This document shows positions 1-64,000 of a stretch of DNA of 64,000 bases, piece by piece. The notes beneath the pieces are model-generated. The model ran no database searches. It was not told where the DNA came from and saw only the letters and a program-made list of their open reading frames with translations. Origin of the DNA: Bifidobacterium sp. ESL0690. Lineage in GTDB: Bacteria; Actinomycetota; Actinomycetes; Actinomycetales; Bifidobacteriaceae. Where the stretch lies: NCBI RefSeq assembly GCF_029392315.1, contig NZ_CP113939.1:1302001-1366000 (forward strand), in the 5' to 3' direction. Each line of letters begins with the position of its first letter. The first letter of the stretch is position 1. The position numbers were made by a program, and so were the translations under genes.

Positions 1-1029
1 TCCGCCCACTTAGGTGAGGAATATTCCTTGGAAGAACTTGCGGAACGCTTCATCGGCGAGCCCAAGACCGAGGACGAGAAGAAAAAGGGCGTCGCGGTCA
101 TCCGTAAGGACATCAACACGCTTACCACCGTTTCCGACGATGGCGAGATGGCCGGCAGCCAGTTCTTCGACATCGATTGGTCGCTGCTTGACGCCGATGG
201 CATCGTTTCGGCCACCAATTCGCTGGGACTTGAACGCCTTGCGGGTATTTCGCAGCAATATCTGAGCATGCTCACGGCCTCTGTGAGCTACCTCGCGCAT
301 TCTTCCCTGCTTCCGATGGAACAGCGTGAGCAGGCTGAATCGCTCTATGTCCGCCTGCGTCAGCATGTCAAGCCGGGGGAGACCCCGTGGCTTAGCCTCA
401 CCGGTTATGAGGTTGAACCTCGCAGCTTCAGTGTGGTCAAGCGTGCCATTTCCACCGATTCGCTGCTTGATATGGAATACACCGATGGCACCGGCCGTAC
501 ACGCCGCAAGCTTGTTGCACCTTCCAAGATTTTCGCGGACGAAGGTGTGTATTACGTTGCCGTATGGACGGATGTCGCCAAGGCAGCGCCAAAGGACGAA
601 AAGAAATTCGTTTCCAAAGACACGACCATCAACAAGGCTACCGGCCAGCCACGCATCTGGCAGGTGCTGCGTCTTTCCCGCATCGAAAAGGCCGATCTGG
701 TCCAGCCGACCGCTCAGCTTGATATCCCAGACGTTCCGGTGGCCGAGCTGCGCAAGTGGAGCTTCGACAACGGAACCCCGACCGTCTTCATCACTGACAA
801 GCCGGATCTGCCGTTCATCAAGACGTTGCCTGGAGCCACGGTCGAACGTTGCGGCGACGGCGAGAAGGTGCATTTGACGGTTTCCTCGGATTCCTGGTTC
901 GTGGCCTTCGCCATCGCACATGCGCGTCATATCACCGCGGTTGCGCCGGAACCGCTGCTGACGATGATCGTCGCCCGCGCACACCGCGAGCTGAGCCTTG
1001 AGAACAACAACCAGCAGGATCAGGCTTAA
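1..1029 (+). CDS. pafC: PafC-type WYL-domain transcriptional regulator (3' part)
   Basis: The reading frame is open from the first base of the window, so the N-terminal HTH part lies outside and only about 342 residues are seen. The visible protein has the WYL-domain layout: a beta-rich core with YYVAVW in place of the WYL tripeptide, followed by RIWQVLRLSRI, which matches the usual FRLDRI stretch. PafB/PafC proteins act as DNA-damage-responsive activators in mycobacteria. The assignment to PafC rather than PafB rests on gene order: in many actinobacteria pafB-pafC precede tatA-tatC-helY, and helY follows here. A TTG at 28 is an internal codon and not the likely start. Confidence 0.8.
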   Translation, partial: SAHLGEEYSLEELAERFIGEPKTEDEKKKGVAVIRKDINTLTTVSDDGEMAGSQFFDIDWSLLDADGIVSATNSLGLERLAGISQQYLSMLTASVSYLAHSSLLPMEQREQAESLYVRLRQHVKPGETPWLSLTGYEVEPRSFSVVKRAISTDSLLDMEYTDGTGRTRRKLVAPSKIFADEGVYYVAVWTDVAKAAPKDEKKFVSKDTTINKATGQPRIWQVLRLSRIEKADLVQPTAQLDIPDVPVAELRKWSFDNGTPTVFITDKPDLPFIKTLPGATVERCGDGEKVHLTVSSDSWFVAFAIAHARHITAVAPEPLLTMIVARAHRELSLENNNQQDQA

Positions 1030-1120
1030 GCAGTTTTGCCGCAGAAATTGTTGATTGCTGTTTGTAGCAGAATAATTCATCAATAATTCAACATCGAACG
1101 AAACCTGAAAGGGGAGTCAC

Positions 1121-1588
1121 ATGCCTTGGTGGGGTTGGATCATCGTAGCGTTTGTCATGCTTGCAGCTCTCGTAATCGGTCTCGTCTATGCCGGAATTCA
1201 TGCGGTTCGCGCGGCACACAGCGTATCCGATACCGGCAAAGAGATTCAGAATTATCTCGATGCGATGCAGCAATCCAAATCTTCCAGTGACACCCGTGAA
1301 AAGCCGCTGTTCACGCAACCCTTGTCGACGGCAGCGCATCGGTATAGCCTGGCTCAGACCGAAGTGGAACGTCGTAGGATTACCCGGCATAACCGTCACG
1401 CAGAGCGGTGGAGTGTCTGGAAGCGTAACCGCGTTCCGTTTACTGGAAACGTGCCGCAAGGAAGCAATCAGGCGGTTTCGCAATCTTCAAATCAGCAGGC
1501 TTTCGATGGCAGTGTCGACGAAAATCACTCGGCCTCAGCTGAGCAGCACCCGAATACCACCCATCGAAATTCGGCGAAGACCAATTAA
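1121..1588 (+). CDS. Small single-pass membrane protein, unknown function
   Basis: A 155-residue protein with one N-terminal hydrophobic segment (about residues 5-27, WGWIIVAFVMLAALVIGLVY). A short helix-like stretch follows, then a polar tail rich in Gln, Asn and Ser. The ATG has a good ribosome binding site (AGGGGAG, 5-nt gap). It sits between pafC and helY, where other actinobacteria carry tatA and tatC. The single helix followed by a possibly amphipathic segment is TatA-like in outline, but I do not see the Phe-Gly hinge of TatA, so I do not call it tatA. No catalytic motif is visible. Confidence 0.7.
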   Translation: MPWWGWIIVAFVMLAALVIGLVYAGIHAVRAAHSVSDTGKEIQNYLDAMQQSKSSSDTREKPLFTQPLSTAAHRYSLAQTEVERRRITRHNRHAERWSVWKRNRVPFTGNVPQGSNQAVSQSSNQQAFDGSVDENHSASAEQHPNTTHRNSAKTN

Positions 1589-1671
1589 ATGATGGTTCTG
1601 TTGTCCTCCGCCTTAATTGCATCAGCATGTAAAAGCATATCCGTCTTTGATGAATCGACAGTTTCGCTCTT

Positions 1672-4413
1672 ATGAGTCATTCACATCATTACCGTCACAA
1701 AAAGCATTCCGATCTGGATTCCGAGGATTTCAACCCATCGGTTGACAACGGTTCGGAAGACGCGCAGCAACTTTCGCCATCACAGCGTTATGCTGCGTTC
1801 AAAAAACATAGTGTCTACGAGAGGTCCGAAGCGGCGAAATTCGCCAGAACTCTGCCGTTCGAACTCGATCCCTTCCAGATTGAGGCGAACGAAGCGCTCG
1901 AAGCCGGAGAAAACGTGCTGGTCGCGGCGCCGACGGGTGCTGGAAAGACCATCGTTGCCGATTTTGCCATGCATCTGGCGCAGGAAAAGAACGTGAAGGC
2001 GTTCTACACCACGCCGATCAAGGCTCTGAGCAATCAGAAATACCATGATTTGGTCGATATCTACGGCTCAGATCACGTAGGTCTTCTGACCGGCGACACT
2101 TCCATCAATTCGGAAGCCAACATCGTGGTGATGACCACCGAAGTGCTGCGCAACATGCTCTACGAAAACTCGGAAACGTTGCGGGCACTGCGCTATGTCA
2201 TTCTCGACGAAGTGCATTATCTGGCCGACAAATTCCGCGGACCGGTGTGGGAAGAGGTCATTATTCACCTTCCCAAATCCGTCAAAATCGTCGGTCTTTC
2301 GGCAACCGTTTCCAACGTGGAGGATTTCTGCGCCTGGATTGAATCCGTTCGTGGCGCCACCAAGCTTGTCGTCTCCGAAAAGCGTCCGGTACCGCTTGAA
2401 CAGCATGTCATGGTGCAGAGCGACGACCAGCACGAACCCGAACTCATCGACCTTTACCGTCACAACAAAAACGGCGTGCAGACCGACAAACTTAACGCGA
2501 AACTCGTCGACCGCATCGACCAGCTCGACCGCAAAGCGGCATCACGCGCACATGAAGAGTGGCGCGGCGGCAAAAACCGGCATCGCAGGGGAGTAGAGAA
2601 ACGGCGCAGGCCCGGCCAAGTACGTCGCTATACACCCCGCCGATGGGCTGTGGTCGATGAACTGAACTTCATGGGGCTCTTGCCCGGTATCTACTTCATC
2701 TTCTCGCGCAACGGCTGCGATGAGGCCGTTGAACAATGCCTCCGTGCGGGGCTCGAGCTGACTACTAAGGACGAGGTCAGGCGTATCCGGGCCATCGTCG
2801 ACGAAATGGTGGAAGGCGAACTCGACCACGCCGACCTCAAGGCGCTTGGCTTCGCTCGTTTCCGTTACGCGCTGGAAGAAGGTTTTGCGCCTCACCATGC
2901 CGGCATGGTCGCGCTGTTCCGGCAGATTGTCGAACGGCTTTTCGAAGAAGGCCTCGTGAAGATGGTCTTCGCCACTGAAACACTGGCACTGGGCATCAAT
3001 ATGCCGGCCCGCTGCGTGGTCATAGAAAAGCTCGAGAAATTCAACGGCGTTGATCATGTAACGTTGACTCCTGGCGAATACACGCAGCTCACCGGTCGTG
3101 CAGGCCGACGCGGCATCGACACCATCGGCCACGCCGTCATCGTCGACCATCAAGGCTTCGTGCCGGCCACTGCCGCCTCACTTTCCAGCAAGCGCGTCTA
3201 CCCGCTGCATTCGAGCTTCAAACCGACCTTCAACATGGCCGTGAACCTGCTCAATTCCAGCAGCTACGAGACCGCTCGAGACACGCTCGACCATTCGTTT
3301 GCGCAATGGGAAGCCAACGAATCGGCTGAAGATCTGGAATCGCGTATCCAAACCCTTCAAAAAGCCGTAGAGGGTTATGAGAAGGCGTTTGCCTGCTCGC
3401 ATGGCGATTTCAAGGAATTCATGACCATTCGCCAGAAACTTTCCTACCTGCAGAAGGACGAACGCAGGCATCTCAAACGCCGAAGTTTCAGCAGCGACAA
3501 AGCTCGAACCGAAGCGTTCCTCAACCTTGACAGGCGGATCGAAACACTGAAAACCGAAGAGAGTGAACACCCCTGCAAGTCCTGCCCGGACTTCCAAAAC
3601 CACCTGAAATGGGGACATCGCTGGCTGCGAGAATCCAAGGAACTGCGGCACGCAAGAGGACGCTACGAATCGCGCACCGGTTCCGTGGCACGTCAGTTCG
3701 ACCAGATCTGCAAAGTGCTTTCTTCGCTTGGTTATCTTAAGGAAATTCGCGGGAATATCGATAAGCATACTTCCTACGAAGATAGTCAAGCCTCACCTTC
3801 GATGGTGTCGAATGATGAAATTGCGACTTCAATACAAAAGACCAATTCCCAACCAGCAGCGCAGGAAACCCGGGATTATAAGCTCAGCATGCGTGGGCAG
3901 CTGCTTCGTCACCTGTATAGCGAATACGATCTGGTGCTCTCCGAGGCCATTACCGATGGCTTCCTGGATGGGCTCGAACCCGAAGAGCTCGCAGCGACTC
4001 TGTCCGCGCTCGTTTATCAGGCGCGCAGGGGAGGAGACAACGAACCACGTCGCTACCCCGGTGGTCCTGGCGGTCCCGTCGCCACGAGTTGCCGGCGCCT
4101 GCGGGACGTTTTCGCCGATGTCGAGATGATGCGCGAGGATGCCGATCTGGATGAATTGGAGCCGCTTGATTTCGGCCTTGTCGACGTTATGTATGACTGG
4201 GCCAGGGGAGAGGACCTTGCTCAGATTCTGCATGGCACCGAGCTGACCGGCGGCGACTTCGTACGCAACGCCAAGCGCCTTTCCGACGTCCTTCAGCAAA
4301 TCTCTACCGCTGATACCTACTATAAAGCGGGCGATCCGCATTTGGCCGAAAACGCAAGGAAAGCCAATAAACTTGTCAACCGCGGTATTGTTGCGTATTC
4401 CGGAGTTGACTGA
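1672..4413 (+). CDS. helY: Ski2/Mtr4-like DEAD/DEAH-box RNA helicase HelY
   Basis: A 913-residue superfamily 2 helicase. Visible motifs are Walker A APTGAGKT (residues 86-93), motif II DEVH (179-182), motif III SAT (210-212) and motif VI QLTGRAGRRG in the second RecA domain. A long C-terminal region resembles the Ski2/Mtr4 stalk and helical bundle. The bacterial HelY family is mostly actinobacterial and is thought to unwind structured RNA. The insert after motif III is rich in Arg/Lys (HRRGVEKRRRPG), which suits nucleic-acid contact. No clear Shine-Dalgarno precedes the ATG at 1672. It lies downstream of pafC and the small membrane protein. Confidence 0.9.
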   Translation: MSHSHHYRHKKHSDLDSEDFNPSVDNGSEDAQQLSPSQRYAAFKKHSVYERSEAAKFARTLPFELDPFQIEANEALEAGENVLVAAPTGAGKTIVADFAMHLAQEKNVKAFYTTPIKALSNQKYHDLVDIYGSDHVGLLTGDTSINSEANIVVMTTEVLRNMLYENSETLRALRYVILDEVHYLADKFRGPVWEEVIIHLPKSVKIVGLSATVSNVEDFCAWIESVRGATKLVVSEKRPVPLEQHVMVQSDDQHEPELIDLYRHNKNGVQTDKLNAKLVDRIDQLDRKAASRAHEEWRGGKNRHRRGVEKRRRPGQVRRYTPRRWAVVDELNFMGLLPGIYFIFSRNGCDEAVEQCLRAGLELTTKDEVRRIRAIVDEMVEGELDHADLKALGFARFRYALEEGFAPHHAGMVALFRQIVERLFEEGLVKMVFATETLALGINMPARCVVIEKLEKFNGVDHVTLTPGEYTQLTGRAGRRGIDTIGHAVIVDHQGFVPATAASLSSKRVYPLHSSFKPTFNMAVNLLNSSSYETARDTLDHSFAQWEANESAEDLESRIQTLQKAVEGYEKAFACSHGDFKEFMTIRQKLSYLQKDERRHLKRRSFSSDKARTEAFLNLDRRIETLKTEESEHPCKSCPDFQNHLKWGHRWLRESKELRHARGRYESRTGSVARQFDQICKVLSSLGYLKEIRGNIDKHTSYEDSQASPSMVSNDEIATSIQKTNSQPAAQETRDYKLSMRGQLLRHLYSEYDLVLSEAITDGFLDGLEPEELAATLSALVYQARRGGDNEPRRYPGGPGGPVATSCRRLRDVFADVEMMREDADLDELEPLDFGLVDVMYDWARGEDLAQILHGTELTGGDFVRNAKRLSDVLQQISTADTYYKAGDPHLAENARKANKLVNRGIVAYSGVD

Positions 4414-4433
4414 GCGTAAAACGATACTGGCGA

Positions 4434-4460
4434 GGGAATAATACGCTCGTCCGAACTGTT
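4434..4460 (+). promoter_or_regulatory. Candidate SigR/SigH-type promoter of rbpA
   Basis: GGGAAT (4434-4439) and GTT (4458-4460) are separated by exactly 18 bases, matching the GGAAT-N18-GTT consensus of the thiol-stress ECF sigma factor SigR of Streptomyces and SigH of mycobacteria. The rbpA start codon is 38 bases after the -10 element. In Streptomyces coelicolor rbpA is a known SigR target, which supports the reading. The match is seen directly; the sigma factor is inferred. Confidence 0.6.
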
Positions 4461-4497
4461 CTGTACTTTAGAAATAGACTATTAACAAGGAGAATGT

Positions 4498-4845
4498 ATG
4501 GCGGAACGCAGCCTGCGCGGTATGAGCATCGGAGCGAAATCACTCGAATCCGATGAAAACGTTGATTTTGCAGCAAGAACAGATGTGGCTTACGTATGCC
4601 CAAAGGGTCATCGTACGATTCTTCCGTTCGCTGAAGGTGCCGAAGTTCCTGCTGAATGGGAATGTCGTTGCGGTGAGGTCGCCAAGCGAGAAGATGCCAA
4701 TCCTGACGAAGTCGACGAAATCAAGAAGCCGACGCGTACCCACTGGGACATGCTCATGGAACGTCGTACCGAAGACGAGCTCAAGGAACTGCTCGACAAG
4801 CGTTTGAAGATGCATCGTGAAGGTTGGTTCCCGGATTACGAGTAA
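4498..4845 (+). CDS. rbpA: RNA polymerase-binding protein RbpA
   Basis: A 115-residue protein with the RbpA layout. The N-terminal tail (RGMSIGAKSLE) leads into a zinc-binding core with Cys34, His38, Cys56 and Cys58, the same positions as reported for the Streptomyces protein. The C-terminal RTHWDMLMERR helix region is the sigma-interacting domain. RbpA binds RNA polymerase with the primary sigma factor and stabilises the open complex in actinobacteria. The start is supported by AAGGAG six bases upstream. It has its own probable promoter and terminator, so it is likely monocistronic. Confidence 0.95.
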   Translation: MAERSLRGMSIGAKSLESDENVDFAARTDVAYVCPKGHRTILPFAEGAEVPAEWECRCGEVAKREDANPDEVDEIKKPTRTHWDMLMERRTEDELKELLDKRLKMHREGWFPDYE

Positions 4846-4879
4846 GCCTTTGAGCTTTGCCTGGTAAATAAGCGATTAT

Positions 4880-4926
4880 AAAACGGTGATCACTTGATTC
4901 GTTCAAGCGATTGCCGTTTTTGTTTG
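4880..4926 (+). terminator. Rho-independent terminator after rbpA
   Basis: An imperfect hairpin with arms of the form AAACGG..TCACTTGA and TTCAAGCGAT..CCGTTT around a TTCG loop, followed by a T-rich tract, 35 bases past the rbpA stop. Confidence 0.7.
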
Positions 4927-5144
4927 CAAATTTTTTGACTGTGTCGCTTAGAATCGCGCTGAGAAAATTCGGATATGTAATTGGTGACTACTTGATTATT
5001 TGGATTGCATTATTTATTGATTACAGGATTCTGTCTGTTGTGTCTTAGAAGCATGCTCAGAACTGTAGATAATAATTAGTGCTGCGTAATCATGATTAAC
5101 GCATAAGTGTAAATCTGGAATCTAATTGATATATCCGATAATGT

Positions 5145-5181
5145 ACGTTATGTCAGATTTCAAAGAAATCTGACATAACGT
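5145..5181. repeat. Perfect 16-bp inverted repeat, hairpin 1 of cluster
   Basis: ACGTTATGTCAGATTT at 5145-5160 is followed by a 5-base loop and its exact reverse complement at 5166-5181. The outer ACGTTAT/ATAACGT ends recur in the next hairpins, so this is one member of a small local family rather than an isolated terminator. Confidence 0.85.
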
Positions 5182-5184
5182 CTC

Positions 5185-5222
5185 GCGGTTATATACCAAG
5201 CTGAGCTTGCTTACATAACCGC
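5185..5222. repeat. Hairpin 2 of cluster
   Basis: Outer arms GCGGTTAT (5185-5192) and ATAACCGC (5215-5222) enclose an inner CAAGC-TGA-GCTTG stem (5197-5209). The CTTACATAAC right-arm sequence is shared with hairpins 3 and 4. Confidence 0.75.
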
Positions 5223-5226
5223 TCGC

Positions 5227-5280
5227 GGTCGCCACGTTATATCCCCCCAAGCTGCGCTTGGCTTACATAACGTGACGACC
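5227..5280. repeat. Hairpin 3 of cluster
   Basis: Outer arms GGTCGCCACGTTAT (5227-5240) and ATAACGTGACGACC (5267-5280) pair with one mismatch. An inner CCAAGC-TGC-GCTTGG stem (5247-5261) closes the loop, as in hairpin 2. Confidence 0.8.
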
Positions 5281-5348
5281 GATCTCACTTGCTACGCCAG
5301 GAATCTAATTAACTTTCTCTGTGGCAATATTCAAAGCTGTTTACCTAC

Positions 5349-5397
5349 CCGCTCGCGGTCGCCACGTTAATACAAAGTTTTGCGTCTTACATAACGT
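5349..5397. repeat. Hairpin 4 of cluster, with 21-bp direct repeat
   Basis: Bases 5349-5369 are an exact copy of bases 5219-5239 (ending in TCGCCACGTTA). The stem here is weaker: ACGTTA at 5364-5369 pairs with TAACGT at 5392-5397. The right arm again reads CTTACATAACGT. Confidence 0.7.
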
Positions 5398-5485
5398 AAC
5401 GCGCTCCTACCATGTTGACAGACTTGGAATATGGCCGCAATAACCGGTCATAGAGTTATTCAGAAATTGTATTCAATTGAAACTA

Positions 5486-6685
5486 TCAATTGAATACAAT
5501 GCCGGCAATCTGTTTTAGATTCGCTTCGGTAGGAATAGCCTCTCTATATACCCACATAAATTGTCCCTGATCGTCGCCATTGGAAGTTAGATCCAGACCA
5601 AGCTGCTTCTTTCCTCCCAAAGTTACTTCAAGATTTACTGGTTGTTTACCCGACAACTGTGTGGTTATCGAAATAGAATGACTGGTAGTATCATTGCTCA
5701 CTTTAATTGGATTTTTGTAGCCGTTTTTCTTCATCCAAGCAACCACATAATTACTCAACACGTCAGCTTGATTATTGTCAACGGCATTCCCGATATTGCG
5801 ACAATGCGTATCTTCAACAATGGTGTCAACCTGCAGACCAGTGTCATTATGCTTATTGAGTTGTTTAAGCTGTTTGTTCACAAGAATTTTCTTTACGTGA
5901 GCTGCAGTAGGTATCCAATGAGCGAAATGAGAGTAATACGTATATGTGGTTGTGAACATACCATATACCAATTTCGGAACATCATTTCGTGGAAGAAAAC
6001 CACCGATATTGATGGACAAATCAGGATTCTTCGAATCGTGAGTATTTGCTGCTTCTATCTCCACACAGGTGTTGGTGCCGGCTCCTCCAGGACAAGTTTG
6101 ACTGTCAACACCTTCCTGATCGTATCCGCCGGTGTTTTTCATCCAATCAGTTATATATTTGGCCACGGCATCGGGGTTATTGACTACCGCGTCTTTGAAT
6201 GTTGGCTGCCCGACTTTTTGTGCAACCTCTTCGATGCTTAATCCACCCGACTTCTCCAATTCATCGGTGGTTTGGCTCGCTGGTTTAGCAGTATTAGAAG
6301 TTTGGGACTCATTTTTATGTTGGGAAGTAGACGAAGGATTAGCGTCGCTCCCCTTGATATTATTAGCAAAGTAAATAGTGCCGAATATGACCGCGAGAAC
6401 GGCAATGATAGCAACGACGATTAAGACTATTTTTTTGCCGTGTCCAGGTCTCTCCCCTAAGCTTGGAGCCTTTGCTTTTGTTTGCTGGGTGTTGAGTTGT
6501 TCTTCTCTGGCCTTATCGGCAGAGCCTGCTGGGCGTGCAGAAGTATCAGGAATAGTCTTTGTACTTCCTTCAGAAGTAACTGGTCTAGGAGGCAATGAGA
6601 GTGACGGTACCTGATAGTTGTTACGTGTATTTCGGCTTTCAGAGTTTTCAGAGCTTTGTTCATTCGGTATGGTTTTCTTCTCCAT
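5486..6685 (-). CDS. Membrane-anchored protein with a duplicated extracytoplasmic domain, unknown function
   Basis: A 399-residue protein. Residues 1-84 are polar and rich in Ser, Pro and Thr. Residues 85-108 form one hydrophobic helix (KIVLIVVAIIAVLAVIFG), and the rest is predicted outside the cell. The outer part carries two copies of a domain of about 95 residues, marked by KYITDWMKNTGGY (176-188) and NYVVAWMKKNGY (312-323). Each copy ends with an IPT..(N)LKxI segment (259-268 and 384-393). The next gene encodes a third copy. The region is visibly AT-rich compared with neighbours, which suggests transfer or fast evolution. I do not recognise the family. Confidence 0.8.
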   Translation of the reverse strand: MEKKTIPNEQSSENSESRNTRNNYQVPSLSLPPRPVTSEGSTKTIPDTSARPAGSADKAREEQLNTQQTKAKAPSLGERPGHGKKIVLIVVAIIAVLAVIFGTIYFANNIKGSDANPSSTSQHKNESQTSNTAKPASQTTDELEKSGGLSIEEVAQKVGQPTFKDAVVNNPDAVAKYITDWMKNTGGYDQEGVDSQTCPGGAGTNTCVEIEAANTHDSKNPDLSINIGGFLPRNDVPKLVYGMFTTTYTYYSHFAHWIPTAAHVKKILVNKQLKQLNKHNDTGLQVDTIVEDTHCRNIGNAVDNNQADVLSNYVVAWMKKNGYKNPIKVSNDTTSHSISITTQLSGKQPVNLEVTLGGKKQLGLDLTSNGDDQGQFMWVYREAIPTEANLKQIAGIVFN

Positions 6686-6729
6686 TTTATCTCTCTTCCT
6701 GTGTTCTTATAATCTCAACTTCTGAAACT

Positions 6730-7338
6730 CTAGTTAGTAAACATCTGATCAATAATTTTTTGTGATTCAATCCCCGTTGGAATGTTAGTGTTTGCGTTAC
6801 AGATAAATTTGTCGATTTTATCTTCTGATCCATAATAAAATAGGGTGATAGAAATCCCGTTCTTCGGAATGATGATTAGCATGCTTCCATTATGTTTACC
6901 GGTTGAAACGTTAACGTTTATATCAATTACGTCTTCACCTTTCAGAACGTCTTTGCCGTTGGTGACAACACTCGCCTCACCGGAATAGCCATTTTTATGC
7001 AACCAATTGATGACTAATGCACCTACCGCCGTACGATCAGGGGTACCGCCTAAGTCTCTGATGTCCGATTGAAGTTTCTTTTGATCCAAGCCACCGTTGA
7101 ACTTTATTCTGAAATTGTTCAGTTTTTTGAATGAAAGTGCCTTAGTCACGTAATCAGCTTTAGGTATTATGTCTGAAACACGCAGATATTGTTGCGATTC
7201 AGCATTAGAATAATATGCTAATTGCACTTTATCATTAGGAAAACCGGTGATATCGAATGAAGGCTTAACAGGTTGTCCCTCTTTCAGCTTGTTTGGATTA
7301 CCCTGCTGAGATTTATTGGAGGTAGCAACATTTTTCAT
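6730..7338 (-). CDS. Paralogous domain protein without membrane anchor, unknown function
   Basis: A 202-residue protein. Residues 107-118 (ALVINWLHKNGY) and the C-terminal NIPTGIESQKIIDQMF match the repeated domain of the protein encoded just downstream. The N-terminal third is polar, with no signal peptide or membrane helix, so it should stay in the cytosol unless exported another way. The ATG at 7338 is preceded by a purine-rich AAGAGAGA. It is 44 bases from the next gene and has the same AT-rich composition, so the two are likely co-transcribed and related by duplication. Confidence 0.75.
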   Translation of the reverse strand: MKNVATSNKSQQGNPNKLKEGQPVKPSFDITGFPNDKVQLAYYSNAESQQYLRVSDIIPKADYVTKALSFKKLNNFRIKFNGGLDQKKLQSDIRDLGGTPDRTAVGALVINWLHKNGYSGEASVVTNGKDVLKGEDVIDINVNVSTGKHNGSMLIIIPKNGISITLFYYGSEDKIDKFICNANTNIPTGIESQKIIDQMFTN

Positions 7339-7531
7339 AAAATTCTCTCTTCTTTGAAAAGAATAAATTTCATTTATAACGGAATTAAATTATCAAAGAA
7401 GAGAGACATAATGAGGATTACTGTATGTTGATATACGCGAAAATGTGATTTAATTTAGGCAGAATGATGAGCGGTTTTACACGGTTTATGGAAAAAGAAA
7501 TGAAAAACCATATGATCTTCCCAACACTGAA

Positions 7532-7912
7532 TTATGAAATCATGTTGTGATGCCGTTTGGAAAGGACCTCGTCGATGATGCTGCGCTGGGCTTGCTTGGC
7601 TTGCAGATACATCAGGACCAGTTCGGCGACGAAGAAGATGCCCAAGACGACGGCGGACGGGATGCCAAGCATGGCGTAGACATGCCGAATGGTGCCGTGG
7701 ATTTGGGCCTTTAACAGCTTGTAGACGCCGTACGGCGCGCAGCATAGAAACATCGAGACGATCTGCATGATGACGACCGACCACTGCACGGTTTCTACCT
7801 TGCGATGGTCGTCTTTTTTACGCAGGGCTCCGTTGACAAGGCACATCGCACAGATTCCCAACGCCCATAGCAAAGCGAAAAGCCAAAGAAATCCTGGAAG
7901 TATTGCGGCCAT
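7532..7912 (-). CDS. Small multi-pass membrane protein, unknown function
   Basis: A 126-residue protein with hydrophobic segments at about residues 4-27, 45-60 and 82-104, and a short basic C-terminal tail (LSKRHHN). The start is supported by AAAAGG nine bases upstream. An overlapping frame at 7455-7784 is rich in Arg/His and looks like a shadow. No family is recognised. It stands between the AT-rich pair and the ftsR end of the his/pgsA block. Confidence 0.6.
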   Translation of the reverse strand: MAAILPGFLWLFALLWALGICAMCLVNGALRKKDDHRKVETVQWSVVIMQIVSMFLCCAPYGVYKLLKAQIHGTIRHVYAMLGIPSAVVLGIFFVAELVLMYLQAKQAQRSIIDEVLSKRHHNMIS

Positions 7913-8064
7913 ATGTTCAAACCTTTTGTGCTGATTGTACTGACAACTGTTATGTTGAATCTAAAATGCTGTTGTACTGATGAATGAAACAGTTACCAGT
8001 GGATGAGCAATAATATAATCGACAATTTCGTGAACAACCAACGAAATAAATGGCGACATCAATG

Positions 8065-8742
8065 TCAATGTTGCATCGCTCTTTCAAGATGTTGGTTTTC
8101 GAGCTTTTGACGCATGCGTTCGGCGGCGATGTCGTCAATGGGCGAAACAGGCAACGCGGAAACGGAGGAATCACCGGGCGTGATGTCGACGTGTTTTTCC
8201 TGCTCAAGCTGGGCCTCGACCTGATGCCACAACTTCCCCACAGAGACTCCGAAAACCGCAGTGCCTTCGTCAATCAGCTTCAGCACCTCGTCGCCGTTCT
8301 CGCATTCCTTGACATCCTGGCCGTCACAGATGATGGTCATATGTTCAAGCTCAGCGGTGCGATGACGAGAAAGAAAACCGATGGCAGAGGTGACGTTCTG
8401 CAGATTGACGCCAATGTCCAGCAGCTTCTTTGACACGGCAAGAATCAGGACATCCTTGAACGAATACAGCCTTCTGGAACCTGAGCCGTGTGAAGTAGCA
8501 ATGGAAGGGACCAAGATTCGTTTACTGGCCCAGTAATCAAGCTGGCGGTAGGTGATACCAGCAACCTTGGAAGCCACCGTTCCGCGGTATCCCCGGGTAT
8601 CCGCCTCATCGCTCGATTCGGAGAACAACTCCCCCTGCACCAGGTCGGCAGAGTTTCCGCCTTTGGCTTTCGAAGTTTTGCCCAGAGAAGAAGAACGAGA
8701 GGGCGCCCTGGCAATCGTTGTTACTTTATTACCGGTTTTCAA
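8065..8742 (-). CDS. ftsR: MerR-family regulator, FtsR-like
   Basis: A 225-residue protein with a MerR helix-turn-helix (GITYRQLDYWASKRILVPS, residues 62-80) followed by SRRLYSFKDVL (89-99). The tail does not look like a metal- or drug-sensing domain. The TTG at 8742 is the likely start because GGAG lies six bases upstream and no better start follows. It sits directly after garA, as Rv1828 does in mycobacteria and FtsR does next to odhI in Corynebacterium, where it controls ftsZ expression. That role here is inferred from family and order. Confidence 0.85.
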   Translation of the reverse strand: MKTGNKVTTIARAPSRSSSLGKTSKAKGGNSADLVQGELFSESSDEADTRGYRGTVASKVAGITYRQLDYWASKRILVPSIATSHGSGSRRLYSFKDVLILAVSKKLLDIGVNLQNVTSAIGFLSRHRTAELEHMTIICDGQDVKECENGDEVLKLIDEGTAVFGVSVGKLWHQVEAQLEQEKHVDITPGDSSVSALPVSPIDDIAAERMRQKLENQHLERAMQH

Positions 8743-8787
8743 GACGTTCTCCTTTCTTCTGGCAAATTCAAGCTCAGCGGAAAACTC

Positions 8788-9228
8788 TCACTGAGCAACC
8801 ACAGCAGATGGCGAGAAGAACACCAAGCGGAACTTCCCGATCATAATCTCGTCACCGTTGTGCAGCGTCGCACGGTCGACACGTTGGCGGTTGACGTACG
8901 TTCCGTTGAGGCTCCCGGAGTCGTCGACCTCGAAGGTGTTGCCGCTACGGCGGAAGACCGCGTGCGCACGCGAAACCGTGGAATCGTCCAGAAGGATGTC
9001 GGCGTGCGGGTCGCGTCCGACGCTCACTTCATCCTCGTCGAGGAGATATCGGGAACCGGACACCGCTCCCCTGGTCGAAATCAGCAATGCCGAACCCGGC
9101 GACAATTTGGTGATGGTGTCCAGATCATCCTGGGTCAGAGGACGGTCGCCCGTAGAGGTGACCGGAATATTGACAGCGGGCATGCCGATGATGGTCGTTT
9201 CGCCCGCACTTGGAATCGGATTAGTCAT
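8788..9228 (-). CDS. garA: FHA-domain signalling protein GarA/OdhI
   Basis: A 146-residue protein. The FHA domain spans about residues 65-140 with the phosphothreonine-binding signature Gly71-Arg72, Ser86, Arg87, His89 and Asn108. The N-terminal tail keeps Glu10-Thr11-Thr12, corresponding to the ETT that PknB/PknG-type kinases phosphorylate in GarA and OdhI, although the flanking residues differ (ETTIIGM). In mycobacteria and corynebacteria GarA/OdhI controls 2-oxoglutarate dehydrogenase and glutamate metabolism. It is four bases from the preceding DUF881 gene, so it is in the same operon. Confidence 0.9.
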   Translation of the reverse strand: MTNPIPSAGETTIIGMPAVNIPVTSTGDRPLTQDDLDTITKLSPGSALLISTRGAVSGSRYLLDEDEVSVGRDPHADILLDDSTVSRAHAVFRRSGNTFEVDDSGSLNGTYVNRQRVDRATLHNGDEIMIGKFRLVFFSPSAVVAQ

Positions 9229-9232
9229 GTCT

Positions 9233-10048
9233 TCATTCTACCGTTTTTGCATACTGATATTGCCCGACGTCGCGTGTCTCGCTGATATCTACACTTTCGC
9301 TTGGGGTGACGGTGACATCGGCGCCGAATTTCACTTTGAATCTCGAGCCCACTCCCCCGGCGATATTGACGGCGTTCTGTAGGTTCTGCGGGTCGCCGAT
9401 GGCTTTGACCTTGTACGGGGTCTTCAATGCCTCTCCGTCGCATTCCAGACCTTTTTTGGTGTCCGAAATGTAGGTCGAAGTCACCACACGCACGTTGTCA
9501 AGCGCCATGACCTCGACACCGGCATTGCGCAGTTCCTCGAGCAGCTGGAACATCGTGGCGGCATCGATGCGTTCCTTGCTGCCTTGAGAGATCGTTATGA
9601 TGACGCCTTTGCCTTCGGCGGGCAGACGGCCGGAGAGGATACCGCTGGTGTCCTCGTTCTCCTTGGCAATGCGCTGAGCCTCCTGCTGCTTGTTTGCGGA
9701 AGCTTTCAACGAGTTGAGCTGGCCGGTGAGCTCGGTTTTGCGTTGCTGCAGGTTCTGGACTTGGGTGCTGGTCTCGCTGATGAGCCTGGTCAGTTCTTCC
9801 TCGCTCATCGTCTCGTAGCTGGAGGTTTTGTTGTTGAGCTGGATGGCGTAGCCGAAACCCAGCAGCGCACACAGAAGGACGATTAACAGGCTGGTCATCA
9901 GTCTGGTGACGATGCCGCCGCCTATTTGTCGTATAGGTTTTTTGCGCACGATCGGGAACGAGCCGGTGTCGGTACGGTCATTTTCCCGGTCTTGGGCATG
10001 CTGAATATGCATGCTGTTGAGGATGTTTCGTTTCTTGATACCTGCCAT
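9233..10048 (-). CDS. DUF881 membrane protein (Rv1825-like)
   Basis: A 271-residue protein with a short cytoplasmic N-terminus, one membrane helix at about residues 47-68 (VTRLMTSLLIVLLCALLGFGYAI), a coiled-coil-like stretch (about 75-115) and an extracytoplasmic DUF881 domain. That domain contains VIITISQGS and the LEELRNAGVEVMALDNVRVVTSTYI core. Six bases separate it from the small basic protein gene and four from garA. DUF881 proteins flank the small basic protein in many actinobacteria and are linked to the cell envelope, without a proven biochemical role that I know of. Confidence 0.85.
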   Translation of the reverse strand: MAGIKKRNILNSMHIQHAQDRENDRTDTGSFPIVRKKPIRQIGGGIVTRLMTSLLIVLLCALLGFGYAIQLNNKTSSYETMSEEELTRLISETSTQVQNLQQRKTELTGQLNSLKASANKQQEAQRIAKENEDTSGILSGRLPAEGKGVIITISQGSKERIDAATMFQLLEELRNAGVEVMALDNVRVVTSTYISDTKKGLECDGEALKTPYKVKAIGDPQNLQNAVNIAGGVGSRFKVKFGADVTVTPSESVDISETRDVGQYQYAKTVE

Positions 10049-10054
10049 CGTCGA

Positions 10055-10387
10055 TCAGCCCTTGAAAATGAAGCGACGGATGGCGGAGACGTTGGAGAAT
10101 ATTCGTATGCCGAGCACGACGATGACGGCGGTCTGCAGCTGGGAGCCGACGCCGAGCTGGTTGCCGAGCAGTACGAGCAGCGTTGCGGTCAAAACGTTGG
10201 AAATGAAGGAAATGACGAATACCTTGTCGGAGAAGGAACGTTCGAAATAGGCCCTTGCGGCACCCAAAAGCGCATCGAGAGCCGCAACGACCATAATCGG
10301 CAGATACGGTTGCAGGACTATAGGGATATCCGGCTTCACGAAGATGCCGATGATGACCCCGACAATCAGACCGAGCACTGCTGCCAT
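10055..10387 (-). CDS. sbp: Small basic protein, DUF1290 family
   Basis: A 110-residue membrane protein with three or four hydrophobic helices. The family core is seen in PYLPIMVVAALDALLGAARAYFE. Two adjacent ATG codons follow AAGGAG. The second (10387) has the better spacing of six bases and overlaps the upstream stop as TGATG, which suggests translational coupling. Homologues (sbp) sit between two DUF881 genes from mycobacteria to Bacillus division clusters. The exact function is unknown. Confidence 0.9.
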   Translation of the reverse strand: MAAVLGLIVGVIIGIFVKPDIPIVLQPYLPIMVVAALDALLGAARAYFERSFSDKVFVISFISNVLTATLLVLLGNQLGVGSQLQTAVIVVLGIRIFSNVSAIRRFIFKG

Positions 10388-11364
10388 CATTTGCTCCTTT
10401 TTGCTTCGGTTACGTTGGTGGTTTCCGCCGCCGGCAGTTTCAATGAATAGGATCGCGATATCTGAGGATTGATACCGGCCGCGTTAAGCGTACGGTACAG
10501 GTCAGGCTGCGATTTGCTGTTCATTGCCTCTGACAGGTCTTTTGCATCACCTATCGCTTCTATCTTATAGGGACTCGTTACCTGATTCACCCCTATGAGA
10601 ATCGTTTGGCCTGCGGTTCGCACCGATGTCGAGACACCGATACGGTATCCGTTGATGGCAATCGCCTCGGCACCCGCTTTCCAAAGCAGATTGACGATGC
10701 CCTGAAGGTCCGCATCAGTGACCACACGGATATGGCTCGTGCTGTTTTCCCTGGGTGTGGCACCGTTGGCCGCTCCGGAAGCCACTGGATCGGCCAAAGT
10801 AAAGACGATTCCAGGACCTTTGACAGCCAGTGTACCGTTTACCATTTCGTCTTGGCTCAGTGTGGAATCCGGGCCGGCATTGGGCATGGAATCCGCCTGT
10901 TTGACGACTTTGGCATGCAGGTCCGTGACCTCGGTGGTGATTTTCTTGAGGCTCGCGTTCTGCTGTTCCAGCTCCGAAATAAGGCTTGCGCGTACCTGCT
11001 TTCGCGGGTCGGTATTGAGCTGACGGACGAAAACGCTGCCGACGAAACCCACCGCGATGCAGATGATGAAGACGATGATGCGGGTGAACCAGATAGAAAA
11101 TGCCGAGCGTGGTTTCTGCTGGGTCAGCCTGGCATCGGAAAACAGCGGATCGAGCGGTCGGTTGGTCAGATCGTCGATGAGCCGAAGGCTGTCATCGTCG
11201 ACTTTGCGTCGGTGCCGGGAAGAAAGCGCGGCCGTATCATCTGCGTCGACGACATGCCAAGAGCCAACATTTTGGACGGCTTTGGAGAACACCGCGCGGC
11301 GTTTGCTCGGCTGTTCGTCGATTTCAACGGGAAATGAAGCGGGTGCTCGTTCCGGTTTTGTCAT
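10387..11364 (-). CDS. DUF881 membrane protein (Rv1823-like)
   Basis: A 325-residue protein with a polar N-terminal cytosolic region of about 90 residues, a membrane helix at about residues 91-114 (IWFTRIIVFIICIAVGFVGSVF), a helical linker and a DUF881 domain. The domain includes GPGIVFTLADP and LWKAGAEAIAINGYRIG. It overlaps pgsA by four bases (ATGA) and the small basic protein start by one. It is the second DUF881 copy and differs from the first mainly in its long charged N-terminus. Confidence 0.85.
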   Translation of the reverse strand: MTKPERAPASFPVEIDEQPSKRRAVFSKAVQNVGSWHVVDADDTAALSSRHRRKVDDDSLRLIDDLTNRPLDPLFSDARLTQQKPRSAFSIWFTRIIVFIICIAVGFVGSVFVRQLNTDPRKQVRASLISELEQQNASLKKITTEVTDLHAKVVKQADSMPNAGPDSTLSQDEMVNGTLAVKGPGIVFTLADPVASGAANGATPRENSTSHIRVVTDADLQGIVNLLWKAGAEAIAINGYRIGVSTSVRTAGQTILIGVNQVTSPYKIEAIGDAKDLSEAMNSKSQPDLYRTLNAAGINPQISRSYSLKLPAAETTNVTEAKRSK

Positions 11365-11972
11365 TTATTGCCTGAATCGTGACGAACCAGTGTAATACCT
11401 TGACGGATATAGATATATCCCGCCAACCAATAAAGAACAATACCCCAGATGCCAGCGGCCAGAGCGGCCAAATGGATGATCTGCGTAAACGTATTGTTCC
11501 ATAAATCCGCGAAAATCAGCGCGGCGATGGAGATCATCAGCAACGCGGTGCCGGCTTTGCCGACGAAATGCACCGGCAGAGGCCCGTAGTCATGCTGGGC
11601 AAGGACAACAATCAGTATCAGCAGTATCAGGTCGCGAAGCCCCACGATGAACAACATCCACCACGGAATGATACCGGCCCAGCCGAGAGCCAGGATGCTG
11701 CAGAATATCAGCAGCCTGTCGGCCACCGGGTCGAGAATCTGACCGATTTTGCTGACCTGGTTCCACTTGCGGGCGATGATTCCGTCCAAACCGTCACTGG
11801 CCGCCGAAACCGCGAGCACGATGAGTGCTGCGACCATCTTATGCTGTGCCGTAAGCCATGAGATGAAGGGTATCGAGACGATGCGCAGAATACTGATGAG
11901 ATTCGGCACAGTGAAGTAGATATCACGCGCGTCCGGACTGTAACGGTTGTTGGAATTGATTGGAAGTTTCAT
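11361..11972 (-). CDS. pgsA: CDP-alcohol phosphatidyltransferase, PgsA family
   Basis: A 203-residue polytopic membrane protein with the complete CDP-alcohol phosphotransferase signature: Asp60, Asp63-Gly64, Ala67-Arg68, Gly77, Asp81 and Asp85. These residues bind the divalent metals and CDP-diacylglycerol. Family members make phosphatidylglycerophosphate or cardiolipin. In mycobacteria the homologue at this position is pgsA2, so the alcohol substrate is not certain. It begins 10 bases after hisG and leads the pgsA-DUF881-sbp-DUF881-garA-ftsR run. Confidence 0.85.
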   Translation of the reverse strand: MKLPINSNNRYSPDARDIYFTVPNLISILRIVSIPFISWLTAQHKMVAALIVLAVSAASDGLDGIIARKWNQVSKIGQILDPVADRLLIFCSILALGWAGIIPWWMLFIVGLRDLILLILIVVLAQHDYGPLPVHFVGKAGTALLMISIAALIFADLWNNTFTQIIHLAALAAGIWGIVLYWLAGYIYIRQGITLVRHDSGNK

Positions 11973-11982
11973 AAAAACGGGT

Positions 11983-12834
11983 TCAGATTCTTGAAGCTTG
12001 CAAAGCGGTGACGATGATGGCTCGTGCGCCGACGTCGTAGAGTTGGTCCATCGTCTGATTCACCTTCTCGCGTTCCACCATGGCGCGGACAGCGCACCAT
12101 TGCTGGTCGTGAAGCGGTGAGATGGTGGGGCTTTCCAGCCCCGGGGTGAGGGCTGCGGCAGCGCCGACCTTGCTGACGGGCACATCATAGTCCATCATCA
12201 CATATCGTCGGGCGGTCAGCACGCCTTCAAGACGTCGCTTGAAGATCTGCAGCTGCTTGTCGTGCTCAGAGACATGGGGGGAACGGATGAGAATGGCTTC
12301 CGAATGTAGAATCGGGTCGCCGAAGATACGCAAACCTGCGTTGCGCAGCGTGGTACCGGTGGAGACGACATCGGCGATGAGATCGGCGACACCGAGCTGA
12401 ACGGAGGACTCGACGGCACCATCAAGGTGGGTGATGTCGGCATGCAGGCCATGCTCGGTCAAATAATCCCGAACGAGCTTGTCGAACGAGCTGGCGATGC
12501 GCTTGCCATCAACGTCTTCGAGCTTGGTGATGGACGAATCCTTGGGGGCAGCGAAACGGAAGGTCGACGCTCCGAAACCAAGCGGAAGATCTTCGGTGGC
12601 TTCGGTGTCGGTGTTGAGCAGCATATCGCGACCCGTAATACCGATATCGATGGCGCCTTGGCCTACGTAAATGGCGATATCAAGAGGACGGAGGTAGAAA
12701 AGCTCGACCTGGTTGTCTTCGTCCTGGACCACCAATTGACGTGGTTGGGTGCGCAGTTGGTATCCGGCTTCCTTCAGCAGGCTCCACGCGGGTTCAGAAA
12801 GCATGCCCTTGTTGGGTACCGCGATTCTCAGCAT
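11983..12834 (-). CDS. hisG: ATP phosphoribosyltransferase
   Basis: A 283-residue long-form HisG that carries out the first step of histidine synthesis, joining ATP and PRPP. Visible parts are the N-terminal [14 protein letters not shown], the GITGRDML region, the phosphate-binding [18 protein letters not shown] segment and the C-terminal regulatory domain that binds histidine in the long form. It lies 66 bases downstream of hisE. An AGGAAAGG-like purine tract precedes the ATG. Confidence 0.95.
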
Positions 12835-12900
12835 TCCTTTCCTCCTTCACTGCTCTTTCTCATTGCTGATCCGATGCGTCAAACGTCATCGGTTACGTTT

Positions 12901-13164
12901 CTACAGGTTCTTATACAGGTCTTCGAGACTGATACCGTGCTTGATCATCATTACCTGAATATGGTAGATGAGCTGGCTCATTTCCTCGGCGGTGCGGTCC
13001 GCGCCTTCGTATTCGGCGGCGATCCAAGTCTCACCCGCCTCTTCATTGATCTTCTTGCCAATGAAATGCGTACCCTTATCGAGCTCGTCGACCGTTTTGG
13101 AACCCACCGGACGGGTTTCGGCCTTTTCACTGAGTTCTTTGAACAGTGATTCGAATGTCTTCAT
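12901..13164 (-). CDS. hisE: Phosphoribosyl-ATP pyrophosphatase
   Basis: An 87-residue MazG-like protein that removes pyrophosphate from phosphoribosyl-ATP, the second step of histidine synthesis. The family pattern [18 protein letters not shown] and the [16 protein letters not shown] helix are complete. It is separate from hisI here, as is usual in actinobacteria, and directly precedes hisG. Confidence 0.95.
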
Positions 13165-13218
13165 CGTTTTCTCTCCATTGTTTTCCGCACTCTGTAGTGT
13201 GACGGCGTAAGTAATATG

Positions 13219-13884
13219 TCAGGCCTGATACGCGGCTTCCGCCTTGGCACGAATGTCGTCGATCGCCTTGGCACGGTCATCTGCCCCGTAGACGGCAGAA
13301 CCCGCGACAAGCACATCGGCACCAGCCTTGGCCACGATGTCGGCCGTCTTGGGACTCACGCCGCCGTCGACCTGGATATGTGTGTTGAGGCCACGACGGG
13401 TGATTTCGTCGCGCAGGCGGCGAACCTTGGCCATCTGATTGTCGAGGAACTTCTGGCCACCGAATCCGGGCTCGACTGTCATGATCAGAATCATGTCGAA
13501 CTCTTCGAGGATATCGAAAATCGGCTCGACCGGTTCCGCGGGACGCACAGCGAAGCACGCTTTGCAGCCCATTTCATGCAGCTGGCGCGCCAGACGCACC
13601 GGGGCGTGAACGGCACCCATATGGAAGCTCACTGACGAGGCTCCGAGCTTCGCGTATTCAGGAGCCCAGCGATCGGGATCGTCAATCATCAGATGCACGT
13701 CGACAGGCAGATCGGTCACCTCGCAGATGCGCTTGACTACAGGTTCGCCGAGGGTGAGATTCGGCACGAAATGATGGTCCATCACATCAACGTGAACCAA
13801 ATCGGCATGGTCGATGGCTTTGAGGTCACGTTCAAGATTGCAGAAATCCGCGGAAAGAATGCTTGGTGCGATTTGAATGGTCAT
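13219..13884 (-). CDS. rpe: Ribulose-phosphate 3-epimerase
   Basis: A 221-residue TIM-barrel enzyme that interconverts ribulose 5-phosphate and xylulose 5-phosphate. In bifidobacteria this feeds the phosphoketolase bifid shunt. Visible signatures are APSILSADFCNLERD at the N-terminus, HVDVMDHHFVPNLT with the metal-binding His and Asp, LMIDDPDRW, VEPGFGGQKF and QVDGGVSPKT at the phosphate site. It lies 54 bases before hisE. Confidence 0.95.
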   Translation of the reverse strand: MTIQIAPSILSADFCNLERDLKAIDHADLVHVDVMDHHFVPNLTLGEPVVKRICEVTDLPVDVHLMIDDPDRWAPEYAKLGASSVSFHMGAVHAPVRLARQLHEMGCKACFAVRPAEPVEPIFDILEEFDMILIMTVEPGFGGQKFLDNQMAKVRRLRDEITRRGLNTHIQVDGGVSPKTADIVAKAGADVLVAGSAVYGADDRAKAIDDIRAKAEAAYQA

Positions 13885-14020
13885 AATTGTATATCCTATG
13901 CTGTGCGAACGACTTGAAAACGGCTTGTAACAAAGCCTGAGAGAATTTTAGCCGTGTTTTTAGACATCAAAATTTTAGATGTCCTAATATCGCTTTGTAT
14001 TATCGAAGGCTTTCTTGGGG

Positions 14021-15019
14021 CTACTGCTTTTCGGCTTTGTTCTTGGCTTTTTCGGCATCGGCCTCAGCCTGTTCCTCGACTTCCGTCAAGGTGCGCAGAC
14101 GCTCGGAAAGGCTTATGGTGGAACTTCCGAGCTTTTGCACGACGACGAACGCCACCACACCCAGTATGAAAACGATTATGGAGACCCAGACGTTGACGCG
14201 TACGCCGAGGATTTCATGTGCGAAATCGATGCGCAGCGCTTCGATCCAGGTGCGACCGGCGGTGTACCACATCACATAAACGGTGAACAGGCTTCCGGCC
14301 TTGAGTCGATTCATGGCCTTGTGGCCGATCCAGATGATGAGTGCCGCGCCGATGAGATTCCAGATCATTTCGTAGAGGAATGTTGGCTGAAAAAGGGTTC
14401 CGGTCGGGCAGGTCTCGCCGTCGTAGCACTGTTCGCCGTGGCCGATGGCGGAGCCGGTCATGTTGAGTTTCAACCCCCACGGAAGGGTTGTCGGGGCGCC
14501 GTAAAGTTCCTGATTGAACCAGTTGCCAAGTCTTCCCACTGCCTGGGCCACCAAGAGCCCCGGAGCCACGGCATCGGCAAGCAGAGCCATCGGATAATGC
14601 TTATGACGGCACCAGGCCCAGGCGGCCAGCGCACCGAAGAGCACGCCGCCCCAAATGCCGAGGCCGCCGTTCCAGATGCGCAGTATCTCCATCGGATTGC
14701 CGTTCGGACCGAAAAAGCGTTCCGGCGTGGTCACCACGTGGTACAGACGTGCGCCGATGATGCCGGCAGGTACCGCGCACAACGCGATGTCAAGTATCTG
14801 GTCGAAGTTGCCGCCGAGTTTCTTCCAGCGTTTCTCGGTGATCCAAACGGCGAAAACGATGCCGAGAAGAATGCACAGCGCGTAAAAGCGAATCGGAATC
14901 GGACCGATTGACCAGTTGCCGATTTTGAGCTGCGGAATGACGATCTTCGAAATACTCGGAGATGGGATATAAGCCAAGCTGCGTCCTGCAAACACGTTCG
15001 ATGTCAATCCTTGTATCAT
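14021..15019 (-). CDS. lgt: Prolipoprotein diacylglyceryl transferase
   Basis: A 332-residue membrane enzyme that transfers diacylglycerol from phosphatidylglycerol to the lipobox cysteine of prolipoproteins. It shows seven hydrophobic helices, the conserved GRLGNWFNQELYG motif, the RLYHV segment with the catalytic-region His, and IWNGGLGIWGG. The C-terminus has a charged extension (KAKNKAEKQ). Two lipoproteins that would be substrates are encoded in this window (38014 and 55256). Confidence 0.95.
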   Translation of the reverse strand: MIQGLTSNVFAGRSLAYIPSPSISKIVIPQLKIGNWSIGPIPIRFYALCILLGIVFAVWITEKRWKKLGGNFDQILDIALCAVPAGIIGARLYHVVTTPERFFGPNGNPMEILRIWNGGLGIWGGVLFGALAAWAWCRHKHYPMALLADAVAPGLLVAQAVGRLGNWFNQELYGAPTTLPWGLKLNMTGSAIGHGEQCYDGETCPTGTLFQPTFLYEMIWNLIGAALIIWIGHKAMNRLKAGSLFTVYVMWYTAGRTWIEALRIDFAHEILGVRVNVWVSIIVFILGVVAFVVVQKLGSSTISLSERLRTLTEVEEQAEADAEKAKNKAEKQ

Positions 15020-15235
15020 GGCCCCTCAAAGCAACTTTTGCCGATATTGTCTCTGCTGGCCATCATACCCGAGGCCATAACCGCTTTGATTGACTGATTT
15101 TGGTGTTTAATCAAAACGAAAGCGGAAACTCTAAGATGGGTTGAGGCGGGAAATCATACCGATAAAGTTCATACCTTGTGACTGTATGACATTGGGGGAA
15201 ACAGGTTTCCGGCTTGCCGATGGGATTGAGCCGAT

Positions 15236-15697
15236 TCAGCGGCAGACATCGTAGACCGCGTCTTCAGGTTTGCGCTGACCGACCACCACAGGAATTTCCC
15301 CGCCTTCATCGAAACAGGAACGTGCACCGGTATGGCAGGCCGCACCGACCTGGTCGACTTCGACCAGCAACGCGTCGCCGTCGCAGTCGAATGACAGGCT
15401 TTTGACATACTGCACGTGGCCTGAGGTGTCGCCTTTTCTCCAATATTCCTGACGGGAACGCGACCAGAACGAGACCCGGCCGGTGGTCAACGTGCGGCGC
15501 AACGCCTCGTCGTTCATATAACCGACCATCAGCACCTGTTTGGAGTCATATTGCTGGATGACCGCTGCCACGAGCCCTTTGTCGTCGCGCTTCAGCCGCG
15601 CCGCGAGACGGGGATCCAATGTGTTGCTGTTGTCATAATTGATATCGTGGTTGTTCAATTTTCCTTCAGTCTTCCTTGGTTTCTCTCGGTGTTTCAA
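15236..15697 (-). CDS. hisI: Phosphoribosyl-AMP cyclohydrolase
   Basis: This zinc/magnesium enzyme opens the adenine ring of phosphoribosyl-AMP in histidine synthesis. Visible motifs are [28 protein letters not shown], the metal-binding [13 protein letters not shown] and the cysteine pair in [10 protein letters not shown]. The start is uncertain: the TTG at 15697 has AGGAG 12 bases upstream, while an internal TTG at 15658 has GAAGGA only three bases away. The first about 25 residues look non-conserved. It follows hisF by 76 bases. Confidence 0.9.
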
Positions 15698-15773
15698 GCT
15701 ACGCCCGCGCTCCTTTGGACGGGTTTCGAGCGTAACCGTTTACTTGTTCAATTATGTTATGTTTCAGCGGGTC

Positions 15774-16562
15774 TCAACGGACCATCGCCGGCTCGCGCAC
15801 CGTGATGCCGTGTTCTTTCATCGTCTGTTTGACTTGGGCGATGGTCATCTTGCCGTAGTGGAACACCGAGGCCGCGAGCACCGCATCCGCACCGGCTTCG
15901 ACAGCAGGCGGAAAATCTTCGAGTTTGCCCGCGCCGCCGCTGGCGATCAACGGAATGTTGACCACCTTGCGCATGGCCTTGAGCATTTCTATGTCGAAGC
16001 CATCTCCGGTACCGTCGGCGTCCATCGAATTGAGCAGGATTTCGCCGACGCCGAGTTCCTGGGCCCGTTGCGCCCACCACAGGGCGTCGATGCCGGTGGA
16101 ATGTCGGCCACCCATCGTGGTGACCTCGAAGCCGGACTTGGTGTGCTGCTCCCCTTTTTCGCGCCGGGCATCCACGGAAAGCACCAATACCTGATTGCCG
16201 AAACGCTCGGCAACTTGGCTGATGAGCTCGGGGTTGTTGATCGCTGCCGTGTTGACGCTGACCTTGTCGGCGCCGCTGCGCAGCAGGGCATCCACGTCGC
16301 CGACGGTACGTACTCCCCCACCGACGGTCAGCGGAATGAAAATCTGTCCGGCCGTTCGGGTGACCACATCCATCATGGTCTGCCGATGGCTGCTGGAAGC
16401 GGTGACGTCAAGGAAAGTGAGCTCATCTGCACCTTCGTCATAATAACGCGCGGCAAGCTCCACCGGGTCGCCGGCATCGCGCAGATTCTCGAAATGAACG
16501 CCTTTGACCACGCGTCCGTCGTCCACATCCAGGCATGGAATCACTCGTACCGCCAATGACAT
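15774..16562 (-). CDS. hisF: Imidazole glycerol phosphate synthase, cyclase subunit
   Basis: A 262-residue TIM barrel that uses ammonia from HisH to close the imidazole ring. Visible are [15 protein letters not shown] at the N-terminus with the catalytic Asp, [10 protein letters not shown] and [13 protein letters not shown] at the phosphate sites, and the second catalytic Asp region SMDADGTG. I chose the ATG at 16562 because TAGGAG lies seven bases upstream. An in-frame TTG 18 bases earlier would overlap that site. hisH is not in this window. Confidence 0.95.
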
Positions 16563-16745
16563 AAAGCCACTCCTACTCAACCGTCAAATACCTGACTCAA
16601 GACTAATTCATCATCCGGAATTGAGAACGTGCCATCTCAAAACGACAATTTATTGATGGCAATCACAGACACATCCAATGGGCAGTTGTTGGCGATTTTC
16701 GGATAGGCAAAATCCGGGTTGCTTCTAAAATTTGTTGTGCATAAC

Positions 16746-17981
16746 CTACGCCCGGATATTTTTAGCGGCAAGCTGGCCGCAGGCGCCGTCGATATCGGAG
16801 CCACGGGTATCACGCAAGGTCGCGGTGATACCGGCACTGTGCAGAATATCAAGGAAACGCTCTTCGTCCTCGGGTTTCGAGGCGGTCCACTTCGAGCCTT
16901 CGATAGGATTGAGCGGAATCGGGTTGACATGCACCCAGTTGTCCCCGTAATGGTTGAGGCGATGGGCCAGTTGGCGCGCATGTTCGGCCTGGTCGTTGAT
17001 ACCGCGCATAAGTGCATATTCGATGCTGACACGGCGATGACTGGCCAGGTAATAATCGTGGGCGGCATCGAGTACCTGCTCCGAGTTGAAACGCCGGTTC
17101 ATCGGCACCAGTTCGTTGCGAAGCGTGTCGTTCGGCGCGTGCAAGGAGACGGCGAGGCGTACAGGAATGCCTTCATTCGTCAGTTTCTTGATGCCAGGGA
17201 CCACACCGACAGTGGAGACGGTGATGTTGCGGGCTGAAATACCAAACCCAACAGGGGGCATGGCGCTGATCTGACGTATGGCGGAAAGTACGGATTTATA
17301 GTTACCCATGGGCTCACCCTCTCCCATGAACACCACGTTGCTCAAGCGTCGGGGGCCTCCGGCGACTTTGCCATCCGCCATCGCTTTGGCTGCGACGCGA
17401 ACCTGCTCGAGGATTTCTGCGGTGGAAAGATTACGGGTCAGCCCCAGCTGACCGGTGGCGCAGAACGGGCAGCCCATGCCGCAACCGACCTGGCTGGAGA
17501 TGCAGAGCGTGGCACGGTTCGGATAGCGCATGAGCACCGATTCGATATGCGAACCGTCGAAAAGCTCCCACAAGGTTTTGATGGTGGTGCCGTTGTCGGC
17601 GACCTGATGAGTGACTTCGGTAATCAACGTTGGGAAGAACGCCTGTTGCGCCGCCTCACGTTTGGCCGCCGGAAAATCGGTAAACGTGGAGACGTCGTTG
17701 TTGAAATGTTCGAAATAATGGTTGCCTAGCTGCTTGACCCTGAATTTCGGCATACCGAGTTCTTTGGCCGTCTCGATGCGCTGCTCCTCGGTCATGTCGG
17801 CAAAATGCAGCGGCGGCTTGCCACGACGTGCATGGTTTTTGGCCAGCACATCACGGAACGCTCCCGACTCTCCCCCGGCAGTTACGCCGGACTCGACAGA
17901 TTCAGCGGCGCTAGCAGAAGTATCTGCCGATTGTGAAAGTCCTGAATCGTCTTTTTCAACATCATTCATATTTATCATCAT
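16746..17981 (-). CDS. rlmN: Dual-specificity RNA methyltransferase RlmN
   Basis: A 411-residue radical-SAM enzyme that methylates C2 of adenosine 2503 in 23S rRNA and A37 in some tRNAs. The CxxxCxxC cluster motif is Cys167, Cys171 and Cys174. The resolving cysteine near the C-terminus is Cys401, in DGACGQLA. The glycine-rich VVFMGEGEPMGN motif is present. The N-terminus is extended with an acidic, Ser-rich stretch. Several ATGs are close together; the ATG four codons in (MNDVEK) is an alternative start. Confidence 0.95.
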   Translation of the reverse strand: MMINMNDVEKDDSGLSQSADTSASAAESVESGVTAGGESGAFRDVLAKNHARRGKPPLHFADMTEEQRIETAKELGMPKFRVKQLGNHYFEHFNNDVSTFTDFPAAKREAAQQAFFPTLITEVTHQVADNGTTIKTLWELFDGSHIESVLMRYPNRATLCISSQVGCGMGCPFCATGQLGLTRNLSTAEILEQVRVAAKAMADGKVAGGPRRLSNVVFMGEGEPMGNYKSVLSAIRQISAMPPVGFGISARNITVSTVGVVPGIKKLTNEGIPVRLAVSLHAPNDTLRNELVPMNRRFNSEQVLDAAHDYYLASHRRVSIEYALMRGINDQAEHARQLAHRLNHYGDNWVHVNPIPLNPIEGSKWTASKPEDEERFLDILHSAGITATLRDTRGSDIDGACGQLAAKNIRA

Positions 17982-17990
17982 TCAATAATT

Positions 17991-18009
17991 GGATACATTA
18001 TCAGTATCC
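17991..18009. repeat. Small inverted repeat upstream of rlmN
   Basis: GGATAC and GTATCC are separated by seven bases, 10 bases upstream of the rlmN start. It could be a small leader hairpin or an operator; the sequence does not decide. Confidence 0.35.
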
Positions 18010-18068
18010 ACGAATTGGAACGGTTACTTATAGAAGTAATCCGCAAGAAATTTAAAGCCGGCCGAAAC

Positions 18069-19055
18069 CTACATGCCTGTCGCCCAAAGCAGCACGGTGA
18101 AGAACGGCGCACACAGCAGAATCGAATCGACGCGGTCAATGACTCCGCCGTGGCCCTTGAGCAGGTGGCCCATATCCTTCAATCCCATGTCTCGCTTGAG
18201 CATCGAGGCGCAAAGGTCACCGAACGTACCGATGACACCGACCATCACTCCGGTGAGAATCGGTACCCACCAGCGCGTCGCCCAGAGGCTTGGATAAGTA
18301 ATCGCGAAAATCACGAAGGCACCGACCATGGCGAAAAGAATGGAACCGCAAAGCCCCTCGACGGATTTCTTGGGCGAAATGCGCGGAGAGAGCTTGTGTT
18401 TGCCAAAGAACGCACCGAAGAACAGCCCGCCTGTATCCGATAAAGCCGGAAGGAAAATCAGCATGATGGCATGAGCCACTGGATGACCGTTGAAGGTCTC
18501 CGGCAGGATAATGCAGGATGCCAGTACAAGAATATATAAAACAAGGAACACCGAAACCGCGACGTTATCGATGCTGCTTTCGCTGGTTTTGCTGTTGGCT
18601 GCCGAGGAATCTGAAGTTTTTTCAACGTCCTGCGCTGCAGCAAGTTTGCCTTCGATGGCTCCAGCAAGCCGTTTGCCCACGTTATGACGGACGTTGGCCG
18701 CAATGGTGACGGCGACTGCGGAAATCGCAATGCCTACGCCGGCAGCCAACACATGATTCGGAACATAATATACAGAAAGGAGCGTTCCTGCGCAGCACAG
18801 CCACAGCACAATCAACGGAATATAAAGATGAACCGTGGCGAAGGAGACATGGAGTTCGCGCAGCGCAAGGACCAGAAAAACAGCAATCAGCAGGATGTAG
18901 AGATCGATCTTGATGAGCAAGCAAGCGACGATGAGGGCAATGAGGAACACGGCGGTGGCAACGGCCTGAGGCATGTTGCGCCCTGTCTTCTTGTTGATGT
19001 CGTTGAGCGCGGAACTCATTTCGTCGCCCGTCTCATGCCGTTGTTTGTCGCTCAT
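18069..19055 (-). CDS. cdsA: Phosphatidate cytidylyltransferase
   Basis: A polytopic membrane enzyme of about 328 residues that makes CDP-diacylglycerol, the precursor used by PgsA. The C-terminal CdsA signature is present in SPRISPKKSVEGL and FGDLCASMLKRDMGLKDMGHLLKGHGGVIDRVDS, with the metal-binding Asp residues. The frame opens at a TTG at 19106. I prefer the ATG at 19055 (MSDKQRH) because it has a purine-rich upstream region, but the start is not certain. It follows frr in the rpsB-tsf-pyrH-frr-cdsA order. Confidence 0.9.
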   Translation of the reverse strand: MSDKQRHETGDEMSSALNDINKKTGRNMPQAVATAVFLIALIVACLLIKIDLYILLIAVFLVLALRELHVSFATVHLYIPLIVLWLCCAGTLLSVYYVPNHVLAAGVGIAISAVAVTIAANVRHNVGKRLAGAIEGKLAAAQDVEKTSDSSAANSKTSESSIDNVAVSVFLVLYILVLASCIILPETFNGHPVAHAIMLIFLPALSDTGGLFFGAFFGKHKLSPRISPKKSVEGLCGSILFAMVGAFVIFAITYPSLWATRWWVPILTGVMVGVIGTFGDLCASMLKRDMGLKDMGHLLKGHGGVIDRVDSILLCAPFFTVLLWATGM

Positions 19056-19142
19056 TGCCCTTTTCTCTTTCATGTCTGCCCGATAAGATCTCTTACGTGC
19101 CTTCAAGACTTGATAAAGCCTGAAAACCCGCAGAATACCGAA

Positions 19143-19697
19143 TCAGACCTCCATGATTTCCTTTTCCTTGGCGTCAAGGAGCTGATCGATGGTCTCGGTA
19201 GTGTCTTTGGTGACCTTGTCAAGATCCTTCTGCAGGCGGTCGCCCTGATCTTCGCCCATGTCGCCATCCTTGACGGACTTGTCGATGGCTTCCTTGGCCT
19301 TGCGGCGGATGTTGCGTACTGCGACCTTGCCGTCTTCGGCCTTGCCCTTGGCAAGCTTGACGTATTCCTTACGGCGGTCCTCGGTCAGTTCCGGCATGGT
19401 CAGGTGGATGACGTTGCCGTCACGGCGGGTGCTGCCGCCAAGATCGGAATCACGGATGGCCTTCTCGACGGCATTGGCCTGGGAACCGTCGAACGGGGTG
19501 ATGGAAAGGGTGCGCGGTTCGGGCACACCGATGGAGGCGACGTTCTTGATTGGCGTCGGAGCGCCGTAATAGTCGACAAGCAGGCCGTTCAGCAGTGCCG
19601 GGTTCGCGCGGCCGGTGCGGATGCCGGAGAAGTTCTCCTTGGTGGCTTCCACGGACTTCTTCATCTGTTCCTTGGCTTGTTCTACAGGATTTGCCAT
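19143..19697 (-). CDS. frr: Ribosome recycling factor
   Basis: A 184-residue protein that splits post-termination ribosomes together with EF-G. The conserved domain I helix regions GIRTGRANPALL, VPEPRTLSITPFD, KAIRDSDLG and LTEDRRKEYVKLAKGKAEDGKVAVRNIRR are all visible. AAGGAG precedes the ATG. It lies 105 bases after pyrH. Confidence 0.97.
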   Translation of the reverse strand: MANPVEQAKEQMKKSVEATKENFSGIRTGRANPALLNGLLVDYYGAPTPIKNVASIGVPEPRTLSITPFDGSQANAVEKAIRDSDLGGSTRRDGNVIHLTMPELTEDRRKEYVKLAKGKAEDGKVAVRNIRRKAKEAIDKSVKDGDMGEDQGDRLQKDLDKVTKDTTETIDQLLDAKEKEIMEV

Positions 19698-19802
19698 TGT
19701 TTTCTCCTTTTGTGACTCTTGGTGCGAGTCTCGGTTTTTACGTTTGCGGTTGTATTAATTACTGATTGATTGAAAGGACCAGAAAGTATAATGCTCAGTT
19801 AA

Positions 19803-20552
19803 TCATTGAGCGAGTTCGGATTCAAGGTTCGAGACGAGCGTACCGATGGGTTCGCCGACCAAAGCCTTGGTGACATTGCCGGCCTCTTCCAAGCCGAATA
19901 CGCGGATGTGCTGGTCGTTTTCACGGGCCATGGAAAGCGCCGCGGCGTCCATGACGGCGAGGTTGTCGACCAACGCACGCTGGTAGCTCAAGGTCTTGAA
20001 ACGCTTGGCATTCGAATCCTTGCGCGGGTCGGCCGTGTAGATGCCATCGACGCCGTTCTTGCCCATGAGCACGGCATCGCAGTGGATTTCGAGCGAACGT
20101 TGGATGGAGACGGTGTCGGTGGAGAAGTATGGCATACCGGCGCCGGCACCGAAAATGACCACTCGTCCCTTTTCGAGGTGGCGAATGGCCTTCAACGGAA
20201 TATACGGCTCGGCGACCTGGCCCATGGTGATGGCGGTCTGCACGCGGGTGGCCTGTCCTTCCTGCTCGAGGAAGTCCTGCAGGGCAAGGCAGTTCATCAC
20301 GGTGCCGAGCATGCCCATATAATCGCCGCGGCTGCGTTCGATGCCGGCCTGCTGGAGCTCGGCGCCGCGGAAGAAGTTGCCGCCGCCGACGACGATCGCC
20401 ACCTCAACGCCCTGCTCCACGGCCTGGTGGATTTCCTGGGCGATACGGCGAATCACCGCAGTATCGATGCCGATATGGCCGCCCCCGAAAGCCTCACCTG
20501 AAAGTTTCAGCAGCACTCGTCGGGCTGTATCATCCTTACCATCTTTAGTCAT
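19803..20552 (-). CDS. pyrH: Uridylate kinase
   Basis: A 249-residue amino-acid-kinase-fold enzyme phosphorylating UMP to UDP. Visible are [12 protein letters not shown], the [10 protein letters not shown] nucleotide-binding loop, [11 protein letters not shown] and [14 protein letters not shown]. The start has GAGAGG six bases upstream. The 284-base gap to tsf, with a terminator and a TATAAT-like box, suggests that pyrH begins a new transcript that includes frr. Confidence 0.97.
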
Positions 20553-20702
20553 CAGCGGCCTCTCTATCCTTAAATGGCGGCATATTACTGACTAATAGGT
20601 TATCTGTTCACAACGACAGCGACGTTGCCCAAGTCATCGCTTATGAATTGGTTTCAAACGCCGTTTCAGTCTTCATTGACATATTGGGTTGCAAGTTGTC
20701 GG

Positions 20703-20708
20703 ATTATA
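20703..20708 (-). promoter_or_regulatory. Candidate -10 box upstream of pyrH
   Basis: A perfect TATAAT on the minus strand lies about 150 bases before the pyrH start and after the tsf terminator. No good -35 hexamer is visible 17 bases upstream, so the call rests on the -10 and its position. Confidence 0.4.
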
Positions 20709-20757
20709 CAAATATTGACTATCGAATCCGTTTGTCCTGTAGGAATGGACATTGGTA

Positions 20758-20806
20758 TAGAAAAATGTTGGCCAATATCCAAAAACGATACCGACCAACA
20801 TTTTTA
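20758..20806 (-). terminator. Terminator after tsf
   Basis: AAAAATGTTGG and CCAACATTTTT arms face each other around a loop of about 23 bases, starting 30 bases past the tsf stop. T-runs on both ends would let it work in either direction. Confidence 0.6.
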
Positions 20807-20836
20807 TCGAATCAGAAAGCTATGAAAAGCTAAGAA

Positions 20837-21688
20837 TCACTTCTCTTCGCCCTTGCCGACCTCGATGCGAGCGAAAGCGAGCAGCTCACCGCCGGCCTGC
20901 TTGAAGAGATCGCCGACGGACTTGGAGGTGTCCTTGACGTATTCCTGCTCGAGCAAGACATTCTCCTTGTAGAAGGCGTTCATACGGCCTTCCACGATCT
21001 TGGGGATGATCTTCTCGGGCTTGCCTTCGGCCTGGGATTTCTCGGTGGCCACGCGACGCTCGGACTCAACGATATCGGCCGGAACGTCCTCGCGCTTGAG
21101 CCAACGAGCACCCATAGCGGAAATCTGCAGGGCGGCCTCGTGAGCAACAGATGCGCCCTTTTCGTCGGTGGCGACGATGGCTACGATGCTCGGCGGCATC
21201 TCGGCGGACTTCTTGTGCGCGTAGATCTCGACCTTCGGGCCTTCGACCTTGGCCACCTGGCCGACCTTGACATGCTCACCGAAGAGTGCCGCGGCTTCTT
21301 CCACGGTCTCCTTGACGGTACCGTCGTCGGACTTGGCCGCGAGCACCTCGTCGGCGTTGCTTGCGCCGGCCTTGATGGCGTCATCGAGCACACCGTCGGC
21401 GAAGGCGACGAACTTCGGGGTCTTCGCCACGAAGTCGGTCTCGGAATTGAGCTCGACGGCATAGCCGGCCTGGCCGCCCTCGGTGTCGACCACGCGGGAG
21501 GCGATGGTGCCTTCCTGGGCGGTGCGGCCCTCGCGCTTGCCTGCGGCCTGAATGCCCTTGGCGCGGATGATTTCCTTGGCGCGTGCCACGTCGCCTTCGG
21601 CCTCGGTGAGCGCCTTCTTGACGTCCATCATGCCGGCGCCGGTGTCTTCACGGACCTGCTTGATCAAAGCTGCTGTAATTGCTGCCAT
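20837..21688 (-). CDS. tsf: Elongation factor Ts
   Basis: A 283-residue nucleotide-exchange factor for EF-Tu. It has the N-terminal UBA-like region (IKQVREDTGAGMMDVKKALTEAEGD), the exchange core containing ELNSETDFVAKTPKF, and the coiled-coil and C-terminal parts. GGAGATATAC precedes the ATG. It is separated from rpsB by 95 bases that hold a hairpin. Confidence 0.97.
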   Translation of the reverse strand: MAAITAALIKQVREDTGAGMMDVKKALTEAEGDVARAKEIIRAKGIQAAGKREGRTAQEGTIASRVVDTEGGQAGYAVELNSETDFVAKTPKFVAFADGVLDDAIKAGASNADEVLAAKSDDGTVKETVEEAAALFGEHVKVGQVAKVEGPKVEIYAHKKSAEMPPSIVAIVATDEKGASVAHEAALQISAMGARWLKREDVPADIVESERRVATEKSQAEGKPEKIIPKIVEGRMNAFYKENVLLEQEYVKDTSKSVGDLFKQAGGELLAFARIEVGKGEEK

Positions 21689-21729
21689 GTATATCTCCTT
21701 GAAAAATATTAATTGCTAATCAATGCACC

Positions 21730-21769
21730 AAAGGCGGCGCGGAAGCCAGAAGTTTCCGACACCGCCTTT
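21730..21769 (-). terminator. Hairpin between rpsB and tsf, possible attenuator
   Basis: Arms AAAGGCGG and CCGCCTTT, extended by GGAA/TTCC pairing, form a strong stem 15 bases past the rpsB stop. The T-tract on the minus strand is short (TTT), so it may give partial read-through into tsf or protect rpsB mRNA rather than stop transcription fully. Confidence 0.5.
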
Positions 21770-21783
21770 TGCAAGTAATGCTC

Positions 21784-22641
21784 TCAGGCCTTGGCCTCTT
21801 CGACCTTGGTTTCCTCAACCTTGGCTTCTGCGGGGCTGGTCTCGGCGGTAGCCGTTGCATTATCAGCGGGCTTCTCGTTGTCCTTGAGCAAGTCCTTCTC
21901 CCAAGCGGCCATCGGCTGCTCGGACTTGTCTTCGGTCTTTTCGGCCTTGCCGCTGCGCTCGAGCAGGCCGTCGGCGACGGCGTCTGCCATGAGGCTGGTT
22001 AAGAGCTCGATGCCGCGGATGGCGTCATCGTTGGCCGGAATCGGATAGTCCACGAGGTCGGGATCGGTGTTGGTGTCGACGATGGCGACGACCGGGATGC
22101 TCAGCTTGTGGGCTTCCTCAACGGCCAGCGCCTCCTTGTTGATGTCGACGACGAACATGGCCGAAGGCGTGCGGGTCATGTTGCGGATGCCGCCAAGCTG
22201 CTTCTCGAGCTTGTTCTTCTCGCGCTGCAGGAGCAGGAGCTCCTTCTTGGTGAGGCCGGAGCCGTGGACGTCGGTGAAGTCCATCTCTTCCAGTTCCTTC
22301 AGACGCGCGACGCGCTTGGAGACGGTCTGGAAGTTGGTGAGCATACCGCCGAGCCAACGCTCGGAAACATACGGCATGTTGACGCGGGTGGCCTGGGTGG
22401 CGATGGCTTCCTGGGCCTGCTTCTTCGTGCCGACAAAGAGAACGGTGCCGTTGTGGGCCACGGTCTGCTTGATGAAATCGTAGGCCTTGTCGATCAGATC
22501 GAGCGACTTGAAGAGATTGATGATGTGGATGCCGTTGCGTTCCATCAGGATGTACTGCTTCATCTTGGGGTTCCAGCGACGGGTCTGATGGCCGAAGTGC
22601 AGTCCTGCCTTCAGCATTTCGCTCATAGTGATCTGAGCCAT
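21784..22641 (-). CDS. rpsB: 30S ribosomal protein S2
   Basis: A 285-residue S2 protein with the family signatures [19 protein letters not shown] at the N-terminus and [27 protein letters not shown] near residue 200. The C-terminal tail after about residue 240 is long, acidic and rich in Ala, Glu and Lys, as in other bifidobacteria. AAAGGTAG precedes the ATG. It heads the rpsB-tsf pair. Confidence 0.97.
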
Positions 22642-23099
22642 GATAATGCTACCTTTCAGTCGGTTATTGCCTGGCCATGCGGGCCTGCGTGCAACGGTTC
22701 CGCTTCAAAAGCGAATCCGTCGACCGACACAGTCCGTCACGTGCATAGCGCGAATTCGTATGTTTGATTGACAATATTCGTTGGATTCCTCGGCAACGTG
22801 ACCGCTTTGGAATCCGTTTAAACATACGTACTATAAAATACCACGAACAGCGTATAACCGTTCAACCGCAAGCCGCCAGCGAACGGTGCCGGTGGGTTGA
22901 GACGAAACTCGAAGAAATCAGGAATGTGAAATTCCAATCAAATATAAACAATGCTCATTAAAGAGGCAACCGACAAGACTGAAACAGAAACAAAAATATG
23001 GACGCAAGAAAATCATTTCTCACGCCCATATCCATCGCAGTTCTTCATCGTGAGAGGCTGATGACGGCGAAAGCGGTATCAGCCTCAATATCAATTCGA
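22642..23099. other. Intergenic region between the catabolic operon and rpsB
   Basis: A 458-base stretch without a gene. The right part holds a 9-bp inverted repeat (GAGGCTGAT, 23054-23062, with its complement at 23078-23086) and a terminator for the upstream operon. The left part should hold the rpsB promoter and leader. An inverted pair GTATGTTT (22757-22764) and AAACATAC (22822-22829) lies in this leader region. I see no convincing -35/-10 pair. Confidence 0.6.
22992..23031 (-). terminator. Terminator of the DUF917/NCS1 operon
   Basis: On the minus strand ATATGGGCGTGAGAAA pairs with TTTCTTGCGTCCATAT across a four-base loop, with three G-U pairs, and is followed by TTTTTGTTTC. It lies about 70 bases past the stop of the last gene of the operon. 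Confidence 0.75.
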
Positions 23100-24023
23100 T
23101 TATTTCCTGAATCTGCTGAAATCACCATACAGGTCAACGAGGTGACGATATTCATCCTCGTCGTAGAACCGGCAAGACCCGTCGGTATAGGATTTCGCGA
23201 CTTCGACCGCGAATCGTGCAGCCTGCTCGACATCCTCACCGTGTGTGGCTCCCGTGGCACAACCCGCTACAATCTGCTCGACGGCGATGGCGACGCCGAT
23301 GACCGGGGCCGTTGTGGCGATTGCCGGTTGAAGGATGCTGTTGAGGTGATAGAGGTCATTGCCGTACGGGGTGATGTCCTGCTGGCTCAAGGCGAAGACC
23401 TCCGGCATCTTGCCGGTGACCTGCGTCATCAGGTCCATGATGTCATCAGAAACGGGCAAAATTGCTCCGTCCTTGACAGTCGGCGAAATGGCGATGCCGT
23501 TGACGTTGATGACCCTGTTGCCTTTGGTGGTATCGATGGAGAGTATGGCATCCATACGTTCGTCGACTTCCATACGGTTCATAGTGGCCATGTTAATCGG
23601 GGAATTCATGAACGGCACCGGATCGTGCTCGATGGTAGGCGCATCAGGGCAAACGTGGGTGGCCACGATGACGTCGCCTTCAAGCACATCGCCGTTGCGG
23701 TGCATTTCGGCGAGCTTCAGTGCGACCGTCAACGCGGCAAGCGCACCGTCACCGTCGGAAACGGCACCGATGAGCTTGGGACGCGCGCCGACTCCGCCTA
23801 AACGGCCGACGACACCGAGTGTCGGCGCGTCGCCACCTTTGCTTTTACCGCGTGAACCGGGGATGACGACCTTGAGGCAATCGGTGGTCTTCTCCCCCTC
23901 GCCCACGACCTTGACGGTAACGTCGTCGGCTCCGCGGCTGTGCAAGAACCCGGCGACCTCATCACCGTTGGCATCAGGCTTGTCGAGCAGATCGTAGACT
24001 TCCAGCATCTGGCGCAATAGCAT
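23100..24023 (-). CDS. DUF1177 family protein
   Basis: A 307-residue protein that I recognise as DUF1177 from its glycine-rich LGVVGRLGGVGARPKLIGAVSDGDGALAALT region and the VATHVCPDAPTIEHDPVPFM segment. No transmembrane helix or signal peptide is seen. The biochemical role of the family is not known to me; its genes tend to occur with HyuA-type hydantoinases, DUF917 proteins and permeases, as here. It is the last gene of the operon, 32 bases after the HyuA gene, with GGAG upstream of the ATG. Confidence 0.75.
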   Translation of the reverse strand: MLLRQMLEVYDLLDKPDANGDEVAGFLHSRGADDVTVKVVGEGEKTTDCLKVVIPGSRGKSKGGDAPTLGVVGRLGGVGARPKLIGAVSDGDGALAALTVALKLAEMHRNGDVLEGDVIVATHVCPDAPTIEHDPVPFMNSPINMATMNRMEVDERMDAILSIDTTKGNRVINVNGIAISPTVKDGAILPVSDDIMDLMTQVTGKMPEVFALSQQDITPYGNDLYHLNSILQPAIATTAPVIGVAIAVEQIVAGCATGATHGEDVEQAARFAVEVAKSYTDGSCRFYDEDEYRHLVDLYGDFSRFRK

Positions 24024-24055
24024 GATCTTCTCCTTGGTTTATCGTTTCAGCATTT

Positions 24056-25624
24056 TCAGCGTGCAGAACCGGTGCGCAGATCACCTGCGGCCTTGATGCG
24101 CACGCGGCTTGTCTTACCGGGATAATATGCCAGCGGCACATCTTCGGAATCGATGATTTCGACGGTGGATTCGTCGGCACCGGCAGCCACGGCCAATGCT
24201 ATGGCCTCCTTGCGGGCGTTCTCAAGAGCCTGGTCGCGGCCAGTCTTCTCGTAGTCGACCAGCTTTTCGAAGGTTCCGGAAACCTTGGAAATCGCCGAGC
24301 CGATGGCGTTGGCGCAACCCGCGAATTCGGGGCAGGTCACCGACTTGGTGCCGGCAAGATCCTGCGGAAAAATCACAGAACCGCCGCCCACGAGGATGAC
24401 ATCGATCGGATCACTGGAAATCTTCATGGCATCGATGGAGTCTTCGACCATTTCGCGCATGGCGGCCAACGCTTTGTCGGCGGTTTCCTTGCTGATGGAT
24501 TCGGTGAGCTTCGGGTCTCCGATTTCGGCCATACCCAAACGGTCGGCGATATCGGTGGCGGTCATGACGTCACCGCCGAAGCACAAAGCCTTTTCGGTGA
24601 TCTGATAGCCGACGGACTGCGGGCCGACCGTGACACTGCCGTCCTCGTGCTCAGTGACGATGGAGCCGCCGCCAAGGCCGATGGAGATGACATCGGGCAT
24701 ACGGAAGTTGGTACGCACTCCGCCGATATCGACGGCAACACCGGACTCACGTGGGAAGCCGTGCGAGAGCACACCGAAATCAGTGGTCGTGCCACCGACG
24801 TCGATGACGATGGCGTCGTCGCGACGGGTCAGGTAGCTCGCGCCTCGAATGGAGTTGGTGGGGCCGCAGGCAATGGTGAGAATCGGGTAACGACGTGCGT
24901 TCTCGATGGTCATCAGGGTGCCGTCATTCTGCGAAAGGTAGACATCGGCGTTGACGATGCCCTTTTGCTTGAGGCTATGTGCAAAACCTTCGGTGAAGCG
25001 CTGTGCGACCTGGTTCAAGGCCGCGTTGAGGATTGTCGCGTTCTCGCGCTCGACAAGACCCATGGAACCGATTTCGCTGGAAAGCGAGATCGGGAAGTCC
25101 TCCCCCAGAATCTCGTGAGCGATGGCCGCGGCACGTACCTCATCATCGTTGCGCATCGTGGAGAATACACAGGAAATCGCCAAGGCGTCGACCTTGCCCT
25201 TGATTTTGTTGAGGAAGGCCCTGCAGGCATCCTCGTCGAATTGTGCAAGGCGCTTGCCGTTGAACTCAAAGCCTCCGCCGATGATCGTCCAATCCACGCA
25301 CACGGCGCGAATCGAATCGTCCCAGTCGACCATTGGAGGAATCCCCTCTGTTGCTGGGGCTCCGATACGCAGGATGGCCACAGGTGAAAGCCCCTTGCGC
25401 TGCACGATGGCATTGGTGCACTGGGTGGTGCCGAGCATGGCCTGATCAATAAGGCCGGCATCGACCTTGGACTCATCGAGCACGGCATCCACCGAGTTGA
25501 GAATGCCTTCGTAAACATCCTCGCTGGTATGTCTCTTGACGGCAGCGAGCACCTTCATGTTCTCATCGATAACCACCGCATCGGTATTGGTTCCGCCGAC
25601 GTCGATTCCTAACTTGTAATGCAT
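24056..25624 (-). CDS. HyuA-type hydantoinase/oxoprolinase family protein
   Basis: A 522-residue ASKHA-fold ATPase. The phosphate-binding loop LGIDVGGTNTDAVVID is at the N-terminus (Hydant_A_N), and the second IVIDVGGTTTDFGVL loop is at about residue 275 (Hydantoinase_A). Relatives use ATP to open or form five-membered lactam rings (5-oxoprolinase, N-methylhydantoinase A). No HyuB partner gene is present in the operon, which is unusual for a classical hydantoinase. I start at the ATG at 25624 because AAGGA lies eight bases upstream; the GTG at 25630 is too close to it. Confidence 0.85.
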   Translation of the reverse strand: MHYKLGIDVGGTNTDAVVIDENMKVLAAVKRHTSEDVYEGILNSVDAVLDESKVDAGLIDQAMLGTTQCTNAIVQRKGLSPVAILRIGAPATEGIPPMVDWDDSIRAVCVDWTIIGGGFEFNGKRLAQFDEDACRAFLNKIKGKVDALAISCVFSTMRNDDEVRAAAIAHEILGEDFPISLSSEIGSMGLVERENATILNAALNQVAQRFTEGFAHSLKQKGIVNADVYLSQNDGTLMTIENARRYPILTIACGPTNSIRGASYLTRRDDAIVIDVGGTTTDFGVLSHGFPRESGVAVDIGGVRTNFRMPDVISIGLGGGSIVTEHEDGSVTVGPQSVGYQITEKALCFGGDVMTATDIADRLGMAEIGDPKLTESISKETADKALAAMREMVEDSIDAMKISSDPIDVILVGGGSVIFPQDLAGTKSVTCPEFAGCANAIGSAISKVSGTFEKLVDYEKTGRDQALENARKEAIALAVAAGADESTVEIIDSEDVPLAYYPGKTSRVRIKAAGDLRTGSAR

Positions 25625-25626
25625 AA

Positions 25627-26724
25627 TCACTTTCCTTTGCGTTGTGAACGTTCTTCTACCGGGATGTAGTCAGTGTCGAGACCGAAGTATCGTGGGCCGA
25701 CCAGCTTGAGACCTTCTTCGGTGCGCCACTGCGGAGCGCAGGGCAGGCCCGCGACCAACACGCGCTTGCCGTATTTCACGGCCTCGTTCGGCACTGGTGT
25801 GTAGGTATCGTGGTCGACCAAGCAGATCAGATCGGGAGCGGTGGCGACGATGTCCCCATCGACCTCGCATTTGAGGTTCTCGTTCTGATAGGTCACGGAG
25901 GCCTCATGTCCCTTGTCCGAACCGATGCCGGCAAGCACCACCTTGCCGTAGTTGAAGGCGCCGCGCGTCTCACGAAGTACATCGGTGACCTTGCCGCTGA
26001 ACAGCCTGACACCGTGGGTCAGATCGAGGAAGCGCTGTTCGATACCCTTGGAATCCTCGCCTTCCTTGATGGAACGGATGGAACGGCCCAATTCCTGCGA
26101 CATGGTGACGATATTGGGCACGCACCAGTCACGGCACTTCTTGGCACTCATCGTATACTGGCAGGTCATGACCTGGCCGCCGACGGTGTTGGTGATGGAG
26201 CGGACGATGTCTTCAGTCCATTTGTTGGAGATGTTGTGCATCACACCGACGTTGCCCTTTTCGTCGCTATACGCCAATGGCGAGGACGAGACACCGCCGA
26301 TGGTGAAGGTGACCATCTGCAATTCCGGGAATGCACGGCCCATGCCGTCTGCGTCGACGACGGGAAGGCCACGACGGGCACCCGCGACGATCGGCAGCAT
26401 GGAGTTGACGCCACCGGCTTCGATGGGCATGGTCGCGTAGATCTTTTTGCCGGTCTCGCGTTCCATACGGTCGAAAAGACGATTGAAATCATCCTTGCCG
26501 CCGCCCTTTTCGGTCATCACCGTAGGAGCGCCGACCATGGCGCAAGGGGCGACGAATGCATCGTCAGGGATTTCCTCTGGTTCAATCAGAGTCACCGGGC
26601 CGCATTCCTTGACTGCCTGTATGGCGAGCAGACGACCGATATAAGGGTCGCCTCCACCGCCGGCACCAAGCAATGAGGCTCCCAAAGCGATATCGTTGAT
26701 TTCATCAATACCGATGGTTCTCAT
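25627..26724 (-). CDS. DUF917 (S-methyl-thiohydantoin desulfurase-like) protein A
   Basis: A 365-residue soluble protein with the N-terminal family signature DIALGASLLGAGGGGDPYIG and the VVDADGMGRAFPE segment. DUF917 has been renamed after S-methyl-thiohydantoin desulfurase, and in some organisms the domain is fused behind HyuA domains, which supports a joint role with the adjacent HyuA protein. The stop is two bases from the preferred hyuA start, so translation is probably coupled. It is a paralogue of the next protein upstream; both may form a hetero-oligomer. Confidence 0.8.
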   Translation of the reverse strand: MRTIGIDEINDIALGASLLGAGGGGDPYIGRLLAIQAVKECGPVTLIEPEEIPDDAFVAPCAMVGAPTVMTEKGGGKDDFNRLFDRMERETGKKIYATMPIEAGGVNSMLPIVAGARRGLPVVDADGMGRAFPELQMVTFTIGGVSSSPLAYSDEKGNVGVMHNISNKWTEDIVRSITNTVGGQVMTCQYTMSAKKCRDWCVPNIVTMSQELGRSIRSIKEGEDSKGIEQRFLDLTHGVRLFSGKVTDVLRETRGAFNYGKVVLAGIGSDKGHEASVTYQNENLKCEVDGDIVATAPDLICLVDHDTYTPVPNEAVKYGKRVLVAGLPCAPQWRTEEGLKLVGPRYFGLDTDYIPVEERSQRKGK

Positions 26725-26770
26725 TTATTTCCTGCCTTTCGAACATTTTCAAGATTCATTGTGCCTTCCT

Positions 26771-27868
26771 CTAAAGCTCGGATTGGATTGAGTCGAAGGG
26801 GATGTAATCGAGGTCGTAACCGAACCAGCGCGGTCCGGCCAGGTCGATGCCGGCCTGCGTATGCCAGACCTTGTCGGCTTCCAAGACGAGCAACAGAACA
26901 CGCTTGCCGTACTTCAGATTTTCGGTGGTCACCGGGGTGAAGGTGTCGGCATCCACCATGCAGATCAGATCCGGAACGGTGGCGACAGCCTTGCCGTCAA
27001 GGTAGGCAATCAGGTTTTCGTTCTGGAACTCCACGGCGGCCTGATGTCCGCGGGAGGAACGGATGCCTTCGAGCTTGGCCAGGCCGTAGTTGAATCCGCC
27101 TTTCGTTTCACGGGTCACGTCGGCAATCTTTGCCTCGATGATGCCTTTGGCCTTCATCTTTTTCAGGAATGCCTCGCGAGGTGTGACGCCTTCTTCGTCG
27201 GCGATTTCCTTGATGGTGCGGATGGTGCGGCCGATGAAACGTGCCTTGGTGAGCGAATCTCGGACGGCGGCCCGTTTCATCGTCTTGCCGCTCATCAGCT
27301 GGCCGAGGGCGATGCCCTGACCGCCCATTGCGTCGACGGCCGCCCTGCCAAGGTTCTCCATCCAGTCGTTGTCGATGGTGGTGAGCATCGCGACATTGCC
27401 TTTTTCGTCCGCGAAGGCCATCGGCCAGGTATGGACGCCGGCGATATTATACGAATCCTGCTGCAAGCCCGGGAAGGCGCGACCCATGCCGTCCACGTTG
27501 ACCAGCGGGATGCCGGCCACGGCCGAAGCGGCAACGGGGATGACCGAGTTCATGCCGCCTATTTCGGAGAGCACGAACGCGTTGAGGCTGTGACCCGTCT
27601 GTTCCTTCATGGCTTTGAGCAGATTGGGGAATTCGCATCCGTTGATGCCCTTTTCCGCCATTACGCTGGGCGCTCCGACACCGCCGATGGTGGCGACAAT
27701 CCAATCGTCAGGCACCTCTTCGGCGTCGTAGAGATCGATGCTGCCCACCTTTTCCAAGGCCTGACGTGCGATCAGGCTTCCCCCATAGGGGTCGCCTCCA
27801 CCGCCGGCTCCCAATAAGGAGGAACCGAGAGCGATATCGGGAATATCAGAAGAAACCAATTTTTGCAT
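26771..27868 (-). CDS. DUF917 (S-methyl-thiohydantoin desulfurase-like) protein B
   Basis: A 365-residue paralogue of the neighbouring DUF917 protein. It shares DIALGSSLLGAGGGGDPYGG, VGAPSVMAEKG, LVNVDGMGRAFPG and the C-terminal PDLICMVDADTFTPVT with it. I use the ATG at 27868, which has AGGT seven bases upstream. The GTG at 27877 would overlap the preceding permease gene. Only one base then separates it from the permease stop, indicating tight coupling of uptake and metabolism. The substrate is unknown. Confidence 0.8.
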   Translation of the reverse strand: MQKLVSSDIPDIALGSSLLGAGGGGDPYGGSLIARQALEKVGSIDLYDAEEVPDDWIVATIGGVGAPSVMAEKGINGCEFPNLLKAMKEQTGHSLNAFVLSEIGGMNSVIPVAASAVAGIPLVNVDGMGRAFPGLQQDSYNIAGVHTWPMAFADEKGNVAMLTTIDNDWMENLGRAAVDAMGGQGIALGQLMSGKTMKRAAVRDSLTKARFIGRTIRTIKEIADEEGVTPREAFLKKMKAKGIIEAKIADVTRETKGGFNYGLAKLEGIRSSRGHQAAVEFQNENLIAYLDGKAVATVPDLICMVDADTFTPVTTENLKYGKRVLLLVLEADKVWHTQAGIDLAGPRWFGYDLDYIPFDSIQSEL

Positions 27869-27869
27869 T

Positions 27870-29249
27870 TCATTCACCTTTGCGAGTCAATTGAATGGCG
27901 CCGGGGAATGCCGGCAGTTTCATGGCCTTGTATACCAAGACGTAAAGCAAAATCGAGACCACGATGCCGTTGACCGGCCCGAGGAAGAATGGGTGGTCAA
28001 GGAACGAGAGGGCAGGCACCGAAGCGAACGTGCCGCCGGTTATCAACGCGACGATGGAACCGCCGATGAACGAGACCAGACCGGGAACCGAGAACCCATC
28101 GAGTGGCTTGAAGTTTTCCGGACGCGCCTTGCGCACCAGCCAGTAGTCGGCGATCATGGCTCCTGCCAAGGCCGGAATCATCGCGGAAAGCACGGTGAGG
28201 AAGAGCTGGAAATAGTCCATGATGCCAGCCACCGCGAGGATGATGCCCAATATGCCCGAGATGGTCGTGGAGACCTTGTAGCCTTTGTCGCCCTTGTCTG
28301 CGATGACGGCAAATGCAAGCCCTGCGGAATAGGCATTGCTCACGTTGACGGACCAGGTGGACATGACCAGCGCGATCAGTGCCAATCCGGCCAATCCCAT
28401 GGAGGCCATGATCTTGGAGATGTCGCCGCCTGATTCGGGCTTGACGATGGCGAGCATCGCTCCCATCACCAGAAGAATGACCATCGGAGGCCAGATGCCG
28501 ATGATGCTGGAGAGCACCGCACCCTTACGGTCCTTGGCGTACCTCGAAAAGTCCCCGACCGTCGCCCCACCGACAGCGAAGAAACCGACCGCGATATTGA
28601 TGCCGGCGACCAGACCGATGCTCTGCTTGGGCACGTAGGAGAAAAGACTGGACATGCCAGTGGTGGACACGGAAGTGAAAAGCCCGTATACACAAATGAT
28701 GAAGAGCAGCGGCGCGGCGATATAGTTGACCCATTTGACACCATCGAAGCCAAGAACCGCGGTGATTAGCATCAGCAGGCCCAATACAATCTCGCAAATC
28801 TGTGGTGAGATCGACCAGCCGAATTTGGCGGCCATCAGCGAGAAGGACGAGCCACAGACGGCCGCCTGAACGCTGAACCAGCCGATAAGGCTGATGCCGA
28901 TGATGATGGAGATGACGTAGCGGCCACCCTTGCGGCCCAGAGCCGCTGACGACATGGCCGAGGTCGGCAGGCCGGTGTCGGTGGCTTCCATAGCCACGAA
29001 GCACATGTAGGCCTCGATGATGCCGAATCCGATCAGCGCCGCCAGGAAGGCGTCGCGCAGAGTCAGCCCTGCGCCTAGAATCGCGCCGGTCATCAGTGTC
29101 GATACATTAATCGACTGGCCTATCCAGATCAGCGCGATTGACCACCAATTTCTTCTTTGATTTTGAGGCACATACAGACTGTTTTCCTTATATTCCGCCT
29201 CTGAGCCCTCCGAGGAATCAATTCCCGGCTGGGCTGACGTCGTCGTCAT
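27870..29249 (-). CDS. NCS1-family nucleobase/hydantoin permease
   Basis: A 459-residue protein with about 12 hydrophobic helices and NCS1 features resembling CodB: ALIWIGQSINVSTLMTGA near the start, IGWFSVQAAVCG in the third helix region, VGDFSRYAKDRKG, and MSTWSVNVSNAYSAGLA. NCS1 carriers import cytosine, purines, allantoin or hydantoins with a cation. It ends one base before the DUF917-B start. It is the second permease of the operon and differs clearly from the first. Confidence 0.85.
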   Translation of the reverse strand: MTTTSAQPGIDSSEGSEAEYKENSLYVPQNQRRNWWSIALIWIGQSINVSTLMTGAILGAGLTLRDAFLAALIGFGIIEAYMCFVAMEATDTGLPTSAMSSAALGRKGGRYVISIIIGISLIGWFSVQAAVCGSSFSLMAAKFGWSISPQICEIVLGLLMLITAVLGFDGVKWVNYIAAPLLFIICVYGLFTSVSTTGMSSLFSYVPKQSIGLVAGINIAVGFFAVGGATVGDFSRYAKDRKGAVLSSIIGIWPPMVILLVMGAMLAIVKPESGGDISKIMASMGLAGLALIALVMSTWSVNVSNAYSAGLAFAVIADKGDKGYKVSTTISGILGIILAVAGIMDYFQLFLTVLSAMIPALAGAMIADYWLVRKARPENFKPLDGFSVPGLVSFIGGSIVALITGGTFASVPALSFLDHPFFLGPVNGIVVSILLYVLVYKAMKLPAFPGAIQLTRKGE

Positions 29250-29289
29250 GAAGATACTGCTCCTTTTTATAAAATAATGTGACTTATTA

Positions 29290-29307
29290 TTGTTTACTTA
29301 TTAACAA
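29290..29307. repeat. Short inverted repeat inside the operon
   Basis: TTGTT and AACAA are separated by eight bases in the 88-base gap between the nitrilase and the second permease. It may be an operator half-site pair or an mRNA processing hairpin. It is short enough to be chance. Confidence 0.25.
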
Positions 29308-29337
29308 CAGATGCGATAATTCCGATCATGTGCGGCT

Positions 29338-30150
29338 TCAGGGAAGCAGCACATCCTGATAGAGTTCCGGACGTCGGTCGCGCAGATAAGGACTGGTCTG
29401 GCGGTTGGAGACCACCTTGGCCAAGTCGATGTCGACGCTCAGCACATCTTCCTTCTGCTCCTCAAGCTCGGCGATGACACGCCCGCGCGGATCGCAAACC
29501 CGGCTGTGGCCGCCCATATAAAGGTCCTGTTCCCGACCGTACCGATTGACCGCGGCGAGGAAAACCGTGTTTTCCAAAGCCCGGGCGGGGGTGTTGATGT
29601 TCCAGATGTCGTTATCCGGTTCGCACCAGGCCGAGGGACAGATTACAATTTGCGCGCCTTTGAGCGCCAACTCGCGTGCGACCTCGGGGAATCCCATGTC
29701 GTAGCAGATCATCAGGCCGACAGTGCCGAAGTCGGTATGGAAAACCGGCGTGCCGTTGCCGCCTTTGAAGTAGAAGCGTTCCTTGGCCCACAGATGCTGC
29801 TTGTCGTAGACCCCGGCGATATTGCCGTCCCGGTCGATCAGCACCGAACTGTTGAACGGAACACCAGGCAGGTCGTCGTGATAGAGCGCGATGGAAGCGA
29901 CGACGTAGACCCTAGCCTTGCGCGCCGCCTCCCTCATCGCAGTGATGCTGGGACCATCGAGAGGCTCGGCAAGTTCGGTGATACGAGGACCGACCACATC
30001 GAGCTGGTAGCCGGTGCTGAACAGTTCGGGAAACACGATGATGTCCGCGTCCTGCTCTCCTGCAGCCTCGATAAGTTTCAATGCCTTGGCGACATTGGCT
30101 TTGGTGTCGCACAGTACGCTTTCGAACTGTGACAATACGATTTTCGCCAT
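29338..30150 (-). CDS. Nitrilase-superfamily carbon-nitrogen hydrolase
   Basis: A 270-residue enzyme with the full catalytic triad Glu42 (FPELFSTGY), Lys117 (YDKQHLW) and Cys149 (MICYDMGFPE). It resembles the amidase/N-carbamoyl-amino-acid hydrolase side of the superfamily more than true nitrilases. In this operon it could hydrolyse the open-chain amide or ureido product of ring opening; that is inference. It lies 22 bases after the first permease and 88 bases before the second. Only a weak ribosome binding site is seen. Confidence 0.85.
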   Translation of the reverse strand: MAKIVLSQFESVLCDTKANVAKALKLIEAAGEQDADIIVFPELFSTGYQLDVVGPRITELAEPLDGPSITAMREAARKARVYVVASIALYHDDLPGVPFNSSVLIDRDGNIAGVYDKQHLWAKERFYFKGGNGTPVFHTDFGTVGLMICYDMGFPEVARELALKGAQIVICPSAWCEPDNDIWNINTPARALENTVFLAAVNRYGREQDLYMGGHSRVCDPRGRVIAELEEQKEDVLSVDIDLAKVVSNRQTSPYLRDRRPELYQDVLLP

Positions 30151-30172
30151 GCTTAAGCCCCGCTGTGTCTCT

Positions 30173-31588
30173 TCAGAGGACCTGGCTGGTGTGGGCGAAC
30201 TCGATGGTCTTCACGCCCTTGACCTTGGCCATGATCTCCATGACCACCCAGTACAACAACGCGGAGATGATCAACGAATTGAGTCCGGGAATGCCGATGG
30301 AATAGATGCTTGTGATTTCACCGATCGCGAAGCCCAAGACCCAGACAATCAGGGACACCGGATTCCATTTTTCAACGCTGGAAGGCAGCGTGCCGGATGC
30401 ACGCGTCGCTTCGAGATCCTTGCGTCCCTGACGACGGAGAATGTAGTAGTCGATGACCATGATGCCGGCAACCGGCGGAACCGCGACGCCCAGCAACGTC
30501 AGGAAGTTGGTGAAGTACTTGAGGATGCCGATTACGGAGAGGAAGGTTCCCACGATGCCCAGGCTCCAGACGAGGACGTTACGGTTGAGCTTGCGGTTGA
30601 ACACGGCATTGATCATGGTGGAAAGCCCAAGCGAAGAAGAATACAGGTTGATGTCGTTGAGCTTGACCGTCGAGGTGATGACGATGATTACACCGACGAT
30701 TCCCGAGGTCTTCATCATCATGTCGACCACATTGTTGGTGCCGGTGGCGTGGGCCAGAAGCACTGCCAGAAGGTTCATGCCCAACTCGCCGACGAACGTA
30801 CCGATCAGAGTCATCCAGAAGACCTGCTTGCCGTTCTTGAGATAACGGCCATAATCGGGTGTAGCAATCGCTCCGGCAATGAATCCGCCGGTTACCATCG
30901 TCGTGGCCGCGCCAAGCGAAAGCGCCGGGCCAGGGGCGGGAGAAGTGAACAGCGTCATGAACGGAGTGGACTGGAAGACATGGAATGACGCGTAAAGCAC
31001 GACGATGATGAACAGCGGCACCAGCACGGTTGCGAAATCGGCAATCGCATTGACTCCGAAGACCACGAGCAAGGTAATGGCCAGGCCGGTTACAATCGAC
31101 CAGCCAGGCGTTTCGAACTTCCCCAGAAAATCGGTGAACGGGATGATGCTGGAAAGACCATTACCGAAAACCGAATTCTGAACGCCGAACCAGCCGACCA
31201 TGGAAATGGCCATCACCCCGCCGAAAATGGCTGAGCCCATTTTGCCGAAACCTGTCCAGCGAGACAGAAGACTGGTGGAAAGTCCTTCGCGTGCGGCTGC
31301 GGTACCGAGCGCCCAGCTGATGATTTCAAGAAGTACCGAACCGAGCATCGTGGCCCAGAACGCACCCCAGAACGTCATGCCATAACCCAGGGCCGCACCG
31401 AGCACCAGCTGGGAGACGCAGCAAATGCTGCCGATACGGATCAGCAATATTTTCCAGAACGGTTTTTTCGCGTGGGCAGGTACTCTTGAAAGCGTGTAAT
31501 CGTTGTCTTCGACGACCCCTTCTGAGCTGCTTTTTGATATATTCTCAGGCTGTGTGCCTGGCGTGTTTGATTTTTGAGCTGAAGACAT
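30173..31588 (-). CDS. NCS1-family cytosine permease-like transporter
   Basis: A 471-residue membrane protein, the first gene of the operon. It has about 12 helices with the NCS1 pattern: LVLGAALGYGMTFWGAFWATMLG, MVGWFGVQNSVFGNGLS, TPDYGRYLKNGKQVF and NDINLYSSSLGLS. It is closer to CodB-type carriers by motif but has no diagnostic substrate residue that I can use. AAAGGT lies eight bases before the ATG. A promoter-like region with an 8-bp inverted repeat precedes it. Confidence 0.85.
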   Translation of the reverse strand: MSSAQKSNTPGTQPENISKSSSEGVVEDNDYTLSRVPAHAKKPFWKILLIRIGSICCVSQLVLGAALGYGMTFWGAFWATMLGSVLLEIISWALGTAAAREGLSTSLLSRWTGFGKMGSAIFGGVMAISMVGWFGVQNSVFGNGLSSIIPFTDFLGKFETPGWSIVTGLAITLLVVFGVNAIADFATVLVPLFIIVVLYASFHVFQSTPFMTLFTSPAPGPALSLGAATTMVTGGFIAGAIATPDYGRYLKNGKQVFWMTLIGTFVGELGMNLLAVLLAHATGTNNVVDMMMKTSGIVGVIIVITSTVKLNDINLYSSSLGLSTMINAVFNRKLNRNVLVWSLGIVGTFLSVIGILKYFTNFLTLLGVAVPPVAGIMVIDYYILRRQGRKDLEATRASGTLPSSVEKWNPVSLIVWVLGFAIGEITSIYSIGIPGLNSLIISALLYWVVMEIMAKVKGVKTIEFAHTSQVL

Positions 31589-31632
31589 CCCCTCATACCT
31601 TTCTTCTCAAAAGAGTGCCGAAACACCGAATT

Positions 31633-31664
31633 CGCATTATTAAGCAATCGATATGCATAATGCG
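31633..31664. promoter_or_regulatory. Candidate operator upstream of the catabolic operon
   Basis: CGCATTAT (31633-31640) and ATAATGCG (31657-31664) form an inverted repeat with half-sites 24 bases apart centre to centre, 45-76 bases upstream of the first permease start. This is a usual place and form for a dimeric regulator site; no regulator gene is in the operon. Confidence 0.4.
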
Positions 31665-31699
31665 GAAACAATAAAATGCACTTTTAAAAAAATATCATA

Positions 31700-31728
31700 A
31701 ATGCAAATGAAACTAGGCATTGTGTCAA
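31700..31728 (-). promoter_or_regulatory. Candidate promoter of the catabolic operon
   Basis: On the minus strand TTGACA (31723-31728) is followed after 17 bases by TGCATT (31700-31705). The -35 is perfect and the -10 poor. The surrounding region is AT-rich and lies between def and the first permease. Confidence 0.4.
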
Positions 31729-31861
31729 AATCTGAAATAATTAATAGATTTTTTATCCAAAACTGTATAAAAAGATGAAAATTATTTGTTTGCCTATAAG
31801 GTTTAGGAAAATATGGCCAGATATCGAAACAGCTGAATACTGTGAAGGCCGTGCTTGGCAA

Positions 31862-31901
31862 AAATCTGCCCCCAAAATGACGACTTGTCACACTGGGGGC
31901 A
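31862..31901 (-). terminator. Terminator after def
   Basis: On the minus strand TGCCCCCA and TGGGGGCA pair around a 19-base loop and are followed by GATTTTTG. A second perfect 10-bp hairpin (TTGCAATCTG, 31904-31913, with CAGATTGCAA, 31926-31935) lies between it and the def stop. Confidence 0.7.
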
Positions 31902-31945
31902 AATTGCAATCTGCTCTCTTTTCTTCAGATTGCAAACATATCCTG

Positions 31946-32428
31946 CTAATTCAGGGATCGCATGCGGCGCATGGCCTCGCGGCGTTCTTCCTTTTCAAGG
32001 CGATCGAGGTAAATGTGCCCGTCGAGATGATCGGTTTCGTGCTGGAGCATGCGGCCCATGATGCCGGTGCCTTCCACGACGATGGTCTTGCCGTCGAGAT
32101 TGATGCCGCGAACACGGGCGTAATCGGCGCGACGGGTCTTGTACCAGAGTTTGGGAACCGAAAGGCAGCCTTCGTCGCCGTACTGCTCTCCCCTGGTCTC
32201 TTCGATGACCGGGTTCAGGACGTAACCGAGTTTGCCGTCGATGTTGTAGGAGAAAGCGCGCAGGCTGATGCCGATCTGGTTTGCTGAAAGTCCCGCGCGA
32301 CCGGGATCATCGACCGTATCCAGCAAATCCTGCACCATGTTGCGCACCGCGGGGGTGATCTCGCGAATCGGTTCACACGGGGTTCTCAACACCGGATCGG
32401 GCACGACCCTTATTTCTCGTAACGCCAA
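31946..32428 (-). CDS. def: Peptide deformylase
   Basis: A 160-residue enzyme that removes the formyl group from nascent proteins. All three motifs are present: GLSANQ (residues 46-51, where GLAAxQ is more usual), EGCLSVP with metal ligand Cys88, and QHETDHLDG with ligands His130 and His134 and catalytic Glu131. It is 32 bases downstream of the acyl-CoA ligase gene. Confidence 0.95.
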
Positions 32429-32460
32429 TGCACTGCTCCTCTTGATGCCTTAACGGCTGT

Positions 32461-34506
32461 TTACTTCTGGTCCGGCAAGTCTTTTCCTTCGGCATCAGCC
32501 TTTGGAGCTTTCTTCCAAGGATCCTCGCCCTCACGCTCGGCGTCATGCCCAGCCTCGTGTTCGGCAAGGCGGGCTCCGACATTCTGCTTGGCCTGTTCGT
32601 AGGCCTCGCGAACCTTCGGAGTGGCCTGACGCATGGATTCAGTGGTCTTGTCGATGAATCCTGCGGTGGCCGACGGTGCCGGCTTGACTCGCGTCTTAGG
32701 AGTATAGACCTGCGTGTTGATGAGATCGGCATAGTGTTTCAGGACCTCGCCACGCACGACCTTCATGCTCGGGGTAAGCATGCCGTTCTCCTGAGTGAAC
32801 TGATCTTCGACGATGACGAACTTGCGCACGGATTCGGCGCGGGAAACCGAGCTGTTGGCCTGGTCGATATATTGCTGGACGTAGGCACGAACCGCATCGT
32901 TCTTGCAGATTTCGGCCATCGGCATGTTTTCATCCATGCCGTTGTTGGCAAGCCACGAACGCACCATTTCGGGGTCGAGTTCGATAAGCGCCGCGATGAA
33001 GGGGCGGCCGTCGCCGATGACCACGGCGTGGGAAACGATCGGGCAGGTGCCGATGGTGTCTTCCATCGGGGCAGGGCTCACGTTCTTGCCGCCGGCAGTG
33101 ATGATGATGTCTTTCTTACGGCCGGTGATGTAGACGAAGCCGTCGTCGTCGATCTGCGCGATGTCGCCGGAATGGACCCAACCGCCCGGTTCCTTGGCTT
33201 CGGCGGTAAGTTCGGGCTGTTTGTAGTAGCCCAGGAAAACGTCCTCGCCGTTAATGAGCAGCTCATCGTCATCGGCAAGTTTGACGGCGATGCCGGTGCC
33301 CGGACGCCCGACGGCCCCGACCTTGTTGAAGTCTTGGAAGGCTACGATGCAGGGCGCGGCGGTTTCTGTCATGCCGTAACCCTGGATGAAGGTGATTCCG
33401 TCCATGCCGTTGAAGAAGTGCGCCAGATCGGCGTTCATCGGAGCACCGCCGCAGGCGACATACTTGAGGTTCGGGCCCAAGGCACTGCGCACCGAGGCTC
33501 CGACGGTCTTCATATAGAACTTGTGTTCCAGACGCTCGGCAAGGGTGTGTCCGCGCCCTTCCTGTCCGTCCTTCGACCACTTGACGAAATGTTTGAACGC
33601 CATGTTGAAGATGCGGCCCTGCAATCCGGCACCGGCTTTCTGTGAAGCGGCGTTGTAGACCTTCTCGAACACACGCGGGACGCCGAGCAGATAGGTCGGC
33701 TTGAACGTGCGCAGATCGGTCAGGAGATGCTTGGCGCTTGGCGTATAGCCGACAACACCCTGAGCGCCGATGGCGACGTATTGGATGTATCTGGCGAAGC
33801 AATGTGCCAACGGCAGGAAGAGCAACAATCGGCTCGGCTGGTAGAGCATATCATCGAGCACGGCCCAGCCGATGAATGTCGTGGAAACGAAATTGCGATG
33901 CGAAAGCATGACACCCTTGGGTGCACCGGTAGATCCGGAGGTGTAGACGATGGTCAGCATGTCGTCGGCACGCACGCGCGAAATGGCCTCATCAAGCTCT
34001 TCGTCGCTTACCGAAGTGCCGAAATCGGAGACGGCTTCAAGTCCGCCCTCTTGTAGGTTGAACACGTATTTGAGACCGTCACGGTCACGGCGGAATTCCT
34101 CAAGCGTCTGGGTGTGTTCCGCATCTCCGCCGAAAGCGACGATCGGGTCGACGTCCTCGACGATGCCCTTGGCCTGCTTGGGCGAATCCGTTTCGTAAAT
34201 CGGCACGCTCACCGCACCGATGGCAGCGCAAGCGAAATCGACCACTCCCCATTCGTAGCTGGTGGCGGCGTAGATGACGACCATGCTTCCGGCCTTGGCT
34301 CCCAGCCCGATGAGACCCTTGGCGACCTTGCGTACGCGCTCAAGCATTTCACCGGCGGTGACGGTGTGCCATTGCTGGGTATCCTCATCGAGCCATTCGG
34401 CTATGGTTCCGTCCGGGTCCTTTCCGGCTCGCTTGGACAACAGGGAATAGATGGTGTCCTTATCGGTGGTTTTGGTGACAGGATCCAAATAGAATTCTCG
34501 CAACAT
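32461..34506 (-). CDS. fadD: Long-chain acyl-CoA ligase (AMP-binding)
   Basis: About 681 residues from the ATG at 34506; the upstream TTG at 34569 adds residues that do not look conserved. The AMP-binding P-loop YTSGSTGAPKGV, the GYGMTETAAPC motif and GWVHSGDIAQIDDDGFVYITGRKKD are complete, so the enzyme should activate fatty acids via acyl-AMP. The C-terminal 80 residues after the ligase fold are charged and rich in Ala, Lys and Glu. It lies just upstream of def. Bifidobacteria do not oxidise fatty acids, so a role in lipid uptake or recycling is more likely. Confidence 0.9.
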   Translation of the reverse strand: MLREFYLDPVTKTTDKDTIYSLLSKRAGKDPDGTIAEWLDEDTQQWHTVTAGEMLERVRKVAKGLIGLGAKAGSMVVIYAATSYEWGVVDFACAAIGAVSVPIYETDSPKQAKGIVEDVDPIVAFGGDAEHTQTLEEFRRDRDGLKYVFNLQEGGLEAVSDFGTSVSDEELDEAISRVRADDMLTIVYTSGSTGAPKGVMLSHRNFVSTTFIGWAVLDDMLYQPSRLLLFLPLAHCFARYIQYVAIGAQGVVGYTPSAKHLLTDLRTFKPTYLLGVPRVFEKVYNAASQKAGAGLQGRIFNMAFKHFVKWSKDGQEGRGHTLAERLEHKFYMKTVGASVRSALGPNLKYVACGGAPMNADLAHFFNGMDGITFIQGYGMTETAAPCIVAFQDFNKVGAVGRPGTGIAVKLADDDELLINGEDVFLGYYKQPELTAEAKEPGGWVHSGDIAQIDDDGFVYITGRKKDIIITAGGKNVSPAPMEDTIGTCPIVSHAVVIGDGRPFIAALIELDPEMVRSWLANNGMDENMPMAEICKNDAVRAYVQQYIDQANSSVSRAESVRKFVIVEDQFTQENGMLTPSMKVVRGEVLKHYADLINTQVYTPKTRVKPAPSATAGFIDKTTESMRQATPKVREAYEQAKQNVGARLAEHEAGHDAEREGEDPWKKAPKADAEGKDLPDQK

Positions 34507-34599
34507 AGATTCAACTATACGCAACCGTAACCCCAATGCTACGTTAGCGTAACTTTTAATACAATCCAATAATTACAGGTATCAGGCTTATTCTCCGAA

Positions 34600-35145
34600 T
34601 CAACCGAGGTCAGCAGTGGTGCAAATCCATCGCGAACCGCTGCGGTGGAACACCAGCGTGACCCAGTAGGTCGACTTGCCTACGCATAGGCTGACGACTG
34701 TCTCGGTGGTATCGGGACTCACGAGCGTCGTGTATACCAGCATCGGTACGGCGGGAAGATAGCAGAGCTTGGCCTTTAGCTCCTGATGCGTGCGCAGATG
34801 GTTCTCCAACAGGTACGACATTGTTTCGAGACGTTGCACACAAGGGCCGCTTAGGGAATGCTGCAGCGTCTGCGGTGGCGTGCGTCCACGCACCACGTCC
34901 AGGCTCATACATGCCAGCCTGCACGAATTGAGGCTGGACTTGCGACATTCCGCTTCGCTAAGCGTTCCCGGATAACAGCGTGAAATATGGTATGGGACGG
35001 GCCGATTCGACAATTCGATGCGGATGGACCCGTCGTAAGTGGGCAATCCTGATTGCTGTGTGACCACCATCTGTTGCGGGTGCGTCTTCATACTCGACGG
35101 CTCTTGTGTCAGCGTCTGCGATCGTCCTTGTCTCTTTTCGTTCAT
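34600..35145 (-). CDS. Conserved actinobacterial protein, DUF6459-like
   Basis: A 181-residue protein from the ATG at 35145, chosen because GGAGGT lies six bases upstream; an in-frame codon at 35244 has no such site. The C-terminal half has the pattern of a small actinobacterial family often found near secA: a helical region followed by a beta-rich part ending in RWICTTADLG, close to the RWxCTAxxLG ending I associate with DUF6459. There is no signal peptide. Function is unknown. A strong leader hairpin lies upstream. Confidence 0.65.
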   Translation of the reverse strand: MNEKRQGRSQTLTQEPSSMKTHPQQMVVTQQSGLPTYDGSIRIELSNRPVPYHISRCYPGTLSEAECRKSSLNSCRLACMSLDVVRGRTPPQTLQHSLSGPCVQRLETMSYLLENHLRTHQELKAKLCYLPAVPMLVYTTLVSPDTTETVVSLCVGKSTYWVTLVFHRSGSRWICTTADLG

Positions 35146-35236
35146 CTTTGAACCTCCTTTGCTTTTTCGGTTAACGTCACTTTCCAGAGCAACAGAAATC
35201 GGCGGCAATGTCAAGAAACAAGAGGCTATTTCGGCA

Positions 35237-35278
35237 AAATTCAAGGTTTTCGGCGCTTTTTTGTGAAACCTTGAATTT
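35237..35278. repeat. Perfect 13-bp inverted repeat in the leader of the DUF6459-like gene
   Basis: AAATTCAAGGTTT (35237-35249) and its exact complement (35266-35278) are separated by 16 bases. It lies about 90 bases upstream of the start codon and after the guaB3 terminator, so it is not needed as a second terminator; a leader structure or operator is possible. Confidence 0.55.
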
Positions 35279-35317
35279 TATATGATGGTAATACGTATAA
35301 ATTGATGACTATCGAAC

Positions 35318-35354
35318 AAAAGTGGGCTACCTGATTATGCAGGCAGCCCACTTA
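35318..35354 (-). terminator. Terminator after guaB3
   Basis: AAGTGGGCT.CCTG and CAGG.AGCCCACTT arms form a stem of about 13 pairs, followed on the minus strand by TTTTGTTC, 25 bases past the guaB3 stop. Confidence 0.7.
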
Positions 35355-35378
35355 CGATAGTTGATGATTATCGGTCAA

Positions 35379-36503
35379 TCATCCCAAATGCGAAAGCGTG
35401 ACCGCAACGTCGCAATGCTGGAAGTTCTTGAGATCGACGTAACCGGTCGAGGCCATGGCGCGGCGCAGGGCGCCGATGAAGTTGACCGAGCCGTCGGCGT
35501 TGTGGCTTGGCCCGAAGAGAATCTGTTGCAACGGAGCAACCGTGCCGACCTTCGTGCGCTTTCCGCGAGGAAGCGAGGGATGACGGGCTTCGGCACCCCA
35601 ATGTGTGCCCTTACCGGGAGCCTCGGTGGCGCGCGCAAGAGGAGCCCCGAGCATCACGGCGTCGGCACCCATCGCCAAAGCCTTGACGAACGAGCCGGAA
35701 GTACCCATACCGCCGTCGGCGATAATCTGTACGTAACGCCCGCCGGATTCGTCCATATAGTCTCGCCGGGCCTCGGCCACATCGGCAATCGCCGTGGCCA
35801 TCGGAGCGTGGACACCGATGGTGGCTCGCGTGGCGGAAACCGCACCGCCGCCGAAACCGACCAGCACGCCAGCCGCACCGGTACGCATGAGATGAAGGGC
35901 AGCCGTATAACTGGCCGCTCCCCCGACGATGACTGGAACATCAAGGTCGTAGATGAATTTCTTCAGGTTCAGCGGCTCGTGGCTTTCCGAAACATGCTCG
36001 GCGGAAACCGCTGTGCCCCGGATGACGAAGAGGTCGACACCAGCATCAACGACCGTCGAATAGAATTCCTGCGTGAGCTGGGGCGAAAGCGCACCGGCCA
36101 CCGTAACGCCCGCATCACGAATCTCGTGGAGGCGCTTGGTAATCAGTTCCGGCTTAATCGGCTCTGCATAAATCTCCTGCAGGCGAGCCGTGGCATTGGC
36201 CTCGTCGAGCTGGCTGATCTCGTCGAGCAGTGGTTGCGGGTCATCGTAACGTGTCCACAATCCTTCGAGATCAAGCACGCCGAGGGCGCCCAGCTTGCCC
36301 ATGGCGATTGCCGTGGCAGGGCTGGTCACCGAATCCATCGGGGCCGAAAGCACCGGAACGTCGAACTGGTAGGCGTCAATCTGCCAAGCCGTCGAAACGT
36401 CCTTCGGATCGCGGGTCCTGCGGGAAGGGACGATGGCGATATCGTCCAATGAATAGGCCAGACGGCCTTTTTTGCCCAAACCGATTTCAATTTCCTGAGT
36501 CAT
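35379..36503 (-). CDS. guaB3: GuaB3-family IMP dehydrogenase-like protein
   Basis: A 374-residue TIM-barrel protein of the actinobacterial/cyanobacterial GuaB3 family, without the CBS pair of true IMP dehydrogenase. It shows PVLSAPMDSVTSPATAIAMGKLGALGVLD, VIVGGAASYTAALHLMRTGAAGVLVGFGGG and IIADGGMGTSG. The residue aligned by eye with the catalytic cysteine of IMP dehydrogenase (GxGSICTTR) is Ser223 in GGGAVSATR. Its reaction is therefore uncertain; a role in guanine nucleotide balance is inferred from family. It has its own terminator. Confidence 0.85.
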   Translation of the reverse strand: MTQEIEIGLGKKGRLAYSLDDIAIVPSRRTRDPKDVSTAWQIDAYQFDVPVLSAPMDSVTSPATAIAMGKLGALGVLDLEGLWTRYDDPQPLLDEISQLDEANATARLQEIYAEPIKPELITKRLHEIRDAGVTVAGALSPQLTQEFYSTVVDAGVDLFVIRGTAVSAEHVSESHEPLNLKKFIYDLDVPVIVGGAASYTAALHLMRTGAAGVLVGFGGGAVSATRATIGVHAPMATAIADVAEARRDYMDESGGRYVQIIADGGMGTSGSFVKALAMGADAVMLGAPLARATEAPGKGTHWGAEARHPSLPRGKRTKVGTVAPLQQILFGPSHNADGSVNFIGALRRAMASTGYVDLKNFQHCDVAVTLSHLG

Positions 36504-36651
36504 GGCTTTAAGATTACTTCCCCTATGTGACGAGCGACACGTAATCGGGAAGCGCGGGAAAGTGCGTCTCGCCAGTCAGTCAAAGCAACACCGATGACAT
36601 ATTTTGGCGCGATAATGGCACCATATTTTCATAAACGAAGAAAGGGCAAGT

Positions 36652-37875
36652 ATGGAAAAAATCAAGGTCAAAGGGACGATAGCCGAGCTCGACGGCGACG
36701 AAATGACCAGAGTGATATGGAAGGATATCAAGAATCGCCTCATCCTGCCATACCTCGATGTGAATCTTGATTATTACGATCTCGGCATCGAAAACCGTGA
36801 CGCCACCGACGACCAAGTGACCATCGATGCGGCCAACGCCATCAAGAAGCATCATGTCGGCGTCAAATGTGCGACCATCACCCCTGATGAGGCGCGTCTC
36901 AAGGAATTCAACCTCAAAAAAATGTGGAAGTCGCCGAACGGCACCATCCGCAACATTCTCGGCGGCACGATCTTCCGCGAGCCCATCGTCATTTCCAATA
37001 TCCCGCGGCTGGTTCCGGGTTGGAAGAAGCCCATCGTCGTGGCAAGGCACGCCTTCGGCGACCAGTACAAAGCCACGGATTTCAAGGTCGGCAAACCGGG
37101 TCGCTTGACCGTCACGTTCACACCGGCAGATGGCAGCGAGCCCATCGAGCATGTCGTCTACGACTACCCCGGCGCCGGCGTGGCACAGGTGCAATACAAT
37201 CTTGACGATTCCATCCGCGGCTTCGCACGCGCCTGCTTCAACTATGGGCTCATGCGGCACTACCCGGTCTACCTTTCGACCAAAAACACGATTTTGAAGG
37301 CCTACGACGGCGAATTCAAGGACATCTTCGCAGAAGTTTACGAGACCGAATACAAGGAGCGTTTCGAAGCTGAAGGACTCACCTACGAGCATCGTCTCAT
37401 CGACGACATGGTGGCCAGCACGATGAAATGGCACGGCGGCTATATCTGGGCCTGCAAGAACTACGACGGCGACGTGCAGTCCGACTCGGTGGCGCAGGGC
37501 TTTGGCTCGTTGGGGCTTATGACTTCAGTATTGATGACGCCTGACGGCAAGACCGTGGAAGCCGAAGCCGCGCATGGCACCGTGACCCGCCACTATCGCC
37601 GTTGGCTTAAAGGCGAGAAGACCTCGACCAACCCCATCGCCTCGATCTACGCCTGGACCGGCGGGCTCAAGCAGCGTGCCAAGCTCGACGGGACGCCGGA
37701 AGTGGCGCGTTTTGCCGAAACGCTGGAACAGGTCATCATCAAGACCGTGGAAAACGGGAAGATGACCAAGGATCTGGCCATGCTCATTGGTCCAGACCAG
37801 CCTTGGCTTGACACTGAAGGCTTCATGGACGCGTTGGACGAAGGGTTGAAGAAGGAACTGAGCCAATCGCGTTAG
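36652..37875 (+). CDS. icd: NADP-dependent isocitrate dehydrogenase
   Basis: A 407-residue enzyme of the homodimeric, eukaryote-like type that converts isocitrate to 2-oxoglutarate. Visible are [37 protein letters not shown] with the substrate-binding Ser and Arg residues, the metal-binding region [24 protein letters not shown], and [15 protein letters not shown] with the NADP-binding His. In bifidobacteria it supplies 2-oxoglutarate for glutamate synthesis in a branched TCA pathway. AAGGGC precedes the ATG. Confidence 0.97.
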
Positions 37876-37908
37876 CCATGAGTTGGTCACCAGTCAAAGT
37901 TCGATTCG

Positions 37909-37955
37909 GCGCCGCCGCATAGTAATCCAAGGATTCAAATGCGGCGGCGCTTTCT
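37909..37955 (+). terminator. Terminator after icd
   Basis: GCGCCGCCGCAT and ATGCGGCGGCGC are exact 12-bp complements around an 18-base loop, followed by TTTCT, 33 bases past the icd stop. Confidence 0.85.
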
Positions 37956-38013
37956 ATTGGCCCCAGACTAATATCAATATCGTTGATACGAAGCGTATAA
38001 AGAAGGATAACTC

Positions 38014-39663
38014 ATGACGACGCGCGGCAAGCATACCTTGGCACGTTTCCTGGCTTTCGCCACTGCTGTGGCTCTTTCCATGGTGTCAGCGGCTTGCGGC
38101 AACGGGCAGCAGGATGCGGGAACCACCTCAATCGACACCGACAAGGTGTCGGTAAGCTCGGCTGCGGCCAAAAGCAACGTCATGATCTTCACCCCCTCCG
38201 ACGGCATCTCCATCTCCTCGCATACGCCGCTCAACAAATGGGCCAAGTTCGCCCCGGCCATCACCAAATCGTTGACCGATGCCGGTTTCCAATCCAAGAA
38301 CATCAAAGTCAGGACCGACGGCACCTTGACCAAACAGAGCGACGACGTGCAGGACTACGTGGTCAACCAGCTTTCCTCCGCGTCCGATGACACCAACCGC
38401 CATACCACGTTGATTGTCGCACCGGCGACTTCCGGAAACAAAGGCAACGAGCAATACGGGGATTACGTCACCAATCCGACCGACGCCACGACATATGACA
38501 CCGAAAAGCCTGCAAACGCGGGCAGCTCAACGGATGCCAACAGTAATGCGGATTCGAAAACATCATCGCCTTCCTCATCTTCCTCCGAGAAATCGAATCA
38601 AACACAGGACGGAAACGAGAAAGACAAAGCCGATGCGAAGGATGAAGCCACGGCAGCCAAACGTCTGGCGAAAACCCTGAAACTGGCGAAGAAAGCCGGA
38701 GCTCGCACCATCATCCTTGCCAACCCGTTGGCAGGGTTCAACCCGGATATTTTCGTCAGCATGTCCACACCACGTCAGATAGGCGCGCTACAGGCCCAGC
38801 AGCTCGTCTCGAAACTTGCCTTGGAAAAGACGACCAAAATGCATCCCAAAGCCGTCGAAGTCATGATTCCTGTCGGCGAAGATGACGACTCGACGAGTGA
38901 CACAAGCGAGGCGTTCGCCGAAGAAGCCTTTGCCGGGATATGGGATGTGCTGCAGCCCTATTTCAAGGATGGCAGAGCCATTAGCCCGTCGAAGAGACTG
39001 ACAGCGACCACGACCGACAAGGACTGGGAATCCGTTGCGTTCAAGGCCTCCAAAGCCGCTGAGGTAAAAACCGAACTGGACGCCAGACTCAACGGTTCGT
39101 CCAAAGACAGCAAGCCGCTTCATGTCGACGGCATCCTTGGTATGAACGATTTCGTTTCATCAGTAGTCGTCGATGAACTCACCAGTCTCAAATACACCGG
39201 TACTGCAGCCGACATCAATCCTGAAATCGAAGTTTCCGGCATTGTAGGAACGTTGACCGGCAAACACAATCTCAACAAGCAGGCTCCACCGAAGCCGAAG
39301 GACAGCAAACAGGACGCTACCGAAGGCGAAGAACAGGAGCAAACCGACGGCGAGGGCGACTTGTCTTGGCCGATCATCACCGGCTACGGCGCTTACACCG
39401 ATATGATGCCCGACGTGGTCAACGGCAAACAGTGGATGACCGGCATGGAGGATATCCAAAAGCTTTCACATGACATCGCCGGTGCGACTGCCACCATAGA
39501 AGCCGGGAAAAACGTCACCGACCTTTCCTACGTCAAAGCAGCGACTATCAACGGCTCGAAAATGAACATCATCCATGAAAAGCCGATGGCCATCAGCGCC
39601 AGCAACCTGAAGCACCTGCTGATCGAACCTGGATATATTTCGCTGGCTGACGCGGGACTGTAA
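38014..39663 (+). CDS. Periplasmic-binding-protein-like lipoprotein, orphan
   Basis: A 549-residue lipoprotein: signal peptide with lipobox ending at Cys28 (MVSAACGNG). It has two alpha/beta lobes resembling sugar-binding (XylF/RbsB-like) proteins, with IFTPSDGIS at the start of the mature fold and HVDGILGMNDFVSSVVVDEL in the second lobe. Ser/Lys/Asp-rich linkers (about residues 165-210 and 425-450) interrupt the fold. No ABC permease or ATPase gene is nearby, so it may be a sensor, a scaffold, or serve a distant transporter. AAGGAT lies upstream. Confidence 0.75.
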   Translation: MTTRGKHTLARFLAFATAVALSMVSAACGNGQQDAGTTSIDTDKVSVSSAAAKSNVMIFTPSDGISISSHTPLNKWAKFAPAITKSLTDAGFQSKNIKVRTDGTLTKQSDDVQDYVVNQLSSASDDTNRHTTLIVAPATSGNKGNEQYGDYVTNPTDATTYDTEKPANAGSSTDANSNADSKTSSPSSSSSEKSNQTQDGNEKDKADAKDEATAAKRLAKTLKLAKKAGARTIILANPLAGFNPDIFVSMSTPRQIGALQAQQLVSKLALEKTTKMHPKAVEVMIPVGEDDDSTSDTSEAFAEEAFAGIWDVLQPYFKDGRAISPSKRLTATTTDKDWESVAFKASKAAEVKTELDARLNGSSKDSKPLHVDGILGMNDFVSSVVVDELTSLKYTGTAADINPEIEVSGIVGTLTGKHNLNKQAPPKPKDSKQDATEGEEQEQTDGEGDLSWPIITGYGAYTDMMPDVVNGKQWMTGMEDIQKLSHDIAGATATIEAGKNVTDLSYVKAATINGSKMNIIHEKPMAISASNLKHLLIEPGYISLADAGL

Positions 39664-39794
39664 AACAAAGCCACTGCTGTAACTTATCTTGTAAGAGACT
39701 CATACCGGTTGTTGCCTGTCGGTTTCACAGCTGATAAAACTTTATCTTCACCTCGAACAGAACGATGGTTCTAATACCAAGCCGTACAAGTCGA

Positions 39795-40538
39795 TCATGG
39801 AGAAACGGGCTTAAGCACTATTTTCCTTTTAGAAGCCATTTGTTGTGGGTCACGGTATTCTTTTCTGCTTTTCCGCACCCCCCAATGCACACAGATTCCG
39901 GTGCAATGGTCCGAAACGCCTTTCATTGTGCCAATCGGCATTCCCTTGACCACTGGTGTGCCTATCGGCAATAGCGTCTGAGCAGGTTCCAAAGTCAACG
40001 TGAGGCTTTTATGACGGATGCTGACCACTGATTTTCCCGCGACGATACCCACGAAACTGATGTAACCGCTGGCAGGGGCCAACAAAGGCGTATCCTCCAC
40101 CGCAGCGATATCGACACCGCGATGGCCGGGACCCCAAACCTGCTTGGGCGCTTTGAACTTCCTGATAACCACATGCGGCAGCACTGGCCATCGCATATCG
40201 GCCTTGCAACCCTTTTCACTATGCATCGGCGGGTCCACCGATCCTATCGGCTCAATGAAGTCCAGCTGAGATTGGCGCAACGACGGCGCGGACATGTATG
40301 CGTCATTAGTAATTAGAGACGTTTTCTGCGTTGCATCGAATGTCTCTTCCGGCGTCTCGTTTGTCGCGGCCAACGCTTCATGACCCGAAATGCCGAAGCC
40401 TGCAAACAACACCGCACAAACCGCAAGAATCGTGATTAATCCCCAAACCAGACTGATCAGCCTTTGCCTGCGTTCCTCCTTCTGACGCCGCAACCGTTCC
40501 CGTCTGAGCCGCTGCTTTTTCCTATTGTCCATTATCAC
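39795..40538 (-). CDS. M23-family peptidoglycan endopeptidase
   Basis: About 247 residues from the GTG at 40538, which has AGGAGG seven bases upstream; upstream ATGs lack a site. There is a basic N-terminus (KKQRLRRERLRRQKEERRQR), one membrane helix, a linker, and a LytM/M23 domain. The domain contains GHRGVDIAA, giving the His and Asp zinc ligands, and ICVHWGVR, giving the third zinc ligand. The first His of the usual HxH is Cys here, as in several actinobacterial M23 proteins. It is probably anchored and acts on cell-wall peptides. Confidence 0.8.
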   Translation of the reverse strand: MIMDNRKKQRLRRERLRRQKEERRQRLISLVWGLITILAVCAVLFAGFGISGHEALAATNETPEETFDATQKTSLITNDAYMSAPSLRQSQLDFIEPIGSVDPPMHSEKGCKADMRWPVLPHVVIRKFKAPKQVWGPGHRGVDIAAVEDTPLLAPASGYISFVGIVAGKSVVSIRHKSLTLTLEPAQTLLPIGTPVVKGMPIGTMKGVSDHCTGICVHWGVRKSRKEYRDPQQMASKRKIVLKPVSP

Positions 40539-40632
40539 TGACATGCCTCCTTTCAGTCGAATGTCTGCATTACAGGTACCTACGTTTCCACTATGCCTCA
40601 TCTCTTCAAAATAGAGCATGAAAAACGGGTGA

Positions 40633-40677
40633 TGTGGTCGAATGACCCCGGTTATCCACATCGCCCGGGCGTGTCGC
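40633..40677. promoter_or_regulatory. Composite intergenic element, copy A (M23/tag region)
   Basis: Three blocks on the plus strand: TGTGGTCGAATGA (40633-40645), GGTTATCCACAT (40650-40661) and GGCGTGTCGC (40668-40677). The same blocks in the same order occur upstream of comEA (51711-51753). The middle block contains a perfect DnaA-box-like TTATCCACA. It lies in the divergent region between the M23 peptidase and tag. Confidence 0.6.
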
Positions 40678-40781
40678 AAAAGTTATGCACGGATATCCTC
40701 CGCATAGCATTGAATATCCACAGCTGCCGAGGCTCGAGAGTATAAAAGACATAACCCGTGAAAGAAAGGAACGCTCAACGT

Positions 40782-41423
40782 ATGAGTGCCAAACGAAAGC
40801 CAGCAAAGACCGCTTCAGACAATGCAACGGAGGGGTCAACCGAACAGCAGGGTGACGGCCTGCAACGTTGCTGGCCGCAGTCATATCTCGGGCTGAGCCA
40901 CGACATGCTCGTCTACCACGACACCGAGTGGGGCACGCCTTGCCACGATTCCCAAGCCTTGTTCGAACGGCTTGCGCTGGAGGCGATGCAGGCAGGGCTT
41001 TCATGGAACACCATCATCAACAAGCGTAAGGCCATCGACGCTACTTTCCACGATTTTGACATCGAACGCGTCGCGCAGATGTCTGATGAAATACCGGATT
41101 TGATGCAGAACAAAGCCATCATCCGCAACAGGCGCAAAATCGAGGCCACCATTCATAACGCTCAGGTTGCGCTGGATCTGGGCATGCCGTTTGCCGATTA
41201 CATCTGGAGTTTCGCACCCGACGGCCCGCGCGTCAACAGGCCGAAAAGCCGCGAAGAAGTGCCTGCGGTGACCGACGAATCCATTGCAATGAGCAAGGCC
41301 ATGAAGAAGGCCGGATTCAAGTTCGTCGGTCCCACCACCATGTACGCCTATATGCAGTCGACGGGCATCGTTAACGACCATCTGCAAGGCTGCTTCAGGT
41401 GCCCAGAAACGAAAACCGACTGA
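40782..41423 (+). CDS. tag: DNA-3-methyladenine glycosylase I
   Basis: About 213 residues that remove 3-methyladenine from DNA. Visible family features are RCWPQSYLGLSHDMLVYHDTEWG, with the zinc-site Cys and His, then GLSWNTIINKRKAI, and KFVGPTTMYAYMQSTGIVNDHLQGCFRC, with the remaining zinc ligands. I start at the ATG at 40782 because AAGGAA lies upstream of it; the GTG at 40758 would sit before that site. It is divergent from the M23 gene across the composite element. Confidence 0.95.
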   Translation: MSAKRKPAKTASDNATEGSTEQQGDGLQRCWPQSYLGLSHDMLVYHDTEWGTPCHDSQALFERLALEAMQAGLSWNTIINKRKAIDATFHDFDIERVAQMSDEIPDLMQNKAIIRNRRKIEATIHNAQVALDLGMPFADYIWSFAPDGPRVNRPKSREEVPAVTDESIAMSKAMKKAGFKFVGPTTMYAYMQSTGIVNDHLQGCFRCPETKTD

Positions 41424-41577
41424 AATAGGCTTTTCGAATCGGTATTTTGCCTTCCCAAAACCGTCCCAAGCAAAACAAGGTTTTCGAGAAATATTGGATA
41501 TTTCAAGCCGAATAATTACTATTCCTTATCAAACTGGCGAAGTTGTAGCAACCGTTGATGCTGCTATAGCAAGGAAA

Positions 41578-43791
41578 TCACTGTCCGCACAAACCCTGCC
41601 GAATCATGATGCCGTAAGCCTCACGGCCACCGCCTTCGCCCGGTGTCAGATGGGTGCCGTCGTCGTAGAAATATTCCGGATGTCCGTCACTGATGGCATA
41701 CCAGTCGAGCAAACCGACGTTCTTGTACTTGGCGACCACCGAGCGCAGAATCTGGTTGTTGGAATCCTGCCAGCCCGTAGGCGAACGGACGGTGGTCAGA
41801 TACAGCGGTTCGTTGCCCACGGCCGCTATCAGATCCTCCACCTGCTGCGCATCGGCGATGCGGTCGTTGGTCCCGAGCGCCATGATAACAACGCTTCCAG
41901 CCTGACCTTGCGCTTGATGCTGTCGATAGAGGTCGGCGCCGGTGGCGAAATGACGGCCGACCATATTGTCCTGAACACTGGCCGGAATGTGCTCCTGTAC
42001 GAAATCGTGCGCACCCATCTCAACCGAATCACTGATAATCAAAGGATTCGCGGTGCACGAACCCGTAGACGCGTCATACGTCCAGCCTTTGGTATTGAGG
42101 TTCTTCGGAACTTTGGCAGCCTTCGGTACCAGACGCGGAGGCAGGTTAAGGGATGGCTTGGGAACCGCCGAGCGTCGTAAGGTCAGAAGATCACGCCGAA
42201 TCGGCGTGGCTATGCCGAGGCTACGGCCGATGGAAAGATAATCCTGGCGTAAAGCGTCCGAGCGCTTGGCGGCAATCTGGTTGAAATCGACCGGTAACGC
42301 CGTGCAGAGCACGACGGCCACAACGCCTAGGAACGAGAGAATTTTGGTGACCAAACGCATTTCTCGGAACGGCGTCTTGCCTGCGGGTATGACCTTGCGT
42401 ACGGCTTCGGCCATCTGGTAGAAGGCCTCGCAAACCGCCCAAAGGATGAGGAACTGGACGATCCATTCCCACCAACGCAGAGGCTGTGTACGGATGGCCG
42501 GGTTCATGAATTCAAGGAGCGGATAATGGACCAGATATATCGAGAACGAACGCGAACCGATATAGCGGAACACCCGCGAACCAAGCAGCGAACGGCAGAA
42601 GTTGCCTGGAACAAGGACGACGACGATTAGCAGCGCGACGATAAGCGCAGCGGCTTGGAAACCACCACGGTACAGCATCTCGTCATTGCCATTGGAGACG
42701 AAATACAGAATGATCAGTGCAGCGAGCAAACAGAAGCCGGCGGCTGCCAAAAGAAGATTCACCGGATTCGACCAGCTCTCGGCATTCGTTGCCGGCTCTG
42801 ACTTTTCGTTGTGTTGTGTATTCTGCTCAGGCTGTTCAGCGCGTTCGTCACGTCCGTCAGATTCACTGCGTTTCGTTCTTGCCTGCTCGACCGCAAAAGC
42901 AAGTAGAGCACCAATCATCAGTTCGGAAAAACGCGTATCAAGCCCGTAATAGACGCGTGACACGTCGGAGCCGGGCACGTAGAGCATCATCATCAGAACC
43001 GTTGAGGCGACGGCGAGCAGCAAGGTTATGAGGAACCTGGTACGCAATCTCAAGCTGAAGCGATGCATCAGCCAGAGCAGTGAAATCCAGACCAGATAGA
43101 ACTGCATGGTGACCGCCAGAAACCACAGATGTGTCAGCGGTGACGGGAGTCCTGCCGCGGCGAAATACGAGACCTTGCGGAAGATATAGACCCAGTTGCT
43201 GACGTATAGCGCACTGGGCAACGCATCGAGGTGCAGCTTCGGGAGCATGCCAGGAGACAGGAAATAGGCAGCCGGTACGACCAAGGCAATCAGCGAAAGC
43301 AGCGGGAAGGTCAAACGCTTGATTTTGCGCCAAAGATAGCTCGCGTAATGGAAGCCCTGCTTGCTGGCCATGCGTCTTTCGACGCTGCCGGTAATCAGGA
43401 AACCGGAAATGACGAAGAAGATGGTAACGCCAAGGAATCCGCCACTCAACAGCGACGGGCGGACGTGGTAGGCCACCACTCCGATGATTGCCAATGCACG
43501 CAGACCGTCGATGGCATTGTTTCGGCGAGAAGCAGACAGACGGGAAACGCTTGAAGTATGTGAAGAATCAGGCGTAGTCGAGGAACTGGAAGTTTGAGAG
43601 GTACTTGCGGAACCGGAAGTATTCGCAGCGCCAGTTTTGCTCGAAAAATCAGAAGTACGGAAGAGCGTCGCAAGTCGGGCAAAAACAGAGGGACGGGAGG
43701 AACCGGAGGCAACTACTTCAGCCGAATCAGGGCTATTTCCGGTCCGTGGCAACATCAACCCCTTTTCTGCCTCAGTTGAATCTGTGGCCAT
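41578..43791 (-). CDS. OafA/OatA-type membrane acyltransferase with SGNH tail
   Basis: A 737-residue protein. A Ser/Thr-rich cytosolic N-terminus (1-90) precedes an acyltransferase-3 domain of about ten helices (about 95-470: IDGLRALAIIGVVAYHVRPSLLSGGFLGVTIFFVISGFLITG, with the conserved His and Arg). An SGNH-like domain follows at the C-terminus (about 580-737), with IISDSVEM, ALGTNDR and DGTHLTP supplying candidate Ser, Asn and Asp/His. Such proteins O-acetylate peptidoglycan or surface polysaccharide, moving acetyl groups across the membrane. It stands alone, so the acceptor is not known. Confidence 0.85.
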   Translation of the reverse strand: MATDSTEAEKGLMLPRTGNSPDSAEVVASGSSRPSVFARLATLFRTSDFSSKTGAANTSGSASTSQTSSSSTTPDSSHTSSVSRLSASRRNNAIDGLRALAIIGVVAYHVRPSLLSGGFLGVTIFFVISGFLITGSVERRMASKQGFHYASYLWRKIKRLTFPLLSLIALVVPAAYFLSPGMLPKLHLDALPSALYVSNWVYIFRKVSYFAAAGLPSPLTHLWFLAVTMQFYLVWISLLWLMHRFSLRLRTRFLITLLLAVASTVLMMMLYVPGSDVSRVYYGLDTRFSELMIGALLAFAVEQARTKRSESDGRDERAEQPEQNTQHNEKSEPATNAESWSNPVNLLLAAAGFCLLAALIILYFVSNGNDEMLYRGGFQAAALIVALLIVVVLVPGNFCRSLLGSRVFRYIGSRSFSIYLVHYPLLEFMNPAIRTQPLRWWEWIVQFLILWAVCEAFYQMAEAVRKVIPAGKTPFREMRLVTKILSFLGVVAVVLCTALPVDFNQIAAKRSDALRQDYLSIGRSLGIATPIRRDLLTLRRSAVPKPSLNLPPRLVPKAAKVPKNLNTKGWTYDASTGSCTANPLIISDSVEMGAHDFVQEHIPASVQDNMVGRHFATGADLYRQHQAQGQAGSVVIMALGTNDRIADAQQVEDLIAAVGNEPLYLTTVRSPTGWQDSNNQILRSVVAKYKNVGLLDWYAISDGHPEYFYDDGTHLTPGEGGGREAYGIMIRQGLCGQ

Positions 43792-43946
43792 TTTCAGCTC
43801 GGGTCACAAAGAAGTACATTAACAAAAGGCATAGATGCTTTGACGGCTGACACGCCGGAAAGTGGTTGACTACGGTTTGGTTTTTTCTGCCAGCTTGGCA
43901 GCTGTTTTCGGACATGCTCGGAAAGCAACGGATCATGGCTAAAACG

Positions 43947-43984
43947 AAAAATTCTCGGAACCATTGAGATTCCGAGAATTTTCA
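43947..43984 (-). terminator. Terminator after tRNA-Asn
   Basis: AAAATTCTCGGAA and TTCCGAGAATTTT arms around a nine-base loop, followed on the minus strand by TTTCGTTTT, begin six bases past the tRNA 3' end. Confidence 0.8.
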
Positions 43985-43989
43985 TTCCG

Positions 43990-44062
43990 CTCCCGCAGCT
44001 GGGCTTGAACCAGCGACATTCTGATTAACAGTCAGACGCTCTGCCAACTGAGCTATGCGGGA
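43990..44062 (-). tRNA. tRNA-Asn (anticodon GTT)
   Basis: A 73-base cloverleaf on the minus strand: acceptor TCCCGCA/TGCGGGA, D-arm AGCTCAGTTGGCAGAGC, anticodon arm CTGACTGTTAATCAG with GTT, and T-arm GCTGGTTCAAGCCCAGC. CCA is not encoded. A terminator follows directly. Confidence 0.95.
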
Positions 44063-44136
44063 ATGTCCCGTACGAAGCTTGAAGCACCGCACAAGAAATA
44101 TATCTTATACAAGAATCGATATCGCGCAACCCCAAT

Positions 44137-44146
44137 GGCGTGTCGC
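44137..44146 (-). promoter_or_regulatory. GCGACACGCC element upstream of tRNA-Asn
   Basis: On the minus strand GCGACACGCC ends 74 bases before the tRNA-Asn 5' end. A TATAAG-like -10 lies 26 bases after it. The same ten bases stand at nearly the same distance from tRNA-Ala. Confidence 0.5.
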
Positions 44147-44183
44147 TTGGATTTTGCGGAGTGTCTCGATTCCTGCTTTCTGT

Positions 44184-45227
44184 TCACACGCTGATGACGT
44201 TCATGGGCATCGCAGAATCGATGGGGAAATCCGGGGACGACGGGCGCACGCCGGCTTCGACCAGATTGACGCCTAACATGGCGACCATCGCACCGTTGTC
44301 GGTGCAGAGCTTGATTTGCGGGATACGGACCTCGACGCCGTGTTCTTTGCCTACCTCAAGCAACTTGGCACGCAGCTGGGAGTTGGCGGAGAAACCGCCG
44401 CCGACAATCAGCGTCTTGGAATCGTACTCCTCGCAGCCATGCATGGCCTTGTTTGCCAGCACCGTGGCCACAGAGTCCGCCAGCGAGGCGCAGACGTCGT
44501 CTACCGGAATCTCCTTGCCAGCAGCCTGCTGAGCTTCGACCCATCGAGCCACAGCCGTCTTGACGCCGGAGAAGCTGAAATCGTATGGATGGTCTTTGCC
44601 GGCCTTGCCTTTGGTAAGGCCTTGGGGCACCTTGATGGCATGCGGATCACCTAGTTGGCCGTGTTTGTCGATATGCGGACCGCCTGGGTAGGGGAAGCCG
44701 AGCAGACGTGCAACCTTGTCGAAACACTCCCCTGCGGCGTCGTCAAGCGTCGTGCCGACCACGTCGACATGACGGGCGACATCCTCGACGTGCAACAGCG
44801 AGGTGTGGCCACCGGAGACGATAAGCGCCAGCGTATCCTTCGGGAACGGGCCAAACTGCAGTTGGGTGACGGCGATATGACCGATCACATGGTTGATGCC
44901 GTAGATTGGCTTGTTCGCCGCCCAAGCAAGGGCTTTGGCACCGGAAACACCGACGGCCAGGCACCCGGCCAGACCGGGGCCTGCCGAGACTGCTATGGCA
45001 TCCACATCGGACAGTTCCATATTTGCATCGGCCAGCGCTTTCGAGACCACAGGCACGAACGCCTCTGCATGGGCTCGTGAGGCGATTTCCGGGATGACAC
45101 CGCCGTAGCGTGCGTGCTCCTCCATCGAGGACGCCACGACGTTGGAAACCAGCGTACGTCCCCGAACGATGGCCGCCGCGGTCTCGTCGCAGGTCGATTC
45201 GATGCCCAGTACTGTCGGTTCGCTCAT
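44184..45227 (-). CDS. tsaD: tRNA threonylcarbamoyladenosine transferase TsaD
   Basis: A 347-residue ASKHA-fold enzyme that transfers the threonylcarbamoyl group to A37 of ANN-decoding tRNAs. Visible are LGIESTCDETAAAIV, the metal-binding INHVIGHIAV (HxxGH pattern), ALIVSGGHTSLL, FSFSGVKTAV and the C-terminal CTDNGAMVA with the metal-binding Asp. It overlaps rimI by four bases. With tsaB and tsaE encoded just upstream, the t6A transferase set is complete here apart from tsaC. Confidence 0.97.
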   Translation of the reverse strand: MSEPTVLGIESTCDETAAAIVRGRTLVSNVVASSMEEHARYGGVIPEIASRAHAEAFVPVVSKALADANMELSDVDAIAVSAGPGLAGCLAVGVSGAKALAWAANKPIYGINHVIGHIAVTQLQFGPFPKDTLALIVSGGHTSLLHVEDVARHVDVVGTTLDDAAGECFDKVARLLGFPYPGGPHIDKHGQLGDPHAIKVPQGLTKGKAGKDHPYDFSFSGVKTAVARWVEAQQAAGKEIPVDDVCASLADSVATVLANKAMHGCEEYDSKTLIVGGGFSANSQLRAKLLEVGKEHGVEVRIPQIKLCTDNGAMVAMLGVNLVEAGVRPSSPDFPIDSAMPMNVISV

Positions 45228-45853
45228 TGATGTTGCTCCATGTTCTGTTTTTCGCTACTGAATCCCATGATATGCGGTTCAAGGTCCAACGCCATTTCAA
45301 CGGCATCGACATCTTCGGGTTGATAATAATGCCGCAAAAGACCGATCTTCTTAAATCCGAGGCTGCAATAAAGACGTTTTGCCGGTTCGTTGTCGACGCG
45401 GACTTCCAGTTTGATGCGACGGACTCCGTGATGACGTGCGTACCTAATCAGACTGTCGAGAAGATTTTTGGCGATTCCGTTTCGCTGGAACCGTTTGGCG
45501 ACGCCGATAGTCGTGATCTCGGCTTGGCCGTCGGCATGCCACATGCCGGCATAGCCACGCATGATCTTTGAAACGTCAACTCGTTGAAGCTGTTTTGTTT
45601 GTTCGCGGGCTGGGCGTTTATTACTTTTAGTAGCATCGACCAAATTGGCGACGTCGGCGGCATCGCTGCTTTCAGAATTATCACTGGCATCAGTAACTTC
45701 GATGACATCGGCAAGATAAATTCTGGACGCGTCGGTTACCTCGTCACGCAATGTCTGCATATCCCAAGCTTGCGAGGCGAAAAGCTCAGTTTCGAGCTTG
45801 GCCGCAGCCTCCAAAGCCCTCTGCTGGTTGAGCTCGCCGAATTTAACGATCAT
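45224..45853 (-). CDS. rimI: GNAT N-acetyltransferase, RimI family
   Basis: A 209-residue GNAT protein. The acetyl-CoA motif is RFQRNGIAKNLLDSLI, followed by RRIKLEVRVDNEPAKRLYCSLGFKKIGLLRHYY, typical of RimI, which acetylates the N-terminus of ribosomal protein S18. It is longer than the usual about 150 residues because of a Ser/Asp-rich insertion at about residues 55-90. It lies between tsaB and tsaD, as in many actinobacteria. Confidence 0.9.
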   Translation of the reverse strand: MIVKFGELNQQRALEAAAKLETELFASQAWDMQTLRDEVTDASRIYLADVIEVTDASDNSESSDAADVANLVDATKSNKRPAREQTKQLQRVDVSKIMRGYAGMWHADGQAEITTIGVAKRFQRNGIAKNLLDSLIRYARHHGVRRIKLEVRVDNEPAKRLYCSLGFKKIGLLRHYYQPEDVDAVEMALDLEPHIMGFSSEKQNMEQHQ

Positions 45854-45860
45854 CTTGTGT

Positions 45861-46808
45861 TCAGGCCTTCATGGCTCCTGCATGGTTCAACACATGCTTC
45901 AGCGGGTTGGGTACGGAAACGTCCGGACGGCGCAGGTAAAGCGGTTCCACAGGTTTTGTAGCGTTCTCACTACTGCTGCTATTGTCGCCAAGTTTACCGT
46001 TGACACCATTTGCATCGCTTGAATCAATGCCATTGCTTGCCAAGGCGCACTCGGCGAAAATCTCCAGGCCTGCTGCCCCGGCGTCCAATACTGAATGGTC
46101 AATAACACGACCCAGCATCGTGCCAAATCCCTGCCAGGCATCCGCATATTTCGAAGCTCCATGACCGACGATATCGATACGATATTCGCCCTGTACAGCA
46201 TCTTCCGCACCGAGCTTTTGGACGGCCTCGTTAATCCGCTCGACGATATGCTGGGGATAATCAATATCCATATCGACCAGTGTGGAAACAAATGAGTTCG
46301 TATTTTCGGAGGCAGGTTGCTGACTTACGCCATTGTCGTCGATGGTTTGTTTTTCATCGCTATACAGCGCGAAGTACAGCTGGCGACGACGGGCGTCATT
46401 GACGGCCAACGTCAGGTGATGGACAGATTCAGTGTTTGGCGTCTTTTCTGTTTCTGTTCCCTTGAGAAAATCGCAATCCGCAAGCCGGGCATCGCCCTCA
46501 CGCTTGAGTTTCATCATCCACGCCTGAGGCTCAAGGATGTCCTGACCAAGCAGCTGGGCACCAGTGGCGTACGCGATGGCTTTCGCCGCCACCACACCGG
46601 CACGAAGCCCGGTGAACGGGGCAGGCCCGACGCCGACGACAATGCGGTCAAGGCCCTGTGGCGTGAGCCCGGCCTGACCGACGGCCTTGCCGATATTGAC
46701 CTGCAATTTTTCGACATGGGTGCGTGAATCGGTCTCGATAATGGGTTCATGACCCAAAACACCCACCGTCGAACCGAACGAAGTGTCGATGACCAATGTG
46801 TTCGTCAT
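45861..46808 (-). CDS. tsaB: tRNA threonylcarbamoyladenosine biosynthesis protein TsaB
   Basis: About 315 residues from the ATG at 46808, chosen because GGAG lies eight bases upstream. The N-terminal TLVIDTSFGSTVGVLG and RIVVGVGPAPFTGLRAGVVAAKAIAYATG are the core of the family; TsaB is the partner that holds TsaD active. The C-terminal region is extended with an Asn/Ser-rich stretch and ends YLRRPDVSVP. It precedes rimI by seven bases. Confidence 0.93.
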   Translation of the reverse strand: MTNTLVIDTSFGSTVGVLGHEPIIETDSRTHVEKLQVNIGKAVGQAGLTPQGLDRIVVGVGPAPFTGLRAGVVAAKAIAYATGAQLLGQDILEPQAWMMKLKREGDARLADCDFLKGTETEKTPNTESVHHLTLAVNDARRRQLYFALYSDEKQTIDDNGVSQQPASENTNSFVSTLVDMDIDYPQHIVERINEAVQKLGAEDAVQGEYRIDIVGHGASKYADAWQGFGTMLGRVIDHSVLDAGAAGLEIFAECALASNGIDSSDANGVNGKLGDNSSSSENATKPVEPLYLRRPDVSVPNPLKHVLNHAGAMKA

Positions 46809-46993
46809 ATTTGCTGCTCCTACCATTCACGCTGCCCGCCCAGCGATCATTCAATTTCCGGGCGCCAAAGATTCATGCCGTTGTTACTGTACAACTTTCG
46901 CGCAACCGACGAAACCCGCCACGTCCATGAACGACGCGCAGAACATTGGTAATTCCCTCATAATGCCCGCGAAACGAAGCCGCAGGTTTTTGC

Positions 46994-47590
46994 TTATTCC
47001 ATTGAAGCCAATCGACCGGTGAAATCCTCCCAGCGCTTGCCGACAGGAACGAATGTCACGGTGCGCATGCCGTCGCCGGTGAGTTCAGCATTCGGGTTTT
47101 CCGCTTCGGCATCGAGCGTCGCCTTGTCAATCGGACGGTCGATATGGACTTCGAGACGAACTTCGGCGAACGCGGAGGCCATCTGTTCGCCCCATTCCAT
47201 CAGAATCACCGTATGTTCTCCGGGATCTTCGAGTTCCTCGTCAAGCCCCAGCGATTCGAGTTCGTCAAGAAGCCTATCGACAGTGTCCTGACCAGGGGCG
47301 AAATCGTTGCCGCCAAGCCGATAGGCATCGACATGCACCAGATGTGCGGGAGTCCCGTCCGAAAATCTGCCGTCGAGCTCCCGGGCAATGGTGAAAGTTG
47401 GGGAAACGATGGGTTCGTCGATATGAAGCCCTGCCCCGAAACCTTGCGCAAACGTCGTCTTGCCGGCTCCCAACGGGCCGGAAAGCAGCAGTACATCGCC
47501 GCCGTACACACAGGCCGCCACCTTGGCTCCCAGTTCCTGCATATCCGCGCCGGTAGGCACTTCAACCGTATATGATGATTCATCGCTCAT
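46994..47590 (-). CDS. tsaE: tRNA threonylcarbamoyladenosine biosynthesis ATPase TsaE
   Basis: A 198-residue P-loop ATPase with GPLGAGKTTFAQGFGAG, the switch region SPTFTIARELDG, HVDAYRL, and VILMEWGEQM (Walker B/WGE). It drives the TsaBD cycle. It overlaps holA by four bases (ATGA) and precedes tsaB by 185 bases. The C-terminal 50 residues are longer than the minimal family. Confidence 0.95.
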   Translation of the reverse strand: MSDESSYTVEVPTGADMQELGAKVAACVYGGDVLLLSGPLGAGKTTFAQGFGAGLHIDEPIVSPTFTIARELDGRFSDGTPAHLVHVDAYRLGGNDFAPGQDTVDRLLDELESLGLDEELEDPGEHTVILMEWGEQMASAFAEVRLEVHIDRPIDKATLDAEAENPNAELTGDGMRTVTFVPVGKRWEDFTGRLASME

Positions 47591-48579
47591 ACGTTCATAC
47601 GTCCTTTATGGCTGATTAGTTCGATGGAGCGCTCCAGCGCATACATCGGGTCTCCCCCATTGGTCTTGTTCTGTTCATCGGCCCATGCCAACGTCTGGAT
47701 GCATCTGGAAAGTCCTTCGGACGTCCAACCGCTCAGTTGCCTTGTCGCATTGCGCAGCACCCACGGGTTGGTTTTCGCTTCGGCTTGCGAGATGCTGCCG
47801 GAACGCACCGCGGAAGCTTTGGCCAACGTCCGCAGTTTCATCGCCAGAGCTCCTACGAGCGCAATTGGGTCTGTGCCTTGGGCCACTGCCGCACGCATGT
47901 CAATGATGGCTTTGGAATCGTTTCCGGCGAGCGCCGCATCAGCCACAGCAAATCCGGTGACTTCTGCATTGCCGGTCAGATACTGATTGACCAGATTGAG
48001 ACTGATCGGGTCATCATCGAAATCGAAGCAAAGCTGTTCACACATGGCCGCGAGTTCGCCGGTCTTCTCCCCCAGAACCGCTACCAACTGCTGGGCGGCG
48101 GCAGGATCGATGCGACGCTTATGGCGTTCGAAGCACTGGATGACGAAGTTCAGTTTGGCGTCGGCGCGTTTGAGGTCTGGAATGGCCTTTTTCTCGGCCC
48201 CGGCTTTGGCGAGACGGTCGATGATTCTCTTGCCCTTTTGCCCACCGTCATGTTGTGCGATGACCGTACCCGATGCGGAAGCTGGATCTTTGGCTATCGA
48301 GGCACAGTAGTTGGCCATGGTGTCCACCAGAGCATCGTCGGCGTTCTGGATGTGCCGGATGATGACGATGGAACTGGTGCTCAACAGCGATGGGCTCACA
48401 GCCTCGTCGAAATCATATTGGCTCGCCTCGCCCGCGTCAAGTTCGATAATCTCAGCTTCTGGATCGTTCTTCGCGGCCTCGTCACGGCAATCACGTACCT
48501 GTTGTTCGTTGAGGAATTCGTCGCCGCCGATGACCAACACGAATCGGGTCCGCGGTTTGGTTTGCTTTCCAGCCATCAC
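47587..48579 (-). CDS. holA: DNA polymerase III delta subunit
   Basis: A 330-residue clamp-loader subunit (HolA family) that opens the beta clamp. Visible are FVLVIGGDEFLNEQQV at the N-terminus, PSLLSTSSIVIIRHIQ and the C-terminal domain III ending LERSIELI. It is separated by 112 bases from comEC, and the comEC-holA order is common in bacteria. It starts with two adjacent Met codons. Confidence 0.93.
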   Translation of the reverse strand: MMAGKQTKPRTRFVLVIGGDEFLNEQQVRDCRDEAAKNDPEAEIIELDAGEASQYDFDEAVSPSLLSTSSIVIIRHIQNADDALVDTMANYCASIAKDPASASGTVIAQHDGGQKGKRIIDRLAKAGAEKKAIPDLKRADAKLNFVIQCFERHKRRIDPAAAQQLVAVLGEKTGELAAMCEQLCFDFDDDPISLNLVNQYLTGNAEVTGFAVADAALAGNDSKAIIDMRAAVAQGTDPIALVGALAMKLRTLAKASAVRSGSISQAEAKTNPWVLRNATRQLSGWTSEGLSRCIQTLAWADEQNKTNGGDPMYALERSIELISHKGRMNV

Positions 48580-48691
48580 ATTCCTCGATTCTTGAGACTA
48601 CCTGATACAGCCGCCGTGACGGCATAACGCTTACGACTTTCTATGATATTCAATGTGGTGTCACAGGTGGACATACCTCGTGTCTCCCGCA

Positions 48692-50764
48692 TTAATCGGG
48701 CTTTTGGAGCCGTTCGAACATTTGTTCGGTTTCTTTGAGCCATATGGTTCCTTTGCTTCGCAGTTGTATGAGATGACCGTCATTACCTGCAACAGAACCG
48801 TCGTTGCCTTGTCTTTTCATAATCATTGACATTGCTTTGAACAGCGCCACCAAACCGATTTCGCAGGCCACAATCATCAATGCGCCACTGACGCCTCCCG
48901 CCCACGGCATGGTCGCGGTTTGCGAACCACCAATGGTATCCGCACACCACTGCATCACCGACGTCCCGCAACTGGAGAGCCAGACGAACACAAACGCCAG
49001 ATGCGGTGCCCGTGACGACAACACCAAGCCCGCCAGCCCAGTAAGCGTTGAGAAATCCACGAACGGTGCCACCACGAGATTTGCAGGCACGGAAAGCAAC
49101 GGAAGCGTCGGAGTCATGAGCACCTGTATCGGCAAGGTGAACAGCTGAGCGGCGATGGTCACCGACATGCCATCGGCAAGGAATTGCGGCAATACTGCTG
49201 CAAGCCGATCCGCTATGGGACCGGCACAGAGCACGATGCCAAGCACCGAGGCGCAGGAAAGCGCGAATCCGTAACTTCTGGACATTGCCGGGTTGACGAG
49301 CAATACGAGGATGACCGTCCAGCTCAACGCACTGATCGCCTGCGGCTTTCTGCCGGCAAACATCGCGGAAGAGGCAAAGACACCCATAATCAAAGCGCGC
49401 ATCACCGAGTCGGAAGGGTACATGGCGCTCGCGAGCGCCGTATAAGCCATCACCGTCAGCATGGCAACCACTTGTCGCGGTAGCAGGAACCGTGCACATC
49501 CCGAACGTATCAGGCTCCCGATTAGAGCGAAATGCCCGCCGGAAACCGCCATCAGGTGCATAATGCCGGAATCCTTGAAATGCATCTCCAGCAGCGTGGC
49601 GAATGTGGCGTTCACAGGTTCACGCTTAGCTGCGCTCGCACCCATGAAATCCTGTCCCAAAAGCCCGATTGTCAGTCCAGGAACCAATACACGCCCTTGG
49701 TCGGAAAGACCTTCCGTCACCGAGAAGAACGAGCGTTGCATGGAGTCAACCAACCGTTTTGTCGGTGGCGCTCGTTCCAGCAAACTTGTTGTCGCATTGT
49801 CATCAATGGTCAGCCAGATTGGCCGCATCCCGTAGCGGGCAGTCTGTAGCGTACCGGAAGTCTCTATCGTCTGACCGTCCGAAAGCCGCCCGCACAACGG
49901 TTTGTTGGCATATAGGACGATACGTGACCTACTGGCTTGACGAATGCCGTCGTGGCCGATGCCGACCAAATGCGCGTTCGCCTGGCAATCAGCCTGCCAT
50001 GAACTCGCCGCAGTAACCGGCGATTCAAGACGAACACTCGCCTCAACCGTGCTTTCGCCCCCACTTGCGAGCGCCATGGCCGGGTCGCGGTACGCCATTG
50101 CATCGGCACTCATCGAAGTGATGAACGCGGCCAAAGCCGAACATGCGAGAACGGCCACCCATATCGTTCGGCTTCCGTGTGATTCCTTGAAAACCAACGA
50201 AATTCCAGCTTTCAACGGATGCGATTCTTCTTTTGTATGCGTCTCATCAGGTACGGGATACAGGGCCAGTGCCGATACATTCGAGATTGGAACGTTTGTT
50301 CCATTTCCGGATTGCAACTTTCGGCAGATTCTCGTCGATTTCTGAACATTGGACTTAATAGTGGGGTATTTTTCGGCTAAACCGCTTGAAAGTGTGTCGC
50401 CCCAGCCGAACCATCGACGAGATATAACAAGCAAGGCAACCATGCCAGCCAGTAACAAAAACAATACGGCTATCGGGAAAATGTTGTCAGCGTTCAATGA
50501 AGCTTTCAGCGGCTGTATAACCCTTTCCAATGGAGAAATCGCTGACGAAGAATTGTCGGATTCAATGGCATCACGATTGGGTGAAGACTTCCTTTCTCGC
50601 TGCCCGGTGAGCAGGGCGAATACAGCGTGTGAGCCAAGCGCTGCAATCCACACGCACAACGCCACCGGCAGCATTCGCCAGTCCCGGCTGCCTTGCTCAT
50701 GCTCGTTTCCCCTGTCAAACTTGTTGGCAGGATCTTTGCCTAGAAAACTATCAATATTTTTCAT
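48692..50764 (-). CDS. comEC: ComEC/Rec2-type DNA uptake channel, without metallo-beta-lactamase domain
   Basis: A 690-residue membrane protein. N-terminal helices are followed by an OB-like DUF4131 region (about 225-320) and the ComEC channel core (about 340-620), which contains GIMHLMAVSGGHFALIGSLIR and YPSDSVMRALIMG. The protein ends soon after the last helices, with a short charged tail. I see no HxHxDH metallo-beta-lactamase domain, which many ComEC proteins carry at the C-terminus. The start overlaps the comEA stop by one base (TGATG). Confidence 0.88.
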   Translation of the reverse strand: MKNIDSFLGKDPANKFDRGNEHEQGSRDWRMLPVALCVWIAALGSHAVFALLTGQRERKSSPNRDAIESDNSSSAISPLERVIQPLKASLNADNIFPIAVLFLLLAGMVALLVISRRWFGWGDTLSSGLAEKYPTIKSNVQKSTRICRKLQSGNGTNVPISNVSALALYPVPDETHTKEESHPLKAGISLVFKESHGSRTIWVAVLACSALAAFITSMSADAMAYRDPAMALASGGESTVEASVRLESPVTAASSWQADCQANAHLVGIGHDGIRQASRSRIVLYANKPLCGRLSDGQTIETSGTLQTARYGMRPIWLTIDDNATTSLLERAPPTKRLVDSMQRSFFSVTEGLSDQGRVLVPGLTIGLLGQDFMGASAAKREPVNATFATLLEMHFKDSGIMHLMAVSGGHFALIGSLIRSGCARFLLPRQVVAMLTVMAYTALASAMYPSDSVMRALIMGVFASSAMFAGRKPQAISALSWTVILVLLVNPAMSRSYGFALSCASVLGIVLCAGPIADRLAAVLPQFLADGMSVTIAAQLFTLPIQVLMTPTLPLLSVPANLVVAPFVDFSTLTGLAGLVLSSRAPHLAFVFVWLSSCGTSVMQWCADTIGGSQTATMPWAGGVSGALMIVACEIGLVALFKAMSMIMKRQGNDGSVAGNDGHLIQLRSKGTIWLKETEQMFERLQKPD

Positions 50765-51672
50765 CAGACCGTCACCTGCCCGCGTATCTTCTCCAGTGTC
50801 TTCTGGCCGATGCCTGAAACCTTGAGTAATTGGTCGACGCTGGTGAAATGACCGATGGACGTGCGATAGTCGATGATTTTCTGCGCCATCACCGGCCCCA
50901 CGCCCTTGATCTGTTGCAACTGTGTGCTGTCGGCGGTGTTGAGGTTGATGAGATTGCTTCCGTTGCTCGAAGTCCCGGCCTGCCCAGCAGAAGAGTCGGC
51001 TTGGGCGGGTGAATTTGCCTGTGTCGCGGCGGCATCACTTCCGGTGTTTTGACCTCCAGCTCCAGCAGATGTTGAAGTAGAGCCAGCAGCTCCACCGGAT
51101 TTCGAAGAATTCCCTTGTGTCAGACCTGAACCCTTGGCTTTGGAACCGCTTGCTACAGTTGCACTGACGGATGAGGCTTCAGCCTGTTGCTTGTTGTAGT
51201 TGATCGTCTGGGTCACCAGCATCGTCAGGCTTGCGCACAACGCCACCACCAATACCAGAATCACCACCACCGCCTGGGTGGGTTTGAACACCAATCTTGG
51301 GATGGTTCGTTGTTTGGCAGCTGATTTGACATTCGAATCCGCTGCGAAATCTTCATTGGCAGAACCATCTATAACGGAATCAAAGTCATCAACTTCTAAA
51401 GTCTGTTTGATGTCTTCAGACCGATTCTTTGGTTTGCTTTCAGACCTGTTTTCGGGTTCGATAAGCCAGCTATTCACAGGTGGCAATGGCGGAAGACCGA
51501 CACGTAGCAGATCTGCGTCAAGACTTTGCCCGTTCCTAAGCAATTCATTTTCAAACGATTCAGTCTGTGGCGTAGAAGAGGGATATAGCCGCGTCGTCAA
51601 AGCTCGGCTACCGTCATGCATCCTATCGTCAATACGACTGTCATTGAAATGAATACCCATACCTTCAAGCAT
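50764..51672 (-). CDS. comEA: ComEA-type DNA-binding competence protein
   Basis: A 302-residue protein with a long polar cytosolic N-terminus, one membrane helix (about residues 133-158), and a Gly/Ser/Ala/Gln-rich spacer. A C-terminal helix-hairpin-helix DNA-binding domain (about 240-302) contains INLNTADSTQLQQIKGVGPVMAQKII and VDQLLKVSGIGQKTLEKIRG. It should bind incoming DNA outside the membrane and pass it to ComEC, encoded next. A composite element sits 39-81 bases upstream of the start. Confidence 0.9.
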   Translation of the reverse strand: MLEGMGIHFNDSRIDDRMHDGSRALTTRLYPSSTPQTESFENELLRNGQSLDADLLRVGLPPLPPVNSWLIEPENRSESKPKNRSEDIKQTLEVDDFDSVIDGSANEDFAADSNVKSAAKQRTIPRLVFKPTQAVVVILVLVVALCASLTMLVTQTINYNKQQAEASSVSATVASGSKAKGSGLTQGNSSKSGGAAGSTSTSAGAGGQNTGSDAAATQANSPAQADSSAGQAGTSSNGSNLINLNTADSTQLQQIKGVGPVMAQKIIDYRTSIGHFTSVDQLLKVSGIGQKTLEKIRGQVTV

Positions 51673-51710
51673 GACTGAACCGAGTGCAAAAGTCGAGCCA
51701 AAACGACCAC

Positions 51711-51753
51711 TGTGGTCGAATGATATGGGTTATCCACATTTGAGGCGTGTCGC
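51711..51753. promoter_or_regulatory. Composite intergenic element, copy B (upstream of comEA)
   Basis: TGTGGTCGAATGA (51711-51723), GGTTATCCACAT (51728-51739) and GGCGTGTCGC (51744-51753) are the same three blocks as at 40633-40677, with a spacer of four instead of six bases before the last block. The left block also forms a palindrome CGACCAC-T-GTGGTCG (51705-51719). Confidence 0.65.
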
Positions 51754-51928
51754 GCCCCAACCCGCCGAATCGTCCACATTCATGCACAGCGTGTCAAAGC
51801 GATCTGATTGCCGTAAAAGATTGGTATCCTGCCGAAATCTAGCCTCTTTGCTTTAGATTTTCGACAAGTTTCTATATTTACTTCGTTCTACAAGTTAGCG
51901 GAAATTCAAAAAACTATAAAACCAAATG

Positions 51929-51962
51929 AAAAGGGCACAGGGGTTAAATCCTGTGCCCTTTT
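51929..51962 (-). terminator. Terminator after leuS
   Basis: AAAAGGGCACAGG and CCTGTGCCCTTTT are perfect 13-bp complements around an eight-base loop, 84 bases past the leuS stop. The A/T ends make it usable from both sides. Confidence 0.85.
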
Positions 51963-52045
51963 CATTACACTTTTGTTCGTTCAACCCATCGGATGACCAT
52001 TCGATATCATTCCGAATCGTCGTCCAATGGTATTCCCGTCATCCG

Positions 52046-55024
52046 TTACTCCGCAGGAACGATGGAGACGATCTTCGGGGCCTTGACGATGACCTTGCGC
52101 GGCTCCTTACCTCCCAAGCGGTCGGCAACGGCCTTCAGAGCCATGTCCTTCAGTTCGTCGGGATCGATCGAGGGACTGACCTCGAGTTTAGCGCGAACCT
52201 TGCCCTTGATCTGCACCACAGCGGTGACAGTGTCTTCGCCTACATAGCGCTCGTCGGCCTTCGGCCAAGGCTCGTGTGCCAGAGAATCGGTGTGACCGAG
52301 CTTCGACCAAAGTTCCTCGCAGATATGCGGGGCAATCGGCGAAAGCATGAGAATCAGCGGCTCGACGGCGGCACGCGGCACGGCCTTCAGACCGGTCAGG
52401 TGGTTGTTCAGCACGATGAGCTTGGCGATGGAGGTGTTGGGGCGCATATGCTCCATTTCCTCGGTCACCGCGGCGATGGTGTTGTTCAAGAGCTTCAGCG
52501 TCTTGGCTTCGGGCTCGACATCAGAGACGGTGACCTCGCCGGTGTTCTCATCGACAACGTTACGCCACAACCTTTGCAGGAAGCGCATGCCACCCACGAC
52601 GTTGCGGTCGTTCCACGGGCGGGACTCGTCGAGCGGGCCCATGCTCATCTCGTAGAGGCGGAACGTGTCGGCGCCGTAACGCGCATACATGTCATCCGGG
52701 GTGATGATGTTCTTGAGGCTCTTGCCCATCTTGCCGAACTCACGGTTGGCGTGCTGGCCGTGCCACGTGAACGTCGGCTCTCCGGACTTGTCGGCAGGCC
52801 CCTCCTCCACTTCGGCGGCAGGTACGTACTGGCCACGGTCGTCGGTGTAGGCGTAGGCCTGAATCATGCCCTGGTTGAAGAGCTTGTAGAACGGTTCCGG
52901 CGTGTCGACGTAACCCAGATCGAAGAGAATCTTGTGCCAGAAACGCGAGTAGAGCAGATGCAACACCGCGTGCTCCACGCCACCGACGTAGAGATCGACG
53001 CCACCGGTCTTGCCCGATTCCTTGTTGTGGTTCGGACCCATCCAGTATTCGTATTCCTCCGGATCAACCATATGCTTCGTGTCATTCGGATCGATATAAC
53101 GCATGTAATACCAGCAGGAACCGGCCCAGTTGGGCATGGTGTTGGTGTCGCGGTAGTAAGTCTTCGGTCCATCGCCCAAATCGAGCGTGACCTTGACCCA
53201 GTCGGGATTTCGGCTCAGCGGTGCCTCTGGGTTGCTTTCGGCGTCCTCGGGGTCGAAGGTCTTCGGGCTGTAATCCGGAACATCGGGCAGGTTGATGGGC
53301 AGCATGGAATCAGGCAGCAGATGCGGCACGCCGTCCTCGCCGTAGACGATCGGGAACGGCTCACCCCAGTAGCGCTGACGGGAGAAGAGCCAGTCGCGCA
53401 GACGATAGCTGACGGTGCCTTCACCAGCACCGGCCGATTCGAGCCATGCAGTGACCTTTTCGATGGCGTCGTTGACGCGTAGACCATTCAGATCCAGAGC
53501 GTCGCCTTTGGCCTGCGTGTGCTCGGTCGAGGAATTGATGACGATGCCGTCGTGCGAGACAAACGGCGCCTTGCCCTCGTAATCGGCCAGATCCTCACCG
53601 GAATCAGGCAGAGGCTTGACGGTATAGATAACCGGAAGACCGAACTTCTTGGCGAAGTCATAATCGCGCTGATCGCCACCAGGCACGGCCATGATAGCGC
53701 CGGTGCCGTAGTCCATTAGAACATAATCTGCTGTGAAGAGAGGCAGCTTGTCGCCGGTGATGGGATTGATGGCATAAAGTCCGGTGAAAAGACCGGTCTT
53801 CTCGCCGCCCTCGTCGACGCGATCCTGCGCGGTCTTGGATTCGGCTGCGAGACGATAGGCCTTGATGCCTTCGGCCGGCGTGGCATAACCACCCTTCCAG
53901 CTTTCTGGAGTGTTCTCCGGCCAAGCGGCAGGAGCATCCGCCAGCAAATCATGCTCGGGTGAAACCACGGCGAAGGTGGTGCCGAACAGCGTATCGGGGC
54001 GGGTCGTGTAGACCTCCATATCCCGCTCGCCGTTGGGGGTTTCGACCTTGAAATGCACGGATGCGCCGTGGGATTCACCGATCCAGTTGCGCTGCATCAG
54101 CTTGACCTTCTGCGGCCAGTCGATGATGTCGAGGTCTTCGATGAGACGGTGGCCGTAGGCGGTGATGCGCATGGACCACTGGCGCAGCTCACGCTGGAAG
54201 ACAGGGAAGTTGCCGCGTTCGGACTTGCCTTCGGCGGTCACTTCCTCATTGGCCAGCACCGTGCCGAGGCCCGGGCACCAGTTGACCGGCGACTTGGAGA
54301 TATAGGCCAAACGGAAGTCGTTGAGCACGTCCGCCTGTTCAGCCTCGGTGAGCTCGTCCCATTTCTTACCGGAATCCTCGAAACCGGGAATGGCGCGCTT
54401 GCCGCTCTTGAACTGATCAATAAGTGTGTCGATGTGGCGCGCGGAACCCTTGCCGCCGTCGGGACGGACGAAATCGGGGTCGTACCAGGCGTCGTAGATA
54501 CGCGAGAAAATCCACTGCGTCCAGCGCATGTAGCCGGGGTCGATTGTAGCGAAGGTGCGGCGGTTGTCGAAGCTCAGGCCCATGCGGTGCAGCTGACGGC
54601 GCATGTTGGCGATGTTGGCCTCGGTGGTCACGCGCGGGTGCTGGCCCGTCTGCACGGCATACTGTTCGGCGGGAAGGCCGAAAGCGTCGTAGCCCATGGC
54701 GTGCAGCACGTTTTCGCCTTTCATGCGGTGATAGCGGCTGACCACGTCGGTGGCAAGGTAGCCCAGCGGATGCCCGACGTGCAGGCCTTTGCCAGAGGGA
54801 TACGGGAACATGTCCATCGCGAAGTATGGCGTACGTCCGTCGGCGTGCTTGCCTTTGCCGTCGGTCAGATCACCCTTGACGTTCGCGGCCCAGAAGGTGC
54901 CCTTCTCATCCCACGTTTTTTGCCATTTTTCCTCGATACCCTGCGCCATCTTGGCGTTGTAACGGTATGCCGGAACACTTGAAATATTGGCGCTCGAATC
55001 CGCGCCTTGTTCATTCTCGCTCAT
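52046..55024 (-). CDS. leuS: Leucyl-tRNA synthetase
   Basis: A 992-residue class I synthetase. The HIGH-type motif is FPYPSGKGLHVGHPLGYLATD, the KMSKS motif appears as FGKMGKSLKN, and a CP1 editing domain with TRPDTLFGTTF lies between them. The actinobacterial LeuS zinc-like and anticodon-binding regions fill the C-terminal part, ending VIVKAPKIVSIV. It is transcribed alone, with a terminator after it. Confidence 0.97.
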   Translation of the reverse strand: MSENEQGADSSANISSVPAYRYNAKMAQGIEEKWQKTWDEKGTFWAANVKGDLTDGKGKHADGRTPYFAMDMFPYPSGKGLHVGHPLGYLATDVVSRYHRMKGENVLHAMGYDAFGLPAEQYAVQTGQHPRVTTEANIANMRRQLHRMGLSFDNRRTFATIDPGYMRWTQWIFSRIYDAWYDPDFVRPDGGKGSARHIDTLIDQFKSGKRAIPGFEDSGKKWDELTEAEQADVLNDFRLAYISKSPVNWCPGLGTVLANEEVTAEGKSERGNFPVFQRELRQWSMRITAYGHRLIEDLDIIDWPQKVKLMQRNWIGESHGASVHFKVETPNGERDMEVYTTRPDTLFGTTFAVVSPEHDLLADAPAAWPENTPESWKGGYATPAEGIKAYRLAAESKTAQDRVDEGGEKTGLFTGLYAINPITGDKLPLFTADYVLMDYGTGAIMAVPGGDQRDYDFAKKFGLPVIYTVKPLPDSGEDLADYEGKAPFVSHDGIVINSSTEHTQAKGDALDLNGLRVNDAIEKVTAWLESAGAGEGTVSYRLRDWLFSRQRYWGEPFPIVYGEDGVPHLLPDSMLPINLPDVPDYSPKTFDPEDAESNPEAPLSRNPDWVKVTLDLGDGPKTYYRDTNTMPNWAGSCWYYMRYIDPNDTKHMVDPEEYEYWMGPNHNKESGKTGGVDLYVGGVEHAVLHLLYSRFWHKILFDLGYVDTPEPFYKLFNQGMIQAYAYTDDRGQYVPAAEVEEGPADKSGEPTFTWHGQHANREFGKMGKSLKNIITPDDMYARYGADTFRLYEMSMGPLDESRPWNDRNVVGGMRFLQRLWRNVVDENTGEVTVSDVEPEAKTLKLLNNTIAAVTEEMEHMRPNTSIAKLIVLNNHLTGLKAVPRAAVEPLILMLSPIAPHICEELWSKLGHTDSLAHEPWPKADERYVGEDTVTAVVQIKGKVRAKLEVSPSIDPDELKDMALKAVADRLGGKEPRKVIVKAPKIVSIVPAE

Positions 55025-55197
55025 AAATAGGATTATCGTGGCTCAACTGGACACAGGTCTTCATATTTCCGCAACGTGGTCATGTTGCCGTCAAAAAGAT
55101 AATTTTTACTTAAATCGAAGACCTAACAAATATGAAAACAGCGAAAGGGCCGGATGACGTTTTCCCCTGCGATTCAAAACCGAAGCACTACGCAAGG

Positions 55198-55245
55198 CAA
55201 AAACCGCGCCGGGAAAGGTACCCTTTGCAACAATAGGCGCAAAAC
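55198..55245 (-). terminator. Probable terminator after the amino-acid-binding lipoprotein
   Basis: On the minus strand TTTTGCGCC..GGG and CCC.GGCGCGG arms form a broken stem, followed by TTTTTGCC, 11 bases past the stop of the binding-protein gene. Confidence 0.5.
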
Positions 55246-55255
55246 CTAACCTATC

Positions 55256-56188
55256 TTAATTTTTGAGAGACTGATTCAACGCCGGTTCGGGCATATAGCC
55301 GATGCTTGCTCGCATGGACTTGGCGGCCTTCTGCCACGTGCCGTCCTTGACCATATCGTCGAGAATGGTGTTGATCTTGTTGGTCAGTTCGCCGTTCGAC
55401 GGACGAATCACGACCGCGTGACGGACCTGGGAAACCTGCGCGATGGCTTTGACCAACCCCGCAGAAGAAGACGAATCCTCATCGCCAAGAACGGTGACAT
55501 CGTGCTCGACGACGCTGGAAGCGAGGCCATGCAGAATCGCGGCATCGGCGGCAACGGCATTCGTTTCGCCGACCAGCAGCGCGGTAAGGCACTGCGGGTA
55601 GGTGTCGCGTTCCTGGATTTTCACGGCAGGAATCGCAGAGGCCAATGCGCCCCCGTCGGCCGTTCCCTTGACCGTGCAGATATTCTGATCCTTCAATGAC
55701 GAGACATCAGTGAAATCGTGTTGCAGACGTGTCGGCACCAAAAGCCCCAACGGGTCGGTGAGATAAGGCTTGGACGTACCGAACTGACGGCCGGTGTTGG
55801 ACGTGATGACGGCGGGCAGAGCCGAGACGAACATATCGGCTTTCGATTCCTCCAAAGCGGTCATGGCCGAAGAAACATTGACCGGCTTGTAAATAATCTG
55901 CTTGTGCGCATAGCCGAGTTTTTGGGCCACGTAATGGGCCACTTCGATATCGAAACCGGAATATTTGCCTTCGTGGTCGAGACCAAGCCCGGGCTCGTCG
56001 TTCGCCACGGCAATCGCAATGGTCGGACCTTCGGGAACATTGGCGGAAGGCGGGGTCTGCGTCGGCCCACATGCCGAGGCCGAGAACAGCAGGCCGAAGC
56101 CACACCCCAAGGCGAGCACCGACTTGAAATGCCGGTTCATACTTCTTTTAGCAAGAGGAAAAGCCGATTTCAATCTTGACAATCGCAT
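55256..56188 (-). CDS. Amino-acid ABC transporter substrate-binding lipoprotein, orphan
   Basis: A 310-residue lipoprotein: signal peptide with lipobox Cys40 (SASACGP) and a family 3 solute-binding fold, with SGFDIEVAHYVAQKLGY, ADMFVSALPAVITSNTGR and the C-terminal LDDMVKDGTWQK. It is closest in pattern to glutamate-binding GluB. No permease or ATPase is adjacent. The first ATG overlaps a site made of the corA stop (AAGTAGG), suggesting coupled translation; an internal ATG at 56140 would give a shorter signal peptide. Confidence 0.85.
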   Translation of the reverse strand: MRLSRLKSAFPLAKRSMNRHFKSVLALGCGFGLLFSASACGPTQTPPSANVPEGPTIAIAVANDEPGLGLDHEGKYSGFDIEVAHYVAQKLGYAHKQIIYKPVNVSSAMTALEESKADMFVSALPAVITSNTGRQFGTSKPYLTDPLGLLVPTRLQHDFTDVSSLKDQNICTVKGTADGGALASAIPAVKIQERDTYPQCLTALLVGETNAVAADAAILHGLASSVVEHDVTVLGDEDSSSSAGLVKAIAQVSQVRHAVVIRPSNGELTNKINTILDDMVKDGTWQKAAKSMRASIGYMPEPALNQSLKN

Positions 56189-56195
56189 CCAAAAC

Positions 56196-57164
56196 CTACT
56201 TAAAAAGCTTGGAACGTGTCAACCACCATGCCACAAGGCCGGTGATGACCATGGAAATGGCGATGACGATGAAAAAGCCCCAGCGCGAGTTGGTGAACGG
56301 CATGCCGAACATGCCGTCCTGAAAGTTCATGCCATACATGGAGAAGATCAGTGTCGGGATCGACAGGACGATGGAGATGATGGTGAAAATCCTCATCACA
56401 TTGTTGAGGTTGTTGGAAACGATCGAGGCGGAGGCGTCGGTCATATTCGCAAGAACGCCGCTGTAAATGTTCGCCATCTCGATGGCCTGCTTGTTTTCGG
56501 TGATGACGTCGTCCAAGAGGTCTTCGTCCTCCGGATACTGCTTGATGTGCGTCAGCGAATTGAGTTTTTCGGTCACCCGCAGCTTTTCCATCACGATTTC
56601 GTTGGACTTGAGGCTGGTGGTGAAATAGACCAAGGTCTTCGAAAGTTCGAGCAGCTGCAGGATCTCGCGGTTCTGCATGGAGTGCTGGAGTTTCAATTCG
56701 AGGTTGTCGGAACTGCGGTCGATGATGCGCAGATAACGCAGGTACATCGTGGCGTTGCGATAAAGGATTTGCAATACAAAGCGGGTTTTCATATAGGTAT
56801 TGAACCCGCGGATGGTGCCTTCCATGAAGGGATGAAGCACCGGCGTGTCCTGCATGCAAACCGTGATGATCGTATGCGCCGCAACGATAATCGCCAAAGG
56901 AATCGTTTCGTAATGGTCGCGTCCGTCGCGCTGCTCGACGGTGGGGATGTCGACGATGATCATGGTGTAATCGTCTTCGGAATCGACGCGTGAACGTTCC
57001 TCATCATCCAAAGGTGCACGCAGGTCGGCCAAATCAACGCCGGTCTGGGAGGAAACGGTGGCGAGTTCGACGTCAGTGGGGTTGGACAAACAGATCCATG
57101 AGCCGTTTTCCAACTTGTTTATCTGTTCGACCTGCCCATTGATCGTATTGAACATCCTCAACAT
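56196..57164 (-). CDS. corA: CorA-family magnesium transporter
   Basis: About 322 residues: a large cytosolic alpha/beta domain and a long helix, then two C-terminal membrane helices with the YGMNF signature before the loop (SMYGMNFQDGMFG) and a basic end (TRSKLFK). It forms a homopentameric Mg2+/Co2+/Ni2+ channel. The frame opens at a GTG (57173), but the ATG at 57164 fits better with the purine-rich GGCGGGTGG upstream. The next gene follows by seven bases, so the two are one transcript. Confidence 0.92.
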   Translation of the reverse strand: MLRMFNTINGQVEQINKLENGSWICLSNPTDVELATVSSQTGVDLADLRAPLDDEERSRVDSEDDYTMIIVDIPTVEQRDGRDHYETIPLAIIVAAHTIITVCMQDTPVLHPFMEGTIRGFNTYMKTRFVLQILYRNATMYLRYLRIIDRSSDNLELKLQHSMQNREILQLLELSKTLVYFTTSLKSNEIVMEKLRVTEKLNSLTHIKQYPEDEDLLDDVITENKQAIEMANIYSGVLANMTDASASIVSNNLNNVMRIFTIISIVLSIPTLIFSMYGMNFQDGMFGMPFTNSRWGFFIVIAISMVITGLVAWWLTRSKLFK

Positions 57165-57407
57165 GTCTGCCACCCGCCTTTCGCGTCATTCGCTGTACGG
57201 TTCCCGCAGGAGACGCCGGCTTGCGCGCCGCGCGTCCTGGCCACCGGAACATCTGCCTTCATATGAAGAAGCGCAGACGAAAATCCCGGATTCCTGCTGT
57301 TAACCCAAAATTCAAGAATAACCCCTCGCCGGAACTTTTTGGCCGCACTTTGCGCTTAGCGTCGCACAACGCGCAGCCATGCCGTCCTTCTACCGAGTTC
57401 CTCCGTC

Positions 57408-58247
57408 TCAGACCGTATCCGTGACGGGCAGCGGTGTCATCAATGTCATGCCTTCGTATCGAAGCTCTTGAGGCCCGTTCGACCAGTCGGCGATTGTCGA
57501 GATGGCCGGGCCGCAGTTGTATTCGGCGAGCGTCCAACCATAGCTCCCGTCGGCCTGGCGCCTCGGGTTGAGCGTGGACCAGTAGGCATTGGGAATGTTG
57601 CCGAGCTCGTCGATTTCCGGATCCATATGAAGCAGCGTTTCGACCGTTGCGGCGATGAAGGAGCCGTGGCTCACCAGCATCAAAGTAGTCGGGGTATCAT
57701 CCTGCGAATTCTCATCAAGCAGTTCCAGCACGGCCTTCGCTCCCCTGGCACCGACCTGGGTTCGCGTTTCGACGCCATACTTGGCCTCGCCGCCCTCGTG
57801 TGCGCGCCAGGAACGGTAGGCTTCGGCATCCAGCTCCCTGATTTCCGGGCGTGTCTTGCCTTCCCACTGACCGAAGCTGCGTTCGCGAAGCCGCTTGTCG
57901 AGCGTGACCGGCAGGCCCAGAAGATCGGCGAAAGCATGGGCCGTTTGCGCGGCGCGGAAAAGGTCGCTGGAAATCACCTTCATCCTGCGTTTGCCCGCAG
58001 GTACCTTCTGGTATTCGCTGATATCGCTCTGTTTCGCGGCTCCCGGGCCGGGTTGCGCCAGCAGGTCGGGATTGCCGGCGACGTTGTTGACTTTGGCCCA
58101 GTAGTAGCGTCTGGCCAGCTCGAGACCGGTCTGGTCGACCTGCCACTGGCCAATGATGTCAAGCGGGACATCGATCTGGCCCTGCAGGCGGTGGACGACG
58201 TTATAGGACGTCCTTCCATGACGCAAAAAAATGACTTCGTCAATCAT
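57408..58247 (-). CDS. Histidine phosphatase (phosphoglycerate mutase-like)
   Basis: About 279 residues with the RHG catalytic motif (FLRHGRTSYN, with the phospho-accepting His), the second His in LVSHGSFIAAT, and RERSFGQWEGK between them. The family includes phosphoglycerate mutases and broad phosphatases. The long insert after the first helix and absence of the dPGM length make a phosphatase more likely. I start at the ATG at 58247, with AAAGGAG nine bases upstream. Confidence 0.85.
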   Translation of the reverse strand: MIDEVIFLRHGRTSYNVVHRLQGQIDVPLDIIGQWQVDQTGLELARRYYWAKVNNVAGNPDLLAQPGPGAAKQSDISEYQKVPAGKRRMKVISSDLFRAAQTAHAFADLLGLPVTLDKRLRERSFGQWEGKTRPEIRELDAEAYRSWRAHEGGEAKYGVETRTQVGARGAKAVLELLDENSQDDTPTTLMLVSHGSFIAATVETLLHMDPEIDELGNIPNAYWSTLNPRRQADGSYGWTLAEYNCGPAISTIADWSNGPQELRYEGMTLMTPLPVTDTV

Positions 58248-58377
58248 ATTCATTCACTCCTTTTGCCGGTGAATCCCTGTTGTCTCGACATCCGCATGTG
58301 CGATGTCTCACTGTTTTCATTGTGCCGCACCCCACCGATGAAAGGAACGCCGAGTCGCAAATATGGAATATTGATTA

Positions 58378-59409
58378 TTATCTTCCTAGAATCATCCCTG
58401 CCGCCCACAGCGCGGCTATGGCCAGATACGGCCAGAAATGCGCCTTGCTGATGGCAATGAATTCGCGGATGAACGCGGCCGGCCAGTAATAGCTTTTGGT
58501 GTGGCTGCCGATTCCGTCGGATTTGAGCCCGATTTCTCGCGCGTATTCGCTGGCACGGAACACGTGGTAATCGCTGGTGACCACGGCGACGCGATAAGGG
58601 CACGCCATGCGGTTCTGAGCTGAAACGTAATCGTTCGAAGCGCAACGTTCGTCCATAATCACTTTGCAATTGCGTAGATTTTCGAGCGTGGTGGTGGATT
58701 GATCTTCTTTGATGATGTTGCCGGCCGGCACTCCCCGTTGCTCGACCAGATATCGTTTCATCGCTTCAGCTTCGCTGATTTCCTCATCGGCTCCCTGCCC
58801 GCCTGAAACGATGAACAGGCCACGTCTCCCCTGCCGATTCCATAAATCGACTGCCTTGTCGATGCGCCCTCGCAGCAGCGGCGTGGGTTTTGTGCCTTGC
58901 AAACCGGCCCCGAGAATGACGATGTAATCGTATTGCCTGCGTCTTGGCAGGAAGCGATAAATCGCGGAATACAGCAACAGCGCCGCGAACGTGAAAAAGA
59001 ACCAAAGTCCTTCCAACGCAATGAGCAAGCCTAGGCTCTTACCCCAGCGGGGCGCATTGAAATAAAAAGTCATCGGATACACGGCGACGCAAACCATCAT
59101 CACGAGCGCGAACAAAGCGGGCAAAACCGTGGAAAGCGAGAACCCTTCATGACGGATGACGATGACCGTGTTGATCAGCAGGAATCCGACGACGATAACC
59201 GGCGTGAACGCGGCCACCAGCACTATCGGGATAAACGCCCAATCCCGCCAGAAATCAAGCAACAGCGCGCTCGAAAAGCATAGCACGAACAAGGCGAGCC
59301 ACACAGCGTTGCGGAAACGCCGCGGTTCCTGGATGACGGAGACGACGAGCAGCAGACCGAAGAATACGGCAGGGCCGTACAAAAGCGCTGTCTGCCACCA
59401 ATCAGTCAC
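58378..59409 (-). CDS. YdcF/ElyC-type DUF218 membrane protein
   Basis: A 343-residue protein with about five membrane helices in the first 150 residues. A DUF218 domain follows: YIVILGAGLQGTKPTPLLRGRIDKAV, LFIVSGGQGADEEISEAEAMKRYLVEQRGVP and VVTSDYHVFRASEYAR. Relatives (SanA, ElyC, YdcF) are linked to envelope integrity and cell-wall precursor metabolism without a settled reaction. A last hydrophobic segment ends the protein. It lies upstream of the histidine phosphatase. Confidence 0.85.
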   Translation of the reverse strand: MTDWWQTALLYGPAVFFGLLLVVSVIQEPRRFRNAVWLALFVLCFSSALLLDFWRDWAFIPIVLVAAFTPVIVVGFLLINTVIVIRHEGFSLSTVLPALFALVMMVCVAVYPMTFYFNAPRWGKSLGLLIALEGLWFFFTFAALLLYSAIYRFLPRRRQYDYIVILGAGLQGTKPTPLLRGRIDKAVDLWNRQGRRGLFIVSGGQGADEEISEAEAMKRYLVEQRGVPAGNIIKEDQSTTTLENLRNCKVIMDERCASNDYVSAQNRMACPYRVAVVTSDYHVFRASEYAREIGLKSDGIGSHTKSYYWPAAFIREFIAISKAHFWPYLAIAALWAAGMILGR

Positions 59410-59583
59410 TGTTCGTCTCCCCTATCATTCCCGTATTTTCAACGCCCAGTATGTGCGTTTTATATGTTCAGTACTTTTCGACGTTCTGTATGTTCCTTTG
59501 TTTTCAACGTCTCACGCGTATCAACTTTGCCGTTCTCGCGACCTTTTACCAGCCACAAGAACGGCGAAGCTTCCCCTTGCCGT

Positions 59584-61155
59584 TCAGATCTTGCGTTCGT
59601 TGATATCGGCCAGTCCGGCGACATCACTTGCGTAGAAGCGCGACAGATCTCCGGCGAACTTCTTGATGCTTTCCGGGGCGGTATAGAGCATGTGGCCGGC
59701 CGGATAGTAGGTGAACGCTACGTTACCGCGCAAAGGCTTGGGCAGGGCCATGTGGTCGATGTCGTATTCGGTCTGGTTGAACGGGGTACACAGGTCGTAG
59801 ATGCCGTTGCCGATCATGACCTTGAGCGTCGGCTCGTGCGCAATGGCTGCGGCGAGGTCGGCCGTGACCGTCGGGAACGGGATGTGCGGGCCCCAAGACG
59901 TCTTGGCACCTTCCGGCAGGGTGTGCCACCAGGTCCAGCCTTTGCCCGGTTCCATGGAATCCCAGTCGAAATCGGCGAAGCCGCGGCGTTCATCGGCGCC
60001 GTCCCAGCCGAGTTCGTCACGCAGATAGGCGTTGGCGACGCTGGAATAGGCGGGGTCGAGGAAGCTGTCGTCGACCACGAAGGTCTCTTCCTGCGCGGTA
60101 CGGTCGAGGTCGTAGCCTTTGCTCCGCCCGTCGTAGCGGCCGACGATCATGCCGGTGTTTTCGCCGCTGTCGTGACGCAGCAGTTCCTTGCGGAAACGCA
60201 TATCGACCACGCGCAGATCAGAATCGTAGACGTACTGTTCATCCAGTCCGGTCAGTTCGGCGTAGCGTTTGGCGACATCGCGCTTCGTGACCTCGTCGAT
60301 GGTATCGCCTTGCGCCAAGGCGGCACGCAGCGGGCCGTTGGCGAATTCGCGCGCGGCGTTCAGATGCGTTGCGATATCGACGTCCTGACCCGCCTTGCCA
60401 TGGTAATGGGAGACTGTGGCGAACGTCGGGAAATAGCCGATGTAGAACTGGTCGGAGGTGTCGAACGTATAGGCATAATCCAGGATGTTGGAAATCAAAA
60501 CGAGACCGTTGAGAGCAACCCCGTCCTGCTGAAGCCGGTACGACAACGCCGCCCCGCGCGTGGTGCCGTAGGATTCGCCCAGCACATATTTCGGCGAGTT
60601 CCAACGGTGGAAACGGGTCAGGTAGGCGCGGATGAATGCGCTGAAGCCTTTGACATCGCCGTCGACCGAATAGAGCTCCTTCTTGGCTTTTTCGGCGATC
60701 TGCGAGAACCCGGCGCCCGGGGCGTCGATGAAAACGATATCGGAATACGGCAGCATGGTGTATGGATTGTCTTTGAGACCGTAAGGCGCAGCAGGAACCG
60801 GCGCCGCGTCGGGAATATCGATGCGCTTCGGTCCGAGCGAGCCCATCATCAGGAACGTTGAGGACGAGCCTGGGCCGCCGTTGAAGATGAACGTGATCGG
60901 TCGCGTGGTGTCGGTTTTGCCGGTTTCATCACTCAGTTCGAAGGCCACATAGAAATCGCTGGCAGCAGGCTTCACTTCTTTGGTATCGATCGTGATGGTG
61001 CCGACGGTCGCTTGATAATGAATCGTTTCGCCGTTGAGTTCCATCGTATGTCTTGTCGTGTGCTCGCCTGTCGGACGAAGTTTCGGCTCTGCCGGCTTCT
61101 CGGCTGACGTGTTCTGCTTGGCATCGGTTTGCGCCGACAACGCTTCCTCGTTCAT
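59584..61155 (-). CDS. S10 serine carboxypeptidase-like protein
   Basis: About 523 residues from the ATG at 61155, which has GGAG seven bases upstream; the much longer frame to 61389 runs towards the tRNA and is not needed. The S10 family triad is visible: Ser in YVLGESYGTTRG, Asp in NGIYDLCTPFNQ and His in YYPAGHMLY. The oxyanion segment FIFNGGPGSSS is also present. There is no signal peptide, so it should be cytosolic, which is unusual for classical S10 enzymes but known for bacterial relatives. It probably trims peptides. Confidence 0.88.
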   Translation of the reverse strand: MNEEALSAQTDAKQNTSAEKPAEPKLRPTGEHTTRHTMELNGETIHYQATVGTITIDTKEVKPAASDFYVAFELSDETGKTDTTRPITFIFNGGPGSSSTFLMMGSLGPKRIDIPDAAPVPAAPYGLKDNPYTMLPYSDIVFIDAPGAGFSQIAEKAKKELYSVDGDVKGFSAFIRAYLTRFHRWNSPKYVLGESYGTTRGAALSYRLQQDGVALNGLVLISNILDYAYTFDTSDQFYIGYFPTFATVSHYHGKAGQDVDIATHLNAAREFANGPLRAALAQGDTIDEVTKRDVAKRYAELTGLDEQYVYDSDLRVVDMRFRKELLRHDSGENTGMIVGRYDGRSKGYDLDRTAQEETFVVDDSFLDPAYSSVANAYLRDELGWDGADERRGFADFDWDSMEPGKGWTWWHTLPEGAKTSWGPHIPFPTVTADLAAAIAHEPTLKVMIGNGIYDLCTPFNQTEYDIDHMALPKPLRGNVAFTYYPAGHMLYTAPESIKKFAGDLSRFYASDVAGLADINERKI

Positions 61156-61314
61156 ATCGCGACTCCTTAAAATAATTGTTCGTCTTATTTCCAGCCTAAC
61201 GCAGAGTCGTCTCAATGAAGCTCTAAGACTATGACAGGTGAAGATCAAACCATCAAGCGCACAATCTGACCGGTATCCCCGAAACAACGTCGCTGTTGCA
61301 ACAACAAATGAAAG

Positions 61315-61341
61315 AGGCTTTCGAGAAATACTCGAAAGCCT
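61315..61341 (-). terminator. Terminator after tRNA-Ala
   Basis: AGGCTTTCGAG and CTCGAAAGCCT are exact complements around a five-base loop, seven bases past the tRNA 3' end, followed by CTTTCATTTG on the minus strand. Confidence 0.75.
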
Positions 61342-61347
61342 TAACCG

Positions 61348-61420
61348 TGGAGCTAGGGAGATTCGAACTCCCGACCCCCTCCATGCCATGGAGATGCGCT
61401 ACCAGCTGCGCCATAGCCCC
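61348..61420 (-). tRNA. tRNA-Ala (anticodon GGC)
   Basis: A 73-base cloverleaf on the minus strand: acceptor GGGGCTA/TAGCTCC plus discriminator A, D-arm GCGCAGCTGGTAGCGC, anticodon loop ATGGCAT with GGC, and T-arm GGGAGTTCGAATCTCCC. CCA is not encoded. Confidence 0.95.
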
Positions 61421-61491
61421 GGTCTTGTTTAAGTTATTGCTCCTTGCGAAGCCTTAGATACTTTACAACAAACTCCCCAAATGACCAAACC

Positions 61492-61501
61492 GGCGTGTCG
61501 C
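61492..61501 (-). promoter_or_regulatory. GCGACACGCC element upstream of tRNA-Ala
   Basis: On the minus strand GCGACACGCC ends 71 bases before the tRNA-Ala 5' end. A TAAAGT-like -10 lies about 26 bases after it, the same layout as for tRNA-Asn. Confidence 0.5.
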
Positions 61502-61635
61502 TGAAGACTTGCTTATGGCCACTAAAGGAAGATGGCACAATGGTTTTCAAACGATTACGTATCCCCAAAAGCCAAGATACCAGTCACAAGAAATGACGAA
61601 AATACGAGATATTGAATCGAGAACAAATTCGAGAA

Positions 61636-61675
61636 GGCCGGATTGAATGGCCTGTATAGGTCTTTCAATCCGGCC
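61636..61675 (-). terminator. Terminator after the Ser/Thr/Gly-rich protein gene
   Basis: GGCCGGATTGAA and TTCAATCCGGCC are exact 12-bp complements around a 16-base loop, 56 bases past the stop. The following T-tract is weak (TTCTCGAATTTG). Confidence 0.6.
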
Positions 61676-61730
61676 AAGCTCATTTCATCCGGTTATGTGC
61701 ACCTCATCCGGCGATATTCGCTTCGATCCT

Positions 61731-62978
61731 TCATCGTTGCTTCGCAACACCGGAAGCCGCGCCAGATGAGCTGCTTCCAGTCTGTGAGCCGGAAGTCGAG
61801 CCGGATTCATTGCCGCTCGTGCCAGTGCTGCCGGAGGTCGAACCGCTAGTGGAGCCAGAATCAGTGGAACTACTGCCGCCGCTGGTGCCGCTCGAGGAAT
61901 CCGCGGAACCGCTGGAGGAACCGGTGGAATCCGAAGTCGTGCCACCGCTGGTCGTACCTGAATTGCTGCTACCGGAAGTACCGGTGCTCGAATTGCCGGA
62001 AGTGCCGGTGCCAGAGCCATTGGAGGTTGACCCGCTTTGCGTGCCGGAATCGGAGGTGGAGCCGGAATTGTTCTGGTTGGTGGTGCTGTTGTTCTTCTGA
62101 GTGCCGCTGTCGGTTTTCTGGCTGCCATCGGTCGAGTTGTTGCCAGAATCGTCCTGTTGCTTGCGGTTCTTCGTGGCCGAGTTGGTGACGATGTTGCGCA
62201 CCACGTCATCGGTGCCTTGCCCCTTGGTGGCCAGCGAGATGATGCCTGCCGTAATGCCGACCGCGACCAAGGCGCTCACCACGGCCACGACAATCGCCAG
62301 CCGCTTGTAACGCTTCTGCTTCGATGAATCGAAGACGCGGATATGGCCGTCGGCCTGGCCCGGGCCCTTGACCCGTTTGCTGGAACCGGCAATGCTCTTG
62401 CCTTGCGCGCCGTTCTTGACCGGTTGCATTACGGCGGTTTTGCCACCGGAAGCGGAAGGCTGCAGAACCTGAGTGGCCTCACCTGGTTTGCTGCCATTTT
62501 GGTTCAACTTGCTCTTGCCGTCGGCGCCAACCGCAGGCATCGCCTTGGTCGCGCCTTTCGTGCCATCCTGCGATCCTTCTTGGCCATTACGGGCCAAAGC
62601 CGCAAGACTCGTGGACGTGCCGTCGAGACGCAAGGTGGAAGGCGCATGCACATTGTTCGCGGAAACAGTGTTGGCCAATCGCCCGTGATGCTCGGCATCC
62701 GAACCGATGACGCGCGTTTCCTCATTCGAACCGGCACCCGCGATATCCTGCTGCGCTGTATCGTCGCCCTGCGGCACGTTTTCCTGCAGCTTCTTGCCGG
62801 ATTCGTTGAGCACGTTCTGATAGATTTGCGAAGCCACCGCCGAGACGATGGAACCGACCGCAACACCGATCACGGAACCGGCGATGCCGATTTTCGCCGA
62901 CAACAGGAACGAAGTGACCGCAGCAAGCGCACCGGCTATGATCTGCGAGACCGAAATCCCCTTGAAAAAATTCTTCAT
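61731..62978 (-). CDS. Membrane protein with long Ser/Thr/Gly-rich C-terminal tail
   Basis: About 415 residues from the ATG at 62978 (MKNFFKG). Two close hydrophobic segments lie near the N-terminus (ISVSQIIAGALAAVTSFLL and IAGSVIGVAVGSIVSAVASQI). A charged cytosolic region and a third membrane helix (RLAIVVAVVSALVAVGITAGIISLA, about residue 235) follow. The tail of about 140 residues is almost only Ser, Thr, Gly and Asn, with a few Asp and Gln. No LPxTG sorting signal is seen. The tail could be a glycosylated stalk or wall-spanning linker; this is inference. Confidence 0.8.
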   Translation of the reverse strand: MKNFFKGISVSQIIAGALAAVTSFLLSAKIGIAGSVIGVAVGSIVSAVASQIYQNVLNESGKKLQENVPQGDDTAQQDIAGAGSNEETRVIGSDAEHHGRLANTVSANNVHAPSTLRLDGTSTSLAALARNGQEGSQDGTKGATKAMPAVGADGKSKLNQNGSKPGEATQVLQPSASGGKTAVMQPVKNGAQGKSIAGSSKRVKGPGQADGHIRVFDSSKQKRYKRLAIVVAVVSALVAVGITAGIISLATKGQGTDDVVRNIVTNSATKNRKQQDDSGNNSTDGSQKTDSGTQKNNSTTNQNNSGSTSDSGTQSGSTSNGSGTGTSGNSSTGTSGSSNSGTTSGGTTSDSTGSSSGSADSSSGTSGGSSSTDSGSTSGSTSGSTGTSGNESGSTSGSQTGSSSSGAASGVAKQR

Positions 62979-63215
62979 GATTCTCAAGGATAACGAAACG
63001 AAATTGGAAAACGCTGATAACCGACCAAAACCTTGCCGAACGCTTACAGCCAGGGAGACTTATATTACAAATCTTTGGTTTCTGCAAGCAGTATAGTCTA
63101 GTTTAATAGTTATTATCGATATCGAATTCCATTATTGAACTTGACGACCTTACGCTCTACAAGACAGGCTCGGTACAGATTCATCGCGATTGCACCACGT
63201 CAGGCACCATAACAG

Positions 63216-64000
63216 CTACTTCTTGCGCAGATCATGGACCCAATCCTCCACTCTACGAAACAGGTCGACGATTACGGAACGGCGCACAATGGACATGAGC
63301 ACCGCGAGGAAAATCAACGCGAAACCGGCCAAGGTCGAGAAAGTCAATGTCGATCCCCAGAAAAGTATGGAAAACAGTTCTGAGAACAGGCTTTCAGTGC
63401 ACATCACCACGGAAGCTGATGATGCCGAGACGTGCGCCAGACCAATGTTCTGCATGAGCTGCGCCAAGGTTGTGGCGCCGATGAACAGGTAAAGGAAGCT
63501 CACGACGATTTTCGGTTCCAGCCATGTGGCGTTTGGCGCAGGTTCGGTGAAAATCGCACCGATGAAAAACAGTACGGCGGAAACGGCCATCTCCACAAAA
63601 GTGACAGTGATGGCGCTGAATTTCTTGGAATAGACGCCGAGATAGGTCAGGTTAAAGGAAAAAACCACGGCACAACCAATGGTGAGCCAATCACCTTTAG
63701 ACAGAGAAAGCGAAAATCCACCCGGCTTGAGGGCCACCAAACCAACTCCTGCCAAACAAATCACGCCAGCGATGACGTTGATGTTATGGGGTCTGCTTTT
63801 GCTGACGAACCATGATGCGAACGGTGTCAGCACACAATAGACGGCCGTAAGGAACGCGCTTCTGCCAGGATCGATGGTCAACAGACCCTTGGTTTGCAGA
63901 ACCATAGTTGCCCAATAGCTGACACCGGTGAGCAAAGCCGGCAACAGAATCGACCTGTTCAAAGCAGGAATGATCCGCTTGTGGAAAAGGGCCAGCATTA
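63216..64000 (-). CDS. EamA/DMT-family transporter (partial)
   Basis: About 260 residues of a drug/metabolite transporter, cut by the window end. Nine or so helices are visible, including WATMVLQTKGLLTIDPGRSAFLTAVYCVLTPF (first EamA repeat) and ATTLAQLMQNIGLAHVSASSASVVMCTESLFSELF (second repeat), matching the ten-helix RhaT/YdcZ-like fold less its first helix. An ATG at 63998 is present but is more likely internal. The substrate is not predictable. Confidence 0.85.
   Translation of the reverse strand, partial: MLALFHKRIIPALNRSILLPALLTGVSYWATMVLQTKGLLTIDPGRSAFLTAVYCVLTPFASWFVSKSRPHNINVIAGVICLAGVGLVALKPGGFSLSLSKGDWLTIGCAVVFSFNLTYLGVYSKKFSAITVTFVEMAVSAVLFFIGAIFTEPAPNATWLEPKIVVSFLYLFIGATTLAQLMQNIGLAHVSASSASVVMCTESLFSELFSILFWGSTLTFSTLAGFALIFLAVLMSIVRRSVIVDLFRRVEDWVHDLRKK

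Follow-up and report, generated by a model that had tools for sequence, protein, structure and literature searches.

A predicted acquired cassette for ATP-dependent ring opening by a short HyuA and DUF917 proteins in Bifidobacterium sp. ESL0690

Described systems related to the locus

The ATP-dependent hydantoinase/oxoprolinase class includes the HyuA/HyuB N-methylhydantoinase, 5-oxoprolinase, the caprolactamase CapAB and acetophenone carboxylase. The HyuA protein encoded in the window (the whole 64,000-nucleotide stretch of DNA analysed here) shares with these enzymes the PF05378 and PF01968 domains and both phosphate motifs, but it is short and lacks the Hydant_A_C domain, the genome lacks HyuB, and a DUF917 protein is found in the place of the usual partner. 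The classical hydantoin pathway, which consists of Mhp1, a hydantoinase, a carbamoylase and a racemase, follows the same logic of an NCS1 permease, a ring opener and a nitrilase-fold amidase. However, the operon in the window contains neither a metal-dependent hydantoinase nor a racemase, and its permeases are nearer to CodB than to Mhp1. The thiohydantoin and S-methyl-thiohydantoin desulfurases have the same two Pfam domains as the DUF917 proteins, although both equivalog cut-offs are far from being reached.

Lactobacilli and other members of the Bacillota have NCS1-DUF917-HyuA cassettes with the same core genes, which also occur on plasmids, and one Pediococcus plasmid carries the gene run PucR-cytosine permease-DUF917-hydantoinase. 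The cassette genes are annotated as cytosine permease, DUF917 and hydantoinase/oxoprolinase, and these three product names are among those of strain-variable genes in one published study (PMC7513527). In the 28 Bacillota loci that we compared, neither a nitrilase-fold gene nor DUF1177 was observed near HyuA and a regulator (PucR or sigma-54) lies beside HyuA in 15, whereas the operon in the window has DUF1177 and a nitrilase-fold gene and contains no PucR or sigma-54 regulator gene. Searches of the openly licensed literature returned no title or abstract that deals with the HyuA-DUF917 pair or the operon, nothing related on DUF1177, and nothing on thiohydantoin desulfurase, on ergothioneine together with thiohydantoin and thiourocanate, or on hydantoinase together with cytosine permease and PucR.

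Operon layout and insertion site

The operon consists of seven minus-strand genes. They encode the permease NCS1a (30173..31588, 471 aa, PF02133), a nitrilase-fold (CN_hydrolase) protein, NIT (29338..30150, 270 aa, PF00795), a second permease, NCS1b (27870..29249, 459 aa, PF02133), the DUF917 proteins D917a (26771..27877, 368 aa) and D917b (25627..26724, 365 aa), both with PF06032 and PF20906, the short HyuA (24056..25630, 524 aa, GTG start) and a DUF1177 protein (23100..24023, 307 aa). A relative's record of the same HyuA protein gives a length of 522 aa. All seven reading frames lie exactly where the first-pass annotation had placed them, and each of its seven family assignments scores above the Pfam cut-off. 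The intergenic spacings are 22, 88, -8, 46, -4 and 32 nt, so the gaps of 1 to 88 bases reported earlier are nearly right, except that two junctions overlap (by 8 and 4 nt). This tight spacing makes it plausible that the seven genes are expressed as a predicted single transcript.

The expected terminator was recovered as a terminator-like hairpin with 18 base pairs, five being G-C, and a T-rich tail behind it, 3' of DUF1177 on the minus strand (22994..23033). Its stem is far longer than those of the other nine terminator-like sites listed in the region (5-8 pairs), while the total of 10 such sites is not raised above the shuffle mean of 11.0. The promoter that had been proposed before the first gene was not borne out, as a sigma-70 scan returned no minus-strand match upstream of 31588. 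The minus-strand leader region upstream of NCS1a (31589..31958) has no identified promoter or conserved motif, and no upstream motif common to the operon and its Bifidobacterium miconisargentati counterpart was evident. No Rfam family matched at the gathering threshold between 20500 and 34600.

The operon lies within a 9.1-kb stretch between rpsB and def (22849..31958) which is missing from all four sister-species loci aligned by blastn. Homology to these loci stops at 22848 (22824 in one of them, L141) and restarts at 31959, and in 26 of 29 other loci no more than 1.5 kb separates def from rpsB. The insertion is inferred from this empty site and not from base composition, which gave no sign of acquisition: the operon genes have a G+C content of 55-59% and a GC3 of 71-75%, resembling def and fadD (58-59% and 72-73%). 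No plasmid relatives of the 9.1 kb were found at the nucleotide level. Among 189 Bifidobacteriaceae genomes, DUF1177 is present in two and DUF917 in three. B. miconisargentati has the same seven genes in an unchanged order, with identities of 74-85%, and there they adjoin genes for a relaxase and a conjugation-coupling protein. The order NCS1a-NIT-[module A]-DUF1177 (module A being the block NCS1b-D917a-D917b-HyuA) is common to two Bifidobacterium species with different surroundings.

The HyuA-DUF917 pair, its companions and their ancestry

The N and A domains of the short HyuA score above their Pfam cut-offs, and its phosphate motifs are DVGGTNTD at residue 10 and DVGGTTTD at residue 277. It has no match to PF19278 (Hydant_A_C), which is present in the canonical HyuA of locus L131. 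Its sequence matches in the PDB are 7hk5, 6yra and 5l9w, and it resembles the N-methylhydantoinase and 5-oxoprolinase structures. HyuB (PF02538) was absent from all six genomes searched, the window genome included (controls positive in 6/14). The description of this protein as a lone HyuA is thus correct as far as HyuB is concerned, but the short HyuA does have a usual neighbour. When Bacillota loci were picked by HyuA alone (28 loci taken from 36 places with a short HyuA), DUF917 was observed to adjoin it in 27, and the pairing holds in 53 of 54 cases overall. Genes in the relatives' loci were called by homology guidance and tblastn. A same-strand NCS1 permease is found near HyuA in 18 of the 28 loci, a racemase in nine and PucR in four. 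Other taxa combine HyuA-DUF917 with quite different transporters, of the Opp type or other ABC families, and the substrate may therefore differ among them. A fusion of DUF917 with HyuA, first suspected in L133, was not found among the open reading frames of loci L005-L138.

Both D917a and D917b pass the two Pfam cut-offs for the S-Me-THD N and C domains. D917a lacks two acidic residues which are kept in all 62 other rows of the alignment; D917b is likely to be the functional copy, and D917a a divergent partner whose activity has changed or been lost. The AlphaFold model of D917b (pLDDT 89.4) has only one PDB match at E <= 0.001, the uncharacterised entry 2o3i, and no hydrolase was matched by the DUF917 fold in the PDB. 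As for the permeases, the best PDB match of both NCS1a and NCS1b is the cytosine permease CodB (7qoa), while the hydantoin permease Mhp1 is matched by NCS1b only, and weakly (E 2.8e-5); by these sequence comparisons both are nearer to CodB than to Mhp1.

Residues Glu42, Lys117 and Cys149 of NIT are located at the positions of the nitrilase Glu-Lys-Cys catalytic triad. The protein falls below all NCBIfam equivalog cut-offs; the N-carbamoylputrescine amidase model, for example, gives 165 bits against 410.25. In the case of DUF1177, comparison with the M42, M28 and M20 metallo-aminopeptidases indicates a fold of the aminopeptidase type, and it is this fold comparison that suggests a relation to peptidases. 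With E values of up to 10 allowed, a DUF1177 profile search of PDB sequences gave two chance matches, both to one unrelated protein, and hhalign against the M20, M20b and M18 groups returned probabilities of 1.3, 0.7 and 0.2%.

The trees show the operon to be a mosaic. The window HyuA falls in a module-A clade of nine rows (support 100/98), NCS1b in a nine-row clade of the same module (100/99) and D917a in a clade of six rows (100/100), while NCS1a groups with the module-B NCS1a proteins (eight rows, 100/100). Judged from these sequence relationships, NCS1b, both DUF917 proteins and HyuA form one Eggerthellaceae-like module, NCS1a belongs to another and DUF1177 represents a third lineage. The nearest sampled relatives of HyuA, NCS1b, D917a, D917b and NCS1a outside Bifidobacterium are found in f27, a family placed in the Eggerthellaceae by its named relatives, or in locus L045. 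The nitrilase tree is weak (13 rows), with the Bifidobacterium pair supported at 80/75 and its wider placement unsettled. The DUF1177 copies that are joined to HyuA-DUF917 come from three different tree positions. In comparison with the f27 modules, the operon in the window has its module-A block enclosed by NCS1a-NIT on one side and DUF1177 on the other, it lacks the module-B copies of HyuA and DUF917 and the M29-like gene of that module, and its DUF1177 is of a different lineage. A molybdenum hydroxylase (xanthine-dehydrogenase-like) had been guessed from gene lengths beside the f27 module B, but the three L127 proteins that were checked proved to be ClpB-like, DnaJ and MerR-type, and a protein of L126 is GrpE.

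Predicted pathway and alternative readings

The whole account that we favour, to which we give a probability of about 0.5, predicts an acquired cassette for NCS1 uptake, HyuA-DUF917 ring opening and amide hydrolysis. The two CodB-like permeases, whose family is established, would take up a cyclic amide or ureide of small size. The short HyuA would use ATP to activate a carbonyl group of the ring, and DUF917, replacing the missing HyuB subunit, would complete the ring opening, as the near-obligate gene pairing suggests. The nitrilase-fold enzyme would then hydrolyse the exposed carbamoyl or amide group, DUF1177 may cut a remaining amide bond, and the end products would be an amino acid, ammonia and CO2. 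The cassette itself, as the trees show, combines the module-A block with the module-B NCS1a and the third-lineage DUF1177, and the nitrilase is added to these; its horizontal acquisition belongs to the same joint explanation. Several results count against this account: the quite different transporters beside HyuA-DUF917 in other taxa, the lack of NIT and DUF1177 near HyuA in the 28 Bacillota loci, the negative outcomes of the searches for a DUF917-HyuA fusion and for a PDB hydrolase with the DUF917 fold, and the failure to identify a promoter. The outline proposed in the first-pass annotation, in which a nitrogen heterocycle is imported, its ring opened at the expense of ATP and an amide or carbamoyl group hydrolysed, survives as the best-supported one, relatives of the core being found near PucR, Asp/Glu/hydantoin racemases or a canonical HyuA with HyuB. 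We hold more tentatively, at a little under even odds, that the short HyuA and DUF917 constitute an uncharacterised class of ATP-dependent cyclic amidohydrolases in which DUF917 replaces the hydrolytic HyuB subunit, with the D917a-type duplicate being non-catalytic or re-specialised in the operon and its Coriobacteriia relatives.

The ring could instead be that of a 2,5-diketopiperazine (cyclic dipeptide) or a comparable cyclised peptide, opened by HyuA-DUF917 with ATP, with DUF1177 and the nitrilase-fold amidase processing the linear product. The aminopeptidase-type fold of DUF1177 would suit such a role. In 50 of 85 loci, relatives of DUF1177 have a gene of the AroM cluster beside them, and DUF1177 relatives also occur near Opp-type and OPT transporters and M20, M18, M29-like and S51 peptidases. 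Some HyuA-DUF917 pairs have Opp genes beside them (L135, L136, L225), others a M24 prolidase-like gene (L132, L219, L235, L236), and one setting includes a dipeptidase and an isoaspartyl peptidase. PF01177 racemases, DUF917 and AroM are enriched in cyclodipeptide-oxidase gene clusters according to PMC11055893, although its authors propose chemistry of the hydantoin or allantoin type. The window and most close relatives, however, use an NCS1 transporter closest to CodB, and PucR accompanies the nearest non-Coriobacteriia relatives of HyuA (four loci), so we consider a dipeptide substrate rather unlikely. A role of DUF917 in the breakdown of an ergothioneine-type compound, in which it would desulfurise a thiohydantoin or S-methyl-thiohydantoin and HyuA would open the resulting hydantoin, is suggested by the S-Me-THD-like name of the Pfam family and by thiohydantoin desulfurases being the best NCBIfam models. 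With the two DUF917 proteins, however, these models give 97 and 71 bits (cut-off 440), and 85 and 64 bits (cut-off 450). Urocanase and aromatic lyase are the families of the upstream ergothioneine-pathway enzymes; neither had a match in the genome (controls positive in 5/14 each), and no gene of either was seen in the 55 tabulated loci of relatives, which were inspected without a dedicated search. The desulfurisation option raised earlier is therefore disfavoured, and we regard it as highly improbable.

It is also conceivable that HyuA, DUF917 and NCS1b work together in a single pathway and that NCS1a, NIT and DUF1177 have merely travelled along and serve a different function. The different ancestries of the parts would fit a chance assembly, as would the separate locations of modules A and B in five of the seven f27 genomes looked at and the Bacillota loci lacking NIT and DUF1177. 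Against this, the interleaved gene order is kept in both Bifidobacterium species despite their different surroundings, and in both f27 and L045 a different HyuA-DUF917 pair has NCS1a, NIT and DUF1177 joined to it. The recurrence of these three companions with HyuA-DUF917, in genomes of f27 and in a MAG of the Coriobacteriaceae, also speaks for the account that we favour. We consider chance assembly quite unlikely. The seven genes passed the co-occurrence check proposed earlier, since all of them recur in a second Bifidobacterium and parts of the set elsewhere, but the full set is not general, as the Bacillota loci show.

The predicted HyuA-DUF917 cassette is made testable by the pairing in 27 of 28 loci and the empty insertion site. 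If it is correct, many annotations of 'hydantoinase/oxoprolinase family' and 'DUF917' proteins would describe one two-part, directly assayable enzyme and DUF917 would gain a role. A gut Bifidobacterium would then have gained a nitrogen source by acquiring a cassette that had already been assembled by recombination, with parts similar to Coriobacteriia modules.

Operon layout and the insertion between rpsB and def

The first-pass annotation had read seven minus-strand genes as one operon, and all seven were confirmed in position and strand with each family assignment above its Pfam cut-off. They are transcribed in the order NCS1a, NIT (a nitrilase-fold protein), NCS1b, D917a, D917b (both DUF917 proteins), HyuA and DUF1177. 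The spacings between them are 22, 88, -8, 46, -4 and 32 nt, which make a single transcript plausible. The terminator noted after the last gene was recovered as a hairpin of 18 pairs, followed by a T-rich tail, located 3' of DUF1177; the promoter proposed before NCS1a found no match upstream on the correct (minus) strand. No upstream motif common to this operon and that of B. miconisargentati was evident.

The window genome is a single contig of 2.64 Mb from the genus Bifidobacterium. A search for rpsB in 61 Bifidobacterium genomes gave 30 loci including the window's own, and def is found less than 1.5 kb from rpsB in 26 of the other 29; the exceptions are L145 (genome G099, def about 4.3 kb off), L150 and L155, a short stretch. 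Base-by-base alignment with four sister loci revealed that homology ends at window position 22848 (22824 in L141) and restarts at 31959, where the sisters carry 185-214 nt and the window has 9.1 kb. Because of this break the 9.1-kb stretch appears to be an insertion, loss in every sister being less likely. Its base composition resembles that of the host. A different insertion with two ABC exporter-like genes was observed at the same place in the sister genome G099 (L240, G099:C1:738001-748000, 3201-6891) and therefore, the rpsB-def site may be an insertion hotspot.

Occurrence in Bifidobacteriaceae and on plasmids

Among 189 genomes of the family, own genome counted, DUF1177 was found in two and DUF917 in three. 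In B. miconisargentati (G061) all seven genes recur in unchanged order at 74-85% protein identity, in surroundings which differ from those of the window and with def on another contig. Upstream of the operon, a MobA/VirD2-type relaxase is encoded along with a type IV secretion coupling protein, whose gene stops some 300 nt short of NCS1a (L239, G061:C36:116001-130000, 4832-9486). A DUF4143 AAA protein is encoded downstream. The relaxase and coupling-protein genes suggest a conjugative or mobilisable element as the vehicle of this operon.

In metagenomes, HyuA and D917b have relatives at 82-87% identity in clusters of up to 657 members, so the operon extends beyond these two genomes. The truncated label of P0136, a 450-aa HyuA relative with 78% identity, begins 'Bifidobacterium adoles', and a human-gut species may thus carry the cassette as well. 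An NCS1-DUF917-HyuA unit without NIT or DUF1177, flanked by a ParA-like gene on one side and a NAD-kinase-like gene on the other, was observed (L138, G188:C10:1-12000, 1998-6125) in a genome of low completeness (76%) from another genus of the family.

HyuA also matched 121 plasmid records, every match below 60% identity, of which nine stretches were examined for neighbours. A conjugative Pediococcus plasmid carries PucR, cytosine permease, DUF917 and hydantoinase. On a Parageobacillus plasmid the set is doubled and comes with a sigma-54 regulator, and on an Arsenophonus plasmid DUF917-HyuA adjoins a cytosine permease. ABC transporters take the place of this permease on Rhizobium, Aureimonas, Haloferax, Ensifer and Alloyangia plasmids, and a Shinella plasmid has OPT, AroM, racemase and M20 genes.

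HyuA-DUF917 pairing and mosaic ancestry

HyuA had been described as standing alone. HyuB was indeed found in 0 of 6 genomes tested (own included), but DUF917 is the usual neighbour of this HyuA. The Hydant_A_C domain, present in the canonical HyuA of L131, is absent from the window protein by Pfam. Not counting the two Bifidobacterium operons, 54 such short HyuA genes with 40% identity or more were compared, part of them picked by DUF917 or DUF1177. In 53 of these, DUF917 is located on the same strand no more than 500 nt away; L216 is the exception. A less biased set came from searching Bacillota genomes with HyuA (33 of 348 positive, 36 places), and in the 28 places fetched, from 26 genomes, DUF917 adjoins HyuA in 27 and a same-strand NCS1 occurs in 18. 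Other neighbours, named from one representative per group, are a sigma-54 activator (11), racemase (9), PucR (4), M29-like gene (3) and HyuB (2); neither NIT nor DUF1177 was found near HyuA in any of the 28. HyuB-like and longer HyuA-like genes adjoin the short pair in L040, L131, L132, L136, L234 and L236 (Pfam-checked in the first three) and therefore, both kinds of HyuA coexist.

At positions where Asp and Glu are found in all 62 of the other DUF917 rows, D917a (26771-27877) has Asn and Gly. In L215, L218, L219, L220, L222, L231 and L238, NCS1-DUF917-HyuA adjoins a divergent unit that encodes a sigma-54 activator plus another DUF917, distant in sequence (29-32% identity); in several, an unannotated protein some 425 aa long comes next.

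Named close HyuA relatives include Gordonibacter, Raoultibacter, Slackia and Rubneribacter, which belong to the Eggerthellaceae. A phylum-wide sample gave D917b relatives in 18 of 396 genomes, own included, and led to family f27, where seven genomes were fetched and two modules observed. Module A is NCS1b-(D917a)-D917b-HyuA, ordered as in the window, with D917a in four of the seven. In module B, HyuA and DUF917 belong to a different clade and are accompanied by DUF1177 and an M29-like gene in all seven stretches, NIT in six and NCS1a in five, some stretches stopping at contig ends. The near-identical genomes of L124 and L125 carry both modules side by side.

Window HyuA (9 rows, 100/98), NCS1b (9 rows, 100/99) and D917b (14 rows, 100/95) group with module A, and D917a belongs to a 6-row clade (100/100) within the same 20-row group (100/100) as D917b. 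NCS1a groups with module B (8 rows, 100/100). In a quick tree, DUF1177 clusters with copies from Atopobiaceae and Coriobacteriaceae (10 rows, SH-aLRT 95), apart from those of module B and of L045, a Coriobacteriaceae MAG. The nitrilase tree was too weak to place NIT. Since the trees place the module-A genes, NCS1a and DUF1177 separately, the operon joins parts of at least three lineages.

Predicted pathway and candidate substrates

NCS1a, NIT and DUF1177 also accompany another HyuA-DUF917 in f27 and in L045, and the DUF1177 copies in these associations come from three parts of the tree. Such recurrent company is the best sign of a shared pathway. The analysis demonstrates the gene set, the insertion, the mosaic ancestry, the HyuA-DUF917 pairing and the folds; the steps of the pathway are predicted. 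The NCS1 permeases would import the substrate, HyuA would activate it with ATP, DUF917 would complete ring opening, and NIT, possibly with DUF1177, would hydrolyse the ring-opened product.

We favour a hydantoin-like substrate or other cyclic ureide because of the NCS1, PucR, racemase and HyuAB neighbours. The main rival is a cyclic dipeptide, since peptide transporters and peptidases occur close to DUF1177 (among the best 80 of 593 related loci) and to a number of HyuA-DUF917 pairs, and PMC11055893 reports DUF917, AroM and PF01177 racemases as enriched in cyclodipeptide-oxidase clusters. In L006-L085, the commonest neighbours of DUF1177 are AroM (its cluster in 50 of 85 loci), M20 peptidases and ABC transporters of the Opp type. 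This company suggests that the DUF1177 family has a role related to peptides. Desulfurisation of an ergothioneine product is disfavoured.

No description of the activity of HyuA-DUF917 as a pair was found in openly licensed literature. This core is a widespread module, and the window carries a version of it that was gained horizontally and has been recombined.
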